Shown: positions 1 to 64,000 of the stretch, piece after piece | How the letters are laid out: every line of letters starts with the position of its first letter | Position numbering within the stretch: the first letter of the stretch is position 1 | From: Pseudarthrobacter sp. IC2-21 | GTDB lineage: Bacteria > Actinomycetota > Actinomycetes > Actinomycetales > Micrococcaceae | DNA length: 64,000 nucleotides | Assembly (NCBI RefSeq): GCF_034048115.1 | Contig: NZ_CP139145.1 | Location: 2,914,001-2,978,000 of the forward strand | Direction: 5' to 3' | The notes under the pieces: generated by a model | What the model saw: the letters and a program-made list of their open reading frames with translations, nothing else | Told to the model about the DNA's origin: nothing | The model's database searches: none | Made by a program: the position numbers and the translations under genes

Positions 1-609
1 CTGTTGCCGCTGTTTTGTGAATTCAATAGCCTCCTGAAGCACCTTCGCTGCCCGGCCGGCCGCCTCAGCGGCCCAGATGACGGCAAGCTCGCGGCGTGCT
101 TCCGCGCTCAGACTTGTCGTTCCCGGGGATGACGCCGCAAGCAAGCTGGGTGCGAAGTCCAGCGGGTTTCCCCCCTCAAAGGCGCGGACAGGGGAACCAT
201 CGGCGACTGAATCAATGATTGAGATACCGGGGACCTGGCCGAAAGGCACGAAGCCCGTTCCGTTTGGCAAGGTGCGCACCGGAACGCTCAGCGTCACCGG
301 ACCCTCCGCTTCGGCCGCGGCTACTGAATGCCGTTTCACCGCCAGGCTCGTTACCAGTGGAAGCTGAATGAGGGTCTCGCCCCACGCCCCGGCAATCTCA
401 ACGAGGTCTCTGAGGCTGGTGGAGTCCTCGTCCTCAATGACGCCAGCCAGATCCCACCCAGCGTCTCCGAGGACCTCCCAGGCAACCGGGGGCTTTCCTT
501 CAATGTACGTGGCGATGGTGGCGCCGGCCGTAGCCTTTGTCATCGCATCGCGAATCGCCTCGGCGACGGCGATACCGATTTCGCCGGCAGCTGTTTTAAC
601 CATGCTCAT
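1..609 (-). CDS. Acyl-CoA dehydrogenase, small-partner type (3' end outside window)
   Basis: The reading frame is open from an ATG at 609 to the left edge of the window (203 codons), so the C-terminal part is missing. The protein begins MSMVKTAAGEIGIAVAEAI and ends, where cut, with AAKVLQEAIEFTKQRQQ, the helix that leads into the FAD-contacting middle of acyl-CoA dehydrogenases. The first half is poorly conserved, as is usual for the second subunit of actinobacterial heteromeric FadE pairs. Its ATG overlaps the stop of the upstream acyl-CoA dehydrogenase in an ATGA, so the two are translationally coupled and probably form an alpha2-beta2 enzyme oxidising a CoA thioester. The family assignment is firm. 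Heteromer formation is inferred from gene order and the truncated view. Confidence 0.8.
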   Translation of the reverse strand, partial: MSMVKTAAGEIGIAVAEAIRDAMTKATAGATIATYIEGKPPVAWEVLGDAGWDLAGVIEDEDSTSLRDLVEIAGAWGETLIQLPLVTSLAVKRHSVAAAEAEGPVTLSVPVRTLPNGTGFVPFGQVPGISIIDSVADGSPVRAFEGGNPLDFAPSLLAASSPGTTSLSAEARRELAVIWAAEAAGRAAKVLQEAIEFTKQRQQ

Positions 610-1733
610 CGTGGCAGCCCCAGAATTCTCTCGCTAATGATGTTTCGTTGAATTTCCGAGCTGCCGGAGTAGATGGAGGCTGCCCGTGTCTCGAGGTACT
701 GCAGCCGCCAGTGTTCGACGTTGGTGGCGTCGGCTGTTTCGAGTCCTAGTTCGGCGATCTGTTGCCACAGTTCGCTCCACCAAAGCTTCAGCACGGAAGC
801 GGCCTTGAGGAACTCCGCGGAATCCTTGTCGTAGTCGATCGATTTCATGACCTGCCACCGAATGAGCTCGACGCGGGAGTCGTAGTCTTCGAGCTGCCGC
901 TGGTACTCAGGCAGATGACCGATGGCCCGCTGGAGGCTATCCATGTCAGCGCGGATCTCCACGTAGCGGCTCGCGGCTTCCACGCCGCCACGCTCGTTGG
1001 CGAGAACGGTCATGGCGACCTTCCACCCGTCGCCTTCACCGGCAACCCTGTCCTCGTCGGCCACAAACACATTGTCAAACTGGACCTCGGCGAAGTGCGT
1101 CAGTCCTGATGACTGCCGGATCCCGCTGATGGAAACCCCGGGCTGCTTCATATCCAGCAGGAACATGGTCAGGTTCTTGTGACGGGCAGCTGCCGGGTCG
1201 GTCTGGGCCAATAGCAGGCAACGGTCGGCGACACTGGCGAAGCTGGTCCATATTTTCCGGCCAGTGACAGCGTATCCGCCGTCCACTTTGACCGCACGGC
1301 ACCGGACACCTGCAAGGTCGGAGCCGGCATCCGGCTCCGAAAATCCCTGGCACCACACTTCGTCACCGTTGAGGATCTTGGGAAGGAAGCGCCCGAGCTG
1401 GTATTGCGTCCCGTGAGCGACAAGGGTGGGCGCGGTAAGAATCCGGCCGATACGCGCCAGTCCGTCAGGAGCCTGGGCTCTGCCGGCAAGGTCCGCGAAG
1501 ATCACTTCTTCGGCTACGTCGAGTCCCTGACCACCGAACTCCTTGGGCAGCGAGAGGCCAGCGTACCCTCCGCGGTGCAACTGCCGGTCCCACTCACGGC
1601 GGATCTCGTAGCCCTCCTCTTCGGTCATGACGCTGCGGTGTGTGCGCCAGCGTTCCGGGACGTTCTCTTCCAGCCATTGACGGGCGGCCTCAGCGAAGCC
1701 CTTCCGCGATGCAGTTTCAGTTTCTGTCGGCAT
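606..1733 (-). CDS. Acyl-CoA dehydrogenase (FadE-like, large-partner type), 375 aa
   Basis: FAD-dependent acyl-CoA dehydrogenase that would introduce an alpha,beta double bond into a CoA thioester. The substrate-loop region WCQGFSEPDAGSDLAG and the FAD region ITGRK-like TGRKIWTSF are clear, and the C-terminus AASIYSGSSEIQRNIISERI is the family's end motif. In that motif the catalytic Glu of medium-chain enzymes (IYEG) is Ser (IYSG), so the base must lie elsewhere or in the partner subunit. I chose the ATG at 1733 (MPTETETAS) because AAGGAAG lies just upstream. An in-frame TTG at 1760 would sit inside the operator palindrome at 1755-1770. The operator placement suggests control by the TetR protein encoded at 4396-5037. 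The gene is coupled to the acyl-CoA dehydrogenase that follows. Confidence 0.9.
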   Translation of the reverse strand: MPTETETASRKGFAEAARQWLEENVPERWRTHRSVMTEEEGYEIRREWDRQLHRGGYAGLSLPKEFGGQGLDVAEEVIFADLAGRAQAPDGLARIGRILTAPTLVAHGTQYQLGRFLPKILNGDEVWCQGFSEPDAGSDLAGVRCRAVKVDGGYAVTGRKIWTSFASVADRCLLLAQTDPAAARHKNLTMFLLDMKQPGVSISGIRQSSGLTHFAEVQFDNVFVADEDRVAGEGDGWKVAMTVLANERGGVEAASRYVEIRADMDSLQRAIGHLPEYQRQLEDYDSRVELIRWQVMKSIDYDKDSAEFLKAASVLKLWWSELWQQIAELGLETADATNVEHWRLQYLETRAASIYSGSSEIQRNIISERILGLPR

Positions 1734-1754
1734 GACTTCCTTGTCGTTAGAACT

Positions 1755-1770
1755 AACCAAACGATTGGTT
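1755..1770. promoter_or_regulatory. TetR-type operator, best match (site 1)
   Basis: AACCAAACGATTGGTT is a 16-bp palindrome that breaks symmetry only at the two bases flanking the central CG. It lies just upstream of the acyl-CoA dehydrogenase start at 1733. It is the best copy of a motif found in front of most catabolic units in this window. The layout AnCAA-4-TTGnT resembles the KstR2 operator consensus (AnCAAGnnCTTGnT, from memory). Confidence 0.75.
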
Positions 1771-1828
1771 GCTTACGCTACCATAGCGGCGTGGTGAGCG
1801 GAAGGCTTTGGTCTTCATCCTGGGTGGC

Positions 1829-2656
1829 TTAAACGATTGCCAGGGGGCGGACCGGAGAGCCGGTCCCCCCGCCTATCCTCAGCGGGACCGCGAGGAAGGT
1901 GAAGTCGGTGATTCCCGCCTCACCCAAAGCCTCGAGGTCCATGGATTCCATGATGGGAATTCCGTTCTCCACCAGGTTATGAACGTGCACGGGAAGGTTG
2001 ATGATCTTTGAATCAGGTTTGTGCTCGTAATTCATGGTGTCAGAACCCGTGGCGGTGATACCCCGCCGGCTTAGCCATTGAGCACCGTCCAGAGTTACTC
2101 CGGGCAATCCTGTCGACAGGCCGATGTAGCGTTCCGGGTCGTGCCAGTATTTCATCCAACCCGTCCGCACGAGGACGATTGATCCCTTCTGGGGTGCCGG
2201 CTTATCCGCGAACCAGCGCTCAAAGACCTCTGCTCCGATACCGTCGGAGGGCGTAAGGTCCCTGCCGAACAGTTTCGGCAGATTGACCAGATGGCCCCTC
2301 CCAATCATGGGCAAGGTTTCCTCAATGCTTCCAACATCCAGGCCCGCATTGCCGTCCGGCCCCGTAGCAACGCTTCTTTCGCCGTACACTTTGCCGTCCT
2401 TGGAGACGTGACCCAGGGCGTCAACGTGTGTGCCCACATGGGCTCCCATGGAGATCATTTCCATAGCCGCTGACACGCCGCCCTGGTATCCGTGGCCGCC
2501 ATGTGTCTTTGCCATGGCAAACGAGTAGGGCGGGTGGTGCGGATGGCGGGCCATGCCGTTTTCCAGTTTCACGGCCAGGTCGAAGACCCGGACCCGTCCC
2601 TGGATTTGGATGTCAATCTCCATTTCGGCGAAGCCGCCGGACCAGTTAGTCAACAT
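1829..2656 (-). CDS. Cyclase-family (kynurenine formamidase-like) metal-dependent hydrolase, 275 aa
   Basis: Member of the putative cyclase / kynurenine formamidase family. The metal motif HVGTHVDALGH is intact (HxGTHxDxxxH), so a Mn- or Zn-dependent C-N, C-O or C-C hydrolase is expected. The substrate is not predictable. In this context hydrolysis of a lactone or of a ring 1,3-dicarbonyl intermediate is possible. The ATG at 2656 (MLTNWSGG) is preceded by AAAGGA. Longer in-frame starts exist upstream, and a second ATG (MEIDIQIQ) lies about 30 bases further in. It is transcribed divergently from the MFS gene with two operator-like palindromes between them. Confidence 0.8.
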   Translation of the reverse strand: MLTNWSGGFAEMEIDIQIQGRVRVFDLAVKLENGMARHPHHPPYSFAMAKTHGGHGYQGGVSAAMEMISMGAHVGTHVDALGHVSKDGKVYGERSVATGPDGNAGLDVGSIEETLPMIGRGHLVNLPKLFGRDLTPSDGIGAEVFERWFADKPAPQKGSIVLVRTGWMKYWHDPERYIGLSTGLPGVTLDGAQWLSRRGITATGSDTMNYEHKPDSKIINLPVHVHNLVENGIPIMESMDLEALGEAGITDFTFLAVPLRIGGGTGSPVRPLAIV

Positions 2657-2759
2657 AATTCCTTTCGTTGCAGTGAATACGTAATGATGCGAAGCAGCTA
2701 CCGGCAACAGTGTGGTGACCCAGGCATGTCCGTCAAGTCTTCAGCCACGATTCAAACCA

Positions 2760-2773
2760 GTCAAGCGTTTGGT
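2760..2773. promoter_or_regulatory. TetR-type operator (site 2)
   Basis: GTCAAGCGTTTGGT matches the recurrent ACCAAnCGnTTGGT palindrome and lies between the divergent cyclase and MFS genes. Confidence 0.6.
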
Positions 2774-2825
2774 AGGTATTCAGGCGGGTGAATCGACCAT
2801 CGCGGCCGCAGGACCTTGTGAATCT

Positions 2826-2839
2826 ACCATACGTTTGAT
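2826..2839. promoter_or_regulatory. TetR-type operator (site 3)
   Basis: ACCATACGTTTGAT matches the same palindrome, with a further half-site (CGTTTGAT) at 2845-2852. It lies about 66 bases upstream of the proposed GTG start of the MFS gene. Confidence 0.55.
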
Positions 2840-2891
2840 AGGTTCGTTTGATGTCCAGCATACCTATTGCCGAGTTCTGCGGGGGCGCCCA

Positions 2892-4121
2892 GTGGTCCAC
2901 GCGCTGACCGCGAAGCTGGTTCCGCGTGGGCTTTCTCCCGGTGTCTCGTTTGTCGTCTACGTCTTGGGGAGCGTCGCCGCATTTGCCGCGGCAGCGGCCC
3001 CCACGCCTCTTTATGACCGGATGCAGCAGGACTGGGAGTTCCCTTCCGGGCTGCTGACGGCTGCCTTTTCCATCTATGCAGTGACCCTGTTGCTCGCATT
3101 ACTGTGTGCCGGCAGTCTCGCGAACCATGTAGGGGTCAGACCGGTTCTCGTTCTCGGATTCACCGGAACCGCCATATCCATGCTCGTTCTGTGTTTTGCG
3201 GATTCAATTGGAGCGGTCATAGCTGCCCGCGGCGTTCAGGGAGCCGCCACCGGAGCCGTCATCAGTGCCTTGGGAGCTGGCATAGTCCGCTTTGCGCCTT
3301 CTTCCAGATCTTCGGTGGGGCCTACCATAGCGGCCCTGGCACCACAGTTGGGGTCAGCACTTGGGGCTATCGGCGCCGCCGTGGCCCTGACCTTGCCGAC
3401 GGCTCCAGCCCCGGTCGTTTTCGGGTCCTATACCTTCCTGCTCTTCGGGGTAGCGGTCGTGTGCGTATGGCTGCCAGAGGCTCAAGCAAGAGCCGCAGGG
3501 GCATGGAGATCGATGCTCCCGTCCGTTGCGGTTCCGCTGTGTGCCCGCGCGGAATTTGTCCGGGCCGCTCCATTGGTGATCTCCGGCTGGATGCTGGGCG
3601 CACTTTACTTAAGTCTGGTACCCGTCATCGTTCGTGCGACTTTGGGCGGGCAGGTTGCCATGATGGGTGGACTGGCCACAGGTCTGTTCTGTCTTGTTGC
3701 CGCCGGGGCGGGGGCATTCTGTGGGCGTATGCGTCCGCGCACCTCAGCTGTGTGGGGTGCCTTATTGATGGCTAGCGGCGCTTTGGCCTTGGCGGCATCG
3801 GTGCTCTTCAGCGATTTTCCGCTCTTCGCAGCAGCGACGCTTCTGACTGCATCAGGGTTCGGTGCAGGGAATGCAGCGGCCTTCAGGCTGGTCGTTTCGC
3901 GCGTACCGGAACGACAACGTGTGCAAGTCTTCTCAGCCTTGTACGTCGTGAGCTATCTGGCCTTCGGGCTTCCCGTTGCTCTGACCGGTGGCTTGGCCGA
4001 CGCTCTGGGTCTGGCTACAGCAACCATCATTTATGCATTCGCTATCGGCATGCTTGCTCTGGGTGGCGGCATAGCCCAACTGCGTATGGTGCCAGGTCGC
4101 CGGCTTTCGAAGAGCGGCTGA
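2892..4121 (+). CDS. Major facilitator superfamily transporter, about 409 aa
   Basis: Polytopic inner-membrane protein with about twelve hydrophobic segments, and the MFS layout is clear: a first helix, then AAAPTPLYDRMQQDW, then a loop SLANHVGVRPVLVLG that corresponds to MFS motif A. It probably imports the catabolic substrate or exports an intermediate. The reading frame is open from 2712, but the first 60 codons overlap two operator sites and have no transporter character. I therefore propose the GTG at 2892 (VHALTAKLVPRG). The start is uncertain because no strong ribosome binding site is visible. It is divergent from the cyclase gene, so both probably respond to the same repressor. Confidence 0.8.
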   Translation: MVHALTAKLVPRGLSPGVSFVVYVLGSVAAFAAAAAPTPLYDRMQQDWEFPSGLLTAAFSIYAVTLLLALLCAGSLANHVGVRPVLVLGFTGTAISMLVLCFADSIGAVIAARGVQGAATGAVISALGAGIVRFAPSSRSSVGPTIAALAPQLGSALGAIGAAVALTLPTAPAPVVFGSYTFLLFGVAVVCVWLPEAQARAAGAWRSMLPSVAVPLCARAEFVRAAPLVISGWMLGALYLSLVPVIVRATLGGQVAMMGGLATGLFCLVAAGAGAFCGRMRPRTSAVWGALLMASGALALAASVLFSDFPLFAAATLLTASGFGAGNAAAFRLVVSRVPERQRVQVFSALYVVSYLAFGLPVALTGGLADALGLATATIIYAFAIGMLALGGGIAQLRMVPGRRLSKSG

Positions 4122-4309
4122 AGAAAACCCCGGTGACTATCGAACACATGCGTTCTTGCCGACGGGTCTGCTTCGGGTATGTGGGCATAGCCAGCTTTGT
4201 TCGGACACAAGGGATGAGTTGTTACGAATTCCGCCGGCCGCCAGGGGACAGTTTCCTGCCGCCATCCCACAAGGGTTCGGCGCAAGAATAATGGGCGACC
4301 GGGGACAAG

Positions 4310-4326
4310 GTCCCCGCCACAAGAGG
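4310..4326. terminator. Hairpin between convergent genes
   Basis: CGGGGAC-AAG-GTCCCCG forms a 7-bp stem with a 3-base loop between the convergent MFS and tetR genes. No T-tract is visible. The rest of 4122-4395 shows no convincing gene. Confidence 0.4.
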
Positions 4327-4395
4327 AGACGGCGGGATGGGCAAGAACCCTCGTAGCTGCCAGCAGCAGACGCTGCGACGGCACGGCGCTTACAT

Positions 4396-5037
4396 CTAGG
4401 TACTGCGGGGAGGGAGGATCGAACTCTTGATCATCTCAGTAAACGCCTGGACGGCATCCTCGGCCGGGATCTGGCTCCCTGATCTCGGCGGCCAGGTGCG
4501 AACATTGTTCAGGGCGCCCAGTACGAAACGCGTGACGAGCCTGACATCGATGTCTTCGCGGACGTCACCCTCGGTGCGGGCTTTTTCCAGGAGCTCCTGA
4601 ATGTAGTGAAGGTAGTTCCTGCTGTCTTGGCGCGCTTTCTCACGGCGGGCTCCGGTGAGGTGTCGGCTCTCGGTGAAGAAAATGTTGGCGCGTTCGACGT
4701 TGGCCAAGTGCCAGGCAGCTGACTGCTTCAGGTACTCCAGCAGCTCCTCGAGTGCGCTCGACTCCGATGCCTTGACCCGCGCGACGATCTCAGCATTCTG
4801 CTGGTGTGACTCCTCGAGGATCCGGAACAGCAGCTCTTCCTTGGAGCTGAAGTAGTGGTACAAGCTTCCCTTCAGGACCCCGACACGATCGGCAACCTCC
4901 TGAATGGTGGTTGCTGCGTAGCCGCGCTCTGACATCACCTCAACGGCGGCCGCCATGACGTTTGCGTCACGGTTGCGGCGCATCCCGTCCGACGCCGGAC
5001 TGCTCGTGGCAGTTTTAGCCGTGGCAGTTTTGGCCAT
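4396..5037 (-). CDS. TetR-family transcriptional regulator (KstR2-like), 213 aa
   Basis: The N-terminal TetR helix-turn-helix is at about residues 25-70, including TIQEVADRVGVLKGSLYHYF and SSKEELLFRILEES, the arrangement seen in KstR2-type repressors that sense CoA thioesters. The C-terminal ligand domain is about 140 residues. An alanine/threonine-rich extension precedes the DNA-binding domain. The ATG at 5037 is preceded by AAGGGA. It lies 43 bases after the CoA-transferase B gene on the same strand, so it probably ends an operon CoA-transferase A - B - tetR. It is the only regulator among the catabolic genes and the best candidate to bind the palindromes listed in this window. The ligand is unknown; a pathway CoA intermediate is likely by analogy with KstR2. 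Confidence 0.85.
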   Translation of the reverse strand: MAKTATAKTATSSPASDGMRRNRDANVMAAAVEVMSERGYAATTIQEVADRVGVLKGSLYHYFSSKEELLFRILEESHQQNAEIVARVKASESSALEELLEYLKQSAAWHLANVERANIFFTESRHLTGARREKARQDSRNYLHYIQELLEKARTEGDVREDIDVRLVTRFVLGALNNVRTWPPRSGSQIPAEDAVQAFTEMIKSSILPPRST

Positions 5038-5080
5038 GGTCTTTGTCCCTTCGCTGTGCGTACCCAGATTCTACCGGTTG

Positions 5081-5740
5081 TTAGGTTGACATGATACTTG
5101 CGGCGGTTGCATCCAGAAGTGGAATGCCGACCAGTGCTTCCAAGTCCCGGATGGACATATCGACATAAAGATCCAGGACTCGAACCCCGTCCTCGCCGAG
5201 TTCAAAGAGGGCATGATCGGTATATACGCGCTCGACGCACTCTGCACCGGTCAGCGGGTAGTCGCAGGCCGTGACCAGCTTGCTCTCACCGGATTTCGTC
5301 AGAAGGTCCATCACAACGTAAACATGCTTGGCTCCCATGGCCAGATCCATGGCGCCGCCTACTCCTGGGATTGCAGTGGGTGAGTTGGTCCGCCAGTTGG
5401 CGAGATCTCCCCGCACAGAAACTTGAAAAGCCCCCAGAACGCAGTAGTCGAGGTGCCCCCCTCGCATCATGGCGAATGAGTCGGCGTGGTGGAAGTAGGA
5501 CGACCCGGGGACCTCGGTCACGTAGATCTTCCCGGCATTGATCAGGTCTTCATCCACCTCATTGCCAGCTGCTGCCGGACCCATACCGAGCAAACCGTTT
5601 TCGGTATGAAGGATGATTTCGCGGTCATCGGGAAGGAAGTCGGCTACGAGGGTGGGTACCCCGATGCCCAGATTCACGTAGGAGCCGTCCGGTATATCCA
5701 AAGCTACCCGTGCCGCGATCTGCTGGCGTGAAAGTGTCAT
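5081..5740 (-). CDS. 3-oxoacid/3-oxoadipate CoA-transferase, subunit B, 219 aa
   Basis: Beta subunit of a class I CoA-transferase of the PcaJ/ScoB type. Conserved features are DGSYVNLGIGVPTLVADF near the N-terminus and the catalytic glutamate in LHTENGLLGMGP at about residue 47. It would transfer CoA from succinyl-CoA or acetyl-CoA to a free acid with the A subunit encoded immediately upstream (stop TAA directly followed by this ATG). The acid is unknown. A 3-oxo acid or dicarboxylic acid from ring cleavage fits the surrounding beta-oxidation genes. This is the PcaIJ/ScoAB type, not the divergent IpdAB type of steroid ring degradation. Confidence 0.9.
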   Translation of the reverse strand: MTLSRQQIAARVALDIPDGSYVNLGIGVPTLVADFLPDDREIILHTENGLLGMGPAAAGNEVDEDLINAGKIYVTEVPGSSYFHHADSFAMMRGGHLDYCVLGAFQVSVRGDLANWRTNSPTAIPGVGGAMDLAMGAKHVYVVMDLLTKSGESKLVTACDYPLTGAECVERVYTDHALFELGEDGVRVLDLYVDMSIRDLEALVGIPLLDATAASIMST

Positions 5741-6433
5741 TTATGCAATTCCCTTACTGAGTTGGCCGCTTGCCGGCACCTGAAACAGACGATCCACATA
5801 TATTCCCGGAGTTACAACGATCTCGGGGTCGATGCCTCCAAGCGGAACTATCTCATTGACCTCGACGATGGAAGTTTTTGCTGCTGCCACCATGAGGGGG
5901 CCAAAGTTCCGGGCAGTTTTGCGGTAGATCAAATTCCCCCAGCGGTCAGCCTTGAAAGCCCGTACGAGAGCAAAATCGGCGTGGAGAGCTTCCTCCAGGA
6001 CATACGATTTGCCGTCGAAGCGCTGGACTGGCTTACCTTCGGCAAGCTCAGTGCCATAGCCTGTTTGGGTGTAAAAGGCTGCGATCCCGGCCCCGGCAGC
6101 ACGGATTCTTTCGGCAAGGGTTCCCTGGGGGACCAGTTCAAGCTCTATTTGTTTGGCCAGGTACAGCTCGTCAAAGACAGTGGAGCCGATAGCCTTCGGG
6201 AAAGAGCAAATGACTTTTGCTACCCGCTTGGCTGCGAACAACTTCGCGATCGCATCGCCGCCGGCTCCGGCGTTGTTGTTGATAATGGTGAGGTCCCGGG
6301 CTCCTGTCTCGAGGAGAGCTTCGATGAGTTCCACAGGCTGCCCGGGGGGGCCGAAGCCACCGACCATCACTGTGGCGCCATCGCCAATCCCAGCCACAGC
6401 GGCTTCTGCGCTGGTCACTTCTTTGTTTATCAC
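5741..6433 (-). CDS. 3-oxoacid/3-oxoadipate CoA-transferase, subunit A, 230 aa
   Basis: Alpha subunit of the same class I CoA-transferase. The glycine-rich motif VMVGGFGPPGQPVELIEAL near residue 25 and NNAGAGGDAIAKLF are typical of PcaI/ScoA. I prefer the GTG at 6433 (VINKEVTSAEAA) because AAGGAG lies five bases upstream; another GTG at 6439 overlaps that ribosome binding site. It is the first gene of the operon that continues into subunit B and tetR, and it is divergent from the biotin-carboxylase operon across a 330-bp region with two operator-like sites. Confidence 0.9.
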   Translation of the reverse strand: MINKEVTSAEAAVAGIGDGATVMVGGFGPPGQPVELIEALLETGARDLTIINNNAGAGGDAIAKLFAAKRVAKVICSFPKAIGSTVFDELYLAKQIELELVPQGTLAERIRAAGAGIAAFYTQTGYGTELAEGKPVQRFDGKSYVLEEALHADFALVRAFKADRWGNLIYRKTARNFGPLMVAAAKTSIVEVNEIVPLGGIDPEIVVTPGIYVDRLFQVPASGQLSKGIA

Positions 6434-6535
6434 GGGCACTCCTTCGTGGCCACGGCCTGTTTCTGTTCCCCACGCCCAGATCGCTCTTAAGAACCCGTGG
6501 CGTGTCAGGCACTTAACTTGTCCTCCACTGTATCA

Positions 6536-6549
6536 AACAAACATTTGGA
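6536..6549. promoter_or_regulatory. TetR-type operator (site 4)
   Basis: AACAAACATTTGGA fits the recurrent palindrome with one change in the centre (CA for CG). It lies upstream of the CoA-transferase operon in the divergent region 6434-6761. Confidence 0.5.
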
Positions 6550-6629
6550 TGGTAGGGGTTTCGGTGATGGGGATGAAAATGGGCGGGGAATGATTGACCC
6601 GCAAGTTGACAGGGGGTAGCCTCGAAACC

Positions 6630-6643
6630 ACCAATCGATTGTT
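6630..6643. promoter_or_regulatory. TetR-type operator (site 5)
   Basis: ACCAATCGATTGTT matches the palindrome with a single mismatch. A TTGACA at 6606-6611 lies 18 bases upstream on the + strand, which would put the site at the -10 position of a promoter for the BCCP operon; the -10 itself is weak. Confidence 0.65.
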
Positions 6644-6761
6644 TGATAAAGATTTTCCAGCCCACAGGTCTTGCGAACGGCCTGCGTGACGCCGGTCTGC
6701 GCGCCCGCCCACGGAAGCACCTGATCACGCAAAAGACTACAGAGAAGTAGGAGACATTTGA

Positions 6762-7286
6762 ATGACAATCTCGCCAGGTGACATAAACAGCATCGTCAAG
6801 GCTCTGCAGGAGTCGGATTGGGACGAGGCCACGGTTGTCGTGGGGGACGTCAAGATTGCCGTTGCCCGCAACGGCATGCACGCGACGCAGCCTCCGGCTC
6901 CGGTCGATTCTGTGGTTGCCGCCGGCGAGCCGCCGGCGTTGTCATCCCCCGTTCCCGCTGTTCCGGCGCCCGCCGCCCCGGCGGCACCTGCTGCCCCAGC
7001 CGCAATACCGGCGTCCCAGGCTCCGTCGTCAGCTGAAACAGACGTGCTGGTAACGTCCCCTACGGTTGGAGTGTTCTGGAGTGCTCCTGAGCCAGGCGCT
7101 CCTCCCTTTGTCGAAATCGGCAGCACCGTGGCTGAGAATGACGTAGTCTGCATCGTCGAGATCATGAAGCTCATGTCTCACGTAGCTGCGGGAACGTCCG
7201 GAGTCATCACGGCAGTTCACGCAAAGGCCGGAGACGCTGTCCAGTTCGGCAGCCCCCTGTTTAGCATCCGTCCGGACGCGGGCTAG
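6762..7286 (+). CDS. Biotin carboxyl carrier protein (AccB-like), 174 aa
   Basis: Small biotin carrier. A helical N-terminus (residues 1-40) is followed by an alanine/proline-rich linker (about residues 45-90) and a C-terminal biotinyl domain with the attachment site EIMKLM, Lys near residue 132. The usual core is E[AS]MK[ML], so Ile replaces the small residue. The domain layout is that of an acetyl-CoA-carboxylase-type carrier, yet the carboxyltransferase two genes downstream is of the pyruvate/oxaloacetate type. It is the first gene of a five-gene operon (6762-11920). TAGGAG lies upstream of the ATG. Confidence 0.92.
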   Translation: MTISPGDINSIVKALQESDWDEATVVVGDVKIAVARNGMHATQPPAPVDSVVAAGEPPALSSPVPAVPAPAAPAAPAAPAAIPASQAPSSAETDVLVTSPTVGVFWSAPEPGAPPFVEIGSTVAENDVVCIVEIMKLMSHVAAGTSGVITAVHAKAGDAVQFGSPLFSIRPDAG

Positions 7287-7290
7287 ACCG

Positions 7291-8640
7291 ATGCGCAGAA
7301 TCCTCGTTGCCAATCGCGGTGAAATTGCGGTCCGGATCATCCGCGCCTGTTTTGACGAAGGAATGGAGAGCGTCCTGGCGGTTTCCGATGCTGACAGGAA
7401 TTCGCTCGCAGCCCGACTGGCTGATCAGGTGGTGGTCATAGGACCTGGCGCCGCATCCGAGAGTTACCTTTCGGTGCCCCGTATCATCCAGGCCGCGCTG
7501 AACAGTGATTGCGACGCCATTCACCCCGGCTATGGCTTCCTGTCCGAACGCGCAACCCTCGTCGACGCCTGCGAAGAGAATGGAATTACCTTTATCGGTC
7601 CGCCGGCATCGGTGATGCGGGAATCCGGCGACAAACTGCTGGCCCGGGCCGCCGCTGAATCTGTTGGGATCCCCACCGGAAAAGGCACGCCCGGCTTGAC
7701 GGACCTGGCCGAGGCCATTCGGGCTGCCGATGCCCTTGATGCCTATCCCCTTTTGCTGAAGGCATCCGCCGGTGGCGGTGGTCGCGGCATGACCATTGTG
7801 CGCGGCCCTCAAGATCTGCGCGAAGGGTTCATCCGCTCGAGCACCGAAGCGGAGAAGGCCTTCGGTGACGGCACCGTCTACCTCGAGCCCTACATTGAGA
7901 AGGCGCGGCACATCGAGGTGCAGCTGCTCGCTGATGCCCATGGCAACGTGTGCCACCTCGGAGAGCGCGATTGTTCCGCGCAGCGCCGCTACCAAAAGAT
8001 TATCGAGGAAGCTCCCAGCGCCGGCCTGCCCGACGCTCTCGTAGAGCGCATCAGGAGCGCGGCGGTTTCCCTAGCTAAGGCTTTGGATTATCGCGGCGCT
8101 GCCACATGTGAGTTTCTCGTTGACGTCCAGCGCGATACCTTCGTCTTCCTTGAGGTGAACGCGCGCGTCCAGGTCGAACACCCTGTGAGCGAGGCCGTGA
8201 CTGGTATCGACATTATTCGCGAGCAGATCCGCATCGCCCGGGGGGAGCCGTTGTCGTTTATGCAGGACGATGTCCAAATCCAGGGTCACGCCATCGAGTG
8301 CCGGATTAACGCTGAGGACCCCCGAAATGGATTCCTTCCATCACCGGGACTCGTTACTGAGTGGACAGTCCCTTCCGGGACCGGGGTGCGGGTAGATACG
8401 TACATGCAGGACGGAGCAACTGTCTCCCCGTTTTATGACTCACTGATCGCCAAGATCATCGTCCACGGCCGGACCCGCGAGGAAGCCATCGACAAAATGG
8501 CCAACGTCCTCCGCAAGTCGCGGGCGGTGGGGATCTCAACGACCCTCGCCCTCCAGCTCGAAATTATGAACGACACCCGGTTCCGAACCGAACCGATTAC
8601 CACCAAATGGCTCGAAGAGTCATTCCTGGCCAGCAACTAG
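7291..8640 (+). CDS. Biotin carboxylase subunit (AccC-like), 449 aa
   Basis: ATP-grasp biotin carboxylase, full length for the family. It starts with RRILVANRGEIAVRIIRAC. The glycine-rich ATP loop KASAGGGGRGM is near residue 160. EKARHIEVQLLAD and the catalytic ERDCSAQRRYQKIIEE are in place, and FLEVNARVQVEHPVSEAVTG carries the biotin-contacting Arg and the Glu/His of QVEHP. It carboxylates the biotin on the upstream carrier with ATP and bicarbonate. Only four bases separate it from the carrier gene, and the carboxyltransferase follows after 55 bases. Confidence 0.95.
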   Translation: MRRILVANRGEIAVRIIRACFDEGMESVLAVSDADRNSLAARLADQVVVIGPGAASESYLSVPRIIQAALNSDCDAIHPGYGFLSERATLVDACEENGITFIGPPASVMRESGDKLLARAAAESVGIPTGKGTPGLTDLAEAIRAADALDAYPLLLKASAGGGGRGMTIVRGPQDLREGFIRSSTEAEKAFGDGTVYLEPYIEKARHIEVQLLADAHGNVCHLGERDCSAQRRYQKIIEEAPSAGLPDALVERIRSAAVSLAKALDYRGAATCEFLVDVQRDTFVFLEVNARVQVEHPVSEAVTGIDIIREQIRIARGEPLSFMQDDVQIQGHAIECRINAEDPRNGFLPSPGLVTEWTVPSGTGVRVDTYMQDGATVSPFYDSLIAKIIVHGRTREEAIDKMANVLRKSRAVGISTTLALQLEIMNDTRFRTEPITTKWLEESFLASN

Positions 8641-8695
8641 TTCCTCCTCCCCCGCAGAGCCTCTCCGCCCGGGACCGCACCCTGATTGGACCAAT

Positions 8696-10168
8696 ATGCA
8701 CATCGATTTCGTCGACCAGACCCTGCGGGACGGTCAACAGAGCCTATGGGGTCTGCGCATGCGGGCCTTCGAGGCCGCAGGTGCCCTCCCCCATCTGGCC
8801 TCCACCGGCTTCAAAACCATTGACCTGACCGGGCCTGGGATGTTCACCGTCCTGACCCGGGACTATTTTGACGACCCATGGGATACCACTGATTTCCTCG
8901 TCGCGGGACTTCCGGGGAACACCCTCAGGGCCGGCATGCGCACTTACAGCGTCATGGGGTTCGCCCACGCACCGGAATCCATCATCGATCTCTGGGTCAA
9001 GACCCTGATCAAGCACGGGGTTACCAGCTTCTGGCTTTACGATGTGGCCTACGATATGCCCACGATGAAGCGGCTCGTTGACGTGGTGGTCGCTGAAGGC
9101 GGGGAAGCTGTTCCTACCGTTATGTACGGGCTGACCAGTGTTCACGGCGATGATTTCTTCGCTGACAAGGCACGTGAAATGGCGTCCTGGAACGGTGTCT
9201 CAACCGTCGAGCTGGAAGACGCTCCCGGAATCCTCACCCCGGACCGGGCTAAAACCCTGCTTCCAGCGCTGAAGAAAGCCGTCGGGGACGCGACTCTCGA
9301 ACTACACTTCCATGCCAGCACGGGCCAGGCCCTGCACAACTACATCATTGGCGTCGAGGCCGGCATCAACGTTCTTCACACCGCTTCGCGGCCCATGGCC
9401 AACGGCGTCTCACTGCCCTCCACCGAGGCCATGGTCAACATCATCGAACACATGGGCCACACCCATTCGCTCGACAAGAGCAAGTTTGCGCCGGTCGCAG
9501 ATCACTTCACCCGCACCGCGGAGGAAGGTGGCCACCTGCTCGGTGTCCCAGCCGAGTACGACCCCCGGGTATATGATCACCAGCTGCCTGGAGGAATGAC
9601 CGGAACCCTCCTGCGCCAGCTTGGACAGCACGGCATGACAGACCGGTTCCCTGAAGTCCTCGCTGAAATCCCCCGAGTGCGAATCGACTTCGGCGAGCCG
9701 ATCATGGCGACACCCTTCTCACAGTTCGTCGGAATCCAGGCAGTCCTTAACATCATTACCGGGGACCCCTACAGCATGAGCCCCGACGAAGTCGTTCACT
9801 ATCTCCTTGGCCACTACGGCCCGATCTATGGCCCGGTTAACCAGGACGTCAAGGACCGCATCCTATCCTCACCTCGTGCCCGCGAAATTGCCGAAAAATG
9901 GGAACGCCCCAACCCCAGCCTCAGCGAAATCCGAAGCAATTTCCCTTCCGGCATCTCCGATGAAGAACTTCTCCTTCGGTTCATGAACTCCAAGGATGAG
10001 GTTGACAAGACCCTGGCACGGGGACCGGTCCGCAAAGACCCACGCCGTGCAGCAGACGCAATGGTCGCCAACATTGTCGATCTTGTCGCCGAGAAGAGCC
10101 GCGCTACGTCCCTTTCACTCGAGACTCCCCCCTTCAGCCTCAACCTCCGCAAGAAGGGCACGATATAG
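8696..10168 (+). CDS. Carboxyltransferase of the PycB/OadA/transcarboxylase-5S family with altered active site, 490 aa
   Basis: TIM-barrel carboxyltransferase plus the C-terminal PYC_OADA region. The first strand reads DQTLRDGQQSLWGLRMR, where pyruvate carboxylases have DTTxRDAHQS. The zinc ligands D (DQT) and HxH (ELHFHASTG) are kept. The segment that normally carries the carbamylated, zinc-binding lysine (IKDMAGLLTP) reads LEDAPGILTP, so Lys is replaced by Glu. The GxTS segment that holds the proton-shuttling Thr of pyruvate carboxylase reads ANGVSLP. The C-terminal QLPGGMTGTLLRQL and the PYC_OADA core are present. It takes carboxybiotin from the carrier, but the acceptor is probably not pyruvate. 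A ketone or a CoA-bound keto compound is my inference from the crotonase and cyclase that follow. Confidence 0.85.
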   Translation: MHIDFVDQTLRDGQQSLWGLRMRAFEAAGALPHLASTGFKTIDLTGPGMFTVLTRDYFDDPWDTTDFLVAGLPGNTLRAGMRTYSVMGFAHAPESIIDLWVKTLIKHGVTSFWLYDVAYDMPTMKRLVDVVVAEGGEAVPTVMYGLTSVHGDDFFADKAREMASWNGVSTVELEDAPGILTPDRAKTLLPALKKAVGDATLELHFHASTGQALHNYIIGVEAGINVLHTASRPMANGVSLPSTEAMVNIIEHMGHTHSLDKSKFAPVADHFTRTAEEGGHLLGVPAEYDPRVYDHQLPGGMTGTLLRQLGQHGMTDRFPEVLAEIPRVRIDFGEPIMATPFSQFVGIQAVLNIITGDPYSMSPDEVVHYLLGHYGPIYGPVNQDVKDRILSSPRAREIAEKWERPNPSLSEIRSNFPSGISDEELLLRFMNSKDEVDKTLARGPVRKDPRRAADAMVANIVDLVAEKSRATSLSLETPPFSLNLRKKGTI

Positions 10169-10169
10169 C

Positions 10170-10994
10170 ATGACCTTTCCCACTTACTCCGCGATCGTCC
10201 TGGAACTGGAAGGCCACGTCGCGCAAATCACTCTAAACCGGCCAGAGCGGCTCAATGCACTCAACGACAAGCTCCTTGACGAGCTCGACGCCGCCTTCGA
10301 CTACCTTGCCGGCGTCGAGCACCGGGCAGTAGTGATCAAGGGTGCCGGCAGGGCTTTCTCGGCAGGCTACGATGCAGGCTCCGACTCGAAAGAAATAGGC
10401 TACGCCGATGAGCGCAGCGCCGTTGAGGACCGTGATCGGCAGCTCCGCAACATCGAAATTTTCACCAAGATATGGCGCCACCCACTTCCGGTCATCACAC
10501 AGGTTCACGGGTACTGCATGGCAGGCGGCACGCAACTGTGCATCTTCAGCGATATCACTATCGTGGCCGAAGACGCAGTCATCGCCGCTTCCCCAGCCCT
10601 ACCGATTGGCGGGGGGTTCATTTCTCCAATCTGGGCCACACTTGTCGGGCCTAAACGCGCAAAACTCATGTCCTTTGACGCTGGCCACCGAATTGACGGC
10701 CGGACAGCGGCGCAATGGGGATGGGCAACCGAAGCTGTGCCCTCCGACCAGCTTGACGAGTACGTACGTGACCTGGCAGTCTCAATTAGCCGCACGCCGG
10801 CCTCCATCCTAAAATTGAAGAAGGAGGCCGTGAACCGGGTGGCCGAATTGCAGGGGCTTATCGCGATCAGCCGAATGGGAGCCGAAACGGACGCCCTGTT
10901 GCATCTGACCCCCGAAATCCAGAAGCTGCAGGCATCGATCAAAGAACGCGGCCTCAAAGGTGCCATCTCGCACTTCAACGAAGTGGGACTGTAA
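10170..10994 (+). CDS. Crotonase-superfamily protein without hydratase glutamates, 274 aa
   Basis: Crotonase fold with both oxyanion-hole segments, GRAFSAGYDAG and HGYCMAGGTQL. The two glutamates used by enoyl-CoA hydratases are absent: the PExxLG segment reads SPALPIGGGFISP, and the second position, in a helix reading AKLMSFDAG, is not Glu. A simple hydratase is therefore unlikely. Crotonase-type C-C hydrolases (6-oxocamphor hydrolase, BadI) are possible models because this gene follows a carboxyltransferase and precedes a cyclase-type hydrolase. I chose the ATG at 10170, one base after the carboxyltransferase stop. The next gene overlaps its stop (TAATG). Confidence 0.85.
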   Translation: MTFPTYSAIVLELEGHVAQITLNRPERLNALNDKLLDELDAAFDYLAGVEHRAVVIKGAGRAFSAGYDAGSDSKEIGYADERSAVEDRDRQLRNIEIFTKIWRHPLPVITQVHGYCMAGGTQLCIFSDITIVAEDAVIAASPALPIGGGFISPIWATLVGPKRAKLMSFDAGHRIDGRTAAQWGWATEAVPSDQLDEYVRDLAVSISRTPASILKLKKEAVNRVAELQGLIAISRMGAETDALLHLTPEIQKLQASIKERGLKGAISHFNEVGL

Positions 10995-11920
10995 TGACCG
11001 AAGCAGAGTTCTGCCAATACGACGATCTTCCGCTCCTTGCCCCGCTGGGTATCCGCACCTCATGGGGCAAGCTCGACGGATCACTTGGAACCCTGGATCT
11101 GCTTGCTGACACGGCCGTCCGGGAGGCCGCACAATCGGTAGCCAGCGGCCAGGTTTTATCCCTCTCTCTTGAGAGTGACCTCCTTGACCCGCCCTTGTTT
11201 GGCAGGCGGCCGACCGTCCATACAGTAAGTGAAACCGGACGAAACATATTTGAGGATGAACTCGATCAGTTCAATCCTCAATCCAGTTCCCAGCTGGATG
11301 GACTGCTGCACGTTAGAGCCCGGGAATACGGGTTCTATGGCGGCATCACCGACCATGATGAAGCACGCGATGCGCTCGGCATGCACCATTGGGCGCAACG
11401 GGCTATCGTTGGCCGCGGGGTTCTGGTGGACGTCCGTGGGCACTACGGCCAGGAGTGGAACCCCTTCGAGGAGCGGACCCTCGGAGTCGAGGAATTAACG
11501 AGCATCCTGGAAGCCCAAAATGTCACCCTCGAGCCGGGAGACATCCTCTGTCTGCGTTTTGGTTGGGTTGCCGAATATCGGGCGCGACAGATCCGCAGAG
11601 AAAACCTGACGTCAGCAGGTGACGAATTCGCGGGAATTGCCTCGACGGACGATATGGTCCGCTTCCTGTGGAACTCGCAAATTGCAGCAGTCATGGCTGA
11701 TAATCCTGCAGTCGAGAGCGCCCCTGGGAATCCCAAAAACGGCTCACTGCACCGCAAGCTGATCCCCGGTCTCGGATACGCCCTCGGGGAACTGCTCGAC
11801 ATGGACAAGTTGGCCGAAGCATGTCATGCACGCGGCCGGTTCGATTTCCTGTTCGTCGCAGCGCCCCTGAACCTTTACGGGGCAGCAAGTTCAACAGCAA
11901 ATGCGCTGGCCATCCTCTGA
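10994..11920 (+). CDS. Cyclase-family (kynurenine formamidase-like) hydrolase with divergent metal motif, 308 aa
   Basis: Putative cyclase-family protein, longer than the one at 1829-2656. Where that protein has HxGTHxD, this one has SSQLDGLLHVRAREYGFYGG, so the first His is Ser or Gln while the Asp and the later His remain. The downstream LEPGDILCLRFGWVAEY and the HRKLIPGLGYALGELLDMDKL region are typical of the long cyclase subfamily. It is the last gene of the biotin-carboxylase operon, its ATG overlapping the crotonase stop by one base. It would hydrolyse a ring or ester made by the preceding enzymes. Function is inferred only from family and context. Confidence 0.75.
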   Translation: MTEAEFCQYDDLPLLAPLGIRTSWGKLDGSLGTLDLLADTAVREAAQSVASGQVLSLSLESDLLDPPLFGRRPTVHTVSETGRNIFEDELDQFNPQSSSQLDGLLHVRAREYGFYGGITDHDEARDALGMHHWAQRAIVGRGVLVDVRGHYGQEWNPFEERTLGVEELTSILEAQNVTLEPGDILCLRFGWVAEYRARQIRRENLTSAGDEFAGIASTDDMVRFLWNSQIAAVMADNPAVESAPGNPKNGSLHRKLIPGLGYALGELLDMDKLAEACHARGRFDFLFVAAPLNLYGAASSTANALAIL

Positions 11921-11930
11921 ATGGCCGAAA

Positions 11931-11976
11931 TGAACTCAATGCGGGCTTCCCCAGGGGGAACGCCCGCATGGAGTCA
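11931..11976. terminator. Strong hairpin terminating the carboxylase operon
   Basis: A long, nearly perfect stem (core ATGCGGGC...GCCCGCAT with outer ACTC/GAGT pairs and an inner CCCC/GGGG run) lies just after the cyclase stop and before a convergent pseudogene. Confidence 0.65.
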
Positions 11977-12025
11977 GTTTGATGGCGAGTACAGGCGTGC
12001 GGACGCACGATTCAGGTGTCGGAAT

Positions 12026-12784
12026 ATCTGTCGGGTTCCGGTGAAGGTTGCCTGACTACCTCGTACGAACGCGGTGATGCCTCGCTGGCATCCCACGGCG
12101 CGAAAAACTTTGGATGCCTCGCGATCGCGGGAACCGCTGCCGCGTATCCCTGCGGCAGAGGTCTCAGCGGCGGCCTGGTGGATACCCTTGGTTGTTTGCA
12201 CGGCGAGCGGACCGTTTGCCGCGATGAGCCCTGCCATCCGAAGAGCTTCCCCTACGACTGCCTCAGGAACGACCCCGTTGGCCAGACCTCACCGCGCGGC
12301 CCGGACGCCTGAAAGATTCGCCCAGTCAGAAGCGGTTCTGAAGCGATCTTGCCCGGGAGCTGTTGCGACACCCGAAAAATACCGCCCCGGCGGCGATGAG
12401 ACCATGCCTAACCTCTGGCAGAGCGAACCGTGCTGAGGGCACGGTGATGGCAAGGTCACAGGCGAGAACGATCTCAAAGCCGCCGCCCACGGCGTCGCCG
12501 TTCACTGCTGCAATCAATGGCTTCCTAAGCTGACGTTCGGCGATGCCGGCGAAACCCCATTCGGGATGCCTCGTTGCTTCAACGGCCGCCCCGTTAGCAA
12601 CCGCTTTCATATCAAGGCCCGCGCAGAAGGCCCTTCCCGAACCCTTCTTAACTCCCGCTCGCAGCTTGCTCGGCTCTTCCAGGCGGGTCAGCGCACTTCC
12701 GAGTTGGTCACTCAGCTCCCCATCGACTGCATTCAGCACCTCGGGACGGTTCAGGGTCATGAGCAGGACGGGACCGAGCGACAA
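12026..12784 (-). pseudogene. Enoyl-CoA hydratase pseudogene (frameshifted)
   Basis: The 5' part reads GPVLLMTLNRPEVLNAVDG, then AFCAGLDMKAVANG and AVNGDAVGGGFEIVLACDL, a normal crotonase up to LPEVRHGLIAAGAVF near 12400. From there the family sequence continues in another frame (VSQQLPGKIASEPLLTGRIF) and then in a third (GLANGVVPEAVVGEALRMAG and ANGPLAVQTTKGIHQAAAE), ending with a shifted tail that resembles the usual EGITAFxExRxPxFTGR end. At least two frameshifts make it inactive. No good start codon is visible near 12784. It follows the broken thioesterase gene on the same strand, so both were probably once part of the beta-oxidation operon upstream. Confidence 0.8.
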
Positions 12785-12801
12785 TAACCTTAGCGCGGCT
12801 C

Positions 12802-13686
12802 TTAGCCTTCATCGGATGCCACCCCAGCAGGTACGCGTACAAGCCCCTCCTGCGCCACCGAGGCCAGTAGACGTCCGTCCATGCTAAAGAGTCGTCCGCA
12901 GGCGAACCCACGCCCTCGGCCAGGCCAAGGGCTCTCCTGCACGTACAGAATCCAGTCATCGAGCTGTCCGTCCGAGTGCCACCACAGGGAGTGATCCAGG
13001 CTGGCAATGGCTACGTCAGGCGTCGAGAGCGACAGGTCGTGGTGGTGGACGACTGGTTCCAGAAGGGTGAAGTCGCTGGCTAGAGCCAGTACTGCCCGGT
13101 GCACGGCTGCCTGAGTGGCTGAAAGGTCCCTTACGGGCTCCCGGGCACGAAGCCAAACCGCCTGCCCATAGTCTCCCTTTGCGTGTTGCGGCCCATCGGC
13201 GGCGACGGGCCGCAACTCTATGTATGTCGCGGTGTGCAAGGTTTTCCACTGCAGGGTCTGTTAGCCCGGCCCTGGCGGCGTAGGTCTCCAGATCCTCAGG
13301 TGCCGGATACAAGTCATCGTGCGACATTGAGTGATTCAGGCCTTTGCCGGCCTCATGAAATGACATGATTTCTGTCATCAGGAGGCGGTCACCTTGCCAG
13401 GCTCTGATCGCCCGCACCGAGAAGGATCGGCCATCACGGAGCCGCTCGACACGGTACTGGACGGGATCAGCGGGATCACCCGCCGAACAAAGTTGGCATG
13501 TAGCGAGTGGGCAACGCGCCGGGGGTCCACGGTAGCCGATGCCGCCATTACCGATTGCCCCAAAAGTTGTCCGCCGAAAATTTTGCCGTATCGTCCAGGC
13601 ACCACGTTGCCGACAAAGACATCCGGATCGCAAGGCGTCGACTGCACTGTGACCAAGTGATACAAACAACTACTCACTGAGTCCAT
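12802..13686 (-). pseudogene. tesB: Acyl-CoA thioesterase II (TesB) pseudogene, two frameshifts
   Basis: The N-terminal third is in one frame (DPDVFVGNVVPGRYGKIFGG, then VMAASATVDPRRVAHSLHAN up to FVRR). The middle is in a second frame (GDPADPVQYRVERLRDGRSF, then SMSHDDLYPAPEDLE). The last third is in a third frame (YIELRPVAADGPQ, DVAIASLDHSLWWHSDG, DDWILYVQESPWPGRGRGFA). Together they give a complete TesB double-hotdog protein. One frameshift lies near 13480 in a G-rich run and the other near 13245. The gene is same-strand and downstream of the thiolase-ECH-HCDH operon. Confidence 0.85.
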
Positions 13687-13763
13687 CCATTCTCGAATTC
13701 ATCCATCAGCGCGATGCCTGTCGACCGGATCGGCGCTGGCCTCCAGGCGGGCTTACGGACCAA

Positions 13764-14636
13764 TCAGGAGGCCCAATCGAAGAAGCCCCTGCCAGCCTTT
13801 CGCCCAATCTCACCCCGCGCCACTTTGTCCACCAAAATCTGAGGTGGACGGAAGCGTTCACCGAGCATGGATTGAAGGTATTCCGCGATGCCCAGCCTGA
13901 CGTCAAGGCCTACGATGTCCGTGGTCCGGAGCGGCCCGGTATCGTGTTTATAGCCCAGCACCATTGCTGCATCGATGTCCTCGGCAGATGCAACACCCTC
14001 TTCCACCATGCGCATGGCCTCCAGTGCAACGGCTACACCCAGGCGCGAGGAGGCAAAACCCGGGGCGTCATGAACGACAACGGGAGTCTTGCCTAGTGCT
14101 TCCACCCAGCCCTTTGCTGTGGCTGCCAATTCAGCAGATGTCTTCTTGCCCAGAACCACTTCGATGAGGGCTGACGCTGGTACGGGGTTGAAAAAGTGCA
14201 TGCCTAGGAAGTTTCCCGGTCGGTTGAGCTCTGCTGCCAAAGTGTCGACTGACAAGGATGAGGTGTTGGATGCGAGATAGGCGTTGTCCCCCAACTGCTC
14301 TTCTACCGCCAGGAGGGCGGGCACTTTTAGTTGAAGGTCCTCCGGAACTGCCTCGATCACCAGGCTGCACCCTGCAAAGGAGGAATACTCCGTTGAGACG
14401 CTGAGCCTGGACAGCACATCAGCTGTCGACGACCCGAGGGTTCCGCGGGCAGCAGATTTTTCCACGGCCTCGGTGACGCGTTGCCGTGCGGCGGAAGCGG
14501 CTTCCTCGTCGCGTTCCACTATTCGCACGTCAGCGCCTTTTGTCAGAAAGGCATGGGCAATGCCCGCGCCCATTCGGCCGCCGCCAAGGACGCCCACCAA
14601 GGCGGGCAGGCCGGAAGGAGGGAAGGTGTTGTTCAT
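13764..14636 (-). CDS. 3-hydroxyacyl-CoA dehydrogenase, 290 aa
   Basis: NAD-dependent 3-hydroxyacyl-CoA dehydrogenase of the short, HbdA-like type. The N-terminal Rossmann motif GVLGGGRMGAGIAHAF and the acidic end of beta-2 (VRIVERDEEAA) mark the NAD site. ASNTSSLSVDTLA and GMHFFNPVPASALIEVV carry the conserved catalytic Ser/His region. VHDAPGFASSRL leads into the C-terminal dimerisation domain, and the length is standard. The start ATG at 14636 overlaps the stop of the upstream enoyl-CoA hydratase, so it is the third gene of a coupled thiolase - hydratase - dehydrogenase operon that performs the last three steps of a beta-oxidation round. Confidence 0.93.
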   Translation of the reverse strand: MNNTFPPSGLPALVGVLGGGRMGAGIAHAFLTKGADVRIVERDEEAASAARQRVTEAVEKSAARGTLGSSTADVLSRLSVSTEYSSFAGCSLVIEAVPEDLQLKVPALLAVEEQLGDNAYLASNTSSLSVDTLAAELNRPGNFLGMHFFNPVPASALIEVVLGKKTSAELAATAKGWVEALGKTPVVVHDAPGFASSRLGVAVALEAMRMVEEGVASAEDIDAAMVLGYKHDTGPLRTTDIVGLDVRLGIAEYLQSMLGERFRPPQILVDKVARGEIGRKAGRGFFDWAS

Positions 14637-15421
14637 GAGTTCTTCTTTCCAGTGGTCTTGTCGGATTTTTTGTCGAGGAACTTTTGCATCCGGTCGAATT
14701 TGGCCTTGGATTCGAAGAGAATGCCCTGCGCAAGCTGATCGATCAGCGGGTGGGCCTCCGCCGGGGCGTGGAACACGGACTTGGTGATCCTCACCGCCAG
14801 CGGGTCCTGGCGGCCGATCCGGTCCGCCAGGTTGTGGGCAGCGTCCATCAGCTCCGGCGCCTCATGGATCTCCGTGATCAGGTTGGCAGCCAGTGCATCC
14901 TCTGCCCGGAGCACCAGGCCGGCGAGTAGGAGCTGCTTGGCAAGCGGTTCGCCCACCAGTTCCCTGAGCCGCCAGGTTGCCCCGGACGCTGCCAGGATGC
15001 CCAGTCCGGTCTCGGGGTTGCCGATCCGGACGCTGGGCGTACCGATCCGGAAGTCCGCAGCGCAGGCGAGCTCGGCCCCGCCGCCGAGGCAGTAGCCGTC
15101 CAGCGCCGCGATGACGGGCATCGGCAGCTTCGCGATCCGCACGAAAATGGTGGAGTTGATGCCCTGCAGCGCGTCGTCCCGGCGCCGCTCGCGCAGCTGG
15201 GCGATGTCCGCACCGGAGGCGAAAACACCGTCCACGCCGGCGATGACCAGGATTTTGGGGTTCTGTTCCAGCGCGGCGCAGACCACGTGCAGTTCATCCA
15301 CCATCTGCTGGTCGATGGCGTTACGGACGTCCGGCCGGTTGAGGAGGACCACCACGCGGTCCTCACGTTCTTCGACCAGGAGGGTGCTGAAATGTTCGGT
15401 GGCGAGGTCCGGGGCGGACAC
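14633..15421 (-). CDS. Enoyl-CoA hydratase/isomerase family protein, 262 aa
   Basis: Crotonase-fold protein. Oxyanion-hole segments are FASGADIAQL and DGYCLGGGAELACAADF. The first catalytic Glu is present in GNPETGLGILAASG. The second position lies in EPLAKQLLLAG and is Gln or another non-acidic residue, so hydratase or isomerase activity are both possible. I chose the GTG at 15421 (VSAPDLATEHFS): the thiolase stop TAG and this GTG share one base (TAGTG). Earlier in-frame starts lie inside the thiolase gene. It works with the thiolase and the 3-hydroxyacyl-CoA dehydrogenase in the same operon. Confidence 0.88.
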   Translation of the reverse strand: MSAPDLATEHFSTLLVEEREDRVVVLLNRPDVRNAIDQQMVDELHVVCAALEQNPKILVIAGVDGVFASGADIAQLRERRRDDALQGINSTIFVRIAKLPMPVIAALDGYCLGGGAELACAADFRIGTPSVRIGNPETGLGILAASGATWRLRELVGEPLAKQLLLAGLVLRAEDALAANLITEIHEAPELMDAAHNLADRIGRQDPLAVRITKSVFHAPAEAHPLIDQLAQGILFESKAKFDRMQKFLDKKSDKTTGKKNS

Positions 15422-16650
15422 TATACGCGCTCCAGCAGCATCGCAGTGCCCTGGCCCACGCCGATGCACATGGTGGCGAGGCCGAATTTGGCGTCCTCAC
15501 GTTCCATCCGTCCCAGGAGGGTGATGGCGATCCGTGATCCGCTGGAACCGAGGGGATGCCCCAGGCTGATGGCGCCGCCGTCGTTATTCACGATCTCCGG
15601 ATCCAGGCCAAGCCGCCGCATGGTGGCAAGCGACTGGGTGGCGAAGGCTTCGTTGAGTTCGACGACGCCCAGGTCGCCCCCGCTCATGCCGCTGCGCTTG
15701 AGTACTTTCTGGGTGGCAGGGACCGGGCCGATGCCCATGATCTCGGGTTCGCAGCCGGCCGAAGCACCGTCAATGATCCGGGCCCGGGGTGTCAGGCCCA
15801 GCCGTTCAATGGCGGCCTCGGACGCGACGATGATCGCGGACGCACCGTCGTTGAGGGTGGAGGAATTGCCGGCCGTGACCACCGAACCGCCGGAGACCAC
15901 CGGGCGTAAGCCGGCGAGGACCTCCAGGGTGGTCCCGGCACGCGGGCCCTCATCGGTGTCCACGACGGTCTCGGATTTGCGGGTCTTCACGGTCACGGGC
16001 ACGATCTCGTCGGCGAACCGTCCCGCGGCGATGGCGGCGAGGGACCGTTCGTGGGAGCGGACCGCGAACGCGTCGGCGTCCTCACGGGTGATGCCGTCCA
16101 CCCGGGCCACTTCCTCGGCGGTTTCGGGCATCGAGTAGGTCATCTTGCCGTCTCTGGCCAGCTCACCCTTCTGGAACTTGGGGTTGGCGAACCGCCAACC
16201 GATGGAGGTATCGAAAATCTGTCCCGGCTTCGCGAACGCCGTGGCGGGCTTTTCCTGGACCCAGGGGGCTCGGCTCATGGACTCCACCCCGCCGGCGATC
16301 ACGATGTCCGCGGCGCCGGACTTGATCATCTGACTGGCCTGGATGATGGCGCTCAGCCCGGAGGCACACAGCCTATTGACCGTGATCCCGGGGATATGGA
16401 GGGGCAGCCCTGCCAGGAGGGTAGCCATCCGGGCCACATTCCGGTTCTCCTCACCCGCGCCGTTGGCGTTGCCCAGGATCACCTCATCGATGCTGTCGGG
16501 ATCCAGCCCCGCACGGGCCACCAACTCCCGGATCACCAGCGCCGCCAAATCGTCCGGCCGGACCGAGGACAACGCCCCGCCGTACCGCCCCACCGGGGTG
16601 CGGACACCTCCAACAAGGAAAGCCTGCGGTCCTGCGGTAGCTGACACCAT
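15421..16650 (-). CDS. Acyl-CoA thiolase (3-oxoadipyl-CoA/acetyl-CoA acyltransferase type), 409 aa
   Basis: Complete thiolase of the PcaF/PaaJ/FadA group. The nucleophilic Cys is in NRLCASGLSAI at about residue 90. NEAFATQSLA, GGAISLGHPLGSSGSRI (catalytic His) and the second Cys in CIGVGQGTAML are all intact. It cleaves a 3-oxoacyl-CoA with CoA to release acetyl-CoA, or a succinyl-CoA-type product if the substrate is a dicarboxylate. The ATG at 16650 has AAGG eight bases upstream. It is the first gene of the coupled three-gene beta-oxidation operon. The upstream region has a palindrome AACAA-CA-TTGTT at about 16670-16681 and, further away, the recurrent operator at 16882. Confidence 0.93.
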   Translation of the reverse strand: MVSATAGPQAFLVGGVRTPVGRYGGALSSVRPDDLAALVIRELVARAGLDPDSIDEVILGNANGAGEENRNVARMATLLAGLPLHIPGITVNRLCASGLSAIIQASQMIKSGAADIVIAGGVESMSRAPWVQEKPATAFAKPGQIFDTSIGWRFANPKFQKGELARDGKMTYSMPETAEEVARVDGITREDADAFAVRSHERSLAAIAAGRFADEIVPVTVKTRKSETVVDTDEGPRAGTTLEVLAGLRPVVSGGSVVTAGNSSTLNDGASAIIVASEAAIERLGLTPRARIIDGASAGCEPEIMGIGPVPATQKVLKRSGMSGGDLGVVELNEAFATQSLATMRRLGLDPEIVNNDGGAISLGHPLGSSGSRIAITLLGRMEREDAKFGLATMCIGVGQGTAMLLERV

Positions 16651-16881
16651 GGAAACACCCTTCACGCGATAAACAACATTGTTTTGTCAACGGCCACTCC
16701 CCCAGATGTCCGCCACCTACGGCTGCGCGGCAAAAAGCCTCCAGGACTCGCCTCCAGGCCAATCAGAGAGCCAGTCGCTGGACCACCAATGTCGGATTGC
16801 TGGAACGTTCACCGCATTGGCAAGGCAGCCGGAGATCAGAAGCAGCAGGCCATCGACTAGTAAACCGAGCCTAGCATGTCA

Positions 16882-16895
16882 TACAAACGCTTGGT
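16882..16895. promoter_or_regulatory. TetR-type operator (site 6)
   Basis: TACAAACGCTTGGT lies between the thiolase operon (leftward) and small-protein gene A1 (rightward). The same sequence is found in front of the second copy at 40890-40903. The rest of 16651-16959 shows no gene. Confidence 0.6.
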
Positions 16896-16959
16896 AGACT
16901 CGTCAATCAGTACCCAAGGTTGTTGAGTTGTTGCCATGGAGCAGGAGCAGGAGTTCGAT

Positions 16960-17250
16960 ATGAACGAGGCAGCGATTGAGACTGTGCCATGGCGGGGATC
17001 CATGGCTGAGGCTAAAACAGAACTCGCGGAGGATTGGCAGTTCCTGGTGGGATGTGAGGTCGATGTCCGGCGGGGACGATGCCTGCTGCGCACCGGCGCT
17101 ATAGACGCAGCTACGGATGACGGGAACATCGTATGGCTTTCCCGCCAAGGCGTCCATGAGCGCAGGCTTCTGACCAGAGCCGACGGCTACGATCTCTGGG
17201 TCACCAAACTGGACAACCAGAGGGTTCTCGCACGCAGGGACGACGGCTGA
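16960..17250 (+). CDS. Small conserved protein of unknown function, family A copy 1, 96 aa
   Basis: I do not recognise this family. It has a short charged helical N-terminus, then a compact beta-rich core: EDWQFLVGCEVDVRRGRCLL, IDAATDDGNIVWLSRQG and LLTRADGYDLWVTKLDNQ. No transmembrane segment or cysteine motif is seen. I chose the ATG at 16960 because AGGAG is at the right distance and because the homologous copy 2 (40964-41248) starts at the matching codon (TTG). An ATG at 16936 is also in frame. The last third, and 187 bases beyond the stop, are almost identical to copy 2, whereas the N-terminal halves have diverged. It lies behind an operator-like palindrome next to catabolic oxidoreductase genes. 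Confidence 0.65.
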   Translation: MNEAAIETVPWRGSMAEAKTELAEDWQFLVGCEVDVRRGRCLLRTGAIDAATDDGNIVWLSRQGVHERRLLTRADGYDLWVTKLDNQRVLARRDDG

Positions 17251-17437
17251 CGGAGCGAGACCTCCGTCTGCTGGGGCATGGTGAATACCCGGTCCGCTAC
17301 AGAGGCGCAGCGCTTCCCTCAGGTCACCCAACAAAACGGCACATGCTACCTAGCGTTTTTGGCTTTGGCTGGCCCTTTACCCGGGTGATGGCTTTCGCTC
17401 GGTGCTCCTTGGCCGCGTTCCGCAGAAACTTGCGGTC
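17161..17437. repeat. 277-bp direct repeat, copy 1
   Basis: The sequence from CGCAGGCTTCTGACCAG to AAACTTGCGGTC is repeated with very few changes, in the same orientation, at 41159-41435. It covers the 3' end of the family A gene and the non-coding stretch behind it, including a hairpin GACGGAG-6-CTCCGTC at 17249-17268 that may end transcription of gene A. Confidence 0.85.
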
Positions 17438-17532
17438 ACCGCCGGTGGCGGTGTAACTGATCGTGGACCATTGGGAATTTCTACGGTGGGCACTGTCTCG
17501 ACCGTCCTTGGTGTCGAGGCGTGCTCACGATA

Positions 17533-17546
17533 CCCAAACGTTTGAT
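17533..17546. promoter_or_regulatory. TetR-type operator (site 7)
   Basis: CCCAAACGTTTGAT, the first of two operator-like sites upstream of the Old Yellow Enzyme gene. Confidence 0.6.
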
Positions 17547-17598
17547 TGGTAGTCAAGGTATGCACTCTCGAGCGAGTCGTCAAAAAAATAGACTCCCA

Positions 17599-17612
17599 AC
17601 CAAACGCTTGAC
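17599..17612. promoter_or_regulatory. TetR-type operator (site 8)
   Basis: ACCAAACGCTTGAC, followed by TGGTTA, 66 bases after site 7. A TTGACT at 17608-17613 overlaps it and could be a -35 element for the gene at 17798. No clear -10 is seen. Confidence 0.65.
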
Positions 17613-17797
17613 TGGTTAGCTGCAACTTGCGACCATGAGATGCATGTCACGACGGCAGTTCACCACCTACTGTCACGTTATCGTGCCAACTCTTTCAGAT
17701 TCGGGTCTAGGTCAGGATGAGTCTCCGACACAGACGGTGGTCTACCGCAAGGCCATGCACACCTACAAGCCAGAAATCACTCACCGAGGAGATAGAT

Positions 17798-18985
17798 TTG
17801 TCCCCCAGTATGCTCTTTACCCCCGTCCAGCTCCGCGACGTAACGCTGAAAAACAGAATCGTCATCTCACCTATGTGGCAGTACTGCGGAGAGAAGGGTC
17901 ACGCAACTGATTACCATCTGATGCACTACGGACAACTCGCCGAAGGCGGCCCCGGTCTCGTAATGCAGGAGGGCACCACGGTCGATAAGCGCGGCAGAGG
18001 AACGCCGGGCGACTTGGGCATCTGGGATGACGAGTTTATTCCTGGCCTCAAGCGCATCGTGCAACTTATCAAACGCAATGGTTCAGTGCCTGGCATTCAG
18101 TTGATGCATCCCGGACGGAAGGTAATGGAACGGGCCCCATGGGACGGCAGCGAACCGCTGAGTATGGAGGAAATGGAGGGCCTGGATCCGCACGAATGGG
18201 ACAGGATAGCTCCAAGCGTGACACCGCTAGCGATTGCACCCGGGCACCCGTTGCCTCGTGAAATGACCAAGGCAGATATCCGCCGGATAGTCGAGGCCTT
18301 TGTGTCGGCAGCCTCCAGGGCAGACAAAGCCGGCTACGAAGTACTCGAGTTGCATGCAGCTCACGGATACCTCATCCATTTGTTCCTGTCGGAAGCGACC
18401 AATCTCCGCACTGATGAGTATGGGGGAAGCTTCGAAAACCGAGCCCGTTTCCTTGAAGAAATCGTCGAAGGCGTGCGCAGCGTCCTTCCTCAGTCCAAGC
18501 CGTTGCTGGTACGACTCTCCTGCGTTGATGGATCCAACTGGTCCATAGGGGATACTGTCACGCTGGCCCGGCGGCTGAAGGCCCTGGGCGTCGATATGAT
18601 CGACTGCTCGATGGGAGGAATCAGCAAGCACGTCGGAACGGACCGCCGCAGCGCATACGCTTATCAGGCTTCGCTCGCGGCGACCGTGAGGAAGGAGGCC
18701 ATGATCATGACCAACGCCGTCGGATTGATCGTCCACGCACACCACGCCGAGCACCTCATCGCGGAAGGCATGGCCGACACCATTGGCATCGCGAGGGAGG
18801 CTATTTACAACCCCCACTGGCCAATAGATGCGGCGCACAAGCTTAGTGCCGACCCTGAATTCAGTATGCTTCCGAAGCGACAGGCATTCTGGTTCCATTA
18901 CCGCAACCAAGGTATGGAGAAATTCCTGCCATCTACGCACACTTCTGACGTGATCCCCGGACTACGGGAGAGTCTGTCACCGTAA
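17798..18985 (+). CDS. Old Yellow Enzyme family NADH:flavin oxidoreductase, about 395 aa
   Basis: FMN-dependent ene-reductase-type TIM barrel. QLRDVTLKNRIVISPMWQYC marks the start of the barrel. IQLMHPGRK, ELHAAHGYLIHLFLS (substrate-binding His pair region), RTDEYGGSFENRARFLEEI and VRLSCVDG follow in family order, and GIAREAIYNPHWP ends the FMN site. In YqjM-type enzymes the flavin-tuning residue in PMC is Cys; here it is Trp (PMW). The preferred start is the TTG at 17798 because AGGAG lies six bases before it; the in-frame ATG at 17717 would add 27 non-conserved residues. It would reduce an enone or a related unsaturated carbonyl. Two operator sites precede it. Confidence 0.88.
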   Translation: MSPSMLFTPVQLRDVTLKNRIVISPMWQYCGEKGHATDYHLMHYGQLAEGGPGLVMQEGTTVDKRGRGTPGDLGIWDDEFIPGLKRIVQLIKRNGSVPGIQLMHPGRKVMERAPWDGSEPLSMEEMEGLDPHEWDRIAPSVTPLAIAPGHPLPREMTKADIRRIVEAFVSAASRADKAGYEVLELHAAHGYLIHLFLSEATNLRTDEYGGSFENRARFLEEIVEGVRSVLPQSKPLLVRLSCVDGSNWSIGDTVTLARRLKALGVDMIDCSMGGISKHVGTDRRSAYAYQASLAATVRKEAMIMTNAVGLIVHAHHAEHLIAEGMADTIGIAREAIYNPHWPIDAAHKLSADPEFSMLPKRQAFWFHYRNQGMEKFLPSTHTSDVIPGLRESLSP

Positions 18986-19199
18986 GCGCCCTTTCGCTCA
19001 TATTTTTACGAAGTGGCGATCGAAATTCTCCCCTCGACAACACGCACGGACTGCTCGAAGGTCGCCCACGAGGCTATTCAGCCGAGCAGCCGGCCCGACG
19101 AAGCGGCAGTTCCGGCCCCAGCGCCTGAATCATGCGAGTGCAGGCGTTGTTCTTTTGCAGGACAGCGCTTCCCATCCAACCCAATGAGGACCACCCTTA

Positions 19200-19457
19200 A
19201 TGATCATCTCCTTTGACGCCTCCCTGGCGAATCGCGAGCCGCTCCTGATTGATCCTGGCAACTTTCGCGAACTCAAGATCGTAATCGCGAACTCTACACC
19301 AGCAACCTTTGCTGTCTCTGAACGCAACAAAGAGCTAGGCCGTTGGGACGGGGATCATGTCTGGGTCAAACCCCAAGAGCTGGTGCGTTTGGCTTCCGTC
19401 GCTAACGAACCCGACAGTGCATGGCACGAAGCCTTGAGCCAAATGCTCACGCGATGA
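19200..19457 (+). CDS. Small conserved protein of unknown function, family B copy 1 (truncated), 85 aa
   Basis: I do not recognise this family. It is homologous to the 105-residue protein at 40413-40730: both begin MIIS-D-SL, share EPxL..P.NFR.LK.V, then ELGRW.GDH.WV.P, and EPD.AW near the end. This copy stops after ALSQMLTR, about 20 residues short of the other, because a deletion joins it to the last codons of an SDR gene at 19459-19515. It may therefore be non-functional. It lies downstream of the Old Yellow Enzyme gene on the same strand. Confidence 0.6.
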   Translation: MIISFDASLANREPLLIDPGNFRELKIVIANSTPATFAVSERNKELGRWDGDHVWVKPQELVRLASVANEPDSAWHEALSQMLTR

Positions 19458-19458
19458 A

Positions 19459-19515
19459 AGCAATTTCATTACGGCTGCCCAGTACCGCGTCGACGGCGGC
19501 GCGGGGGCTCCCTGA
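19459..19515 (+). pseudogene. 3' remnant of an SDR gene
   Basis: The frame reads SNFITAAQYRVDGGAGAP and then stop, matching the C-terminus SSFITGAQYRIDGGRGAS of the intact SDR at 39463-40245. In copy 2 the SDR lies directly downstream of the family B gene, so this is what remains of the same arrangement after an internal deletion. Confidence 0.75.
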
Positions 19516-19641
19516 TCGCTGCGACGACAAGTCGAACGGTACCTCCGCCAGATGGGCACATCTTATTGAGTCCTGCAATCGTTTGTTCAAGAAATCAAAT
19601 AATCACAGGCTAGCGCAGAGCTCTTGCCTCCCTATCAGCGA

Positions 19642-20388
19642 ATGAGAGCCACGTTGTCGATACTAGTTACCGGTGGGTCAAGTGGGATCGGTCGGGCGAT
19701 TGCCGAGCGGCTCGCTAAGCCCGGATCCGATGTCTTCATCGCATATCACTCCAATGACGATGCAGCCAGCGAGGCCGCAGAAAAGATCAGGCAGCGAGGC
19801 GCATCTGCACACCTGCTAAAAGCGGACATGGGCTCACTAGGTGACATCCGCATGATCATCGATCGTATTCGGCAGCACACAGACCACTTGGACGTCATTG
19901 TGCACGCAGCAGCAACTGCCATCTCGGGCAGAACGATCGACATTCCCGGAGAAGAACTCAACGGTGCGATTGCACGAAACGGCACGTCAATCGTGCATGT
20001 CGCTCGTGAAGCCCTTCCCCTCCTTCGGCCTGGCTCAAGCATCATCTACGTCACAAGCAAGGGGTCCGAGCGCGCGCTTAAGGACTACGGTGCTCTGGGC
20101 GGACCCAAGGCCCTTGGAGAGCACATGATGCGTTACCTTGCAACGGAGCTGGCAGGCCGCGGCGTGCGAGTAAACAGCATTTCTCCTGGCCCGCTCGAGA
20201 CCGAGGCCCGCCGCCAAATGTTTCCCGATACCTGGAAAACGCGCCTCGCGGATCAAATTGCCCTCAATCCGTCCGGCCGCGGCCTTGCGTTCGACGACAT
20301 CGCGAACATTGTCGAGCTGATGGTCGACCCTCGCTTCACCATGGTCCAGGGTCAGGTAATAACGATCGACGGCGGACTCACACTGTGA
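19642..20388 (+). CDS. SDR family oxidoreductase, 248 aa
   Basis: Short-chain dehydrogenase with ILVTGGSSGIGRAIAERL at the N-terminus (TGxxxGxG). The usual YxxxK is present in an atypical form, YGALGGPKALGEHMMRYLA, where the spacing between Tyr and Lys is longer and a Ser earlier (VTSKGS) may be the catalytic Ser; this resembles divergent enoyl-reductase-like SDRs. GVRVNSISPGPLETEA and the C-terminal GQVITIDGGLTL are normal. I prefer the ATG at 19642. A TTG at 19624 is also possible and neither has a strong ribosome binding site. A weak operator-like site (TGCAATCGTTTGTT) lies at 19574-19587. The substrate is unknown; an alcohol, ketone or enone of the pathway is likely. Confidence 0.8.
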   Translation: MRATLSILVTGGSSGIGRAIAERLAKPGSDVFIAYHSNDDAASEAAEKIRQRGASAHLLKADMGSLGDIRMIIDRIRQHTDHLDVIVHAAATAISGRTIDIPGEELNGAIARNGTSIVHVAREALPLLRPGSSIIYVTSKGSERALKDYGALGGPKALGEHMMRYLATELAGRGVRVNSISPGPLETEARRQMFPDTWKTRLADQIALNPSGRGLAFDDIANIVELMVDPRFTMVQGQVITIDGGLTL

Positions 20389-20530
20389 CGAGGCGAGAAA
20401 ATCCGGGACCTCTGCACTAAAGCGAGAAATGCGTGCCGCTTGGCACGGGGCTACTGCCGCCCGCACGATCACACCGCCCTTACAGGGCTAGGAAAGGAGG
20501 GACTGCCCCGGCTTCCGTTGACTCGGGGTC

Positions 20531-21361
20531 TTAGGCCGCTGTGAGCGCGGTCCGGTTGATTGTTTCATATTCGATGGGCGTGAGTTTGCCCAGCCTTCTT
20601 TGCCGTCGCCGGCGATGGTAGGTTCTCTCGATCCAGGTTGTGATGGCCAGCCGGAGTTCCTGCCTGGTGAGCCACCGTTGACGGTCCAGGACGTTCTTCT
20701 GCAGCAGCGAGAAGAACGATTCCATCGCGGCGTTGTCCGCGCGCGCCCCGACCCTGCCCATCGATCCGGTGAGCCCGTGGTGCCGGAGGGACTCGACGAA
20801 CCGGCGTGACCGGAACTGGACGGATTCAACCGGTCGTCGCAACGCCTCGATTCTGGAGGTAGCGATGGGCAGACCGGCAGGCTGGATGAAAGCGGCGACG
20901 GCAAGCGAGGACTTCATCCGCGAGTCCATCGAGTAGCCGACGATCCTCCCGGAATAGATGTCCTTCACCGCGCAGAGGTAGAGCTTGCCCTCGGCCGTTG
21001 GGTGCTCGGTGATGTCCGTCAGCCACAGCTCGTTCGGCGCCGCGGCGGTGAAATCCCGCTCGACCAGGTCGTCGTGGACCGGCGGCCCGGGTCTGCGGTT
21101 CAGGCCACGCTTCTTCGAGAACACCGACCAGATGCCGTGGTCCCTACATAAGCGCTGGACCCTGTTCTCACCCGCCGTGATGCCCTTCTCCGGGAGTTCG
21201 TCGGCGATGAACCGGTACCCGAATGCAGGGTCGTCGGCGTGGATGTCCAGGGCGGCGTTGACGAGGTGCGCATCGATCCAGTCGCGTTCCGTCACCGGGC
21301 TGGCCCTCCACCGGTAATAGCCTTGCTTGCTGATCTTCAACACCCTGCAGGTCACCGCCAC
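20531..21361 (-). CDS. IS3-family transposase OrfB, second catalytic Asp apparently lost, 276 aa
   Basis: rve-type DDE transposase. The N-terminal part VAVTCRVLKISKQGYYRWRA is the usual OrfB start, and the first catalytic Asp is in NELWLTDITEHPT. The expected second motif, HSDRGSQF.S, reads RRPVESVQFRSRRF, so the second Asp is missing, while the Glu region (ARADNAAMESFFSLLQKNVL) is intact. It is normally made as an OrfAB fusion by -1 slippage on the AAAAAG run near 21405. If the reading is right the element is defective and cannot move by itself. Confidence 0.85.
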   Translation of the reverse strand: MAVTCRVLKISKQGYYRWRASPVTERDWIDAHLVNAALDIHADDPAFGYRFIADELPEKGITAGENRVQRLCRDHGIWSVFSKKRGLNRRPGPPVHDDLVERDFTAAAPNELWLTDITEHPTAEGKLYLCAVKDIYSGRIVGYSMDSRMKSSLAVAAFIQPAGLPIATSRIEALRRPVESVQFRSRRFVESLRHHGLTGSMGRVGARADNAAMESFFSLLQKNVLDRQRWLTRQELRLAITTWIERTYHRRRRQRRLGKLTPIEYETINRTALTAA

Positions 21362-21684
21362 GGGAACACCGTCGGCGGCAAGCTCCGTGACCAGCGGGTA
21401 AATCTTTTTGGGTTGATGTCCCTGGCCAGATAGGCAGCAGCCCGGCGCAGAATCTCATTCTCCTGCTCCAACAGGCGGTTACGCTTCTTCAGCTCCCGCA
21501 TCTCGGCCGACTCCGTCGCCGCCGGGGCGGCCCCGGATTCCTTACGTTCGGCGATTGCAATCCAGCGCTTCAACGTCGTGACCGAAAGCCCGAAATCCTT
21601 AGCAATCTGCGCCAGCGGCGCCTCGCCCTTGCGGGCCACATCAATAACATCCTGGCGGAACTCCGCCCCATAAGCCGTGGGCAT
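21352..21684 (-). CDS. IS3-family transposase OrfA, 110 aa
   Basis: Small DNA-binding protein of IS3 elements. The helix-turn-helix is in PLAQIAKDFGLSVTTLKRWI, followed by a leucine-zipper-like MRELKKRNRLLEQENEILRR. The ATG at 21684 has AAGGATG upstream. The 3' end overlaps orfB, and a slippery AAAAAG near 21405 would produce the fusion transposase. Confidence 0.9.
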   Translation of the reverse strand: MPTAYGAEFRQDVIDVARKGEAPLAQIAKDFGLSVTTLKRWIAIAERKESGAAPAATESAEMRELKKRNRLLEQENEILRRAAAYLARDINPKRFTRWSRSLPPTVFPWR

Positions 21685-21804
21685 GGTCAACATCCTTCCA
21701 CGAGCACAAGCTCGCTAGGTCAAGGAGTCAACAAAACCGGGGGCAGCCCCAATCATAACCTCATACCCGTCGGCCAGCCCGGCTGCTGAGGATAGAGTCG
21801 TATT

Positions 21805-22116
21805 GTGGCCACGCCTTCACAAGATCCTCGACCCGAGATCCTTATCGACGTCGATTACGGGTACACCTGGCCGATGTCCACCATATTCTGGGCGCTAGAA
21901 GATGTTCCTGATTGGAAGAGCGAACTACCAGAGGCTCTGTACGAGGATTTTGTGGCCTGGGCGAAATTCTTCAACGAACATGCGAATGAAGAGACAGGGA
22001 TGTTTGGGAGTGAGGAACGCCGCAAACACTTTGACCTGGAAGGGGTTCGCCTCCGAGATGAACTCGAAAAAGTTCTGGGAGATAGATTTCGATTCCGTCT
22101 CCGGCTGTGGTTCTAA
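21805..22116 (+). CDS. Small hypothetical protein, 103 aa
   Basis: A soluble acidic protein of no recognised family with aromatic-rich segments: DVDYGYTWPMSTIFWALEDV, then a predicted helix ALYEDFVAWAKFFNEHANEE, then a charged amphipathic C-terminus. The GTG at 21805 starts about 55 bases after the right end of the IS3 element, so its promoter may have been changed by that insertion. No neighbour suggests a role. It could be a genuine small gene; codon use is plausible. The following region 22117-22331 shows no gene. Confidence 0.45.
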   Translation: MATPSQDPRPEILIDVDYGYTWPMSTIFWALEDVPDWKSELPEALYEDFVAWAKFFNEHANEETGMFGSEERRKHFDLEGVRLRDELEKVLGDRFRFRLRLWF

Positions 22117-22331
22117 GTAAAAGTCAAAAGATGCAACATTTTTTTGCGCACTCCGCTTGAGAAAGAACTAGGATTGGCCGGGCCTCCGGGGGCAACAAAG
22201 AAGAGGGGCTACAGGCCGCCCCAACCACGCTCATCTGCGAAGGGCCACTCAACTCGGATCTTTGGAAAGAGACTCAACTATGCCGAGACAAATCAATGAC
22301 ATGCCTCCTCTCCGACGCGCACCTTTCTCAC

Positions 22332-23129
22332 TCAGCCAGCGAGAAAGGTCCTGCGCTCAGAAAGGGGCAATCTGAGATAGCTGTCGAGCACGGTTACCGC
22401 CTTCGAGCCGAACTTCACTCGCAGGCTCGCTCCGGAATCGAGATCCAGTGCAACGCCCAGCGGCGCCTCGCGACCGGCTTGCATCGCGCGCTTCGCGGAG
22501 ACCACTGCAAGCCTGTTATTACGGAGCATTTCTCCAATGAGTGCGCGGGATCTCTCAAGGGCGTTATCCGCGAGTTCCGTGATCATGCCAAGTTCCAACG
22601 CCCTCTGGGGCGCGACGACTGAGCCACTCAGCACGAGGCTGAGTGCACGGTCGTAACCGATAAGCCGACTCAGTCGCTGCATGCCGCCGGACCCGGGGAC
22701 AATACCCAGCCGGGTCTCGGGAAGCCCGTAGAGGAACTCACCCTTCTCACCAATGCGAATATCGCACGCCAACGCTAGCTCGTAGCCAAAACCCATGGTG
22801 TCGCCGTTGAGTGCGCAAACAACTGGGTACGGCGCAGCGGAGATCAGATTGAACAGTCGATTAACGCGATCGTTGCGCGCCGGGCCTAGCATCGCGAGAA
22901 CATCGGTGCCTTCGATTCCTGCGCGGATTTCGTCAGGGGAGAAATGGGTGATGAAGGACCCGTTCCCTCGACCGCTGAGGATCAGCCCCGCAATTTGATC
23001 TCCGCTCCACGCGAGCGTGAGCGCCTCCAGTTCGCTTACCGCCGCATCCGTGCAATAGCCGCTTGGTGAGTTCGAGAACGTCGCTGTGACAATTCCGCTC
23101 CCGTCAGTGTTTAGCGACCAGAAATCCAT
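22332..23129 (-). CDS. Enoyl-CoA hydratase/isomerase family protein, 265 aa
   Basis: Crotonase-fold protein with the second oxyanion-hole segment ALNGDTMGFGYELALACDI. The first catalytic Glu is present (GLPETRLGIVPGSGG) but the second is not (DRALSLVLSGSVV), so isomerase, hydratase or hydrolase are all possible. The ATG at 23129 has AGGAG six bases upstream. It is the last gene of a leftward operon that starts with the ABC-transporter binding protein at 30269 and includes two SDR genes; a stable hairpin (23246-23279) separates it from the SDR before it. Confidence 0.87.
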   Translation of the reverse strand: MDFWSLNTDGSGIVTATFSNSPSGYCTDAAVSELEALTLAWSGDQIAGLILSGRGNGSFITHFSPDEIRAGIEGTDVLAMLGPARNDRVNRLFNLISAAPYPVVCALNGDTMGFGYELALACDIRIGEKGEFLYGLPETRLGIVPGSGGMQRLSRLIGYDRALSLVLSGSVVAPQRALELGMITELADNALERSRALIGEMLRNNRLAVVSAKRAMQAGREAPLGVALDLDSGASLRVKFGSKAVTVLDSYLRLPLSERRTFLAG

Positions 23130-23245
23130 CTTGATCTCCTAACGCTACCGAATCATTCGATATTGAAATCGAGTCGGGCCAGTTCATTTTCGTCCTCCGG
23201 GTATTAGTTGCGTGCGTCTCATCGTCAGGTCAACCATGAAGGTGT

Positions 23246-23279
23246 TGCGGGTTGTTCGCGGCTATGCGAACAACCCGCA
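23246..23279. terminator. Intercistronic hairpin with 14-bp stem
   Basis: TGCGGGTTGTTCGC - GGCTAT - GCGAACAACCCGCA forms a perfect 14-bp stem with a six-base loop between an SDR gene and the crotonase gene. No T-tract, so attenuation or mRNA protection is as likely as termination. A smaller hairpin with the same GGCTAT loop is at 29116-29133. Confidence 0.6.
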
Positions 23280-23309
23280 GCTCAGAAACTCTTCTCTGGC
23301 AGAGCCTCG

Positions 23310-24182
23310 CTACTTAGTCGTCACCAGGCCTTCGGTGGTCTGTTCAATCGTGCTCTTCTGGATCTTGAGGTTCTCGTGCATTTCGGTTCCGGTTACGAAC
23401 TCCGCGACCTTTTCGATCGTAAGGTCAGGATCAGTCTGCCCTTGCGTGGTTCCTATAAGAATGTCGGCGACAAGCCCCGCGGCAGAGAACAACGTGTGAC
23501 CAGTGAACGGTACCGATTCATGCACCAGATATGCAGCAGCTGGGCCAACTAGCTCCGGTTTTGCGAACTGAACTGATGCTAAAATTTCTGGCTGCTTGAC
23601 GTTATCGACAAGCATCGGGGTAAGCGCAGCAGGCGCCAAGTTGTTTACCTTAATGCCAGATGCCCTTCCTTCAAGCGCGAGAGAACGACCGAGGCTAAAA
23701 TTCGCGGCCTTCGCTGCAGCGTATCCCGCCCAGCCTTCCATCCCAAAAATGTTTGCCGAGGTTATGTTGAGAATGCGACCATAGCCAGCCTTCTCCATTA
23801 CAGGCCAAACAGCGCGAGTCATATTGACTGTCCCGAAGTAGTGGACGTCCATCAGGAGGCGAAGGTCCTCCATGCTGTCCTCCATGAACGGACGCTCCCA
23901 ACCAACGCCCGCATTATTGATAAGGCCATCAAGACTGCCGTAATTTGATAGCGCTGCATCTACAGCAGCTTTCGCGGTGGTTTGATCCGACACGCTCCCA
24001 ATGACGGAGACGGCCTTTCCGCCATCTGCACCAATCGATGCGGCTACCTTTTCGGCATTTTCGCCAAGATCGACGATCACGACGGCGGCTCCGCGGCTAG
24101 CGAGCAGCCTTGCATACACTTCACCAAGGCCGCTACCGGCACCAGTGATGATGATGGTTCGGTTATCGAAACGTAGGGTCAT
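23310..24182 (-). CDS. SDR family dehydrogenase (multifunctional-enzyme type), 290 aa
   Basis: Short-chain dehydrogenase resembling the (3R)-hydroxyacyl-CoA dehydrogenase domain of peroxisomal multifunctional enzyme 2. TIIITGAGSGLGEVYARLLA is the coenzyme motif with VVIVDLG at beta-2, pointing to NAD. Next come INNAGVGWERPFMEDS, then Ser in NITSANIFG and YAAAKAANFSLGRSL for the YxxxK pair. The C-terminal third (after LVHESVPFTGHTLFSAAG) is longer than in classical SDRs, as in that subgroup. The ATG at 24182 has AGGA upstream. Same operon as the ABC transporter genes. Confidence 0.87.
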   Translation of the reverse strand: MTLRFDNRTIIITGAGSGLGEVYARLLASRGAAVVIVDLGENAEKVAASIGADGGKAVSVIGSVSDQTTAKAAVDAALSNYGSLDGLINNAGVGWERPFMEDSMEDLRLLMDVHYFGTVNMTRAVWPVMEKAGYGRILNITSANIFGMEGWAGYAAAKAANFSLGRSLALEGRASGIKVNNLAPAALTPMLVDNVKQPEILASVQFAKPELVGPAAAYLVHESVPFTGHTLFSAAGLVADILIGTTQGQTDPDLTIEKVAEFVTGTEMHENLKIQKSTIEQTTEGLVTTK

Positions 24183-24326
24183 TGCTTTTCCTGTTCTCAT
24201 GTCTAGTTCTTGCACGGTGTTGCAGTTGTCCATACTCTGTCTGGTCGAGGCTCCGTTCTCAGGGGAGAATGAATCATGACCAGCCGAATCAAGTAGCAGC
24301 AGTAGGGCTCAGGTCTAGTCGGTGCC

Positions 24327-24458
24327 GTGAGAGGCAGGACGTCCTGGAAGGACAAGGAAGCGTCCCGTCACCCGGACCGGGTCAACCGCCGTTGGGACAT
24401 CAAGGCGGCAAACACTGTTTGGGTGGCGGACTTTGCCTACGTCTGGACCTAGGCCGGG
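24327..24458 (+). pseudogene. Remnant of an IS3-family transposase (orfB) inside the operon
   Basis: The + strand reads RHPDRVNRRWDIKAANTVWV and then ADFAYVWT-stop-AG, the N-terminal catalytic region of an IS3 OrfB (NxLWVADFTYV with the first Asp). It is only about 44 codons, has an internal stop, and lies opposite to the SDR genes around it in the gap 24183-24463. Confidence 0.75.
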
Positions 24459-24463
24459 TTTTG

Positions 24464-25354
24464 TTAGGTCTTCTCCTTCACCCCGGACGTGGCCTCCCGC
24501 GAGCCTCCACGAAGCCCGGCCTGGCTCCAGTACTGCTCGACGTACAGACCGATGTCTTGCCCGAACGAGCTAAGGGTAACGGCTGTTGCGCCACCGTCCA
24601 CCGGGATGGTCACGCCATTTACATGGGCTGAGAGATCAGATGCAAGAAAGACGGCAACCTTCGCTATGTCTGGCGCAAATCCAACCCGCCCTGAGGGCAT
24701 GGTGCCCCCGAGCCGTTCCGCAAGAAACTCCGCGAACTCCTCCGCCTGGTCGAGAGGAACACCGTAGCTTTTCGCCATGATCGGCGTCATCACTACGCCG
24801 GGAGCAATAGCATTCGACCGAATTCCTTGTCGAGCCAATTCGGCAGCGGCCTGCCGTACGACCCCGACTACAGCGTGTTTGGCGGCGGTGTACCCAACGC
24901 TGCTCCAGCCACCCTCGAGCCCGGCTGAACTAGCAGTCGAGATGATTGAACCGCCAGTGCCCTGCTTCACGAATTGCCGAGCCGCGTACTTATGTCCCAA
25001 AAGCACGGAGGTGCTCAGGAGTTCAAACGTCCGGCCTGCGCCTTCAGATTCGATCTCCATAATGGGCGAGGGATCACCTTGCGCCCCAGCGTTGTTGAAG
25101 AAGATATCGAGCTTGCCATACGTCTCGACAGCGAAATCGACAGCGGCTGCGACATCTGATTCCTGCGTGACATTCACATGAAGATAGGCCGCCTGCTCGC
25201 CGAGATCCTGAGAGATCTGGTCTCCGAGCTTGTCTTGAATATCTGCAATTATCACGCTGGCGCCTTCAGCTACGAAGTGTTGCACAGCCGCGAGACCGAT
25301 GCCGCTCGTGCCCCCGGTAACGACGGCGACCTTATTAGCCAGTAATTTGGTCAT
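24464..25354 (-). CDS. SDR family oxidoreductase, 296 aa
   Basis: Classical short-chain dehydrogenase: VAVVTGGTSGIGLAAVQHF (TGxxxGIG), Asp at the end of beta-2 (IIADIQ; NAD preference), FFNNAGAQGDPSP, catalytic Ser in ISTASSAGLEGG and YTAAKHAVVGVVRQAA (YxxxK). AIAPGVVMTPIMAKSYGV and VNGVTIPVDGGATAV follow. The C-terminus is extended by about 30 residues. It resembles secondary-alcohol or cyclohexanol/carveol-type dehydrogenases, but the substrate cannot be deduced. I chose the ATG at 25354 (MTKLLANKVAVV); the open frame runs 22 codons further upstream without conservation. It follows the permease gene after 62 bases. Confidence 0.88.
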   Translation of the reverse strand: MTKLLANKVAVVTGGTSGIGLAAVQHFVAEGASVIIADIQDKLGDQISQDLGEQAAYLHVNVTQESDVAAAVDFAVETYGKLDIFFNNAGAQGDPSPIMEIESEGAGRTFELLSTSVLLGHKYAARQFVKQGTGGSIISTASSAGLEGGWSSVGYTAAKHAVVGVVRQAAAELARQGIRSNAIAPGVVMTPIMAKSYGVPLDQAEEFAEFLAERLGGTMPSGRVGFAPDIAKVAVFLASDLSAHVNGVTIPVDGGATAVTLSSFGQDIGLYVEQYWSQAGLRGGSREATSGVKEKT

Positions 25355-25416
25355 GGGTTCCAACTTTCTGTTTCGGGTATGTGCCTTTCGCGCAGCACAC
25401 GGGTATACGTCAAAGA

Positions 25417-26457
25417 TCAATTAGTCCCTGTTTTATTCTTTCTGCGAAATACATTTCCCCAAGGCACCACTCTTACCGTTGATGCGATTGCTATCGCAAT
25501 GGCATTAACCAGAAGCCTGACCGACTCGGGTGCCCCGAGGGTCAGCACCATCTGCACAACCTGAGAAAGGAAGAGGGCGGCGATAGCTGAGGAAACCACG
25601 CTGCCGCGCCCTCCTGAGAGCACCGCTCCGCCCACAATCACGGCGGTGATAATAGGGAAAAGATAGGGTGTTCCGATCGAAATAGATGACTTGCCTAGGT
25701 AGGCGACGAGTAGCACTCCGGCAAGTCCCGCGAAGAACCCCGAGGCCACATAACTGCCAGCGATATAGCGGTCAACCTTGACGCCCGTCGCTCGCGCTGT
25801 AGATGGGTTTGCACCCACACCCACAAACCTGCGTCCAGTCGAGGACTTCGACATGAAGATTGCGGTCGCGGCAACCAGCAATACTGCGAGCCAAACGATA
25901 AGTGGCAGCCCTAGCAAGGAATTCTTGGCGAACCAGGTTAATTCCGAGGGCGCATTGAAGGCGCTTCCTGCTGAAACGGTCCACATCCCACCCAATAGAA
26001 GCGAATTCAGTGCAAGCGAAGAGATGATTGGCGTGACGTTGAGCTTCGCGATGAAAAACCCGTTGAGCAACCCAGCCAAAATGGAAACGACCAGTGCCAA
26101 TCCAACTGAGACGGCACCCGATGTCCCCAGTCTTTCTGGGGCGAATACGGTAATGGTCGCCGCCAAGGTTATATATCCGGGTGCTGCCAGATCAATCCCC
26201 TTCTGCTGTACCACGAGTGTCTGACCGATCGCTGCCACAGCGAGTACCGCGGTCGGCACAATCATTGCGAGCAGTGAAGCTTGAAGCAAAGACCTGGGTG
26301 CGATTATTGCGGATGCCACGAACACCAGAACGGTTGCAATGACGACCGGCGTCCATTGCTTGCTCCCCATCCGCTGCCAGACGCTTCCACTCGGCTGGCT
26401 CTCTACACGATTGCCAAACCGCTCTTCCGGGGGTGACTTAATTTGATTGAGTGTCAT
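25417..26457 (-). CDS. ABC transporter permease, sugar (RbsC/XylH) type, 346 aa
   Basis: Polytopic permease of the branched-chain/ribose family (BPD_transp_2). Hydrophobic segments run from about residue 35 to the end, with the conserved VGVGANPSTARATGVKVDRY, the cytoplasmic coupling loop equivalent of RbsC. It pairs with the permease half of the fused 837-residue protein encoded 12 bases upstream, giving a heterodimeric channel. The ATG at 26457 has AAGGA upstream. The family normally imports sugars or other small polar compounds. Embedding in this catabolic operon suggests it takes up the pathway substrate or a glycoside of it. Confidence 0.88.
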   Translation of the reverse strand: MTLNQIKSPPEERFGNRVESQPSGSVWQRMGSKQWTPVVIATVLVFVASAIIAPRSLLQASLLAMIVPTAVLAVAAIGQTLVVQQKGIDLAAPGYITLAATITVFAPERLGTSGAVSVGLALVVSILAGLLNGFFIAKLNVTPIISSLALNSLLLGGMWTVSAGSAFNAPSELTWFAKNSLLGLPLIVWLAVLLVAATAIFMSKSSTGRRFVGVGANPSTARATGVKVDRYIAGSYVASGFFAGLAGVLLVAYLGKSSISIGTPYLFPIITAVIVGGAVLSGGRGSVVSSAIAALFLSQVVQMVLTLGAPESVRLLVNAIAIAIASTVRVVPWGNVFRRKNKTGTN

Positions 26458-26469
26458 GACTTTTAGTCC

Positions 26470-28983
26470 TTAATGGCCGACCGCTGCTTTTTTGCGAGCA
26501 ATTGAATACAGTGCGACTGATGCGATAGTCATGGCACCGATGAGGTAGTACTGCCAGTCAGGTGTGAGTCCAAGGAAGACGGACATCGCGTTCACAACAT
26601 TGATAAGAATCGCGCCGAGGATCACACCCAAGAAGGAGCCCCTCCCACCAAACAAGCTTGCCCCTCCGAGGACCGCAGCTGTGATGCCAAGCAAGGTGTA
26701 TGAAATACCTGCTTGCGGGTCACCGGTTCCGTTCTGAGACATCAAGAGCACGCCTGCTAGTGAAGCCAGAAGGCTTGAAGACAGATAGGCCGCGAACCGA
26801 GTTGCCTTTGGATTAAGACCGTTCACGCGCGCAGACTCTTCAAATGAACCTACCGCACGGAGAGCAATGCCCGGGCGGGAGTACTTGAGGAAGTAGCCCA
26901 GGATAAGCGCCATGATAAGAGCCGCAATGAATGCCAAGGGAATAAACCCGATTGTTGCTTTCAGAGGGTCCGTTACCGCGGAACTGATCCGACCCCCGCG
27001 AGTCGGGCGTAACGTAAAGGATACGGCCTGTATTGCAATATAGGTGATAAGGGTCGCAATGATGGGGTTCATCTTGAGCAAGTCAATGAAGCCCCAGTTG
27101 ATCGCTCCGACGACTATCGCTGCCAGAAGCATGTATAGCCAGCCCGTCGCCTGCGAGGGCCCTGTCACACCATCCACTAGATAGAACGAAGCAATGACCG
27201 GCACCAAGCCCATCAAGGGTCCAATTGAGAGGTCTATACCTCCAGTCAGGAGAACGAACAGTTGGCCCATCGCGATGAGTGCCAGAGGGGCTGTGAGAAT
27301 CAGGATTCCAGATAAGTTCGTCGCTCCAAGAAATCGGGAGTTAGCGATGAAGCTGATGAGTGTCAGCAGCATGATCAGTCCGCCGACGACAGCAACTGGG
27401 GCGGTGTCTCCAGCAAGCCATCCCGAGCGTCTTCTCTGGTTCTGCTCGACACGAACCCGTTGGGTATCCGCCTTGAGCGCTGATCCGGTGATTGCCTCTT
27501 CCGTGATCTCATCGTCGACAAGCTCGTTGATGACATGCCCTCGAGACATGACCAGGACACGGTCTGCAACGCCCTCCAACTCCAGTGCGCTGGAGGAGTG
27601 GATGATGACTATGGCACCTCGCGCCGCCGCGTCCCGGAGTAGCTGGTAAATCTCGCTTTTTGCACCCACGTCAACACCCTGCGTGGGTTCTTCAACGAGG
27701 AAAATGGTCGGCTCATTTGCAAGAGCGCTACCGAGCAGAGCCTTCTGTTGATTTCCCCCGGAGAGAGCCTCGATCGGTGTATCAAGCGACGGCGTCTTTA
27801 CATTGAAGTCTCGAATCACCTGCACGGCATGTTTCCGGAGTGTCTTTTCCCGGGCCCAGCCGCGCTGGCTCAGTGACCGTAAGTTGCGGAAGACCGTATT
27901 CTCGGCCACCGAGAGCCCAGATAGCACCCCTTCATTATGGCGATCACCAGTCAGATAGGTGATTCCGTTGACCGTAGAGGAGTGCTGGTCGTTAAGTCGT
28001 AGTTTCTTCCCCCCGACCGAGACCGAACCGCTTGCGTTCTCAAGACCTGCCAGCACGCGAAGCAGGTTCTTTTGTCCGTTGCCCTCGATACCAGCGAGTC
28101 CGATGACGTCGCCGCGCTTAACTTCGAGTGACACCTGGTTAAGGTTTAGATTCGACAGATTTGAAATGCTTAGGAGGGGAGCGTCGTCACCGCCTTGAAA
28201 GGCGATTTTTTCTGGGAAAAACACATCGAGCTCGCGGCCAATGATAAGCTGCACAATTTGATCCTCAGTGAGATCAGCAGCCTTATGAGTGCCGATGCTC
28301 TTGCCATTGCGCAACACCGTGATGCGGTCGGCGATCTCCTTCACCTCGTTGAGGCGATGCGAGATGTAAACGACGGCTGTGCCTTTTGCAACCAACCGGC
28401 GAATGTGGTGGAAGAGCACCCCGACTTCTTCGGCTACGAGATGCTCGGTCGGTTCGTCGAGAATCAACACGCGCGGTTTCTGTGCAAGCGCGCGACAAAT
28501 ATCCACAATGAAACGATTTTGGGGACCCAGTTGCTCGACTCGGTCCCGGACATCGATCGAGGTTTCCCCCCACGTCGAGAGTACCCGTTCCGCCCAAGCC
28601 ATCAGTGCGGGCACTGGTGGACGAAACTCCGTCGTGACGCCGAGGTATAGGTTCTCCGCTACGGTCAGGTCAGGCATGAGTGCCGGCTCCTGGCGGACAA
28701 TCGCTATGCCCCGTTTACGCGCAGCCTGAGGATCGGCCTCGTCGAGCCTCTCGTCGAGAATTGTGACCGTACCTAAATCTGATTGAAGCGCACCCGAAGT
28801 GATTGCCATCAACGTTGATTTACCGGCACCATTTTCCCCAACAACACCGTGAACCTCACCGGTACGGACCTCAAGATTTACATTGTCCAGCGCGCGCACA
28901 CCCGGAAAGTCTTTCGTAATTCCTTTTAGGGAGAGCGCAATCTTTGAAGTTTCGGTGTCGGTTGATATCCCAGCAACAGACAT
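26470..28983 (-). CDS. Fused sugar-type ABC transporter: two ATPase domains plus permease, 837 aa
   Basis: Residues 1-250 and 265-500 are RbsA-like ATPase domains, and residues about 520-837 are an RbsC-like permease. ATPase 1 has a good Walker A (GENGAGKST) and Walker B (VLILDEPTEHL) but a degenerate signature (LGPQNRFIVDICRAL). ATPase 2 has a good signature (LSGGNQQK) and IFLVEEPTQGVD, but a degenerate Walker A (GIEGNGQKNLL), so one composite ATP site should be active. The permease part shows VLLTGGIDLSIGP and AVGSFEESARVNGLNP. RbsA and RbsC are usually separate proteins, so this fusion is unusual. It follows the binding-protein gene across two hairpins and precedes a second permease. Confidence 0.92.
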   Translation of the reverse strand: MSVAGISTDTETSKIALSLKGITKDFPGVRALDNVNLEVRTGEVHGVVGENGAGKSTLMAITSGALQSDLGTVTILDERLDEADPQAARKRGIAIVRQEPALMPDLTVAENLYLGVTTEFRPPVPALMAWAERVLSTWGETSIDVRDRVEQLGPQNRFIVDICRALAQKPRVLILDEPTEHLVAEEVGVLFHHIRRLVAKGTAVVYISHRLNEVKEIADRITVLRNGKSIGTHKAADLTEDQIVQLIIGRELDVFFPEKIAFQGGDDAPLLSISNLSNLNLNQVSLEVKRGDVIGLAGIEGNGQKNLLRVLAGLENASGSVSVGGKKLRLNDQHSSTVNGITYLTGDRHNEGVLSGLSVAENTVFRNLRSLSQRGWAREKTLRKHAVQVIRDFNVKTPSLDTPIEALSGGNQQKALLGSALANEPTIFLVEEPTQGVDVGAKSEIYQLLRDAAARGAIVIIHSSSALELEGVADRVLVMSRGHVINELVDDEITEEAITGSALKADTQRVRVEQNQRRRSGWLAGDTAPVAVVGGLIMLLTLISFIANSRFLGATNLSGILILTAPLALIAMGQLFVLLTGGIDLSIGPLMGLVPVIASFYLVDGVTGPSQATGWLYMLLAAIVVGAINWGFIDLLKMNPIIATLITYIAIQAVSFTLRPTRGGRISSAVTDPLKATIGFIPLAFIAALIMALILGYFLKYSRPGIALRAVGSFEESARVNGLNPKATRFAAYLSSSLLASLAGVLLMSQNGTGDPQAGISYTLLGITAAVLGGASLFGGRGSFLGVILGAILINVVNAMSVFLGLTPDWQYYLIGAMTIASVALYSIARKKAAVGH

Positions 28984-29018
28984 AGCGGGGGCGACCTTTC
29001 GTATGGCAACTAGAAGCG

Positions 29019-29052
29019 TTGTAAAGAAGCAGGGGCCCCTGCTTCTTTACAA
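29019..29052. repeat. Perfect 34-bp palindrome between binding-protein and ABC genes
   Basis: The two 17-base arms are exact reverse complements (left arm TTGTAAAGAAGCAGGGG) with no spacer. It lies in the leader of the ATPase-permease gene, 36 bases before its ATG. It could act as a transcript hairpin that lowers expression of the membrane genes relative to the binding protein, or as a protein-binding site. Confidence 0.8.
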
Positions 29053-29115
29053 GCACTTCTTTAGTAAGGGGATGCAGAGTTGGATGTATCAGTAATATGG
29101 CTAACTTTTGGTTAT

Positions 29116-29133
29116 GTTCGGGGCTATCCGAAC
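29116..29133. terminator. Hairpin at the end of the binding-protein gene
   Basis: GTTCGG - GGCTAT - CCGAAC overlaps the stop of the binding-protein gene and shares loop and arm sequence with the hairpin at 23246-23279. Confidence 0.5.
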
Positions 29134-30269
29134 AACTGCTTAACCTTTGTGTCCGAGAGAGAAGTCGTCCAGTCGACGTCAGGCGAGGCGGAAGCATCGC
29201 ACGTCGGTTCCATTCCTGGGGTTAGGGTGTCAACGACTGCCCACGGGGCAACTGTGAGTGACTGGTCGAACTTGACACCGTTGATCTCCGCAAGCACACG
29301 GCGTAGCGACGATATTGAACCCATGTGGTTACCATCAGTCGAGAAGTAAGGAAAATCTCGACGCTTATCCCATCCACAGTTCAGCCCGTTTGTTGCAGCG
29401 GAAACGGCAAGCGCAGGCGGTTTGAATCCTGACGCGTCATAAGCTTCCAAGACCGTATTAACGACTCCACCGTTATCAGCAATCACGCCGTCGATGCGCC
29501 CGTGCTTTGCGAGGAGGGCAGACATCACGGTGCGTGCTTGTGCGGCGTCATTGCTAATTGGTTGGAATTCCTCCTCAACGAGGGACAAACCGGGGTATTG
29601 CTTGAGGTTCTCCCTAATCGCCTCCATGTTGGAGATACTGGAAGGCTGTCCGGGGCCGCCCCCGAGGAAGACAATGGTCCCTTTACCCTTAAGTGCCCGA
29701 TTCATGAATTCTGCCCAGAGCACTCCATTGCCCTTTGTGTAGACCTCACCAACAGCCGTAACTTCCTTACCAGTTGTCGCGCCAGACGAGGATACGTAGG
29801 TCACGATCGGGATACCCGCATCTTTAACGGCCTGCATCGCTGGGAGCATAGCCTCGCCGAACAGGGGATCGATGACGACACCGTCTACGCCCTGCGCAAC
29901 GAGTGAGTTGAGATCTGAGTTTGCCTTGGCGGGATCTGCTTGCGCGTCAGTCGTCGTCAAAGTGACGTTCGGGCAGAACTTAGCAAGGTGATCCTTGAGA
30001 ATGGCATCCTGGGTGAGGAGCCAGCCCACCCCGAGTCCTCGGGGATGTGCGATCACAAGTTTTTTGTCGCCACAAAGCTTAGACGTGTCAAACGAATCGA
30101 CAAGCTCTTTAGCGGACTTAAAGGTCGTAGCTACACCCGTGGTCGCGTAGGAGTTGTCACCCTGCTTTGCTGCAGTTCCGTCGGCGGTCGTAGCGGGAGC
30201 GCACGCAACGAGCGATACGCCGAGTCCAAATACTGTCGCTACAGTACCGATTCTGATTAATTTCCTCAT
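29124..30269 (-). CDS. ABC transporter substrate-binding lipoprotein, sugar type, 381 aa
   Basis: Periplasmic-binding-protein fold (RbsB/Peripla_BP_4). The ATG at 30269 begins a lipoprotein signal peptide MRKLIRIGTVATVFGLGVSL with lipobox LVAC. Conserved regions are KLVIAHPRGLGVGWLLTQDA, GVDGVVIDPLFGEAMLPAMQ and FLGGGPGQPSSISNMEAI. It is anchored outside the membrane and delivers substrate to the two permease units. It is the first gene of a six-gene leftward operon. A TTGACA (30394-30399 on the complement) next to an operator at 30401-30414 suggests repression by the TetR protein. The ligand is unknown. Confidence 0.9.
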   Translation of the reverse strand: MRKLIRIGTVATVFGLGVSLVACAPATTADGTAAKQGDNSYATTGVATTFKSAKELVDSFDTSKLCGDKKLVIAHPRGLGVGWLLTQDAILKDHLAKFCPNVTLTTTDAQADPAKANSDLNSLVAQGVDGVVIDPLFGEAMLPAMQAVKDAGIPIVTYVSSSGATTGKEVTAVGEVYTKGNGVLWAEFMNRALKGKGTIVFLGGGPGQPSSISNMEAIRENLKQYPGLSLVEEEFQPISNDAAQARTVMSALLAKHGRIDGVIADNGGVVNTVLEAYDASGFKPPALAVSAATNGLNCGWDKRRDFPYFSTDGNHMGSISSLRRVLAEINGVKFDQSLTVAPWAVVDTLTPGMEPTCDASASPDVDWTTSLSDTKVKQLFG

Positions 30270-30400
30270 TGAAATTGCCTCACTATAACTCAATGCGCTT
30301 CCGTAGCGCATGGATAGTTCATCCACGCTCCGACTGGGTGGAGCGTCGATACCGGTGCGTATCTGGTGGCCAGTGAACACTGCAACCTCCCGTCTTGTCA

Positions 30401-30414
30401 ACCAGTCGTTTGGA
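30401..30414. promoter_or_regulatory. TetR-type operator (site 9)
   Basis: ACCAGTCGTTTGGA, directly upstream of and touching a TTGACA -35-like element for the leftward ABC-transporter operon. The shared region 30270-30822 otherwise holds no gene. Confidence 0.65.
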
Positions 30415-30679
30415 TGATTCGCCCCATCACTTGATCTCGAGTTGACGATTTACTCGCATATCACCACTGGGAGAAAAGATTTTCTGCGGCATTTTTGGTA
30501 GCCACCACAACGAGCTTCGCACCACTGGCCTGACGCAGGTTTGTGTGGTCCCCGCAACGATCCTCGCTGACCTGTACTCGCGATTATTGATAGGTACGGA
30601 GGCCTCGAAAGGCTTCCAGTGTGCCCATGGCAGGCCGAGGCCCAGCCTCAATCAGCTAAAAAAGCTGAGTCTACATTCG

Positions 30680-30693
30680 ACCAAACGCACGGT
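30680..30693. promoter_or_regulatory. TetR-type operator (site 10)
   Basis: ACCAAACGCACGGT keeps the left half of the palindrome perfectly; the right half is weaker. It lies 130 bases upstream of the LLM monooxygenase gene. Confidence 0.5.
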
Positions 30694-30822
30694 AGGCTAT
30701 ATGGTAAGTCACATAGTGCCGCGAGCTCATTCGCAACGGCACTGAGTCAGGTCGCTCCGAACACACGAACGGCACATAGTTCAGTACAAGTGATTCTTCA
30801 CAAAGAGGTAAGGAATTGATTC

Positions 30823-32001
30823 ATGGAGTTCAGTAAGAAGGACAAGCTCAAGTTCGGCATCTTCATCGGTCCATACCACAAGCCCGGCATCAATCCGACC
30901 CTTTCCATCCAGCAGGATCTCGAGATCATTGAGCAGATGGATCGCCTCGGCTTTGACGAGGCCTGGGTCGGGGAGCACCATTCAGGCGGGATCGAGCTTG
31001 TAGATGACCCAATGCTACTAATCGCGGCGGCAGCGGAGCGGACTAAGCGTATAAAGTTTGGCACGGGCGCGGTATCGCTTCCGTGGCACCACCCGTTCCA
31101 GGTCGCTTCTCGTATCGTTCAGCTCTCCCACCAGACCCGGGGCCGTGTGCACCTTGGTGTGGCGCCAGGACAGCTCGTGCAGGACGCGACGATGATGGGT
31201 ACTGATGTTAAGCAGCACCGTCTGATGATGGAGGAATCGCTGAGCTGCATCATCCGGCTTCTGAAGGGTGAGGTTGTCACCCACAAGACGGACTGGTTCA
31301 CCCTTGAGAACGCTGAACTCCAGCTGCTGCCTTACAACAACTTCGATGTTCAAATCGTGAGCGTAATTTCTCCAAATGCTCCGTATGCGGCCGGCAAGAA
31401 CGGCGCCAACATCATCTCCGTGGCCGCGACCGACCCTGCCGGTTTCAAGGTCCTCGATAAGCAGTGGGCACTGATGGAAAAGACGGCGGTTGAATTCAAT
31501 CAACCCGCACCGGAGCGTTCAAAGTGGCGGCTCATGGGACCAATGCACTTGGCGCCGACCCTGGAACAGGCTATCGAAGAGATTCGTTGGGGTATGCCGT
31601 CTACCGAGACCTACCGTGCGAATATTCATAAGCAGGCTCAGGGACTCGACTACCATGACGTTGAAACCGCCGTGAAGATTTTTAATGAGAGCGGCGCCGC
31701 GATCGTTGGCACGCCTGAGATGGCCCGTGCTCAGATCCGGAGGCTCTTGGACAAGACAGGCGGCTTTGGCACTTATTTGCTGATGGGGGTGGACTGGGCA
31801 GACCACGATGCAACCTTGCGCAGTCACCGTCTGTTTGCTCAGGAAGTCATGCCCTATTTCGATGGCACGATCGAGCAGCCCCTGAAGTCATATGACATGG
31901 TCATGAACGACGGTGGTGTTGGTGCGGACATTACCTGGGAGGCCCAGCAGCTGGTCGTGGATCAGCTCGGCTTGGACAAGAGTGTCACTGCTATGGGCTA
32001 G
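30823..32001 (+). CDS. LLM-class flavin-dependent monooxygenase (limonene monooxygenase LimB-like), 392 aa
   Basis: Bacterial luciferase-like TIM barrel that uses reduced flavin from a separate reductase. The N-terminal FGIFIGPYHKPGINPTLSIQ, GFDEAWVGEHHSGGIELVDD and IKFGTGAVSLPWHHPFQVAS are typical of the LLM subgroup annotated as limonene 1,2-monooxygenase. RGRVHLGVAPGQLVQDATM covers the flavin-phosphate region. Possible reactions are epoxidation or Baeyer-Villiger oxidation of a cyclic ketone; the sequence does not decide. AAGGA precedes the ATG. It is monocistronic, ended by a strong hairpin, and divergent from the ABC operon with one operator for each side. No flavin reductase gene is present in the window. 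Confidence 0.87.
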   Translation: MEFSKKDKLKFGIFIGPYHKPGINPTLSIQQDLEIIEQMDRLGFDEAWVGEHHSGGIELVDDPMLLIAAAAERTKRIKFGTGAVSLPWHHPFQVASRIVQLSHQTRGRVHLGVAPGQLVQDATMMGTDVKQHRLMMEESLSCIIRLLKGEVVTHKTDWFTLENAELQLLPYNNFDVQIVSVISPNAPYAAGKNGANIISVAATDPAGFKVLDKQWALMEKTAVEFNQPAPERSKWRLMGPMHLAPTLEQAIEEIRWGMPSTETYRANIHKQAQGLDYHDVETAVKIFNESGAAIVGTPEMARAQIRRLLDKTGGFGTYLLMGVDWADHDATLRSHRLFAQEVMPYFDGTIEQPLKSYDMVMNDGGVGADITWEAQQLVVDQLGLDKSVTAMG

Positions 32002-32007
32002 TAGCCT

Positions 32008-32065
32008 GTGACAGAATCAGGGGCTCCTTCCGAAGGGATTTCGGGAGGGCCCCTGATGCTGTCAC
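32008..32065. terminator. Strong terminator hairpin after the LLM gene
   Basis: GTGACAG..ATCAGGGG..TCC pairs with GGA..CCCCTGAT..CTGTCAC, an almost complete 20-bp stem with a loop of about 13 bases, starting seven bases after the stop. Confidence 0.75.
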
Positions 32066-32076
32066 CAGGCTGAGTT

Positions 32077-32985
32077 AGTAATTGCAACGACAATTGCATG
32101 CCGGCCATGAGTGCGGCCGCGCCGGTGTCGCCGATGCTCGGGAAGCTTGTAAAAACAGCGGTGTCGGGGTGGTCCTGAAGCAGGTTGGCGAGTTCGGAGT
32201 TCATGAGCCTCTGATATGGCTGTTAAGCATCCTTAACTGGGCGGCAAACAGCTTCGCGGTAAGGGCTTTGCCTTCCTTGGTCCCGGCGCTGCCGGCGAGC
32301 ATATGGGGCCGGATCCGTTCCGTGAGAGTTTCGGGGCTGGTGCGTCCGGAGTAGTGCCGGCGTGCGCAGAACAGCGCCATGGTCCTGACGGTCAGCCGGC
32401 GGACCTGTTCCGGTGCCGGGTATTGCTCGATGAACGCCGGCGAGATGTCCCGGTCCAAACTGGAGACAGGTGCAGCACGGCAGGGTTATCGGACTCCATG
32501 ACGGCACTGAGCCGGTTCTCGGTGTTGCGCTGGGTGATGATCAGCCGTTCCCGGTCCCGACTCAGGGCCCTGATCCGCGCCAGCAGGGCGGACGGGGTGG
32601 AAAGCGGCCGCCAGTGGGCATGTTCATGGCGCAGCGTGTCGGCCAGGACGAATGCGTCGGATTTACTCGTGGCCAACCGGTAGCGCTCCCGGGCCCTGGC
32701 CGAGATTTCCGGGGAAACACAGTAGATCTCCGGCCCGGCCTGCTGCAGCCGTTCCACCAGCACCCCTTCGGAGCGTTCAATGGCGACCCGGACCTGGCCG
32801 GGGTGTCTGGTCATAGCCGCCTGGAGCTCCCCGAGGCCGGTGACGGTGTGCTGGAACCGCTTCTGAAGGATGGTATTGCCGTCCGCGTCAACGAGGCAGA
32901 GCTGGTGGAATGATCCGCCCCAGTCGATACCGGCGAAAATGCCGGTCTTTCGGCGTTTCGAAGATGAGCCATGGTCGGTGGCCTT
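32077..32985 (-). pseudogene. IS110-family transposase pseudogene
   Basis: The N-terminus GIFAGIDWGGSFHQLCLVD carries the first acidic residue of the DEDD catalytic set, followed by RVAIERSEGVLVERL and ATSKSDAFVLADTLRHEH. Near 32455 the frame shifts to DRDISPAFIEQYPAPEQVRR, and near 32205 to a third frame ending FPSIGDTGAAALMAG, after which the normal C-terminal catalytic domain is missing. A frameshifted and 3'-truncated relic. Confidence 0.85.
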
Positions 32986-32989
32986 TCCT

Positions 32990-33788
32990 ACGGAGACACC
33001 ACCTGTGGTTCACCGGGTGCGTTGGCTTCCCGCGCCAGAACCTTATCTCCGCGATCACCACTACAGGTGTCGCGGCTCCCGCAGGCTGGTTCACGGTCTG
33101 CCATCACCGCGGGGGAACGGCTCTGCACGGGGTCCTCGAAGGATGCGCGTCTGCATAGGTTCTCCCTGCGACGGTGCAGGTGGCCGACGGGACCGTCCCG
33201 CCCTCACTATTATGAACAGAGAAGGTCTGCACGAAGGTCTGTGGCACGCCGTCGCGACGGCGTCCGGCAACCCCTTGAGCTCGTCGCAGGCAACGATGCA
33301 GCAGTCGGTGAGGCTGCGATTCTTAGTCTCGATCAGCACCCTCAGTCAGTACTTCGCACCCTCACCGTGCCCGCCAGCCGGAGCCCGAGTATGTCCCGGG
33401 TCCCTTCGACGGTGACCGCCCGGGCGCCCTGGGTCGGCGGATCGCGACCTGGCCGTCGCGAATCTTGCGTTCACGGTGTGCTCCTGCGCGTTCACCATGT
33501 TCCAAGTCTTCGAAGGACGAAATCTCGCGGCAGCAGTTCGCTTCCTTCGGCACGAGGGTCGACCTTGCGATTTTGACCGCGCTCTCCACCCCGTCCTTGG
33601 ACACCGGATCCCTGGCCGGCTGTTAAGGACGTCGAGGCGCAGATCTGACCGTGGGACTGATCAACCCAGTCCTCGGTCTTGGGCAGCCAAGCATCAGTCA
33701 CCCCGTCCGGGGCAGGGGCCGCCCGGCATCACCTTCAGCGACCCAGCGCTGAACCATGTGATCGGAACAGTCAGCCAGCTTGGCGGCG
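32990..33788. other. Degenerate transposon debris, no intact gene
   Basis: Short reading frames on both strands, none with full family similarity. On the minus strand DAWLPKTEDWVDQSHGQI near 33650-33700 resembles a helix-turn-helix part of an IS21-type IstA protein, which fits the IstB remnant that follows. I can assign nothing else. Confidence 0.35.
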
Positions 33789-34175
33789 TGAGTATTTGAT
33801 GCCTTGAGAGCCACCCAATCTTGCGCTTCAGAGCCACCGATCGTGCGGAAGAGAGCCAGTGGTGGTGTGCTTGGGAGCCATTGGCCCTCGACCTCATCGT
33901 TAGGCACTGGCCAGGGCGTTCTGCTCCCTCATGTTGTAGGGTGCCGGTGTCGACCCAGGTGGTGTTGTGGATGATGCGGTCCATGATGGCGTCGGCGTGG
34001 ACGCAGGCAACGAGGCGGGTGATGCCAGTCCTTCTGCTGATACGGGGTGCAGAACACCGTCGACGTCTCGCCGTAACGGCGCTCCATCAACTCCAGCAGC
34101 ATCATCCGCATCGATTCCGTAGGCCGATCAAGTAACCACTCGTCGATGCCAGATGAGGTACGCACCCCCATTACG
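33789..34175 (-). pseudogene. IS21-family istB remnant, left copy
   Basis: Minus-strand frames give DEWLLDRPTESMRMMLLELM and ERRYGETSTVFCT, then in another frame DRIIHNTTWVDTG, the C-terminal third of an IstB-like ATPase. A segment reading WVALKASNTH at 33789-33813 is shared with the second remnant at 36279-37205, so both come from the same kind of element in the same orientation. Confidence 0.7.
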
Positions 34176-34197
34176 CGAGTAACCTAGGGTCGCGCTA

Positions 34198-34226
34198 TTG
34201 ACTGCTGGGATCAGGTTGATTATAGT
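34198..34226 (+). promoter_or_regulatory. Sigma-70-type promoter for the hydrolase-SDR operon
   Basis: TTGACT at 34198-34203 and TATAGT at 34221-34226 are 17 bases apart, with an operator-like palindrome immediately downstream. It is the clearest promoter in the window. Confidence 0.65.
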
Positions 34227-34227
34227 C

Positions 34228-34246
34228 AACAAACGACCGTTTGGTT
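34228..34246. promoter_or_regulatory. TetR-type operator variant (site 11)
   Basis: AACAAACGACCGTTTGGTT holds both half-sites (AACAAACG and CGTTTGGTT) but with a wider centre than the other copies. It starts two bases after the -10 element, a position that would block transcription when occupied. Confidence 0.6.
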
Positions 34247-34290
34247 GTGTGGCTGAACCCAGCACCTACTGTGGATTCCAAGGAGAGACA

Positions 34291-35097
34291 ATGCCGTCAT
34301 TTAAGATCGAAAATGGGCCGGAAATTTATTACGAGGACACTGGCGGTTCAGGTGTCCCGATTATCTTCAGCCACGGACTCTTTATGACTCTTGACATGTT
34401 CGGGCCGCAGCTCGAGGAATTCTCGAAGGATCACCGCTGCATTACTTGGGACGAGCGGGCCCACGGAAAGACAGTGTGGGAAGGAGACTTCACTTATTAT
34501 GATTCGGCTGACGATCTCATTGCTCTCGCCGACCATCTTGGAATCGACAAGTTCATCCATTTCGGATTCAGCCAGGGTGGTCTCCTAGCGCTGCGTGCGG
34601 CGATCCGGTACCCGGACCGTTTGATCGGGCTGATCCAGTGCTCGACTCACGCTAGCGGACTCTCGGGCGATGCAGTCGCAGCCTTCAAGGAAAAGATCAC
34701 CAAATGGGCTGACGCCGGGCTCACCGAAGAGACGAAGGACTTTCTTCGGTGGCTGATTCTTGGCGAAGGCGTCGATGAAGACTTCTGGATGCACTACTGG
34801 AGCACGATGACCGCTAAGCAGCTCAATGACGCGACTTACGCGCTTTACGATGCTGAAGGGGTGCAGGATCAGTTGCATAGCGTGAAGGCGCCGACTCTCG
34901 TCATCCATGGCCTTTCAGATGTATCTACCCCGCTCGAGCTTGCCCAATACGTTGGCGATCATGTCCCAGACTCGCGGGGGACTGTGCTCATCGAAAACGG
35001 ACCCCACGCAATTAACCTCTCTCATGCAGAGCAAGTGAATGCCGCGGCGCGCATGTTTGTTGATGAGGTCACCACAGAGTTCAATAAGGACAAGTAG
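34291..35097 (+). CDS. Alpha/beta-fold hydrolase, 268 aa
   Basis: Alpha/beta hydrolase of the 3-oxoadipate enol-lactonase / epoxide hydrolase-like group. The oxyanion loop is IIFSHGLFMTLDMFG, the nucleophile elbow is GFSQGGLLALR (Ser), the acid is in VIHGLSDVSTPLELAQ (Asp) and the His is in IENGPHAINLSHAEQ. A Ser nucleophile favours an esterase or lactonase over an epoxide hydrolase. It may open a lactone made by the flavin monooxygenase. I chose the ATG at 34291 (MPSFKIENGPEIYYED) with AAGGAGAG upstream; an earlier frame start overlaps the promoter. It is followed two bases after the stop by an SDR gene. Confidence 0.88.
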   Translation: MPSFKIENGPEIYYEDTGGSGVPIIFSHGLFMTLDMFGPQLEEFSKDHRCITWDERAHGKTVWEGDFTYYDSADDLIALADHLGIDKFIHFGFSQGGLLALRAAIRYPDRLIGLIQCSTHASGLSGDAVAAFKEKITKWADAGLTEETKDFLRWLILGEGVDEDFWMHYWSTMTAKQLNDATYALYDAEGVQDQLHSVKAPTLVIHGLSDVSTPLELAQYVGDHVPDSRGTVLIENGPHAINLSHAEQVNAAARMFVDEVTTEFNKDK

Positions 35098-35098
35098 C

Positions 35099-35857
35099 AT
35101 GGTGAGTCTTGATGGGCAGCTCATTGGGGTCGTCACAGGCGGTGCCTCTGGTATCGGAGAGGCCTGCGTCCGACGCTTAGCCGAGTTGGGGCATTCCATA
35201 GTGATCGCGGATTACACCCTCGAGCATGCTCAACAGCTAGCAGATGAACTCGGGGATTGTGTACTCGCCGTTCAGGCCGACGTCACTAGCGAGCAGGATT
35301 GTCTCAGAATGGTTCAGCGTACGGTTGAGCACTTCGGCAGACTTGATTTCGCAGTCAACAATGCCGGAACCGGAAACCGGGATTCAAGCCTAATCGGAGA
35401 TATTGGGCTCGAAGAATGGCGCCGTATCATGGCCGTCAACCTTGATGGGGTGTTCTTGTCAGTGTCTGCGGAGGCGAAGCAGATGAAGAAATCCGGGGGC
35501 GGATCAATTGTTAACATTTCATCTGTCATGGGTGTAGTCGCAACTCGTGGAGCCGGTGCATATGTGGCGAGTAAGCACGGAGTAGTTGGCCTTACGAAGG
35601 CTGCGGCGCTCGATTATGCGCCCGCCAAGATCCGGGTTAACGCTATCGGCCCAGGATATGTTGAGACGCCAATGCTCGTCGGTCGTCTTGCTGACCAGCC
35701 AGCCGAGGTGCGCCATGAGGTCGAGGGCCGGCACCCGATCGGTCGAATCGCGAAGTCGGACGAGATCGCGGACGCTGTCGCGTATATGGTTTCCCCAGCA
35801 GCCTCCTTTATTACTGGCGCATACCTGCCCGTAGATGGCGGTTACACGGCTAAGTAA
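35099..35857 (+). CDS. SDR family oxidoreductase, 252 aa
   Basis: Classical short-chain dehydrogenase: GVVTGGASGIGEACVRRLA, VIADYTLEHAQ at beta-2 (Asp, NAD type), FAVNNAGTGNRDSSLIGDI, Ser in VNISSVMGVVATRG and YVASKHGVVGLTKAAALDYA with YxxxK. VNAIGPGYVETPMLVGRLA and the C-terminal GAYLPVDGGYTAK complete the fold. The ATG at 35099 is two bases after the hydrolase stop and has AAGGA upstream, so the two are co-transcribed. It likely oxidises the hydroxyl group set free by the hydrolase. Confidence 0.9.
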   Translation: MVSLDGQLIGVVTGGASGIGEACVRRLAELGHSIVIADYTLEHAQQLADELGDCVLAVQADVTSEQDCLRMVQRTVEHFGRLDFAVNNAGTGNRDSSLIGDIGLEEWRRIMAVNLDGVFLSVSAEAKQMKKSGGGSIVNISSVMGVVATRGAGAYVASKHGVVGLTKAAALDYAPAKIRVNAIGPGYVETPMLVGRLADQPAEVRHEVEGRHPIGRIAKSDEIADAVAYMVSPAASFITGAYLPVDGGYTAK

Positions 35858-35982
35858 GCACTCGGCTGTACGCTGACATAGGTTCGGTTGAGAAGTGTCA
35901 TAGGTAAACGGCTCTTGTGCCGGTTTGAACTGGTCCCTTAAGTGGATTTGTTAAGTAAGCGCCTATAGCTAGCGAGGGCCTG

Positions 35983-36160
35983 ACCCCTATTGCACCGGGC
36001 TCAGGCCCTCTAGCTTTGTAGAGACCTTTCGTTGTTATACCAGCGGATGTACTCTTGCAGTGCTGTTTCCAGCGCGTCTTTGCTGATTAACCGGGCGTGA
36101 TGGAAGATTTCTTCCTTCATGCGTCCGAAGAAATTTGGCAGATTGCCTCCGACACTATGG
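35983..36160 (-). pseudogene. IS3-family transposase 3' remnant
   Basis: The minus strand reads FFGRMKEEIFHHARLISKDA, then LQEYIRWYNNER, and after one frameshift STKLEGLSPVQ-stop, the C-terminal end of an IS150-type OrfB. The final codons form a long hairpin (35967-36015, GAGGGCCTGA pairing with TCAGGCCCTC) that may also terminate the hydrolase-SDR transcript. The stretch 35858-35966 has no gene. Confidence 0.75.
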
Positions 36161-36278
36161 GTCTGTGTACCCGGTGATCTCGTGTCGCTTCGTATTCTTG
36201 ATGGTGACGAAATTTGAGGGTGTAACCGGGGCCTGATTCCGCCGGCTTCGAGCAGTGATCGGGCGATGTAGTTGGCAA

Positions 36279-37205
36279 GTGAGTATTTGAAGCTTTGAGC
36301 GCCACTTGTTCGTGCGGTTCAGCGCCGGGGTTCGTGCGAGAGATCGCCAGCGGTCGCATGGCCTAACGACGCTGACGCCCTCCGTGACGGTTGCTAGGCG
36401 GTTGCGGGCGCTGCGTGCTCGCGCATGTTGTAGCTGCCTGTCTCTACCCAGATCGTGTTGTAGATGATCCGGTCCATGATCGCGTCGGCGTGAACGCCGG
36501 AGCCGAGCCGCTGATGCCAGTCCTTCTGCGAATACTGGGTGCAGAACACTGTTGACGTCTCCCGTAGCGGCGTTCCATCAGTTCCAGCAGCATGGTCCGC
36601 ATCGATTCCGTGGGCCGATCCAGCAGCCACTCATCAATGACCAGCAGGGTGAATGCCGCATACTTGCGCAGGAACTTGCCGGATCCGCCAAGGGTGTCTT
36701 GGGCGGCGACCCAGGCTTCCTCGAGGTCGGGCATGCGGACATAATGCGCGCGGACGCGGTGTTCGCAGGCGCGTTTAGCAATCGCGCATCCCAGGTAACA
36801 CTTCCCCGACCCGGTGAACCCTTGGAAGACAACGTTCTCCTGCCGGGCCACGAACGAGCAGGTGCCGAGCTGGCTCAGCAGCGGCCGGTCAAGACCCCGC
36901 TCGTCAAGGAGGTCGATGCGGCGCAGGTCAGCATTCGGGTAGCGCAGCCCCGCCCGCCGGATCAGGCCGGTGACTTTGGCATGGGTGAACGACGCGTAGG
37001 CGTCATCAACGACCAGCCGGAGACGATCTTCGAACGGCAGGCTGATGCTCAGCGTCTCGTCTTGGGTATCTATGGCCTCCAGCAGCTCGCCCGCGTTCAT
37101 CTCCCGGAGCTTGCGTTTGGTTTCCGTGTCCAGGCTGTCAGCGCTGGTCGAAAAGTGAACCATTTCGCGGGCTTGGCCCTCTACGTCAGGCTGGTTGTGA
37201 GTCAT
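36279..37205 (-). pseudogene. istB: IS21-family istB pseudogene, right copy
   Basis: Nearly complete IstB-type AAA ATPase: LRLVVDDAYASFTHAKVTGL, a Walker A-like GFTGSGKCYLGCAIA (Ser/Thr of GKS/T replaced by Cys), Walker B LLVIDEWLLDRPTESM. A frameshift near 36555 separates MERRYG from ETSTVFCTQYSQKDWH and DRIIYNTIWVETGSYNMREH. No istA partner is seen upstream. The shared end segment VALKASNTH lies at 36279-36305. Together with the left copy it flanks the hydrolase-SDR operon in direct orientation. 37206-37484 has only a short unassigned + strand frame (FVRHGFTHDDIRELVHEYHL). Confidence 0.78.
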
Positions 37206-37498
37206 TCACGTTTTGATTGAAGGAGCCGACCGTGACATTCGTTAGGCACGGTTTTACCCATGATGACATCCGGGAATTGGTGCATGAGTATCATCTGCAG
37301 CCCTATGGGACCAAGAAGACCCGAGCGGCGAGGTTTTGCTCGGCTCTCGTTCCATCTTCGCCTCATAGCTATCCACCGCCTGCGTTCTAAAAAGGTCTGC
37401 AATCTTTTATGCCGGCAAGGGGGGCACCGGACTCGCTGACGCCGTTCGAAACTTGGCGGCGAGTGCGATACTGAGGGTCGCGGTTAGGGCGTGTCTCC

Positions 37499-38113
37499 TT
37501 ATTGGCGTAGCCAGATGAGGACGGAGTAGAGGGCGACCCCGGAGCGGTAGGTGATGGCGAGCTTGTCGTATCGGGTGGCGATGCTGCGCCATTGCTTGAA
37601 AATGTTGAAGGACTGCTCGACGACGGACCTGCCTTTGTAGGCCTCGCTGTCGAAGTCCACGGGTCGGCCACCGCGTGCGCCTTTGCGTTTGCGGTTGGCG
37701 ATCTGGTCTCTGGGTTCGGGAATGACTGCCTTGATCTTCCGGGCCCGCAGGAGTGAGCGGTTGGCCCTGGAAGAGTAGGCTTTGTCGCCCATCACCGCGT
37801 CGGGGCGGGTCCGGGCCCGTCCCGTCCCGGCGCGCGGGACGTTGATGGCGTCGATGACGTGCGGGAACAAGCGTGAGTCCGAACCTTGGCCTGGTCCAAT
37901 GATGAACGCCAGAGGCCTGCCTTTCCCGTCGCAGGCGTGGTGGATCTTCGTGCTCAAGCCGCCCCGGGAACGCCCAACTGCGTGATCCTCAGGCTCGGCC
38001 CAGAGTTTCTTGTAATTCGGCGGATCCCCCTGTGTTGCGGGGAAGGTTGGTTCCGTGCTGATGGGCGCGGTTGATCGTTGAGTCCACCGATACAGTCCAG
38101 TCGATCTCCCCAT
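37499..38113 (-). CDS. IS5-family transposase, C-terminal frame, 204 aa
   Basis: DDE transposase second half. It contains GRSRGGLSTKIHHACDGKGR, the second Asp in VMGDKAYSSRANR, and the Glu region YKGRSVVEQSFNIFKQWRSI. Its own start is probably not used; the protein is expected as a fusion with the upstream frame by programmed frameshifting near 38050-38110, as in IS427-type elements. Confidence 0.88.
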   Translation of the reverse strand: MGRSTGLYRWTQRSTAPISTEPTFPATQGDPPNYKKLWAEPEDHAVGRSRGGLSTKIHHACDGKGRPLAFIIGPGQGSDSRLFPHVIDAINVPRAGTGRARTRPDAVMGDKAYSSRANRSLLRARKIKAVIPEPRDQIANRKRKGARGGRPVDFDSEAYKGRSVVEQSFNIFKQWRSIATRYDKLAITYRSGVALYSVLIWLRQ

Positions 38114-38381
38114 CGGCGTCGGCTTCGGTCAGCAGCACGGAGTGGATCCGGTCCCACGTCCCGTCAGACGCGTATCGGCGGTGCCGCTTCCACACCGTCT
38201 GCCACGGACCGAACTCTGCGGGAAGGTCCCGCCAGGCAATCCCGCACCGGTACCGGTAAGCGATGCCCTCCACGACTTGGCGGTGGTTCCGGAACGGGCG
38301 ACCGCGCTGGCCGTCGGAACTGGGCAGCAACGGCTCAACGCGGGCCCACTGATCATCGGTAAAGACTTGGAAACGAGACAC
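37989..38381 (-). CDS. IS5-family transposase, N-terminal frame, 130 aa
   Basis: First half of the transposase: FTDDQWARVEPLLPSSDGQR, then YRYRCGIAWRDLPAEFGPWQ and TVWKRHRRYASDGTWDRI (DUF4096-like), and the first catalytic Asp in SVDSTINRAHQHG. It overlaps the second frame by 125 bases. Confidence 0.88.
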   Translation of the reverse strand: MSRFQVFTDDQWARVEPLLPSSDGQRGRPFRNHRQVVEGIAYRYRCGIAWRDLPAEFGPWQTVWKRHRRYASDGTWDRIHSVLLTEADADGEIDWTVSVDSTINRAHQHGTNLPRNTGGSAELQETLGRA

Positions 38382-38467
38382 GCACCCAAGTTTTCCAGCC
38401 GGCGGTCAGCCTATTTGGGAGACACGCCCTAGTTCGGTGCAAGCCGGAAGGAACCGCGACCTCAGCA

Positions 38468-38936
38468 CTAGTTGATTGCAATCAGGCGCTGCCCGGGCCT
38501 AACAATCAGGCCGCGTGTTACGCCGCCGTCAACGTAAAACGCTGACCCAATGGCGAATGATGAAGCGTCCGAAAGCAACCACGCCGTCATCTCTGCGATT
38601 TCATGCGGCTCCCCCAGTCGTCCTATGGGTTGTGCAGACTCGGCCTTGGCCTTGACCTCCGGATCGGCGAACGCTGCAGCAGCCAGAGGGGTAAGAGTTG
38701 ATACAGGCATGGACCCGATACGGCCGTCGAGTGTGCGCATGCAACAAAGTTTGTTGATGCCGTGTTCGGCTGCAGTGCCGTTCAGGGTTGGGAATCGACT
38801 CCCACGCCTGCATGGCATGCTCCCCGATCCAGTACTCGGTGAAGCCAGCCTGATCGGCGGTCATTGCCTAGTCCACGGCCCATTTGAACACATCCTTTAG
38901 AGTCCTGGTCGGTGGAAGGAAGGGTGCCTGAAACAT
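38468..38936 (-). pseudogene. Chimeric remnant: LLM monooxygenase N-terminus joined to SDR C-terminus
   Basis: From an ATG at 38936 the frame reads MFQAPFLPPTRTLKDVFKWA, hits a TAG at 38868-38870, and continues in the same frame as TADQAGFTEYWIGEHAMQAW, clearly the start of an LLM flavin monooxygenase. After NPE the sequence changes to an SDR C-terminus in another frame (EVKAKAESAQPIGRLGEPHE, AIGSAFYVDGGVTRGLIV). A nonsense mutation and a deletion fused two former genes. Confidence 0.75.
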
Positions 38937-39462
38937 GTCGACCTGCAATTGTGCTGCTTTGAACGATGAGCAACCCGGGCCAAATCTAACAATCGTCTGC
39001 TTTATTGTGGTGGCCTGGGCCGTATGTGTCAAGACACTCTTCCGACCGCTGGCAACTGAAGTCCTCGCTTCGTGCGAAAAGGACATGCGGTGGTGACAGT
39101 GCAGGAAGAGCAGGGCCCGGCGCGGCCGTGGCCGCTCCGCGCAGGACCAGAACTGAATTCTTGGCAATCCAACCCTGCCTGACTAGGGCGGCCCGGCATC
39201 GGAACGTCCCTGCTTGCCGTCGTCGAGAAACGCATAGCGCAGCACGGCCTGTTCAGGCTCTCGGCGATGATGCCCGGATCGAACCCGGTGAGAGCCTCCC
39301 TTGGGCAGCCGCTTCAGTTGAAGAAAAACCTGCGCCACTTTGAACGGACCACCCATTCAGCGCCAGGAACTTGGCGCGGTGACCAGTTCGGGGACGCGTC
39401 CTGGGGAAACGTGGCAGGCATGGGCCGGATATGAGTGGCTGTGGATTTTCCGGTGTTAGTCG
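38937..39462. other. Non-coding or unassigned stretch
   Basis: No reading frame with recognisable similarity. It lies between the chimeric pseudogene and the convergent end of the SDR gene at 39463. Confidence 0.4.
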
Positions 39463-40245
39463 CTAGGAGGCGCCCCGGCCTCCGTCGATGCGGTATTGCG
39501 CCCCTGTAATGAAGGAGCTGTCATCGGAGCCTAGGAAAAGAACTAGATTGGCAACGTCACGGGGGGTGGCGTAGTGACCGAGAGGGATGGTCGCAGATAT
39601 TGACGAATGGGCGGCGTCCGCGTTGCCCGGGTTGAACCCTACTTCCAAAGCCCTCATCATGCGAGTGTCCACGGGAGAGGGATGAATGGAATTAACCCGT
39701 ACACCAAACGGCGCAGCTTCTAAAGCAGCCACTTTTGTCAATCCCACTAGCGCGTGCTTCGAGGCGACGTACGAGACCACGCCTGGGCTTCCGCTTAGGC
39801 CGGCAGTGGAGGAAGTGTTGATGATACTGCCGCGGCCCGCATCAATCATGGGCGGTAAGACATATTTCAAGCCAAGAAAGGCACCCCGGACGTTGACTGC
39901 CATGATGCGGTCAAACGCGGTGACCTCTGTTTCAATCAAAGGGGCGACGGTCCCTTCGAGCCCTGCGTTATTGAAAAAAACATCTATCCTTCCCATTCGA
40001 TTGAGCGTGCGCTGTACGTATTCGGCTACATCCTTCTCGACGCTAACATCAGCGCAAATCGTTTCCAGGTCTCCGGCCGAGGAAAGTGTGGCACGTGTAT
40101 CCTGGAGCGCTCCTTCGTCGATGTCGACAAGAGTCACGCGAGCTCCGGCATAAAGATATGCGGCTGCTGTGGCAGCGCCGATTTCACCTGCACCTCCAGT
40201 GATCAACACGGAAAAGTCCTTAAGCTTCGCCATGGCGGCCCACAT
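39463..40245 (-). CDS. SDR family oxidoreductase, 260 aa
   Basis: Classical short-chain dehydrogenase: FSVLITGGAGEIGAATAAAY at the N-terminus (note GAGEIG rather than GASGIG), TLVDIDEGALQ at beta-2 (NAD type), FFNNAGLEGTVAPLIETEVT, Ser in INTSSTAGLSGSPG, and YVASKHALVGLTKVAALEAA with YxxxK. GVRVNSIHPSPVDTRMM and ITGAQYRIDGGRGAS finish it. Two start codons are possible (ATG at 40245 or 40233). It follows the family B gene on the same strand after 167 bases, an arrangement once present also at 19200-19515. The substrate is an unknown alcohol or ketone. Confidence 0.9.
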   Translation of the reverse strand: MWAAMAKLKDFSVLITGGAGEIGAATAAAYLYAGARVTLVDIDEGALQDTRATLSSAGDLETICADVSVEKDVAEYVQRTLNRMGRIDVFFNNAGLEGTVAPLIETEVTAFDRIMAVNVRGAFLGLKYVLPPMIDAGRGSIINTSSTAGLSGSPGVVSYVASKHALVGLTKVAALEAAPFGVRVNSIHPSPVDTRMMRALEVGFNPGNADAAHSSISATIPLGHYATPRDVANLVLFLGSDDSSFITGAQYRIDGGRGAS

Positions 40246-40412
40246 CGCTCGATTGCAGATGAACGGGCATATGGCGTCGTCGTTCGCTTACCTCATCTAA
40301 CGAGGATTGGGACTGGCAGATTGTGCCGGGTACTTCTAATTCCGCTGAGATGCCCTGCTTTACGCCATGTCCGCTGTGCCTGCTGGGGCTGCTGGCGCTG
40401 CTGGGGGAAATG

Positions 40413-40730
40413 CTAGACATATTCGACATGCACACGGATATTGCCCCCCTCATCGACCCAGCCTGACTTGTAAGCGTAGGAAAGCATCTGCTTGAAGTCC
40501 CCGCGCCAAGCTTCATCCGGTTCCCTAACCACCGAAGCCCAGCGAAGTATCTTTTCAGGACTGACCCACAGGTGGTCCCCCTCCCAGCGGCCGAGCTCTC
40601 CGGCACGATCAGAGGTCGCAAATGTGGAAGCCGAATCACCCATGACGACTGCTTTCAACGCTCGGAAGTTATCTGGCTCGACGAGGATCGGTTCAGTATC
40701 TGGAAGCGAGGTATCCAAAGAGATAATCAT
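40413..40730 (-). CDS. Small conserved protein of unknown function, family B copy 2, 105 aa
   Basis: Full-length member of the family seen truncated at 19200-19457. It begins MIISLDTSLPDTEPILVEPD, continues NFRALKAVVMGDSAS, has the most conserved stretch ELGRWEGDHLWVSPEKILRW and ends SGWVDEGGNIRVHVEYV. It is acidic with many tryptophans and no membrane segment. I know no function. The ATG at 40730 has AAGGA upstream. It precedes an SDR gene on the same strand and is divergent from family A copy 2, with an operator between them. Confidence 0.7.
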   Translation of the reverse strand: MIISLDTSLPDTEPILVEPDNFRALKAVVMGDSASTFATSDRAGELGRWEGDHLWVSPEKILRWASVVREPDEAWRGDFKQMLSYAYKSGWVDEGGNIRVHVEYV

Positions 40731-40889
40731 CAGGGCATCCTTAGGGTTAGGTCGTTGAACGTAATGACTAGGAAATGACAGCGCTCCTCGGCGGCAATCC
40801 TTGCTTTATAGGACCAGCAGCACCACCGGGAATGGTCACCTGCATGTGATACGGGAAGAATTTATACGTGAGCCGATAGTAGCATGTCA

Positions 40890-40903
40890 TACAAACGCTT
40901 GGT
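40890..40903. promoter_or_regulatory. TetR-type operator (site 12)
   Basis: TACAAACGCTTGGT, identical to site 6, between the divergent family B-SDR unit and family A copy 2. Confidence 0.6.
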
Positions 40904-40963
40904 AGACTGTTCGCGATCTGGTACCGACCGTTGTTGCAACGAGGCAGGGGCAAGGAGTCCGAC

Positions 40964-41248
40964 TTGAACGAGGGAATCATTGAGACTGCTCTTCGGGAAG
41001 CATTCGAGGCTAAAACGCAACTCGTTGAGGATTGGCAGTTTCTGGTGGGCTGTGAGGTTGACGTGTGCATGGGGCGGCAGCTGCTGCGCACCGGCGTCAT
41101 AGACGCGGCCACGGTCGACGGGGGCATCGTTTGGATTTCGCGTCAGGGCGTGCAGGAGCGCAGGCTTCTGACCAGAGCCGACGGCTACGATCTCTGGATC
41201 ACCAAGCTGGACAACCAGAGGGTTCTCGCACGCAGGGACGACGGCTGA
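40964..41248 (+). CDS. Small conserved protein of unknown function, family A copy 2, 94 aa
   Basis: Paralogue of the protein at 16960-17250, with the same core EDWQFLVGCEVDVCMGRQLL, IDAATVDGGIVWISRQG and a nearly identical C-terminus. I chose the TTG at 40964 (LNEGIIETALREA) because AAGGAG is seven bases upstream and because it aligns with the ATG of copy 1. A TTG at 40931 is also in frame. Its 3' end lies in the 277-bp repeat. Function unknown; expression is probably co-regulated with the catabolic genes through the operator at 40890. Confidence 0.65.
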   Translation: MNEGIIETALREAFEAKTQLVEDWQFLVGCEVDVCMGRQLLRTGVIDAATVDGGIVWISRQGVQERRLLTRADGYDLWITKLDNQRVLARRDDG

Positions 41249-41435
41249 CGGAGCGAGACCTCCGTCTGCTGGGGCATGGTGAATACCCGGTCCGCTACAG
41301 AGGCGCAGCGTTTCCCTCAGGTCACCCAACAAAACGGCACATGCTACCTAGCGTTTTTGGCTTTGGCTGGCCCTTTACCTGGGTGATGGCTTTCGCTCGG
41401 TGCTCCTTGGCCGCTTTCCGCAGAAACTTGCGGTC
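41159..41435. repeat. 277-bp direct repeat, copy 2
   Basis: Nearly identical to 17161-17437 and in the same orientation. It includes the end of family A copy 2 and the hairpin ACGGAG-6-CTCCGT behind the stop. Confidence 0.85.
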
Positions 41436-42215
41436 TCCCGATCATAGATGGCTACTGGCGGGCACGGACGGGAGCTCTTCGAAGCCCTACCCGGTCAGAT
41501 TGATCTACACCCCAGCCAGACCTCAGGCAGATGGCCAGGGGTCATCCGATTAGGGTTAGATTCTTGTTTTCTGACGAGGGGTAGACCAACTCTTAGACCG
41601 CGGCCTGACCCCTGGCTCGTCCCTGGCGGCTGCGCGACACCTGGCAGGATATGGGCGTCTCCTTTAGGCGCATGGTCGGGTGTTCGACAGAGCCGTTCAG
41701 CTTCTCGATGTCACAGTTCGGCAGGCCCAGTCCGCGCAGGCTGATCGCAGGGCATCCCTATTCCGCCCAGGATCAATGCAGGACATGAGGGTGCTGCGCC
41801 GCGCTCCTGTATTCAGAGCCAAGTTCGTCGCGCGAACATGCGAAAGTCGCCCTCGCGAGCCAATCCGGCTAAGCCTCGCTTAACAAATTCCAGACGAATC
41901 CCCCTAGATTCGACGGTGTCATGCCGCCCCACTCCCCCGACCCAATGAACAACCAGAAAGCAACTTCGCTGTTGGTCATTCTGATCCCCATCATCGCTGG
42001 GCGGGTCCTCCCCGCAACCAGGGCGCGGTGCGCCGGGAGCGGGCCAAGATTTCGGTGGGCGCTCCGTCCCTTATTTCCTCACGGAATCTTGGCCCACTCC
42101 CGGTTCTCCAAGTTGCACTCCGGCCCCTCGTACCCAGCGGTGACTCCGCTATCAGAAAGACGCACCAATCTGACAGACACATCCGGTGCCCGCCAGTCGA
42201 TGAAGGAGAAGGACG
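41436..42215. other. Unassigned boundary region between catabolic island and mobilisation region
   Basis: No frame with recognisable similarity and no RNA gene that I can see. The only clear signal is the ribosome binding site GAAGGAGAAG just before the DUF4192 gene. This may be a junction between two imported segments. Confidence 0.4.
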
Positions 42216-43244
42216 ATGCAACCGCTCACCATCAAAACCCCGGCCGACGTTCTCAGTTTCATTGGTCACACCTTGGGGTTTTGGCCCCAAGAAAGCCTTG
42301 TCTGCATCACTCTCGCCGACAACCAGGTAGGAGCAACTCTCCGCGTAGACTTGCCGAAGCCAGACACTGAAATCAGCTACGCAAAGATGGTGGCCGGATA
42401 CCTCAGCCACGACACCAGCGCCGAAGGTGTGCTCTTCGCCGTCTACACCTCGGAGCCCATGAATGGCGACCACAAGCCACACGCGGCAACGATCGCTGCG
42501 CTCACGGGCGCCCTAGCCGAGCGAGGACTCACCATCAGGGAAGGACTCCTCGTCGGAGACCAGACGGTGTCACAGTACGACGGCGATCCTGAGAATGGCG
42601 TCCGGCTCCCCTTGAGTGCCACCCAATCCAGCCAGATCAACGCCGAATTCGTCTACCGCGGCAGCACCATCGAACCCACTAACCGCATCCTGCTGCCAGC
42701 ATCGACCAAAGAATCCCAGACCCTTGATGCCGTTGAGAACCGTGTCGCAGCAATTCAAGGCATGAGCCACTGGGACGCGATGGCGCAGGCCAGGACGCTC
42801 TGGACAGAAATGCTCGAAGCGAAGACATACCCGGACGACGAGCAGACCATCAGACTGATCGCGAACCTCCAGTTCCCCGCGATCCGCGACCAACTCATGG
42901 CCGACATCCCCGGAATCGACGAACCCATGGACCGAATTCTCCTGGCCCAAACACACGGCAAGCCGCAGTGGTCCCGGGTCGAGTGGGCTGAGCAATTACT
43001 GGTCCACGCTTACACGCACAGTGCCACAGTTCACTCTGCTCCGTCCCTGACTGCGATCGCTTTCATCAACTGGTGGGAAGGCAGAGGCAGCAAGGCCCAC
43101 CAGTTCCTGGAACTCGCCCTCGAAGCCGACCCCAACTATCGCCTCGCCAGGCTCAGCGACCAAATGATCGGAACCGGAATGGTCGCCGGCTGGAGCATGG
43201 ACAAAGGCACTGCCTACCGGGATCGGGGACTCGAAGCGTCATAA
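42216..43244 (+). CDS. DUF4192 domain-containing protein, 342 aa
   Basis: Actinobacterial DUF4192 protein of unknown biochemical role. The N-terminal signature IKTPADVLSFIGHTLGFWPQ followed by ESLVCITL is characteristic, as is the C-terminal INWWEGRGSKAHQFLELALE. No catalytic motif is known to me. It is soluble by composition. GAAGGAG lies at good distance before the ATG. The last ~35 codons are partly duplicated as a degraded fragment at 46497-46607. It is convergent with the alpha/beta hydrolase gene that follows. Confidence 0.85.
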   Translation: MQPLTIKTPADVLSFIGHTLGFWPQESLVCITLADNQVGATLRVDLPKPDTEISYAKMVAGYLSHDTSAEGVLFAVYTSEPMNGDHKPHAATIAALTGALAERGLTIREGLLVGDQTVSQYDGDPENGVRLPLSATQSSQINAEFVYRGSTIEPTNRILLPASTKESQTLDAVENRVAAIQGMSHWDAMAQARTLWTEMLEAKTYPDDEQTIRLIANLQFPAIRDQLMADIPGIDEPMDRILLAQTHGKPQWSRVEWAEQLLVHAYTHSATVHSAPSLTAIAFINWWEGRGSKAHQFLELALEADPNYRLARLSDQMIGTGMVAGWSMDKGTAYRDRGLEAS

Positions 43245-43253
43245 GCCCCGCAG

Positions 43254-44438
43254 TCACAGGGATACGGACGACGACGGCGGGGCGTTCCGGAGCCAGTTCT
43301 CCACAGCCGCGTCCCACCCCTCCGGGTCTGCATTCCACTCCTGCGTGTGCTCCGCGGACGGGAAAGTCAGCAGCGTTGCCAGCTGCGGGCGCCGGCTGAC
43401 GAACTCCCGCGAAATCGCAAACGGTGTCGAACGGTCCCCTTCGTTGTGGATGACAAGAAGGGGGACACTGAGTTCGTTCGCCCGGGCTAAGAAGTCCAGG
43501 GACGGAAAGTTCAAGGGAGCGTCCAGGCCTGTGATCCAGCGCGTTCCGGATGACTCAAGCATCTGTAGTCCAAGCCGGGCAACCCAACCGGGGAGCATGC
43601 TGGACCGGGCATTGGCCACCAGCGTGCTATTCCAGTCGATAACGGGGGCATTGAGCACGAGCCGGGAAATGAGGTCCCGAAACTCTGACGAGGCCGCCAA
43701 TTGAAGGGCAATTGAGGCACCGAGGGACCAGCCGAAAAGAACAATGCGGCGTGCACCTTGCCCCGCGGCATACGATACGGCAGCTTCAACGTCATGCCAT
43801 TCGGTCTGCCCCAGGTGATACCGGCCGTCCGACGATGCAGGGGAATCGCGGTCGTTGCGGAGTGACACAACCAAGGATGTGTATCCCAGCCGGTTCGCAA
43901 CGGGCACGCCGCGGAGAGCGCCGGCTTTCGATCCGCCCAAGCCATGGATATGGATGGCCCATGTAGAAGAGTCTCCGGACGGTTGCGTCGGTGTGAACTT
44001 CCAGGCGGGCGCCATGCCGTTATCTACGGGAATCTGAACCTCGGAGTAGGGCAGCCCTAATGGTTCCGGCGTCGGATAGACGTATCCGCTCCAAATGCCG
44101 GCCCTGGCAGTCCTGAGATCCCCGGAGTCGACCCGCTCAACGAGTCGCGTTACCGTCCCCGCAACATCGTCAGAGGACACGACCTCCCCAATGCAGGCAT
44201 GCCCTGTGCCGTTGGAAAACCAGATGCTGTAGCGGCCTGGGGCCGTCGTCCGTGCCGATACCGGCAACTCCACCATCAGCGTTGCGTCGTCGTCGTGGAA
44301 CACACGACGGATTTGCAGGTCCTCCTTCCGCTCCGTTTTGGGCACCACCACTTGCCGGGCAAAGTAGGCCGCGGCGAGAAGGGACGCAGCGCCCACAATG
44401 CCACAGCCTGTGGCGGCAGCTGCAGCGGCACTACGCAT
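43254..44438 (-). CDS. Membrane-anchored alpha/beta hydrolase, 394 aa
   Basis: The N-terminal hydrophobic segment (residues 1-28, AAAAAATGCGIVGAASLLAA) is probably an anchor or signal. The hydrolase domain spans about residues 130-390, with the oxyanion region IHIHGLGGSKAG, nucleophile elbow LFGWSLGASIALQ, acid in IHNEGDRSTP and His in SAEHTQEWN, so the triad is complete. Substrate unknown; the fold is like that of acyl-aminoacyl-peptidase or BEM46-type hydrolases. Its start overlaps the end of the XRE gene (44431/44438), making it the last gene of a four-gene coupled operon with ImmA/IrrE, an unusual partner. Confidence 0.85.
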   Translation of the reverse strand: MRSAAAAAATGCGIVGAASLLAAAYFARQVVVPKTERKEDLQIRRVFHDDDATLMVELPVSARTTAPGRYSIWFSNGTGHACIGEVVSSDDVAGTVTRLVERVDSGDLRTARAGIWSGYVYPTPEPLGLPYSEVQIPVDNGMAPAWKFTPTQPSGDSSTWAIHIHGLGGSKAGALRGVPVANRLGYTSLVVSLRNDRDSPASSDGRYHLGQTEWHDVEAAVSYAAGQGARRIVLFGWSLGASIALQLAASSEFRDLISRLVLNAPVIDWNSTLVANARSSMLPGWVARLGLQMLESSGTRWITGLDAPLNFPSLDFLARANELSVPLLVIHNEGDRSTPFAISREFVSRRPQLATLLTFPSAEHTQEWNADPEGWDAAVENWLRNAPPSSSVSL

Positions 44439-44880
44439 CGGCGTCGTCCTCGGGAGAATTCAGGCGTTCGTCGATGGCTTTGCGCAGGCGCTGTAGTGTC
44501 TCCGGAGAAATCCCCTGTAGTTGCCTTGCAGCAAAGTTTCTCACGCGGTTTTCCCGAAGTGTCCGCAGTAGCTGCAGCTGCGCGTCCACCAAGTCGGGCA
44601 CGTCGCCGTCGTCGTCCAATAGGTATTTGGGGTCAACGCCGAAGAATTCGGCGAGGTTCTGCAGGAGCTGCGGGTCCGTCGCCATGGAACTGTCGCCGGC
44701 ACGCATGTAGGCCCAGCGGGAGCGGGACAACGGCGTTCCGCGGTCAGACATGTGCTTGCTGATCTGAGGATAAGTCAGGGGCTCTGAACCCTGGGCCTCA
44801 AAAAGATCCAGAAGGAGATTTAGCTTCCGCGCGAGTTTCGCCTGCGGCTGTTCGGGGAACCCAGCTTCGCTGTCGGTCAC
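44431..44880 (-). CDS. XRE-like helix-turn-helix regulator, 149 aa
   Basis: N-terminal helical DNA-binding domain about residues 15-90: LARKLNLLLDLFEAQGSEPL, TYPQISKHMSDRGTPLSRSR, then LLQNLAEFFGVDPKYLLDDD, a Cro/C1-like layout common in regulators paired with ImmA/IrrE. The C-terminal half (QLQLLRTLRENRVRNFAARQ) is helical. I chose the GTG at 44880 (VTDSEAGFPEQ), which overlaps the stop of the membrane-protein gene upstream and has AAGGGG before it. By analogy with ICEBs1 ImmR/ImmA it may repress this operon and be inactivated by proteolysis. Confidence 0.8.
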   Translation of the reverse strand: MTDSEAGFPEQPQAKLARKLNLLLDLFEAQGSEPLTYPQISKHMSDRGTPLSRSRWAYMRAGDSSMATDPQLLQNLAEFFGVDPKYLLDDDGDVPDLVDAQLQLLRTLRENRVRNFAARQLQGISPETLQRLRKAIDERLNSPEDDADA

Positions 44881-45905
44881 GGAGTCGTGTCCCCTTTCCG
44901 CGACAACCACGGTCCTCGATGTCCGGGCACTGCCAACCGCGCACCGAGATGCTGCTCCGCTTCTCGGAGAACATCCAGATCATTCAGACTCAGCGAGCGG
45001 GCAAGGTGAGGGTCCACGAACAGCGCGTCCTGGATCTCGACCAACATCCTGTGCAGCCGGCGCCTCGGGGCATCGTGGCGGTCGATCGCAGTTTGAGCCG
45101 AATCCAGGCGGATCTCGGATCGACTCGACGTGCTTCGTTCCCAAAGCCCAGCCAGTCGTTCGACGAGGACAGCCGCGGCACGGGCATCAGACCTGCGCTC
45201 CAGCCGACGTGCGACGGGCGGCAAGGCCAAGCCCGCGCAGAGGAAAACCATGGCGCCCACAAGCGCGGAGTCGTAGATGTAGGAGAGACGCGTCATGGCC
45301 TCAAGGTCCCCCATGAGATGTAGTACGTCCATCCCCAACACGGCAAGGACCATCACTACAGCCAAAGCGCAGCCCAGACCGATCAACATAAAAGCAACGC
45401 GGAAGTACGGCCTCGCCATCTCGCCGCGGAACCTGAAACAGGTAATGCCGGTGATGGCCACCACCACGCCGATGTAGAGGAACTGGACACCCGAGTATGC
45501 CGCCGCCGGCCACTGGCCTCCAAAATCCCTCATGAAGGCGGTCGAAGTCCGCGAAGCATCAACCAGGCTGAAGCTGACGATGAGGGCCCCAACCACAGCT
45601 GCGAGCACCCAAAGCCCTGCCCTATTGTGCGCGTCCCCCGTTTCGCTGACATCGGCGGCGCGGAGGATCGCACGGGAGAGGAAGTAGATACCGATAACCA
45701 TGAAGATATTGGCTATGAGGTCCAGGAGATTGCGGCTCCCGAGTACTCGGTCCCCCGCGACGTAGATCCGGTCGACGTTGAGCGTGAGTGCCGTGGCGAT
45801 GGTTACGGCTGCCACGAGGATGCTCTTGTCTTTACGCCGCCTCAGATCCGGCACGAGGCACAGCGCCAGACACCAGATCACGGCTGCGGCAATTTCCTGA
45901 ATCAT
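44877..45905 (-). CDS. Seven-TM membrane protein, MAB_1171c/DUF6545-like, 342 aa
   Basis: The first ~225 residues form about seven hydrophobic segments (IWCLALCLVP, SILVAAVTIATALTL, LIANIFMVIGIYFL, VVGALIVSF, FLYIGVVVAITGIT, VVMVLAVLG, VGAMVFLCAGLALP). The remaining ~115 residues are a cytoplasmic helical domain. This architecture matches the actinobacterial MAB_1171c family, whose genes are often adjacent to XRE and ImmA/IrrE genes. Role unknown; a sensor for the peptidase/regulator pair is a reasonable guess. It overlaps its neighbours on both sides by four bases. Confidence 0.8.
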   Translation of the reverse strand: MIQEIAAAVIWCLALCLVPDLRRRKDKSILVAAVTIATALTLNVDRIYVAGDRVLGSRNLLDLIANIFMVIGIYFLSRAILRAADVSETGDAHNRAGLWVLAAVVGALIVSFSLVDASRTSTAFMRDFGGQWPAAAYSGVQFLYIGVVVAITGITCFRFRGEMARPYFRVAFMLIGLGCALAVVMVLAVLGMDVLHLMGDLEAMTRLSYIYDSALVGAMVFLCAGLALPPVARRLERRSDARAAAVLVERLAGLWERSTSSRSEIRLDSAQTAIDRHDAPRRRLHRMLVEIQDALFVDPHLARSLSLNDLDVLREAEQHLGARLAVPGHRGPWLSRKGDTTP

Positions 45906-46390
45906 CCGAAGATCCGTTCAAACGACCGTGGCTCGAGGCTGCTGTCCCGGATGGCGGCAGCAAAGAGATCCGCCAAGGTTTCGGCAGCGGCCTCGATATG
46001 GTCCAGAAAGTCACTCCGCCCCAGGATCCGCGACACCTGCTCGCCGGACAAGTTGGGAAATAACGTCTCCGCATAGTTTGAGGACACCACCAGCTCATCA
46101 TGTCGGAGCACCATATGGCCCAGTTCGTGAAGGATGAACTGCTGCCGGTGGAGTGCCGACGGCGTCGGCGCGTGCAGAATGACCTCCGTGCTGTCCGTGG
46201 ACAACCACAACCCGCAGACCGATCCCCCGCTCAAGGACTCGGAAACGTCGATCTCAATCCGCCGATGCCGGAGGTTCTCAACAATCGATATCAGCCGCTC
46301 CAACGAAAGACGGCTCGGCAGATTGAGTGCCAGGAAGCCTTCTGCAGCGGATCGCGCCGGCGAATATTTGGCGGAAGCTGAGCCGTCCAT
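45902..46390 (-). CDS. ImmA/IrrE family metallo-endopeptidase, about 162 aa
   Basis: Zinc peptidase domain with the motif FILHELGHMVLRHDE (HExxH form HELGH). N-terminal AAEGFLALNLPSRLSLERLI and EIDVSESLSGGSVCGLWLST are typical of the family's beta region. I prefer the ATG at 46390 (MDGSASAKY) because GGGGA precedes it; an ATG at 46402 is also in frame, and the frame is open to 46492. It would cleave the XRE-type regulator of the same operon. First gene of the coupled leftward operon; an 18-bp perfect palindrome lies 72 bases upstream. Confidence 0.87.
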   Translation of the reverse strand: MDGSASAKYSPARSAAEGFLALNLPSRLSLERLISIVENLRHRRIEIDVSESLSGGSVCGLWLSTDSTEVILHAPTPSALHRQQFILHELGHMVLRHDELVVSSNYAETLFPNLSGEQVSRILGRSDFLDHIEAAAETLADLFAAAIRDSSLEPRSFERIFG

Positions 46391-46461
46391 CGGAATCCCC
46401 ATCAATAAGCCCGGCCCCCTGGACAGGCGATGATTGCTTACTTTCTTATTGAACGCTTGCA

Positions 46462-46479
46462 CTCTGGACATGTCCAGAG
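46462..46479. promoter_or_regulatory. Perfect 18-bp palindrome upstream of the ImmA/IrrE operon
   Basis: CTCTGGACATGTCCAGAG is an exact palindrome upstream of the first gene of the ImmA/IrrE-XRE operon. It is a candidate operator for the XRE protein. Confidence 0.55.
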
Positions 46480-46496
46480 CACATGGATTCAATCCG

Positions 46497-46607
46497 TGGA
46501 ACTCGCCCTCGAAGCCGACCCCGCCTGCCTCCTCTCCAGGCAGTCACCCAATGATCGGTGCCGGAATGGTTGCCGGTTTGAGCATGGACAAGAGCACGGG
46601 ATACCGA
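46497..46607 (+). pseudogene. Degraded DUF4192 3' fragment
   Basis: GGAACTCGCCCTCGAAGCCG and the following frame (ELALEADP, then after a frameshift PMIGAGMVAGLSMDKSTGYR) match residues of the C-terminus of the DUF4192 protein at 42216-43244 (ELALEADP, QMIGTGMVAGWSMDKGTAYR). The rest of that gene is missing here. Confidence 0.7.
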
Positions 46608-46803
46608 CCATTCGGGTCTCATCCAGACTGGCCGCGCGTGAAAGGGACGTGATATCCGGCCGCTATACCCCCGCGCAAATGTCGATCGGTGGGCGGTCCA
46701 AGCCCGGCTCGCGGGAGTCACCGCCTAAGATCTGAGGGCTACGCGCGTAACACGCAACGGTAGCGGGGCCACACACATCATGGATTAGCGGAGGCGGCCA
46801 GTA

Positions 46804-48801
46804 TTGTTAGGCACAATAACAGTCAACGACGACAGCAACCTGTCGTTCGGATCAGTGGGGGCGGTAGCTGTGGAATTGCAGCCTGAGAAAGAAAATCTGG
46901 ACCGTACATTCTCTCAGACGGTCTTCCATATCGACTTCTACCAGCGCAGCTACAAATGGAGCGAGATACCCGTCCAACGCCTCCTGGATGACGTGTTCTT
47001 TCCGTTTAACGAGTTGTGGAAGAAGTACGCAGCCCTCGAGCCCTCTGTCTCAAACGTCACTGAACGCTATCCGTGGTACTACCTCAATACTTATGTCACG
47101 AACACAATTGACGGGCGCGTCTTCGTGGTTGATGGGCAGCAGCGACTTACCACCCTGACACTCATTCTGATAAAGCTCTATCACCTTGCCAGCAAATTTG
47201 ATTCCGAACGGCGAAGCTGGATCGAAAGCAAAATTGTCGGGCACTCTGGTGACGGGCTGAACTTCTGGATGAATCATGAAGATCATCTCGGTGTGTTGCG
47301 GGCCCTCTATTCGGGTACGCCGGCAGACGAGATCGACACCGATTCTGGTGTGACAGCCGTTAACATGGTGGACAACTACCGTCTAATCGACGCCTATCTC
47401 GAGGACACTCTGTCCGAATCGCGTCGGTTCGAGACCTTCTCGGTCTATTTCCTGAAGCGCCTTGTCCTTGTGAACCTCGAAGTAGGCTCGACGGACGTCC
47501 CAATGGTATTCGAAGTCATCAACGACCGCGGAGTCCGGCTCAAGCCTCATGAGATCCTCAAAGGCAAGCTGCTGGGACAGGTCGACAAACTGGAGATTTC
47601 GCAACTGGCATTGAACGAATTGTGGGACTCCCGCATAGAGGAACTCTCGTCCTACGGCGATGATGTCCCCGACGACTTCTTTCGTACGTGGCTGAAGGGC
47701 CGCTTCGCGGCGACACGTAGCGCTGGGCGGCGGTTCGACGGTGACTACCACCGTGAAATGTTCACTCACGAAATGAATCAGGTGCTGAAACTCGAGCACG
47801 ACCCGATTGCCGTCAAGAGATTCTTGCTCGAAGACTTCGCCTACTATTCCCAACTGTTTCTCAGGGTCCAATTCCTCACGAGGGTGGAGACTGCGGGGTA
47901 CGAAGGCATTTACTTCAACGGCGCAGTGATCAATAAGCTTGATTCGCAGGTCTCTTTGGTGTTGGCCGCGTGCTCGATCGATGACCCCGAAGAAGACGCA
48001 AAGATTGCAGCCGTCGGTGACGGCACTGACAAGTTGTCAACTCTTCTTCGGCTCCAAGGCGCATACAGTTCCAACGAGTTTCTAGACCGGTTGTTCCTTA
48101 TTGCTGCCGATCTCCATGGTCAAAACGCAGCCGACATTCCCGGTATCTTCGAACAACACCTCCAGGCGGAAATCGCCCTGCGCCGCGGGATTGAGCACCC
48201 TGGAGCCTTCAATCGCCAGCTTTTCAATACGATGACGGTGGATCGACTGGGCAGCCGGTTCACAAGGTACTTCTTTGCACGGGTCGAGAAGTACATCGCC
48301 GGTGGCATGAAAAAGGAAATGAAGCATCCATTCGAGGACCTGGTTACCAAGACCGGCTACAAGACAGGTTTCCACATCGAACACATTTTGTCCTATAACG
48401 ACGGCAACCGCTCCCTCTATGGTGATGATGAGGAACGATTCGACGCGGAACGAGGCCGTTTGGGGGGAATCCTCCTCCTACGCGGTCGCGACAACATCTC
48501 CAGCAATAACGAGCCGTACGCGGCCAAGCTTAGTACCTATGCCAACAGCCTGTACTGGAATGAAACGTTGCGGGCTGACACGTACAAGAGCAAGAAGGAC
48601 TTCGCCGACTTCATCAGGGAAGAGAGCCTCAATCTCCGGCCTTTGGAATCCTTCGGTCCCCAAGAACTGATCGAACGTCACGAATTGCTGGGCGAGATCG
48701 TCCAGCGCATTTGGCCGGTTTCGGCTACCACTACCTCCGGAGCATCTCCCACGCAAACGCCCGAGCTTGCAATGGACGAACCGGCGGAAACTCTGGCGTA
48801 G
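46804..48801 (+). CDS. DUF262/DUF1524 protein, GmrSD-like, 665 aa
   Basis: The N-terminal DUF262 (GmrS-type, ParB-like NTPase) domain has FYQRSYKWSEIPVQRLLDDV, VVDGQQRLTTLTLILIKLY and EVINDRGVRLKPHEILKGKL. The C-terminal DUF1524 (GmrD-type, HNH-like) region has FHIEHILSYNDGNRSLYG and ISSNNEPYAAKLSTYANSLY. Such fusions include type IV restriction enzymes that cut modified phage DNA, and GmrSD proteins (BrxU) are found with BREX loci. I kept the TTG start at 46804 because GGAGG lies nine bases upstream; a GTG at 46870 (VELQPEKENLDRT) is the main alternative. Defence function is inferred from family and context. Confidence 0.85.
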   Translation: MLGTITVNDDSNLSFGSVGAVAVELQPEKENLDRTFSQTVFHIDFYQRSYKWSEIPVQRLLDDVFFPFNELWKKYAALEPSVSNVTERYPWYYLNTYVTNTIDGRVFVVDGQQRLTTLTLILIKLYHLASKFDSERRSWIESKIVGHSGDGLNFWMNHEDHLGVLRALYSGTPADEIDTDSGVTAVNMVDNYRLIDAYLEDTLSESRRFETFSVYFLKRLVLVNLEVGSTDVPMVFEVINDRGVRLKPHEILKGKLLGQVDKLEISQLALNELWDSRIEELSSYGDDVPDDFFRTWLKGRFAATRSAGRRFDGDYHREMFTHEMNQVLKLEHDPIAVKRFLLEDFAYYSQLFLRVQFLTRVETAGYEGIYFNGAVINKLDSQVSLVLAACSIDDPEEDAKIAAVGDGTDKLSTLLRLQGAYSSNEFLDRLFLIAADLHGQNAADIPGIFEQHLQAEIALRRGIEHPGAFNRQLFNTMTVDRLGSRFTRYFFARVEKYIAGGMKKEMKHPFEDLVTKTGYKTGFHIEHILSYNDGNRSLYGDDEERFDAERGRLGGILLLRGRDNISSNNEPYAAKLSTYANSLYWNETLRADTYKSKKDFADFIREESLNLRPLESFGPQELIERHELLGEIVQRIWPVSATTTSGASPTQTPELAMDEPAETLA

Positions 48802-49032
48802 TCAGTTCAATTACTTTGCGCTGACCCGAATTTGGACACGGCTGCTCTAAGGCTCGCGAATAGGGCTCCCCCATCCTTCAGCCCGCTTCAAACCGTTCCA
48901 TTAGGGCCAGCTCTTGCTATGCCCAATCCTGCACCACCAGTCGCTTCACACCTCTGGCATCCAAGGCCGTCACCGTGAGCGCCGGCTCACGTCCAGTCAT
49001 GTCGCGGGATGGCTCTGCGCTGATGAACGGTC

Positions 49033-49530
49033 GTGAGCGGGAAAACTTGCGAAGAATGTCGAGCACGTTTCGTACCGTCGCGCACGTCGCAACGGTTCTG
49101 TTCCACGCGCTGCGCCAACAGACAGCGTGACCGCCGACGGCGGCGCCAAACGTCCCGACGACGTCAACCCCTCCCCGGCCAGGTCCCGCCCCAAGACGCA
49201 AACTCAACGAATGCCCCGACAGCCCCGGGCCCCGCTGGTAACCAGGCACTGGACTCCGTTCGCGGCCAGCTCCGTTCCCAAGCAACCGACATCGACCGCC
49301 TCGAAGCCGAGAACGCTGACCAGAGGACAACCATCAGGAGCCTCCGCGCCGACTTCGTTCGCCTCCACACAGTCCAGCAAGCAGACGCGAAGGACCTGCT
49401 CCATCTCGCCGGCTGGCTCCTGGCGCACTCCCAGGCCACCGGCGTCGACCTCGACAACGCCACCAAAGCGCTCTTCCGCCGTCGCGGCTGGTCGTCCGCC
49501 AGCCGCAACCCCCAAGCCGCGCAGCCATGA
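49033..49530 (+). CDS. Zinc-ribbon and coiled-coil protein coupled to the relaxase, 165 aa
   Basis: The N-terminal CEECRARFVPSRTSQRFCSTRC has the CxxC...CxxxC spacing of a small zinc finger, followed by an arginine-rich stretch (RQRDRRRRRQTSRRRQP) likely to contact DNA, a Pro-rich linker and a coiled coil (DIDRLEAENADQRTTIRSLR). It starts with GTG at 49033. Its stop overlaps the start of the relaxase gene (ATGA), so the two are translationally coupled. It is probably an accessory protein that helps the relaxase bind the transfer origin. No experimental function is known to me. Confidence 0.75.
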   Translation: MSGKTCEECRARFVPSRTSQRFCSTRCANRQRDRRRRRQTSRRRQPLPGQVPPQDANSTNAPTAPGPAGNQALDSVRGQLRSQATDIDRLEAENADQRTTIRSLRADFVRLHTVQQADAKDLLHLAGWLLAHSQATGVDLDNATKALFRRRGWSSASRNPQAAQP

Positions 49531-52500
49531 CAATGTCCATCGCCAGGCTATCGGCCCAGTCCGGCCTGAAGTACCTGTTCAAAACCACCATGATGGACGA
49601 TCTGACGGTCACGCCCGCGGACGCCACCACTTACTACATGAAGGCGGGAACGCCGCAGGGCCGCTGGCTCGGCCAAGGCCTGCCAGGCATCAACCGCAGC
49701 ACCGAAGACAAAGTCACCGAAACCGATGCCAAGGCCGTCTTCGACCACGCCACCCACCCGGACACCGGTGCTCCCCTGGGCCGCCCCCACGGCCAACCCA
49801 CTGTCGTCCAAAACAGCCACGGACAAGCAAACACGCGCCACGCCGTCGTCGGCTTCGATCTCACCTTCAGTGTCCCAAAATCCGTGTCAGTCCTCTGGGC
49901 CCTCTGCCCCCGGAGCATCCAGGACCAGATCCTGGAGACCCACCACCAGGCAATCAAGGCCACCCTGGAATGGCTCGAAGAGAACGTCATCCACACAAGG
50001 GCTGGGCGAAACGGCGTCGCCCACCTCGGCACCCAGGGGGCCATCGCCGCTGCGTTCGACCATTGGGAGTCCCGCGCCGGAGATCCGCAGCTCCACACGC
50101 ATACGGTCATCGCCAACCGGGTCCAGCGCACCGACGGCGCCTGGGTCACCCTGGACTCGCGCACGCTATACAAGGCCGCGGTCGCTGCCAGCGAGCACTA
50201 CAACGGCCTCCTCTTCGATGCCCTCCGCCGGAATCTCGGCACGGACACGGACATCCGCGAACCCGCCACCAACACTCACAACCCCACCCAGCAACTCACC
50301 GGCGTCGACGACGCACTGATCCGCGAATTCTCCAACCGGTCCCGCCTCATCGATCTGGAAGCCGACCGTCTCGTCGCCGAATGGACGGCAAGCCACGGCA
50401 CTCCCCCAACCGCCACGACCACCATCAAGCTCCGCCAGCAAGCAACCCTTTCCACCCGGACAGCGAAAACGGAAACAGCCGTCCCGCTGCACCAACTCTC
50501 CGCCCATTGGAAAGCACGCGCGGCCGCCAAAGGCTTCGAACCCCGCGACGTACTCGCCAACACCATCCGCCGCTCCCGCACAGCCCCCTTCCGCACCGGT
50601 GACTTCACCGCCAACTGGATCGACGCCGTCGGCTCGCTGACCCGCGAGCGCGTCGCCGCCAAACGCGCCACCTGGAACCGGTGGAACCTCCTCGCCGAAG
50701 CCGAGCGCGTCTGCGCCGACATCCGCTGCCATGCACCGCAGGACCGCAAAGCCATGATCGACGCCGTCGCCACCGCCGCAGAAAGCCAGTCCGTCCCCCT
50801 CAACGACTACCGCTACACAGTCCCGGCTGACGCACAGCCCGACTTCACGTTCGCGGATCATAGCGTCTTCGACTTCCACGGCGCCCGCCTCTACACGGAC
50901 GCGGCGACCCTCGCCAATGAGGACATCGTGATGGAGGCAAGGAACGACGACGGCGGACCGGCCGTGAGCGCGACCGTCGCCATGAACTCACTCGCCCGCT
51001 ACAAACACCTGAGTCGCTTCGAGCTGCACGGTGACCAGCGCGCCGCAGCTGCCGAAGTCCTCCTTAGCGGCAACCGACTTGACGCCGTTGTCGGCCCCGC
51101 AGGAACCGGCAAGACCACCACCCTGGGCGCGGTCAAAGACGCTTGGGAAACGGAGTTCGGCGTCGGGACCGTCATCGGGTTGGCGCCAGCGGCGGCGAGC
51201 GCGGAAGTGCTGGGCCGGGAGTTGGCAATGTCCACAGAGAACGTGGCCAAGTGGTTGTACGAGTCGGTCGGCCAGGGCGCTGGCAACAGGGCTGCGCGGT
51301 TCTTCGCCACTGGGCAGCATCTCAGCGGGCAGGCCGCTGGCAGAAGTCCACACTCCACCCGCTTCTCCCAGGAAGCCACACGCCTGGCGGCCGAGCAGAA
51401 CAGGTGGCGCTTCCAACCGAACCAGCTCGTCGTCGTCGACGAAGCATCCATGGTGTCCACGCTCCAGTTGTCTGCGTTGGTGCAGCAAGCCAGGGATGCC
51501 GGGGCCAAGGTCCTCCTGGTGGGAGACCCTGCGCAGCTGGACGCCATCGACGCCGGTGGCATCCTCGGATGGCTGGACCGGGAGAACAAATCCGTGCGGT
51601 TGCGCACCATCTGGCGCTTCGAACAGGCGTGGGAACAGGACGCATCACTGAAGCTTCGGGAGGGAGACGTCGGAGCAATCGCTGAGTATGAAGCTCACCG
51701 ACGGATCCACCACGGCAGCTACCTCGACATGGTGGACCATGCCTACTCGAACTGGCAGACAGACATCAGTGCCGGCCGCTCGTCCATCCTCATCGCGGCC
51801 GACAACGAGACAGTCAGCATGCTCAACGAGCGTGCCCAGGCCGACCGCGCTATCCAAGGTGCCGTGGACGCGGAACACACCATTCCTCTTAGCGACGGAT
51901 TGCGGGCCGGGACCGGGGACACGGTCATTGCCCGCCGGAATAACCGCCACATTACGGATAGCGGCGGCGATTTCATCCGGAACGGGACGATGCTCGACGT
52001 CGTCCGTACAGGCGGTCTCAACGGCTCGCTGACCGCTGTTCGACGGGATACCGGCGCGATAGTCACGCTGCATCGCGACTATGTTGAGTCCTCGGTTGAG
52101 CTGGGTTATGCGACGACGGCGCACCGTTCGCAGGGCATCACCGTGGACACCGGACACACCGTGGTGACGCAGGGCCGGCTCACGCGCGAACTGCTGTATG
52201 TGAGCATGACCCGGGGTCGTGCGGGAAACCGCGCTTACGTTAGCGAAAACGACCCGCTCGACGACGAGCCATTGGATCCCGCGTTGCGGGCTTCCTGGCG
52301 CCAGATCCTGGGCGAAGTCCTTGCCGCCGAAGGCGCCGAACGGACTGCCCACGAAGTCCGCGACGAGGAGCGGCGCAAAGCAGACAACATGGAGCGGCTC
52401 TCTGCGGAGTACGACTACCTCGCGCAAATCGCAGCGGCGGAGGACTTGGCACGGTTCCTCGATGCTCACGCACCCGGAAGGGCCTCAGAGCTTCGGCAAT

Positions 52501-53102
52501 CACCGTCTTGGGGTGCAGCCATCGCAGTCTGGCGGCGCTCCGTTGGAGTCAGCCGCCCGAGCACACAACGGCTCGTGCTAGGCGCTTTGGTAAGGAACGC
52601 TGGCGCAAGAGACCTAGACCTAGCTGCAGTCGTCCCTACACAGCTCCGGCAGTTCTTGTCCGGCATGCCCACAGACGGATTTGATGCCTTGATGGAGCCA
52701 ATTCAAACCACGCGCACCGATCTCGCTGCCCTGATCAATCAGGTACAGAGCCGCATCCAGAGCAGGATGGACCACGTCACGAGAGCGGCGATTATGCAGG
52801 ACACCGAATGGAAGCGGAACCTTTTGGAGACCTTGGGTCCCAATGCCCTGCCCGAGGACGCAACAAGGGTCATCTGCCAAGCCGCCCTCTACAGGGACAG
52901 ATGGGGCATCGACGATTCGTCCCTTCCCTTGGGACCAGTTCCCGCCGCCCGTGAATGGGGACAACAGGAGCAGCGGGCGAATGTCGAACGCCTCGTTGAT
53001 CGGGCTGCTCTGGCCTCCTACACCAAGCTGGCGACCCCGGAATGGCGCGGCGATGTGCACACCTCGGAAGAACGTCTTATCAATGTCGGCTGGCAACTCT
53101 AA
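49527..53102 (+). CDS. MobF-family relaxase with helicase domain (TraA/TrwC-like), 1191 aa
   Basis: Conjugative relaxase that nicks at the transfer origin. The N-terminal TrwC domain (residues 1-330) has a Tyr pair in ATTYYMKAG, FDLTFSVPKSVSVLWAL, and the metal-binding His triad in GDPQLHTHTVIANRV. The C-terminal RecD-like helicase has Walker A VVGPAGTGKTTTLGAV (about residue 525), VVVDEASMVSTLQLSALV and LVGDPAQLDAID, and the late motif GYATTAHRSQGITVDTGHTV. All motifs are intact, so it may be functional. It implies that the segment is or was a mobilisable plasmid or integrative element. No other conjugation gene is in the window. Confidence 0.92.
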   Translation: MTMSIARLSAQSGLKYLFKTTMMDDLTVTPADATTYYMKAGTPQGRWLGQGLPGINRSTEDKVTETDAKAVFDHATHPDTGAPLGRPHGQPTVVQNSHGQANTRHAVVGFDLTFSVPKSVSVLWALCPRSIQDQILETHHQAIKATLEWLEENVIHTRAGRNGVAHLGTQGAIAAAFDHWESRAGDPQLHTHTVIANRVQRTDGAWVTLDSRTLYKAAVAASEHYNGLLFDALRRNLGTDTDIREPATNTHNPTQQLTGVDDALIREFSNRSRLIDLEADRLVAEWTASHGTPPTATTTIKLRQQATLSTRTAKTETAVPLHQLSAHWKARAAAKGFEPRDVLANTIRRSRTAPFRTGDFTANWIDAVGSLTRERVAAKRATWNRWNLLAEAERVCADIRCHAPQDRKAMIDAVATAAESQSVPLNDYRYTVPADAQPDFTFADHSVFDFHGARLYTDAATLANEDIVMEARNDDGGPAVSATVAMNSLARYKHLSRFELHGDQRAAAAEVLLSGNRLDAVVGPAGTGKTTTLGAVKDAWETEFGVGTVIGLAPAAASAEVLGRELAMSTENVAKWLYESVGQGAGNRAARFFATGQHLSGQAAGRSPHSTRFSQEATRLAAEQNRWRFQPNQLVVVDEASMVSTLQLSALVQQARDAGAKVLLVGDPAQLDAIDAGGILGWLDRENKSVRLRTIWRFEQAWEQDASLKLREGDVGAIAEYEAHRRIHHGSYLDMVDHAYSNWQTDISAGRSSILIAADNETVSMLNERAQADRAIQGAVDAEHTIPLSDGLRAGTGDTVIARRNNRHITDSGGDFIRNGTMLDVVRTGGLNGSLTAVRRDTGAIVTLHRDYVESSVELGYATTAHRSQGITVDTGHTVVTQGRLTRELLYVSMTRGRAGNRAYVSENDPLDDEPLDPALRASWRQILGEVLAAEGAERTAHEVRDEERRKADNMERLSAEYDYLAQIAAAEDLARFLDAHAPGRASELRQSPSWGAAIAVWRRSVGVSRPSTQRLVLGALVRNAGARDLDLAAVVPTQLRQFLSGMPTDGFDALMEPIQTTRTDLAALINQVQSRIQSRMDHVTRAAIMQDTEWKRNLLETLGPNALPEDATRVICQAALYRDRWGIDDSSLPLGPVPAAREWGQQEQRANVERLVDRAALASYTKLATPEWRGDVHTSEERLINVGWQL

Positions 53103-53122
53103 ACTGCGTAGAGGGGCAATTC

Positions 53123-53638
53123 ATGGACAAAAACCCGGTTCTGGAGCCGAAGCTTGCGACACCTGCGCTGATACTGAGCAGCGTGGCCACGCTCACCTGC
53201 GTCATCTACCTTGTTGGCTCTGTGACCGTCTACGGGCAGTCCGCAATGTTCCGGGTTCTGGCAATTTTGGCGACCGTCATTCTTGCTGCTGCACTCGGCG
53301 CGATCTGGTTCGCCCGTGCCCGTCGACTTCGCTCTTGGACGGCAGCCGCAAATGAAAAGCGGAAGCGTCTCAGTGACCTGAAGCGAACGCGCGGGACCAC
53401 GACAGAGGTCACCGTCCTGAGCGTTGATGCTCTCGAGCCCACGGGCTCCTGGATCACCATCAATTGGAACCGCTTCGATCACATCCAACGCGCCTGGCTC
53501 GAAGCGTTGAACGAACCAATCTGGCCCGGCTCCGTTCTGCTGATCTCACCAGACCCGATCCAAGTATTCCCCGGGGCGCCGTGGCCAGCCACGTACTACA
53601 TACGGGCTTCAGATTGCCTCGCCTGGGCCCCTGGCTAG
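53123..53638 (+). CDS. Small membrane protein of unknown function, 171 aa
   Basis: Two transmembrane helices are predicted near the N-terminus (ATPALILSSVATLTCVIYLV and AMFRVLAILATVILAAALGA). They are followed by a cytoplasmic domain starting ARARRLRSWTAAANEKRKRL and ending YYIRASDCLAWAPG. No family recognised. GAGGGG precedes the ATG at 53123, 21 bases after the relaxase stop, so it is probably co-transcribed with it; relaxase-linked small membrane proteins are common in actinobacterial plasmids. Confidence 0.6.
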   Translation: MDKNPVLEPKLATPALILSSVATLTCVIYLVGSVTVYGQSAMFRVLAILATVILAAALGAIWFARARRLRSWTAAANEKRKRLSDLKRTRGTTTEVTVLSVDALEPTGSWITINWNRFDHIQRAWLEALNEPIWPGSVLLISPDPIQVFPGAPWPATYYIRASDCLAWAPG

Positions 53639-53749
53639 GCCAGTCGAACGGTCGAGGCTAACTCATACCGCGAAGCCGCGAATGACCTCTACATGTCGAC
53701 ATTTCTGTGCGTTCAATGAAGAGCAGCTTCGTGGGTTCCCTTCGCAGGC

Positions 53750-54532
53750 TCACGTAGCGGTAACGGTCTCCGACGTCCCAGTCTCCGCGGGTTCTTTCTC
53801 ATGCTTCTCGCGCTGGAGGCGTTTTCGTTCCTCCTCCTCCCTTAGATCGATTTCTTCCCACTGCCGCCTTCGCTCCTTGTCGTACTCTTCGAGGCCCGCA
53901 ATCAGTGAGTCGTAGCTTTTCGGCCGTGCACTAGTGGGACTGGCATCCAAGTCGAGCGATATCAGGCGGACGAGCCAGTCATTGGCTAGGTAGAACCGTT
54001 GGAACTTCGGGCTAATCATGTAGTCCAAGTGCCCGTCGTCCTCCACGAGCCGCGTGATGAAGTGTGCTTCCTCTCGCAGCTCGTCGTCACCGATCAAAGC
54101 CGCGGCTTCCTTGATTTTCAGATCCATCAAGTACTCGTCACGGGCAGTGTCGAACTCGCCTTCATTGACCATGTGGTAATTCAAGGCCCGAAGGTTGCCC
54201 AGCGCGGCAAGACAGTCCCGGAGCGCGCGTTTGTCGCCGCGGTACTGCTCTTCGCGTCGCAAGTCCCGCCTGTCCTGGATCCGCTCCTCAACCAAGACAT
54301 GACGTTCGATTCGCCACAGGAGCGCCGCGAGGACGAACGCGACGACACTGCCGACGAAGCTGCCGATCAAGCCTGACCAGAACGACTGATGTACCGCGCC
54401 GAGCGAGGGCAACATAATAAACCCCGCAAGGATGACAACTTGGGCTGCAATGAGACAGGTGCCGATGGCGACTACGAGTTGGGGTGGCGTCTTGTGGCTG
54501 TCTGCCCCTCGTGGGCTGTTCGGTTTGCTCAT
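53750..54532 (-). CDS. Membrane protein with charged C-terminal tail, 260 aa
   Basis: Two N-terminal transmembrane helices (LVVAIGTCLIAAQVVILAGF; LIGSFVGSVVAFVLAALLWR) lead into a helical cytoplasmic domain (VLVEERIQDRRDLRREEQYR; YHMVNEGEFDTARDEYLMDL). A very charged tail, RRRQWEEIDLREEEERKRLQ, may form a coiled coil. No family recognised. I chose the ATG at 54532 (MSKPNSPRGADSHK), because the open frame further upstream has no transmembrane character. It is opposite to its neighbours and may have its own promoter. Confidence 0.6.
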   Translation of the reverse strand: MSKPNSPRGADSHKTPPQLVVAIGTCLIAAQVVILAGFIMLPSLGAVHQSFWSGLIGSFVGSVVAFVLAALLWRIERHVLVEERIQDRRDLRREEQYRGDKRALRDCLAALGNLRALNYHMVNEGEFDTARDEYLMDLKIKEAAALIGDDELREEAHFITRLVEDDGHLDYMISPKFQRFYLANDWLVRLISLDLDASPTSARPKSYDSLIAGLEEYDKERRRQWEEIDLREEEERKRLQREKHEKEPAETGTSETVTAT

Positions 54533-54945
54533 GCGCACAGTGTCGCACTTCCGGGCGCCCCAGTAGATTGGCGGCACTCGTGCAAATGAGCATTCTCGCA
54601 AATGCATGGACCGAAGAACTCCAAGTTTTGGACACATCCTGACGCGACTGGTGCACGAGGCCTGGCAACTAACCCAGCAAACCTTCAAGAATCACTGACG
54701 TCTGGCTGCGCATTCCGTCCATGACAGAGCTGTCATGCGTAACTGAATGGATTTATTGCGGTTTGTCCACTGCCGCTGGGCGTCCGAGGAATTGTGTTCC
54801 TGGAGTGGCTATCTGAGCCTCTGTCAGCCCCTGGCTCTTTGTGCCCGCCGAATAATTGCAAACGGCAGCGGCATATAAAAACGGCTGGCCGTTCCCCGAT
54901 AAAATGGTTCTTCCCTCCGAATCACACCAAGGACCACGCACCCAA
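54533..54945. other. Intergenic region upstream of the BREX locus
   Basis: No gene is recognised. Promoters for the leftward membrane protein and the rightward small gene must lie here, but no clear -35/-10 pair stands out. Confidence 0.4.
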
Positions 54946-55266
54946 ATGACACATGACGAACCGGGACTCTTCGACTTGCCGTCGCAGGAGTCAGCGCCAA
55001 TGGTGATCCAAGATCCTACGATCACTCCGGAGCAGATCGCGATCATTCGCAACGCCTTCAACGCCGCGGGAATCGCCGACATGGCCGAACGCCAAGAGGT
55101 CATTCAGAGCTGCGTGGTCCGGAAGATCTCCAACATCAGGGAACTGTATTCACGCGACGTGCGCCAGGTGTTGGCACGCATTGAAGGATGGGGCCGAACC
55201 CAGGCAGCCACGTCGGGCTCAGCGTGGGACAACCGTGAAGAGGACACCTGGATCGACAAGCTGTAG
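54946..55266 (+). CDS. Small protein upstream of pglW, unknown function, 106 aa
   Basis: A short acidic N-terminus (THDEPGLFDLPSQES) is followed by a helical segment: TPEQIAIIRNAFNAAGIADM, AERQEVIQSCVVRKISNIRE, LYSRDVRQVLARIEGWGRTQ. The C-terminus ends WDNREEDTWIDKL. No family recognised. I chose the ATG at 54946; the frame is open to 54856. It lies 110 bases before pglW on the same strand, so it could be an accessory or regulatory gene of the BREX operon. This is a guess from position only. Confidence 0.6.
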   Translation: MTHDEPGLFDLPSQESAPMVIQDPTITPEQIAIIRNAFNAAGIADMAERQEVIQSCVVRKISNIRELYSRDVRQVLARIEGWGRTQAATSGSAWDNREEDTWIDKL

Positions 55267-55376
55267 GCTCCGCCCGACCCGAAGCCCAAAACTCGCCGGC
55301 ACAGGGCGCGGCAGACCCGAAACACGCCTCCGAAACGTTGGTAATGTAAGCCAGTGGTGTCTATATGTAGGGAAGC

Positions 55377-58300
55377 ATGTCTCATGGGGGAACTGGTGTG
55401 GAGCAAGACCGCTGGATCGAAGTAAGCGATTCGCAGTTCTCGCATGAGATCGAGGGCCTGGCCTACCTCAAGAGCAAGATCCCGGCGCAGAGCCCCTACC
55501 GGGTGTGGAGCAACTTCGAGTTCAGGGACGGCCGCGGTGGCTGGCACGAAGTCGACGCTCTGTTGCTCGGTCGTGGAGGCCTGCACCTTCTCGAGCTCAA
55601 GTACTATTCCGGCCGGCTGACCGGCAACGATACGCAGTGGCTCCGTGATGGCCGCCGCGCGGAACCATCTCCGCTTCTGCTAGCCCGGCGCAAGGCCCAG
55701 TACCTAGCTTCAAAGCTCAAAGACGCCCTCGCTGATTGGGCACGCGAAAAGGGCATTGGATTCGACGAGGTGCGCGGCCTTGTCCCCTTCGTCAGTCAGG
55801 CAGTCTTCCTTCACCACCCAAGGTTTGTCAGCGAACTCCCGCCGTCCTCGTCCCTCGGTCTCTATGGACTCGATGAAGCGGAAGCTGTCAGCCATGTTCC
55901 CGGCATCAGCGACCTCATCAGCCAGGAACCACGTGCCAATGCTGCCATCGGCCAGAACCAAGAAGCTATCCTCGTAGACCTCATGGCTCGCATCGGCTTG
56001 GTCCAGCGCCGTGAACGTGAGGCCGGTTCGTGGATCATCGCGGATGGGGCCCTTGACGAGGGCCCGGGCTGGCAAGACTGGAGCGGCTATCACAAGGTCT
56101 CCAAGCAGGAAACGGTCCGCATCCGTTTCCAGATCACGCCCCCGGGAACTTCGCAGTCCGTAGCGAGCCGAAACTACAAGATCGCCGAACACGAGTTCCG
56201 TCTCATGAGCCGGCTCTCCCACGACGGCCTCTTGCGACCCCGAGACCTGGTCGACTCTGAACTCGGTGTCGGATTGGTTTACGACCATTCCGATGGCATG
56301 CAACGTCTCGACCTCTGGCTCGCCGGGCAGCCTAACGGGCTGCCCCTCGATCAGCGCTTGTCAATCATCCGTCAGCTGGCAGAAGCCCTCGACTACGCGC
56401 ACCGCAACCAGGTGGTCCACCGTGGTCTGAGTCCGAAGGCCGTCTGGGTCAAGACGGTTCACGGACAGCCCAAGGTCCTTATCGGCGACTGGCAAAGTGC
56501 TGGCTTGGCATCGGGACAGGTCCTCACCGGCCACGCCGCCGACGGCGTCACTTCACTGCTGGACCGCAGGCCGGACCCCAATCAGGCAGACGCATGGCTG
56601 ACCGAAGCCTTTGAAGCCCCAGAGGGGCGCTGGCAGCCGGAATCAGCAGATCGTATCCGGGTGGACGTCTTTTCTCTTGGCGCCCTGGCTTACTTCATCC
56701 TCGCGGCGCAGCGTCCCGCTGATTCGTCGCTCGTCCTTGCGGAGCGGCTGAGGAACCAGCGTGGCCTGGACCTGTCCCTCGAGCTGCCCTCGATCTCGCC
56801 GAGCATTCGCGAAGCCGTGCTGGGTGCCACGAGGCCTGCCCCCGGCGAGCGGTTCGACGGCGTCGGTAAGTTCCTGGACGCATTGTTCGACTCTTCAGCG
56901 CCCTCCGCCGTGGCCAGTGCGGACGTCGACGCCGTCGACGCTGCTCCTGGCATGGTTTTGGCTGACGGACGATTTACTGTCCTTCGCCGGCTCGGGCGCG
57001 GTTCGACTGCCGTCGGGCTGCTGGTCACAGACGCGGACGACGCCGGCGCCCATCGGGTCCTGAAGGTTGCGGTGGACTCAAAGGCGGCACAGCGGCTCCA
57101 CGAAGAGGCCGCGGTATTGCGTGCACTCTCCGGCCCACGCCTGGTCAAGATCCTCGACGGGCCCCTTCCCTTGGGCGACCGCTCGGCGCTGTTGTTGGAG
57201 AGCGCCGGCGATCAAACGCTCAGCGAGCTGCTGCGGGAGCGTAAACGCCTTTCGCTGGACCTGTTGGAACGGCTGGGTCGGGACCTGCTGGAGGCACTCG
57301 TCCAGCTGGACAAAGATGGTGTTGATCACCGGGACATCAAGCCGGGCAACCTGGGCGTTCGTGCGGAGCGCAGTGGCAAACACCTCGTGCTCTTCGACTT
57401 CTCCCTGTCCCGGGCTGCGGCGTCGGACATTGCTGCCGGGACCCCTCCATATCTGGATCCGTTCCTCGGCGGTCTCCGGAGCCGTTTCGATTCGGCCGCG
57501 GAACGATACTCGGCCGCCGTCGTGCTGTTCGAAATGGCAACCGGCCACACGCCGTTCTACGGTGATCCGCTGGCCAACCCCGCGTCCGTGCCGGACGAAG
57601 TCAGCATCGATGCCCACGACTTCGACCGGGCCATTGCCCCACGCCTCGTCTCCTTCTTCCGCACGGCGCTGGCTCGCGATGCCAAGCGACGCTACGACAC
57701 CGCTACGGAGATGCTGGAGAACTGGCGGGCTGCGTTCCCGACGGATGCCACCACCGCCCCGGAGAACTCGGACGAACTCGCAGCCGTAGCAACACCGGCC
57801 ACCCCACTGGAGCAGTCCGGCCTGTCTGCTCGCGCCCTCTCCGCGCTGGAACCGCTTGGCGTCAGCACCGTCGGGGAACTCACGGCGGTTGATCCGGTCC
57901 GGCTGAACGCCCTGCGGGGGGTCGCCCATGCCACCAAACGCGAGGTTTCCACCCGGGCTCTGGCGTGGCGGGAGAAATTCGGCGAAAAGGCCAAGCACGG
58001 AACACCGGGCACTGCCCCGCTCCCCTCAGTCCTTGCCCTCGCCGAACGTCTCGTCGAGGCCGCCGGCACACGGAAAGCCGTACAGTCCCGCGCAGCCGCC
58101 GGCCTGATCCTCGGAACGTACGGCGACGTGGACGCCTTTGCCACCCAGGCACAACTGGGCGCGCATCTGCCGAACCCGGTCACCGCCGCGGGCGCCAACC
58201 AGCTCGTCGGGAAACTCCAGACTGCCTGGGCCGAGGACAAACCGGTCCTGGGCTTCCTCCTCCACCTTTCCGCTGTGGTTAACCAGCGCCTGAACGCGCT

Positions 58301-59618
58301 CGGTGGGGCCGCCACCATCGACGAACTCGCCATGGAGGTGCTGTCCCAGACCACGGTCGAGTCCGAGCGCACCGGCGAGAATGAACGCATCGCGCGGGGC
58401 CTGCTACGGATTGTCGTGGACCGCCAGCGCGCCCTCAAGCGCGCGGACTCCAACGACGAACCACTGGAGCTGCGCCGCCGGGACGGCAACGTAATGCTGA
58501 TCGCTCGTGAGACACCACTGCTGGATGCGGCGGAACGACTGGGTCGCGAAGCCGACTCACTGCTCGCCGAGTCGACGGCGCAGCCCGCCGTAGTTCCCGC
58601 CGAACGCGTCCACCAGCGGCTGTCCGCGCTCCTCGACGCCGCGGGCATCGAGGACCCTTTGCTGCGCGACCGGGTTCGGCTGGCGCGTCTGGCCGCCGGG
58701 TTGTCCCGCCAAGCGGCAGCGTCCGGTAGCGGCGAACTGCACGATAGGGACCTGTCTCAGATCGAAGCGCTGGGGCTGGCACTGCGCGGTGTGGCGGGCC
58801 CGCAGCGCCTCTCGCCCCGCGAAATCGTTGACCGCGTCCGCGTCCGCTTCCCCGCCGTACCGGCTCTTCCGACGTCTGGGCGTCTTGCCGAGCTGCTCCG
58901 TGAGGCCGGCCTGGATCTGACCCATGACCCCGCATCCGGGACCTACGGCACCCCCACCATCGCGGAGCCGTCCCCGGGCAGTTCCTCCCGTCTGGCTACG
59001 GGAACGCACACCGGCGGCCTGTTCGCCAACGAAGCCACCCCGGAGTCAAAGCTTCGCGACAGCATTACCCAGCGGTCCTTCCTGGCTTTGGGAGCCCGAG
59101 CCGACCTTTGCGACACGCTGGCCGTGCGGCTGGAAACGGAATTTCACGCCCAGCGGATCGATGTAACCGCCCTGCTGCTGGACGAATTGAAGTCCCTGAG
59201 CCTGGAGGCAGGGTTCCCGTCCTGGGAAGCACTGGTTCGTGCCGACGCGCAGCCGGAAAACGACCGGGCCACCCGCGGTGTGGCGGCAGCCGTCAAGCGG
59301 GCCGTCCCGGTGGTCGAGGCTGCCATAAGTGCGGCCGCCGTAGATACGGGACAGGAAGTCCGGCCGGTCGTCATCGTCGAGGCTTCCCCACTGGCCCGCT
59401 ACGGACACACGGACATCCTCCGGCACTGGAGCGACCTGGCCACCGGCCGCGGCCAGGCAGTATGGGTGATCCTGCCGCAGGTCGGCGCGAGCCGGGGGCC
59501 ACTGCTCGACGGCGTCTCGGTCCAGACCTCCCCCAACCAATATCTCCGTGTCGACACCGCTTGGATCGACGCCCCTACAAACCTCATCCCGGCAGCCGTC
59601 GAAGGAGCCACCCTATGA
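55377..59618 (+). CDS. pglW: BREX type 2 protein PglW: NERD plus tandem kinase domains, 1413 aa
   Basis: Serine/threonine-kinase component of the phage growth limitation (Pgl/BREX-2) system. A NERD nuclease-like domain covers about residues 25-140 (VWSNFEFRDGRGGWHEVDAL, then HLLELKYYSG). A first kinase-like domain follows (about 250-500) whose catalytic loop reads VVHRGLSPKAVWV, with Gly for the Asp of HRD and GDW for DFG, so it is a pseudokinase. The second kinase (about 525-800) has DHRDIKPGNLGV, FDFSLSRAA and GTPPYLDPF and should be active. A helix-hairpin-helix-like segment (LSALEPLGVSTVGELTAVDP) and a C-terminal domain complete it. Its stop overlaps the pglX start. Confidence 0.9.
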   Translation: MSHGGTGVEQDRWIEVSDSQFSHEIEGLAYLKSKIPAQSPYRVWSNFEFRDGRGGWHEVDALLLGRGGLHLLELKYYSGRLTGNDTQWLRDGRRAEPSPLLLARRKAQYLASKLKDALADWAREKGIGFDEVRGLVPFVSQAVFLHHPRFVSELPPSSSLGLYGLDEAEAVSHVPGISDLISQEPRANAAIGQNQEAILVDLMARIGLVQRREREAGSWIIADGALDEGPGWQDWSGYHKVSKQETVRIRFQITPPGTSQSVASRNYKIAEHEFRLMSRLSHDGLLRPRDLVDSELGVGLVYDHSDGMQRLDLWLAGQPNGLPLDQRLSIIRQLAEALDYAHRNQVVHRGLSPKAVWVKTVHGQPKVLIGDWQSAGLASGQVLTGHAADGVTSLLDRRPDPNQADAWLTEAFEAPEGRWQPESADRIRVDVFSLGALAYFILAAQRPADSSLVLAERLRNQRGLDLSLELPSISPSIREAVLGATRPAPGERFDGVGKFLDALFDSSAPSAVASADVDAVDAAPGMVLADGRFTVLRRLGRGSTAVGLLVTDADDAGAHRVLKVAVDSKAAQRLHEEAAVLRALSGPRLVKILDGPLPLGDRSALLLESAGDQTLSELLRERKRLSLDLLERLGRDLLEALVQLDKDGVDHRDIKPGNLGVRAERSGKHLVLFDFSLSRAAASDIAAGTPPYLDPFLGGLRSRFDSAAERYSAAVVLFEMATGHTPFYGDPLANPASVPDEVSIDAHDFDRAIAPRLVSFFRTALARDAKRRYDTATEMLENWRAAFPTDATTAPENSDELAAVATPATPLEQSGLSARALSALEPLGVSTVGELTAVDPVRLNALRGVAHATKREVSTRALAWREKFGEKAKHGTPGTAPLPSVLALAERLVEAAGTRKAVQSRAAAGLILGTYGDVDAFATQAQLGAHLPNPVTAAGANQLVGKLQTAWAEDKPVLGFLLHLSAVVNQRLNALGGAATIDELAMEVLSQTTVESERTGENERIARGLLRIVVDRQRALKRADSNDEPLELRRRDGNVMLIARETPLLDAAERLGREADSLLAESTAQPAVVPAERVHQRLSALLDAAGIEDPLLRDRVRLARLAAGLSRQAAASGSGELHDRDLSQIEALGLALRGVAGPQRLSPREIVDRVRVRFPAVPALPTSGRLAELLREAGLDLTHDPASGTYGTPTIAEPSPGSSSRLATGTHTGGLFANEATPESKLRDSITQRSFLALGARADLCDTLAVRLETEFHAQRIDVTALLLDELKSLSLEAGFPSWEALVRADAQPENDRATRGVAAAVKRAVPVVEAAISAAAVDTGQEVRPVVIVEASPLARYGHTDILRHWSDLATGRGQAVWVILPQVGASRGPLLDGVSVQTSPNQYLRVDTAWIDAPTNLIPAAVEGATL

Positions 59619-62600
59619 CCATTGGCAAGGACCTCACCCCCAAACTGCAGAAGCTTGTGCTCCGGGTCGAAGACGACCTGCGCACCAGGCTCGAGGAAGA
59701 TCCGGGGCTCAAGGCTAAGTGGCAGTCCGAGCACACCGACGCGCTGCGCGCCGAACGCACCTCTTCCGCGTGGGTGACATGGCGCGACGACCGCATCACA
59801 CAGGCCGCTGTCGGCTGGGTCCTGACCACGGTGTTCCTGCGCTTCTGCGAAGACAACGCGCTGCTCTCCAAGGTCTGGATCGCCGGTCCCGGCGCCCGCC
59901 GGCAGGAAGCATTCGACGCCGAAACCGCCTACTTCCGCGCCCACCCGGAAAACACCTGGCGCGAATGGATCCTGGAAGGCATCACCCACCTGCGCTCCTT
60001 CCCGTCCACCGTGGCACTGGTGGACGAACACGCTGCCCTCTGGCAGGTCTCCCCGTCCGGCGCCATGGCGAAGGAAATCCTGGATTTTTGGCGCGCCACC
60101 GACGAAGCCGGCGTCCCGCTCTACGACTTCCAGGACAGCGGGCTCTCCACCCGCTTCCTCGGCGACCTCTATCAGGATCTCTCCGAGTACGCGAAGAAAA
60201 CGTTCGCGCTCCTTCAGACCCCCGTATTTGTCGAGGAGTTCATCCTCGACCAGACGCTCACCCCGGCGCTCGCCGAGCGCCCGCTGGAAGGGTTCAAGCT
60301 AATCGACCCAACCTGCGGGTCCGGGCACTTCTTGCTGGGCGGATTCCAGCGGCTGCTGGACGAATGGAGAAGCAAGGCCCCTAACTTGGAAGCCCGCGAT
60401 CGGGTTCAGAAGGCCCTCAACGCGATCCACGGCGTGGACCTGAACCCGTTCGCAGTGGCCATCGCACGCTTCCGGCTCACTATCGCCGCGCTCCAGGCCA
60501 CGGGAGAGCTGGACCTGGAACGCGCCCCCGACTTCAGCTTCCACGTCGCCGCCGGCGACTCGCTGTTGCACGGCCAAGTGCAGCGCGAGTTCCGGTTCGA
60601 AGGCTTCGACGCCGATGCGGAGCTGTCCGGATTCGCCTATGCCACCGAAGACCTTGAGCAGCTCAAGCGCATCCTAAAGCCGGGCCAATACGATGTAGTG
60701 GTCGGGAACCCGCCCTACATCACAGTCAAAGACAAGACCCTAAATGCCGCGTACCGCAACCTATACGAGACGTGCAAGGGAACGTATGCCCTGACCGTGC
60801 CGTTCATGGAGCGCTTCTTTGGTCTGGCGAAACACGGTACCGATTCACAGCCCGCGGGATGGACCGGGCAGATTACCTCAAATTCCTTCATGAAGCGCGA
60901 GTTCGGGTCCAAGATCATCGAGGAGTACCTCACCCGTCAAGATCTGCGCCTGGTCGTCGACACTTCGGGTGCCTACATCCCCGGCCACGGCACGCCGACC
61001 GTCATCCTGATCGGCAAGCACCAGCGACCCGCCAGCCAAACCGTCCGCGCCGTTCTTGGAGTGCAGGGCGAGCCAGGGCGGCCGGAGAACCCCGCCACCG
61101 GCCTAGTCTGGCGGGCGATCGCCGATCGCCTCGATCAGCCTGGCTACGGCGACCAATGGATCTCTGTCACTGACCTCGATCGACAGCGACTGGCAACTCA
61201 TCCGTGGAGCCTTAGTGGTGGAGGTGCTTCTAGTCTCTTGACTGAACTAAACAAGAACAGAGCTCGCCTGTCCGACTGGTCCGTCAGCATTGGTCGGACG
61301 ACCGTGGTCGGCGAGGACGATGGCTGGTTCACAACCGACTCACGTGCTAGGTCACTCGGCCAGCTTGATCAGGTACGCAGCATTGTCGTTGGGGAAAACG
61401 TTAGAGATTACGGTCTCACAGGCGGAGCCCTCATATGGTGGCCGTACGACGATGTTTTCAAACCATCCTGGATTCCTGAGACGCACCCTGTCGTAAAGAG
61501 TTGCTTGTGGCCATTGCGCTCGGTTTTGTCTCAACGCGTCATTTTTGGGCAATCCTTGGCCGACAGAAAACGGCCTTGGTACGACCACCTCGAGTGCTAC
61601 TCGTCGAAAATGCGGACGCCCCTGTCGATCACTTTCGCATTCGTCGCCACGCACAACCACTTTGTACTCGACCGGGGTGGGAAGGTCTTCAAACAATCCG
61701 CCCCGGTCATCAAGCTGCCGGAGGGCGCGTCCGAAGACGAACACCTCGCCCTGCTGGGCGTGCTCAATTCCTCATCCGCTTGTTTCTGGCTCAAGCAGAA
61801 CAGCCACAACAAGGGAAATGGCGGTATTGGCGGCGGCATCGGTGACGAGTCGTGGGAACCTCGATATGAGTTCACGGGCACAACGTTGCAGGACTTCCCA
61901 ATGCCTTCATCGCTCCCGCTGAACCGGGGTCGCCACCTCGACGCACTCGGGCGATCCTTGGCCGCAGCGTCTCCCGCCTCCGTTTTGGACAGCGCCACAC
62001 CGACAGCTTCTGCGCTGTCGGATGCCCGGAAGTTCGCCCAGAACCTGCTTGGTCAGATGGTGGCGGCGCAGGAGGAACTGGACTGGGAGACGTACCGTCT
62101 CTATGGACTGCTCGATGAGGACTTTACGTACAAGAGTGAATCGCTGCCCGAGATCGAGCTCGGACAGCGGGCCTTCGAAATCGTGCTGGCACGACAGATC
62201 ACCAGCGGCACCACTTCATCCGCGTGGTTCACCCGCCACGGCTCCACACCGGTAACCGAAATCCCCGCCGAATGGCCACAGGACTATCGGGCACTCGTCC
62301 AACGTCGGCTCGACGCCATCGAGGCCAATCCGAGCATCCGTCTGCTCGAGAAGCCCGAATTCAAACGACGGTGGGCAACCGAGCCGTGGGACAAGCAGCA
62401 GGAACAGGCCCTGCGTGGCTGGCTCCTGGACAGACTCGAGGACCGCTCGTACTGGTTTGATGCACACGACCGCCCGGTCGCTCGCAGCATCTCACAGGTC
62501 GCTGACGTGGTTTCCCGCGACGCAGACTTGGTGAGCGTCCTGGCGATATGGGACGGAACTGTCGACGTCGACGTCGCCAAGGCCCTCACCAGGCTGTTGA

Positions 62601-63172
62601 CGGACGAGGCGGTCCCCTACCTCGCTGCACAGCGGCTCAAGGACTCCGGCCTGCGGAAGCGCGAAACGTGGGAGGAAACGTGGGAGCTGCAGCGCCGCGA
62701 GGACAGCGGGGAGGACGTGGGTAGGATCCCAGTGCCGCCCAAGTACGCCACCGCCGATTTCCGGAAGGCTTCCTGGTGGCAGGCTCGCGGGAAGCTTGAC
62801 GTACCCAAGGAACGCTTCATCCTGTACCCGGACGCCGGACGTTCCACCGACCCGACCCTGCTCTTGGGCTGGGCCGGCTGGGACCACGCCCAACAGTTCC
62901 TTGTACTCGCGACCATCATGGACGAACGGATCAGCGAAGGTGGCAATGACAGCCAGCTGGTTCCGCTCGTGGCGGGCATGGCGGAAGTGCTGCCCTGGGT
63001 CAAGCAGTGGCATGCCGACCTCGACCCGACCTTCGGCATGAGCATGGCCGATTTCTGTTCAGCCCAGCTGGAGGAACGAATGACCCAGCTCAATGTCTCG
63101 ACCACCGATCTGAAAGCCTGGCGTCCCGCCCCGGCTACGCGCGGCCGCCGCGCCATCAAGGAGAACGCATGA
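59615..63172 (+). CDS. pglX: BREX type 2 N6-adenine DNA methyltransferase PglX, 1185 aa
   Basis: Large adenine-specific DNA methyltransferase that marks host DNA in BREX/Pgl systems. The SAM motif LIDPTCGSGHFLLGGFQRLL is near residue 230, and the catalytic motif DVVVGNPPYITVKDKT (NPPY) near 370. GWTGQITSNSFMKREFGSKI and DTSGAYIPGHGTPTVILIG are conserved PglX regions. The N-terminal ~200 residues and the C-terminal ~600 residues are BREX-specific. I chose the ATG at 59615, which overlaps the pglW stop (ATGA); the open frame further upstream is inside pglW. The stop overlaps the pglY start in the same way. Confidence 0.93.
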   Translation: MTIGKDLTPKLQKLVLRVEDDLRTRLEEDPGLKAKWQSEHTDALRAERTSSAWVTWRDDRITQAAVGWVLTTVFLRFCEDNALLSKVWIAGPGARRQEAFDAETAYFRAHPENTWREWILEGITHLRSFPSTVALVDEHAALWQVSPSGAMAKEILDFWRATDEAGVPLYDFQDSGLSTRFLGDLYQDLSEYAKKTFALLQTPVFVEEFILDQTLTPALAERPLEGFKLIDPTCGSGHFLLGGFQRLLDEWRSKAPNLEARDRVQKALNAIHGVDLNPFAVAIARFRLTIAALQATGELDLERAPDFSFHVAAGDSLLHGQVQREFRFEGFDADAELSGFAYATEDLEQLKRILKPGQYDVVVGNPPYITVKDKTLNAAYRNLYETCKGTYALTVPFMERFFGLAKHGTDSQPAGWTGQITSNSFMKREFGSKIIEEYLTRQDLRLVVDTSGAYIPGHGTPTVILIGKHQRPASQTVRAVLGVQGEPGRPENPATGLVWRAIADRLDQPGYGDQWISVTDLDRQRLATHPWSLSGGGASSLLTELNKNRARLSDWSVSIGRTTVVGEDDGWFTTDSRARSLGQLDQVRSIVVGENVRDYGLTGGALIWWPYDDVFKPSWIPETHPVVKSCLWPLRSVLSQRVIFGQSLADRKRPWYDHLECYSSKMRTPLSITFAFVATHNHFVLDRGGKVFKQSAPVIKLPEGASEDEHLALLGVLNSSSACFWLKQNSHNKGNGGIGGGIGDESWEPRYEFTGTTLQDFPMPSSLPLNRGRHLDALGRSLAAASPASVLDSATPTASALSDARKFAQNLLGQMVAAQEELDWETYRLYGLLDEDFTYKSESLPEIELGQRAFEIVLARQITSGTTSSAWFTRHGSTPVTEIPAEWPQDYRALVQRRLDAIEANPSIRLLEKPEFKRRWATEPWDKQQEQALRGWLLDRLEDRSYWFDAHDRPVARSISQVADVVSRDADLVSVLAIWDGTVDVDVAKALTRLLTDEAVPYLAAQRLKDSGLRKRETWEETWELQRREDSGEDVGRIPVPPKYATADFRKASWWQARGKLDVPKERFILYPDAGRSTDPTLLLGWAGWDHAQQFLVLATIMDERISEGGNDSQLVPLVAGMAEVLPWVKQWHADLDPTFGMSMADFCSAQLEERMTQLNVSTTDLKAWRPAPATRGRRAIKENA

Positions 63173-64000
63173 CCATCCTGCTTCGCGACGTCTTCGACAT
63201 CCCCGAACGCGCGGGCGTCGAGGACTACGTCCTCCGCCTCACCGACGCCGTCAGTGGTGACGGTGCCCGGCACGCCCTCGACGACTACGTGGTCACCCCC
63301 TCACTCGTCGACGCTTTCGATTCCGGGCTGGGGCTGGTGTGCGATGCACTGACCACAGGAATCAACCGCGGGTCATTTCTGACCGGGTCCTTCGGCTCGG
63401 GTAAGTCCCACTTTATGGCTGTGCTCCACGCCCTGCTGCGCCACGATCCAAAGGCCCGATCTGTCGCTGAACTCCAGGAGACCGTCGCCCGGCACGACGC
63501 TGTCCTGTCCGGCAGGAACATACTGCCGTTGGCATTCCATTTCCTGGATGGCCAGTCCATGGAACAGGTCATCTTTGACGCGTACGTCCGATATATCCAG
63601 GCCGCGCACCCGGACGCTTCCCTTCCGGCACTCTTCGCCTCCGACGCCCTCCTTGAGGACGCCGAGAACCTCAGACTACAGATCGGCGATAGCGCCTTCT
63701 TCCAGGGACTTGGAGGCGAGCCGGCAGACGACGAGTTCGACGAGTTCTCCGGCCTGCTCGGCTCCAGCGGCTGGAGCCTCGACCGCTACCAAGCTGCCCG
63801 CGCGGCCTCCGTGCAGAGCGTCGAGCGGCAGTCGCTGGTCAGTGACCTGGTGGGGACGTACTTCAAAGCGTTTGTTCGCTCCGGCGCGTATGTGGACCTG
63901 GACACTGGCCTCGCCGCCATGTCGTCGCACGCCAAAGCGCTCGGCTACGACGCCGTCGTCCTGTTCCTCGACGAGCTGGTCCTCTGGCTCGCCTTCGGCA
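63169..64000 (+). CDS. pglY: BREX type 2 ATPase PglY (3' end outside window)
   Basis: Frame open from the ATG at 63169 to the right edge (277 codons). It begins TILLRDVFDIPERAGVEDYV and has Walker A FLTGSFGSGKSHFMAVLHAL near residue 70 and a likely Walker B VVLFLDELVLWLAFG just at the edge, as in PglY/BrxC-type P-loop ATPases. The rest of the BREX-2 operon (pglZ and possibly brxD and brxHI) should lie to the right. Translational coupling to pglX by ATGA supports one operon. Confidence 0.9.
   Translation, partial: MTILLRDVFDIPERAGVEDYVLRLTDAVSGDGARHALDDYVVTPSLVDAFDSGLGLVCDALTTGINRGSFLTGSFGSGKSHFMAVLHALLRHDPKARSVAELQETVARHDAVLSGRNILPLAFHFLDGQSMEQVIFDAYVRYIQAAHPDASLPALFASDALLEDAENLRLQIGDSAFFQGLGGEPADDEFDEFSGLLGSSGWSLDRYQAARAASVQSVERQSLVSDLVGTYFKAFVRSGAYVDLDTGLAAMSSHAKALGYDAVVLFLDELVLWLAFG

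Follow-up and report, generated by a model that had tools for sequence, protein, structure and literature searches.

Pyruvate carboxylase, oxaloacetate decarboxylase and transcarboxylase carry a carboxylated lysine as a metal ligand, which is usually treated as a fixed feature of these enzymes. A gene located in a 64,000-nucleotide stretch of the genome of Pseudarthrobacter sp. IC2-21 (NZ_CP139145.1, positions 2,914,001 to 2,978,000; hereafter “the window”) encodes a putative carboxyltransferase (CT; 8696..10168, plus strand, an open frame of 490 amino acids) that has a plain glutamate at this place. This raises the questions of what the glutamate does in the active site and of which substrate such a CT would carboxylate. 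The reading that we consider probable is that a ketone, possibly a keto acid, is carboxylated to a beta-keto acid, followed by CoA transfer and C-C cleavage, and that the glutamate most likely still holds the metal.

Active-site residues of the carboxyltransferase

Two domains of the CT score above cut-off, PF02436 (PYC_OADA, 97 bits) and PF00682 (HMGL-like, 45 bits), and the protein combines the TIM barrel with the C-terminal PYC_OADA funnel domain found in the PycB/OadA/5S family. A predicted model of the CT matches PycB of M. flagellatus (5ks8) over 437 residues at 2.8 Å. Residues were mapped by aligning the genome's own Pyc with L. lactis pyruvate carboxylase (LlPC), in which T867, S870, K703, H732, H734, R606 and D534 fell on the expected letters. 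In an alignment free of gaps, the carboxylysine position (LlPC K703; presumably K718 in the R. etli enzyme, RePC) is occupied by E174 (codon 9215..9217, plus strand): the CT reads ELEDAPGILTP where M. flagellatus PycB reads AIKDMASLLTP, V. cholerae OadA ALKDMAGILTP and transcarboxylase 5S ALKDIAALLKP. The remaining predicted metal ligands are present, as D12 (8729..8731, plus strand) and H204 and H206 (first and third codon of 9305..9313, plus strand) correspond to Asp534, His732 and His734 in the list of LlPC metal ligands given in section 7 of PMC9581989. In these points the initial annotation, which had described a replacement of the carbamyl-lysine by glutamate in a CT with conserved metal-ligand residues and PYC_OADA domain, is borne out.

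T339 and S342 (first and last codon of 9710..9721, plus strand) correspond to LlPC Thr867 and Ser870, the catalytic threonine and the biotin-contacting serine, and each is present in all 240 database matches listed. Thr867 and Ser870 are described as sitting at the carboxyl transfer site of LlPC (PMC9581989, section 7), and T882 of RePC is called a catalytically essential threonine, the roles of both residues being given in PMC9581989 and PMC5895798. As judged from the alignment, T339 (LlPC Thr867) and RePC T882 would be one and the same residue. Arg82 takes the place of the pyruvate-contacting Arg606 of LlPC, and Gln15 is also retained. A further position, G303 (codon 9602..9604, plus strand), lies within the sequence PGGMTGT and co-varies with E174; it is Ser or Thr in most Lys-type CTs, and PycB and OadA, which carry the Lys, read PGGM-x-[ST]-N instead. 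A first reading, according to which position 303 was the catalytic threonine (RePC T882) turned into glycine, was ruled out, since both section 7 of PMC9581989 and the LlPC alignment place this threonine at the conserved T339.

Other sequence changes to which the initial annotation had attached weight turned out to be less informative. At the GxTS motif, where a Thr was thought to be replaced by Val, the letters do differ from those of the Pyc encoded in the same genome (ANGVS versus AGTTS). However, PycB (EGASLP), OadA (GTYGHP) and 5S (LGPGHN) vary at this place as well. As the Thr is thus missing from authentic PycB and OadA too, the change is of little diagnostic value and was dropped as evidence. 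Regarding the change of RDAHQS to RDGQQS, the replacement of His by Gln is a genuine difference, whereas the Gly is common to authentic PycB (RDGHQS). DRE-TIM acyltransferases and HMG-CoA lyase (PF00682) share the TIM barrel, the Asp and the HxH motif with the CT at a weak sequence match, but they possess neither a PYC_OADA domain nor a biotin partner. The view that the active site itself excludes pyruvate found no support, as Arg82, Gln15, T339 and S342 are all retained. Consequently, the case against pyruvate rests on the gene context and on the presence of an ordinary Pyc in the genome.

Distribution and phylogeny of the glutamate

E174 was found in the window CT and in 36 of 36 aligned homologs (37 rows) and in 238 of the 240 matches listed (the best 120 of 2006 and the best 120 of 4133; one Ala and one Gly in the others), indicating that it is no sequencing slip. 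H206 is present in all 240 of these matches and H204 in 212, with Gln in the other 28. A broader set of 149 sequences consisted of the window CT, the genome's own Pyc, two of three solved references and 145 others; partial loci (L036, L049, L058, L065 and L080; L-numbers denote CT loci) were left out, as were subsequently the 5S fragment, L062, L097, L104 and L118. In this set, position 174 is Glu in 82, Lys in 57, Tyr in 4, Ala in 2, Gly in 2, Cys in 1 and Thr in 1 of the sequences, counts that represent related sequences rather than independent events, include nine pairs with 98% identity or more (in some cases one gene retrieved twice) and lean to Glu, as 79 genome loci were found via patterns derived from the Glu alignment.

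R11, D12, Q15, H206, T339 and S342 are retained in all 82 Glu rows, H204 in 76 (Gln in the other six) and R82 in 72. With D12, Q15, H206, T339 and S342 invariably present, the site of the Glu branch is otherwise complete. R82 was also found in 120 of the 120 nearest matches listed, and in none of 21 CTs of the branch that contains the Hpe and Xcc enzymes discussed below, which have Thr, Ser or Pro instead. In a set of 121 rows less than 85% identical, whose relatedness precludes a statistical reading, all 50 Lys rows and 56 of the 61 Glu rows retain both His ligands, against only 2 of the 10 rows with another residue. This pattern fits the expectation that Glu still supports a metal and that the site degenerates once the acidic residue is gone. 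Column 303 holds Gly in 78 of the 82 Glu rows, while 53 of the 57 Lys rows have Ser or Thr there, and exceptions in both directions indicate that columns 174 and 303 are separable.

Some CT-like proteins have diverged further. In L064, L071, L073 and L081, the carboxylysine is replaced by Ala, Gly or Cys and the first His by Tyr, Ser, Leu or Met; these proteins may have lost the metal. In the CT of Novosphingobium resinovorum pSA1 (L087:10001-11449), Tyr stands in for the carboxylysine and Asn for the second of the two His, and L096 and L098 are alike. The occurrence of the window CT is patchy: the window's own genome aside, it was recovered from 0 of 38 relatives at an E-value of 1e-100 and from none of 395 genomes within the phylum at 1e-120, where at most three candidates were scored per genome.

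A quick IQ-TREE phylogeny was calculated with the key columns masked and without bootstraps, after rows at least 85% identical had been removed (121 of 149 left). In this tree, the outgroup is made up of PycB, OadA and Pyc (SH-aLRT 100), the main Glu branch (SH-aLRT 98) comprises 59 Glu, 4 Tyr and 1 Ala row, and its sister branch consists of 20 rows, all Lys, with moderate support (SH-aLRT 85). The window CT lies outside the Hpe/Xcc/Acv branch, in the sister branch, with the Hpe/Xcc members being assigned by gene context. It carries Glu and does not cluster with authentic pyruvate carboxylases, whose rows fall outside, in keeping with the initial annotation. Glu is also found in L060 and its kin L063 and L066, and in L072; by parsimony it would have arisen three times in all.

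L127 and L128 belong to the same genome, which we take to be the Aromatoleum aromaticum EbN1 chromosome. The L127 gene row (carrier, biotin carboxylase, CT, HAD hydrolase) fits the order of XccBCA (CAI06288, 06287, 06286) given in PMC8461187, while L128 shows carrier, biotin carboxylase and CT and, one gene beyond, a PEP-utilizer protein followed by a PPDK_N protein. Whether XccBCA is L127 or L128, its CT carries Lys according to these assignments. The genes of L129 (PEP-utilizer, PPDK_N, carrier, biotin carboxylase, CT, HAD) follow the order hpeHICBAD. The possibility that Hpe/Xcc-type CTs carry Glu was ruled out, as all assigned members have Lys. Subunit labels vary between publications, as XccBCA stands for carrier, biotin carboxylase and CT in PMC8461187, whereas Table 1 of PMC9618137 gives hpeB as the CT; the masses of 57.4 kDa (HpeA) and 49.3 kDa (HpeB) fit the former labeling.

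Gene neighborhood and known ketone carboxylases

HpeCBA of Rhodococcus rhodochrous GD02 is described as a three-component enzyme that carboxylates phospho-acetophenones at the expense of one ATP (PMC9618137). HpeCBA, XccBCA and the Acv carboxylase of Sphingobium SYK-6 resemble the window in their separate carrier, biotin carboxylase and PycB-like CT. They likewise convert a ketone to a beta-keto acid, with later CoA activation and C-C cleavage, as is proposed for the window, and show a patchy spread. However, the Hpe/Xcc-type CTs (L127, L128, L129 and relatives, as assigned here) carry Lys and lack Arg82, whereas the window CT has Glu and Arg82. Five CTs of this nearest characterized kind are 29-34% identical to the window CT, while PycB (5ks8) and OadA (V. 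cholerae, 2nx9) are 31-32% identical and have different gene company. The CoA donor system also differs, being a ligase in Hpe, Xcc and Acv and a 3-oxoacid CoA-transferase in the window. In addition, the Hpe route requires the kinase HpeHI and the phosphatase HpeD, whereas a profile search for PPDK_N returned no match in the window (and six elsewhere in the genome) and no phosphatase was noticed on reading the window's frames. Without a PPDK-type kinase in the window, its chemistry is not that of the Hpe route unchanged.

In the window, the genes for an AccB-type biotin carboxyl carrier (6762..7286; PF00364, 63.6 bits; biotinyl Lys in EIMKLM), an AccC-type biotin carboxylase (7291..8640; PF02786, PF00289, PF02785), the CT, a crotonase-fold protein (ECH1; 10170..10994; PF00378), which is a candidate beta-keto C-C bond hydrolase, and the PF04199 “putative cyclase” CycB (10994..11920; 47 bits) are almost contiguous on the plus strand (6762-11920). 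CycB has the kynurenine formamidase/isatin hydrolase fold, its only solved match is 5ibz, and it lacks the HxGTH motif. Left of AccB, the minus strand encodes the 3-oxoacid CoA-transferase subunits ScoA (5741..6439; TIGR02429, 340 bits, cut-off 128.5) and ScoB (5081..5740; TIGR02428, 273 bits, cut-off 243.6; ENG motif), both of which thus exceed the curated cut-offs, and a TetR-family regulator (4396..5037; PF00440, 67.7 bits), a homolog of which at least 40% identical occurs in 14 of 18 related loci. It also encodes a second PF04199 hydrolase, CycA (1829..2707; 88 bits; solved matches 5ibz, kynurenine formamidase and isatin hydrolase), that retains what we take to be the HxGTHxD metal motif of this fold, and the large subunit of an acyl-CoA dehydrogenase (606..1760; PF02771/PF02770/PF00441; best NCBIfam relative pimC_large, below cut-off). 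The partner acyl-CoA dehydrogenase-like subunit is cut by the window start (1..609, minus strand); it has no Pfam or NCBIfam match of its own and clusters with L009:18699-19595, which matches IpdE2 at 85 bits, below cut-off. Further genes encode a 3-hydroxyacyl-CoA dehydrogenase (13764..14636, minus strand; PF02737, 180 bits), a thiolase that could serve the end of beta-oxidation (15421..16665, minus strand; TIGR01930, 458 bits, above cut-off), an old-yellow-enzyme family reductase (17717..18985, plus strand; PF00724, 229 bits), which is a candidate upstream enone reductase, and a luciferase-like monooxygenase (30823-32001). A full-length single-chain Pyc with Lys is encoded elsewhere in the same genome. 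The suggestion of a carboxylase with separate AccB and AccC, perhaps acting on a ketone, is favored by the Hpe/Xcc-type CTs in the sister branch and by the nearby 3-oxoacid CoA-transferase.

ECH1 carries Gln and Ala, Val or Met at what we take to be the positions of the two hydratase glutamates in 15 of 15 rows (the window, with Gln and Ala, and 14 others, one gene occurring twice). With no Glu at either aligned position, where an enoyl-CoA hydratase has its two catalytic glutamates, ECH1 should not be a hydratase. BadI- or MenB-like chemistry was not indicated either: within the 25 listed of 68 NCBIfam matches, MenB models come 12th and 19th and BadI does not appear; the motif PIGGGF presumably lacks the MenB Asp.

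Several observations were made in the surroundings of the cluster. Acyl-CoA thioesterase pieces lie in different frames within 12326-13686 on the minus strand (4HBT_3 N-terminal part, 13378-13686; Acyl_CoA_thio C-terminal part, 12802-13239), adjoined by a crotonase of only 152 amino acids, and this part looks decayed from its reading frames. An ABC importer (25417-30401, minus strand; periplasmic binding protein and fused ATPase-permease) may contribute uptake to the CT pathway, because its ATPase-permease groups with a gene that neighbors the CT locus L008 of Leucobacter sulfamidivorax. An IS3-like transposase pair (20531-21693, minus strand), read from the frames, lies beside the cluster, and a TrwC-type relaxase with a TraI-like helicase-associated domain (49527-53102, plus strand) represents a mobile element next to the catabolic region. 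PADLOC models identify a BREX/Pgl-type defense locus (55377-63172, plus strand) with PglW (1262 bits) and PglX (1703 bits), the latter model beginning at residue 174 of the listed frame. The cluster is not conspicuous in base composition within the window, which hence gives no support for recent transfer.

The neighborhoods of 18 Glu loci (at least 60% CT identity, 7 kb on both sides) were analyzed with a simple custom gene caller and strict identity thresholds, scoring neighbors by similarity to the window proteins. TetR was found near 14 of the 18 loci, AccB near 13, AccC near 12, ECH1 and CycB near 11 each, CycA and the acyl-CoA dehydrogenase near 10 each, ScoB near 8 and ScoA near 7; conversely, AccC was not found near 6 and ScoA not near 11 of them, and the old-yellow-enzyme gene near none of the 18. 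Around nine Lys loci with 7-kb flanks, neither ScoA, ScoB, CycA, CycB and the acyl-CoA dehydrogenase nor, strictly, ECH1 were found, a comparison in which distant counterparts may be missed by the scoring. A CoA-transferase is not special to the Glu types, however, since in the Lys locus L131 (4785-8202) the CT is preceded, at a distance of a few hundred bases, by two CoA-transferase genes (PF01144, 194 and 122 bits); the combination of carboxylation with CoA transfer may go far back in this family.

In some stretches, the CT occurs without AccC, e.g., L018 beside L017 in Saccharopolyspora spinosa. Paired CT paralogs lie close together on one contig in L013, L014 with L020, L017 with L018, L025, and L023 with L024; one AccB-AccC pair was seen in the examined stretches of the first four cases and none for L023/L024. 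Such pairs may reflect diversification of the CT around one biotin carboxylase used in common. The surroundings of L015 include genes for a Baeyer-Villiger monooxygenase and for a zinc alcohol dehydrogenase, luciferase-like monooxygenases are found near L022 and L023, and a curcumin-reductase-like enzyme near L008. Together with the old-yellow-enzyme and luciferase-like genes of the window, this gene company suggests the catabolism of cyclic or terpenoid-like ketones and alcohols.

Members of one kinase gene family occur at several deeper Glu loci (L039, L040, L041, L046) and show PPDK_N and PEP-utilizer matches in the two that were profiled, L040 and L046. L040 also contains an AMP ligase, a thiolase and a tyrosine phosphatase, and R. 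oxybenzonivorans has a similar annotated set together with a Glu-type CT. These sets represent the logic of the Hpe route with a Glu-type CT. Plasmids of Sphingobium yanoikuyae YC-JY1 (L088:4936-10321) and Pseudomonas putida YC-AE1 (L089:4874-11216), in whose records the CT is annotated as “biotin carboxyl carrier protein,” combine a Lys-type carboxylase with an HAD hydrolase and a Tm-1-like ATP-binding protein, which may represent a variant of the Hpe route that relies on a different kinase.

Proposed pathway and alternative explanations

In the pathway proposed for the window, AccC would use ATP and bicarbonate to load CO2 onto the biotin of AccB, and the CT would transfer it to the carbon adjoining the carbonyl group of a small ketone, which might be a keto acid, to yield a beta-keto acid. 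The substrate is likely a cyclic ketone or a keto acid. ScoAB, a member of the enzyme type that usually places CoA on beta-keto acids, would then provide the CoA thioester, and ECH1 would cleave the beta-ketoacyl-CoA hydrolytically, with opening of the ring if the ketone is cyclic. This cleavage is the simplest role for ECH1, and both it and any function of the PF04199 proteins are guesses. The acyl-CoA dehydrogenases, hydroxyacyl-CoA dehydrogenase and thiolase could complete the degradation by beta-oxidation. The analysis shows the substitution and its conservation, the predicted fold, the retained catalytic residues, the position in the tree and the recurring set of genes. Which reaction takes place, on what class of substrate, how its later steps are ordered and whether Glu touches the metal are inferred, and we know of no activity of any Glu-type CT. 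In the active site, E174 together with D12, H204 and H206 most likely would still hold a divalent metal that polarizes the ketone oxygen, with T339 acting as proton shuttle to biotin.

Glu as a metal ligand fits the comparative data, but its side chain falls about three bonds short of that of carboxylysine. Ligating the metal directly would therefore call for a shifted metal or a water bridge and cannot be taken for granted. E174 might instead serve as a general base or hydrogen-bond partner, with the metal bound by the Asp and the two His as in DRE-TIM acyltransferases, or absent. This is quite possible, although not what we expect: other HMGL-like TIM barrels bind metal without that Lys and some relatives have Y, A, G, C or T at position 174, but Glu preserves the charge of -1, and the His pair is kept far more often with Glu than with other residues (56 of 61 versus 2 of 10 rows, which are related and hence not independent).

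As to the substrate, the PF04199 hydrolases could first open a ring (a lactone, an amide or a 1,3-diketone), whereupon Arg82 would hold the carboxylate of the resulting keto acid for carboxylation by the CT. We judge this to be rather unlikely, even though Arg82 is retained in most Glu types and absent from the Hpe/Xcc branch, PF04199 genes travel with the CT and CycA retains its presumed metal motif; Arg82 could instead serve the keto oxygen or biotin, CycB has no HxGTH motif, and to our knowledge no ring substrate for such a pathway has been described. An ordinary two-subunit pyruvate carboxylase or oxaloacetate enzyme that tolerates Glu would agree with the retained Gln15, Arg82, T339 and S342 and with the identity to PycB and OadA. 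It is nevertheless very improbable, given the full-length Lys-type Pyc in the genome, the position of the CT amid catabolic CoA genes, the well-supported placement of PycB, OadA and Pyc outside the branch, and the fact that neither OadB nor OadG was noticed on reading the window's frames. Hardly any probability is assigned to a transcarboxylase or decarboxylase that works without net carboxylation, like 5S or oxaloacetate decarboxylase. Transcarboxylase 5S works without a biotin carboxylase and keeps the Lys, unlike the window CT, whereas AccC adjoins the CT in the window and has relatives near 12 of 18 close loci, which indicates ATP-driven carboxylation. Carboxylation of a ketone, with the glutamate still holding the metal, thus remains the preferred reading.

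A more specific proposal can be put forward tentatively, namely that Lys was replaced branch-wide by a plain metal-ligating Glu and that the window member starts an aerobic route for the ring opening of alicyclic ketones, in which carboxylation is followed by CoA transfer and a crotonase-type hydrolysis, as an alternative to Baeyer-Villiger oxidation. In the open literature on ketone carboxylation and on changes of the carboxylysine, subscription papers aside, no Glu form was recognized, and searches for the carboxylation of menthone, cyclohexanone or cyclic ketones returned nothing useful there. If the gene context is read correctly, the cluster would represent a ketone-carboxylating catabolic route in actinobacteria that was not found in the open literature searched, and its CTs might be usable for adding CO2 to ketones. 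Moreover, a natural branch without the carboxylysine, with the rest of the site intact, offers a direct test of the purpose of the carboxylated lysine.
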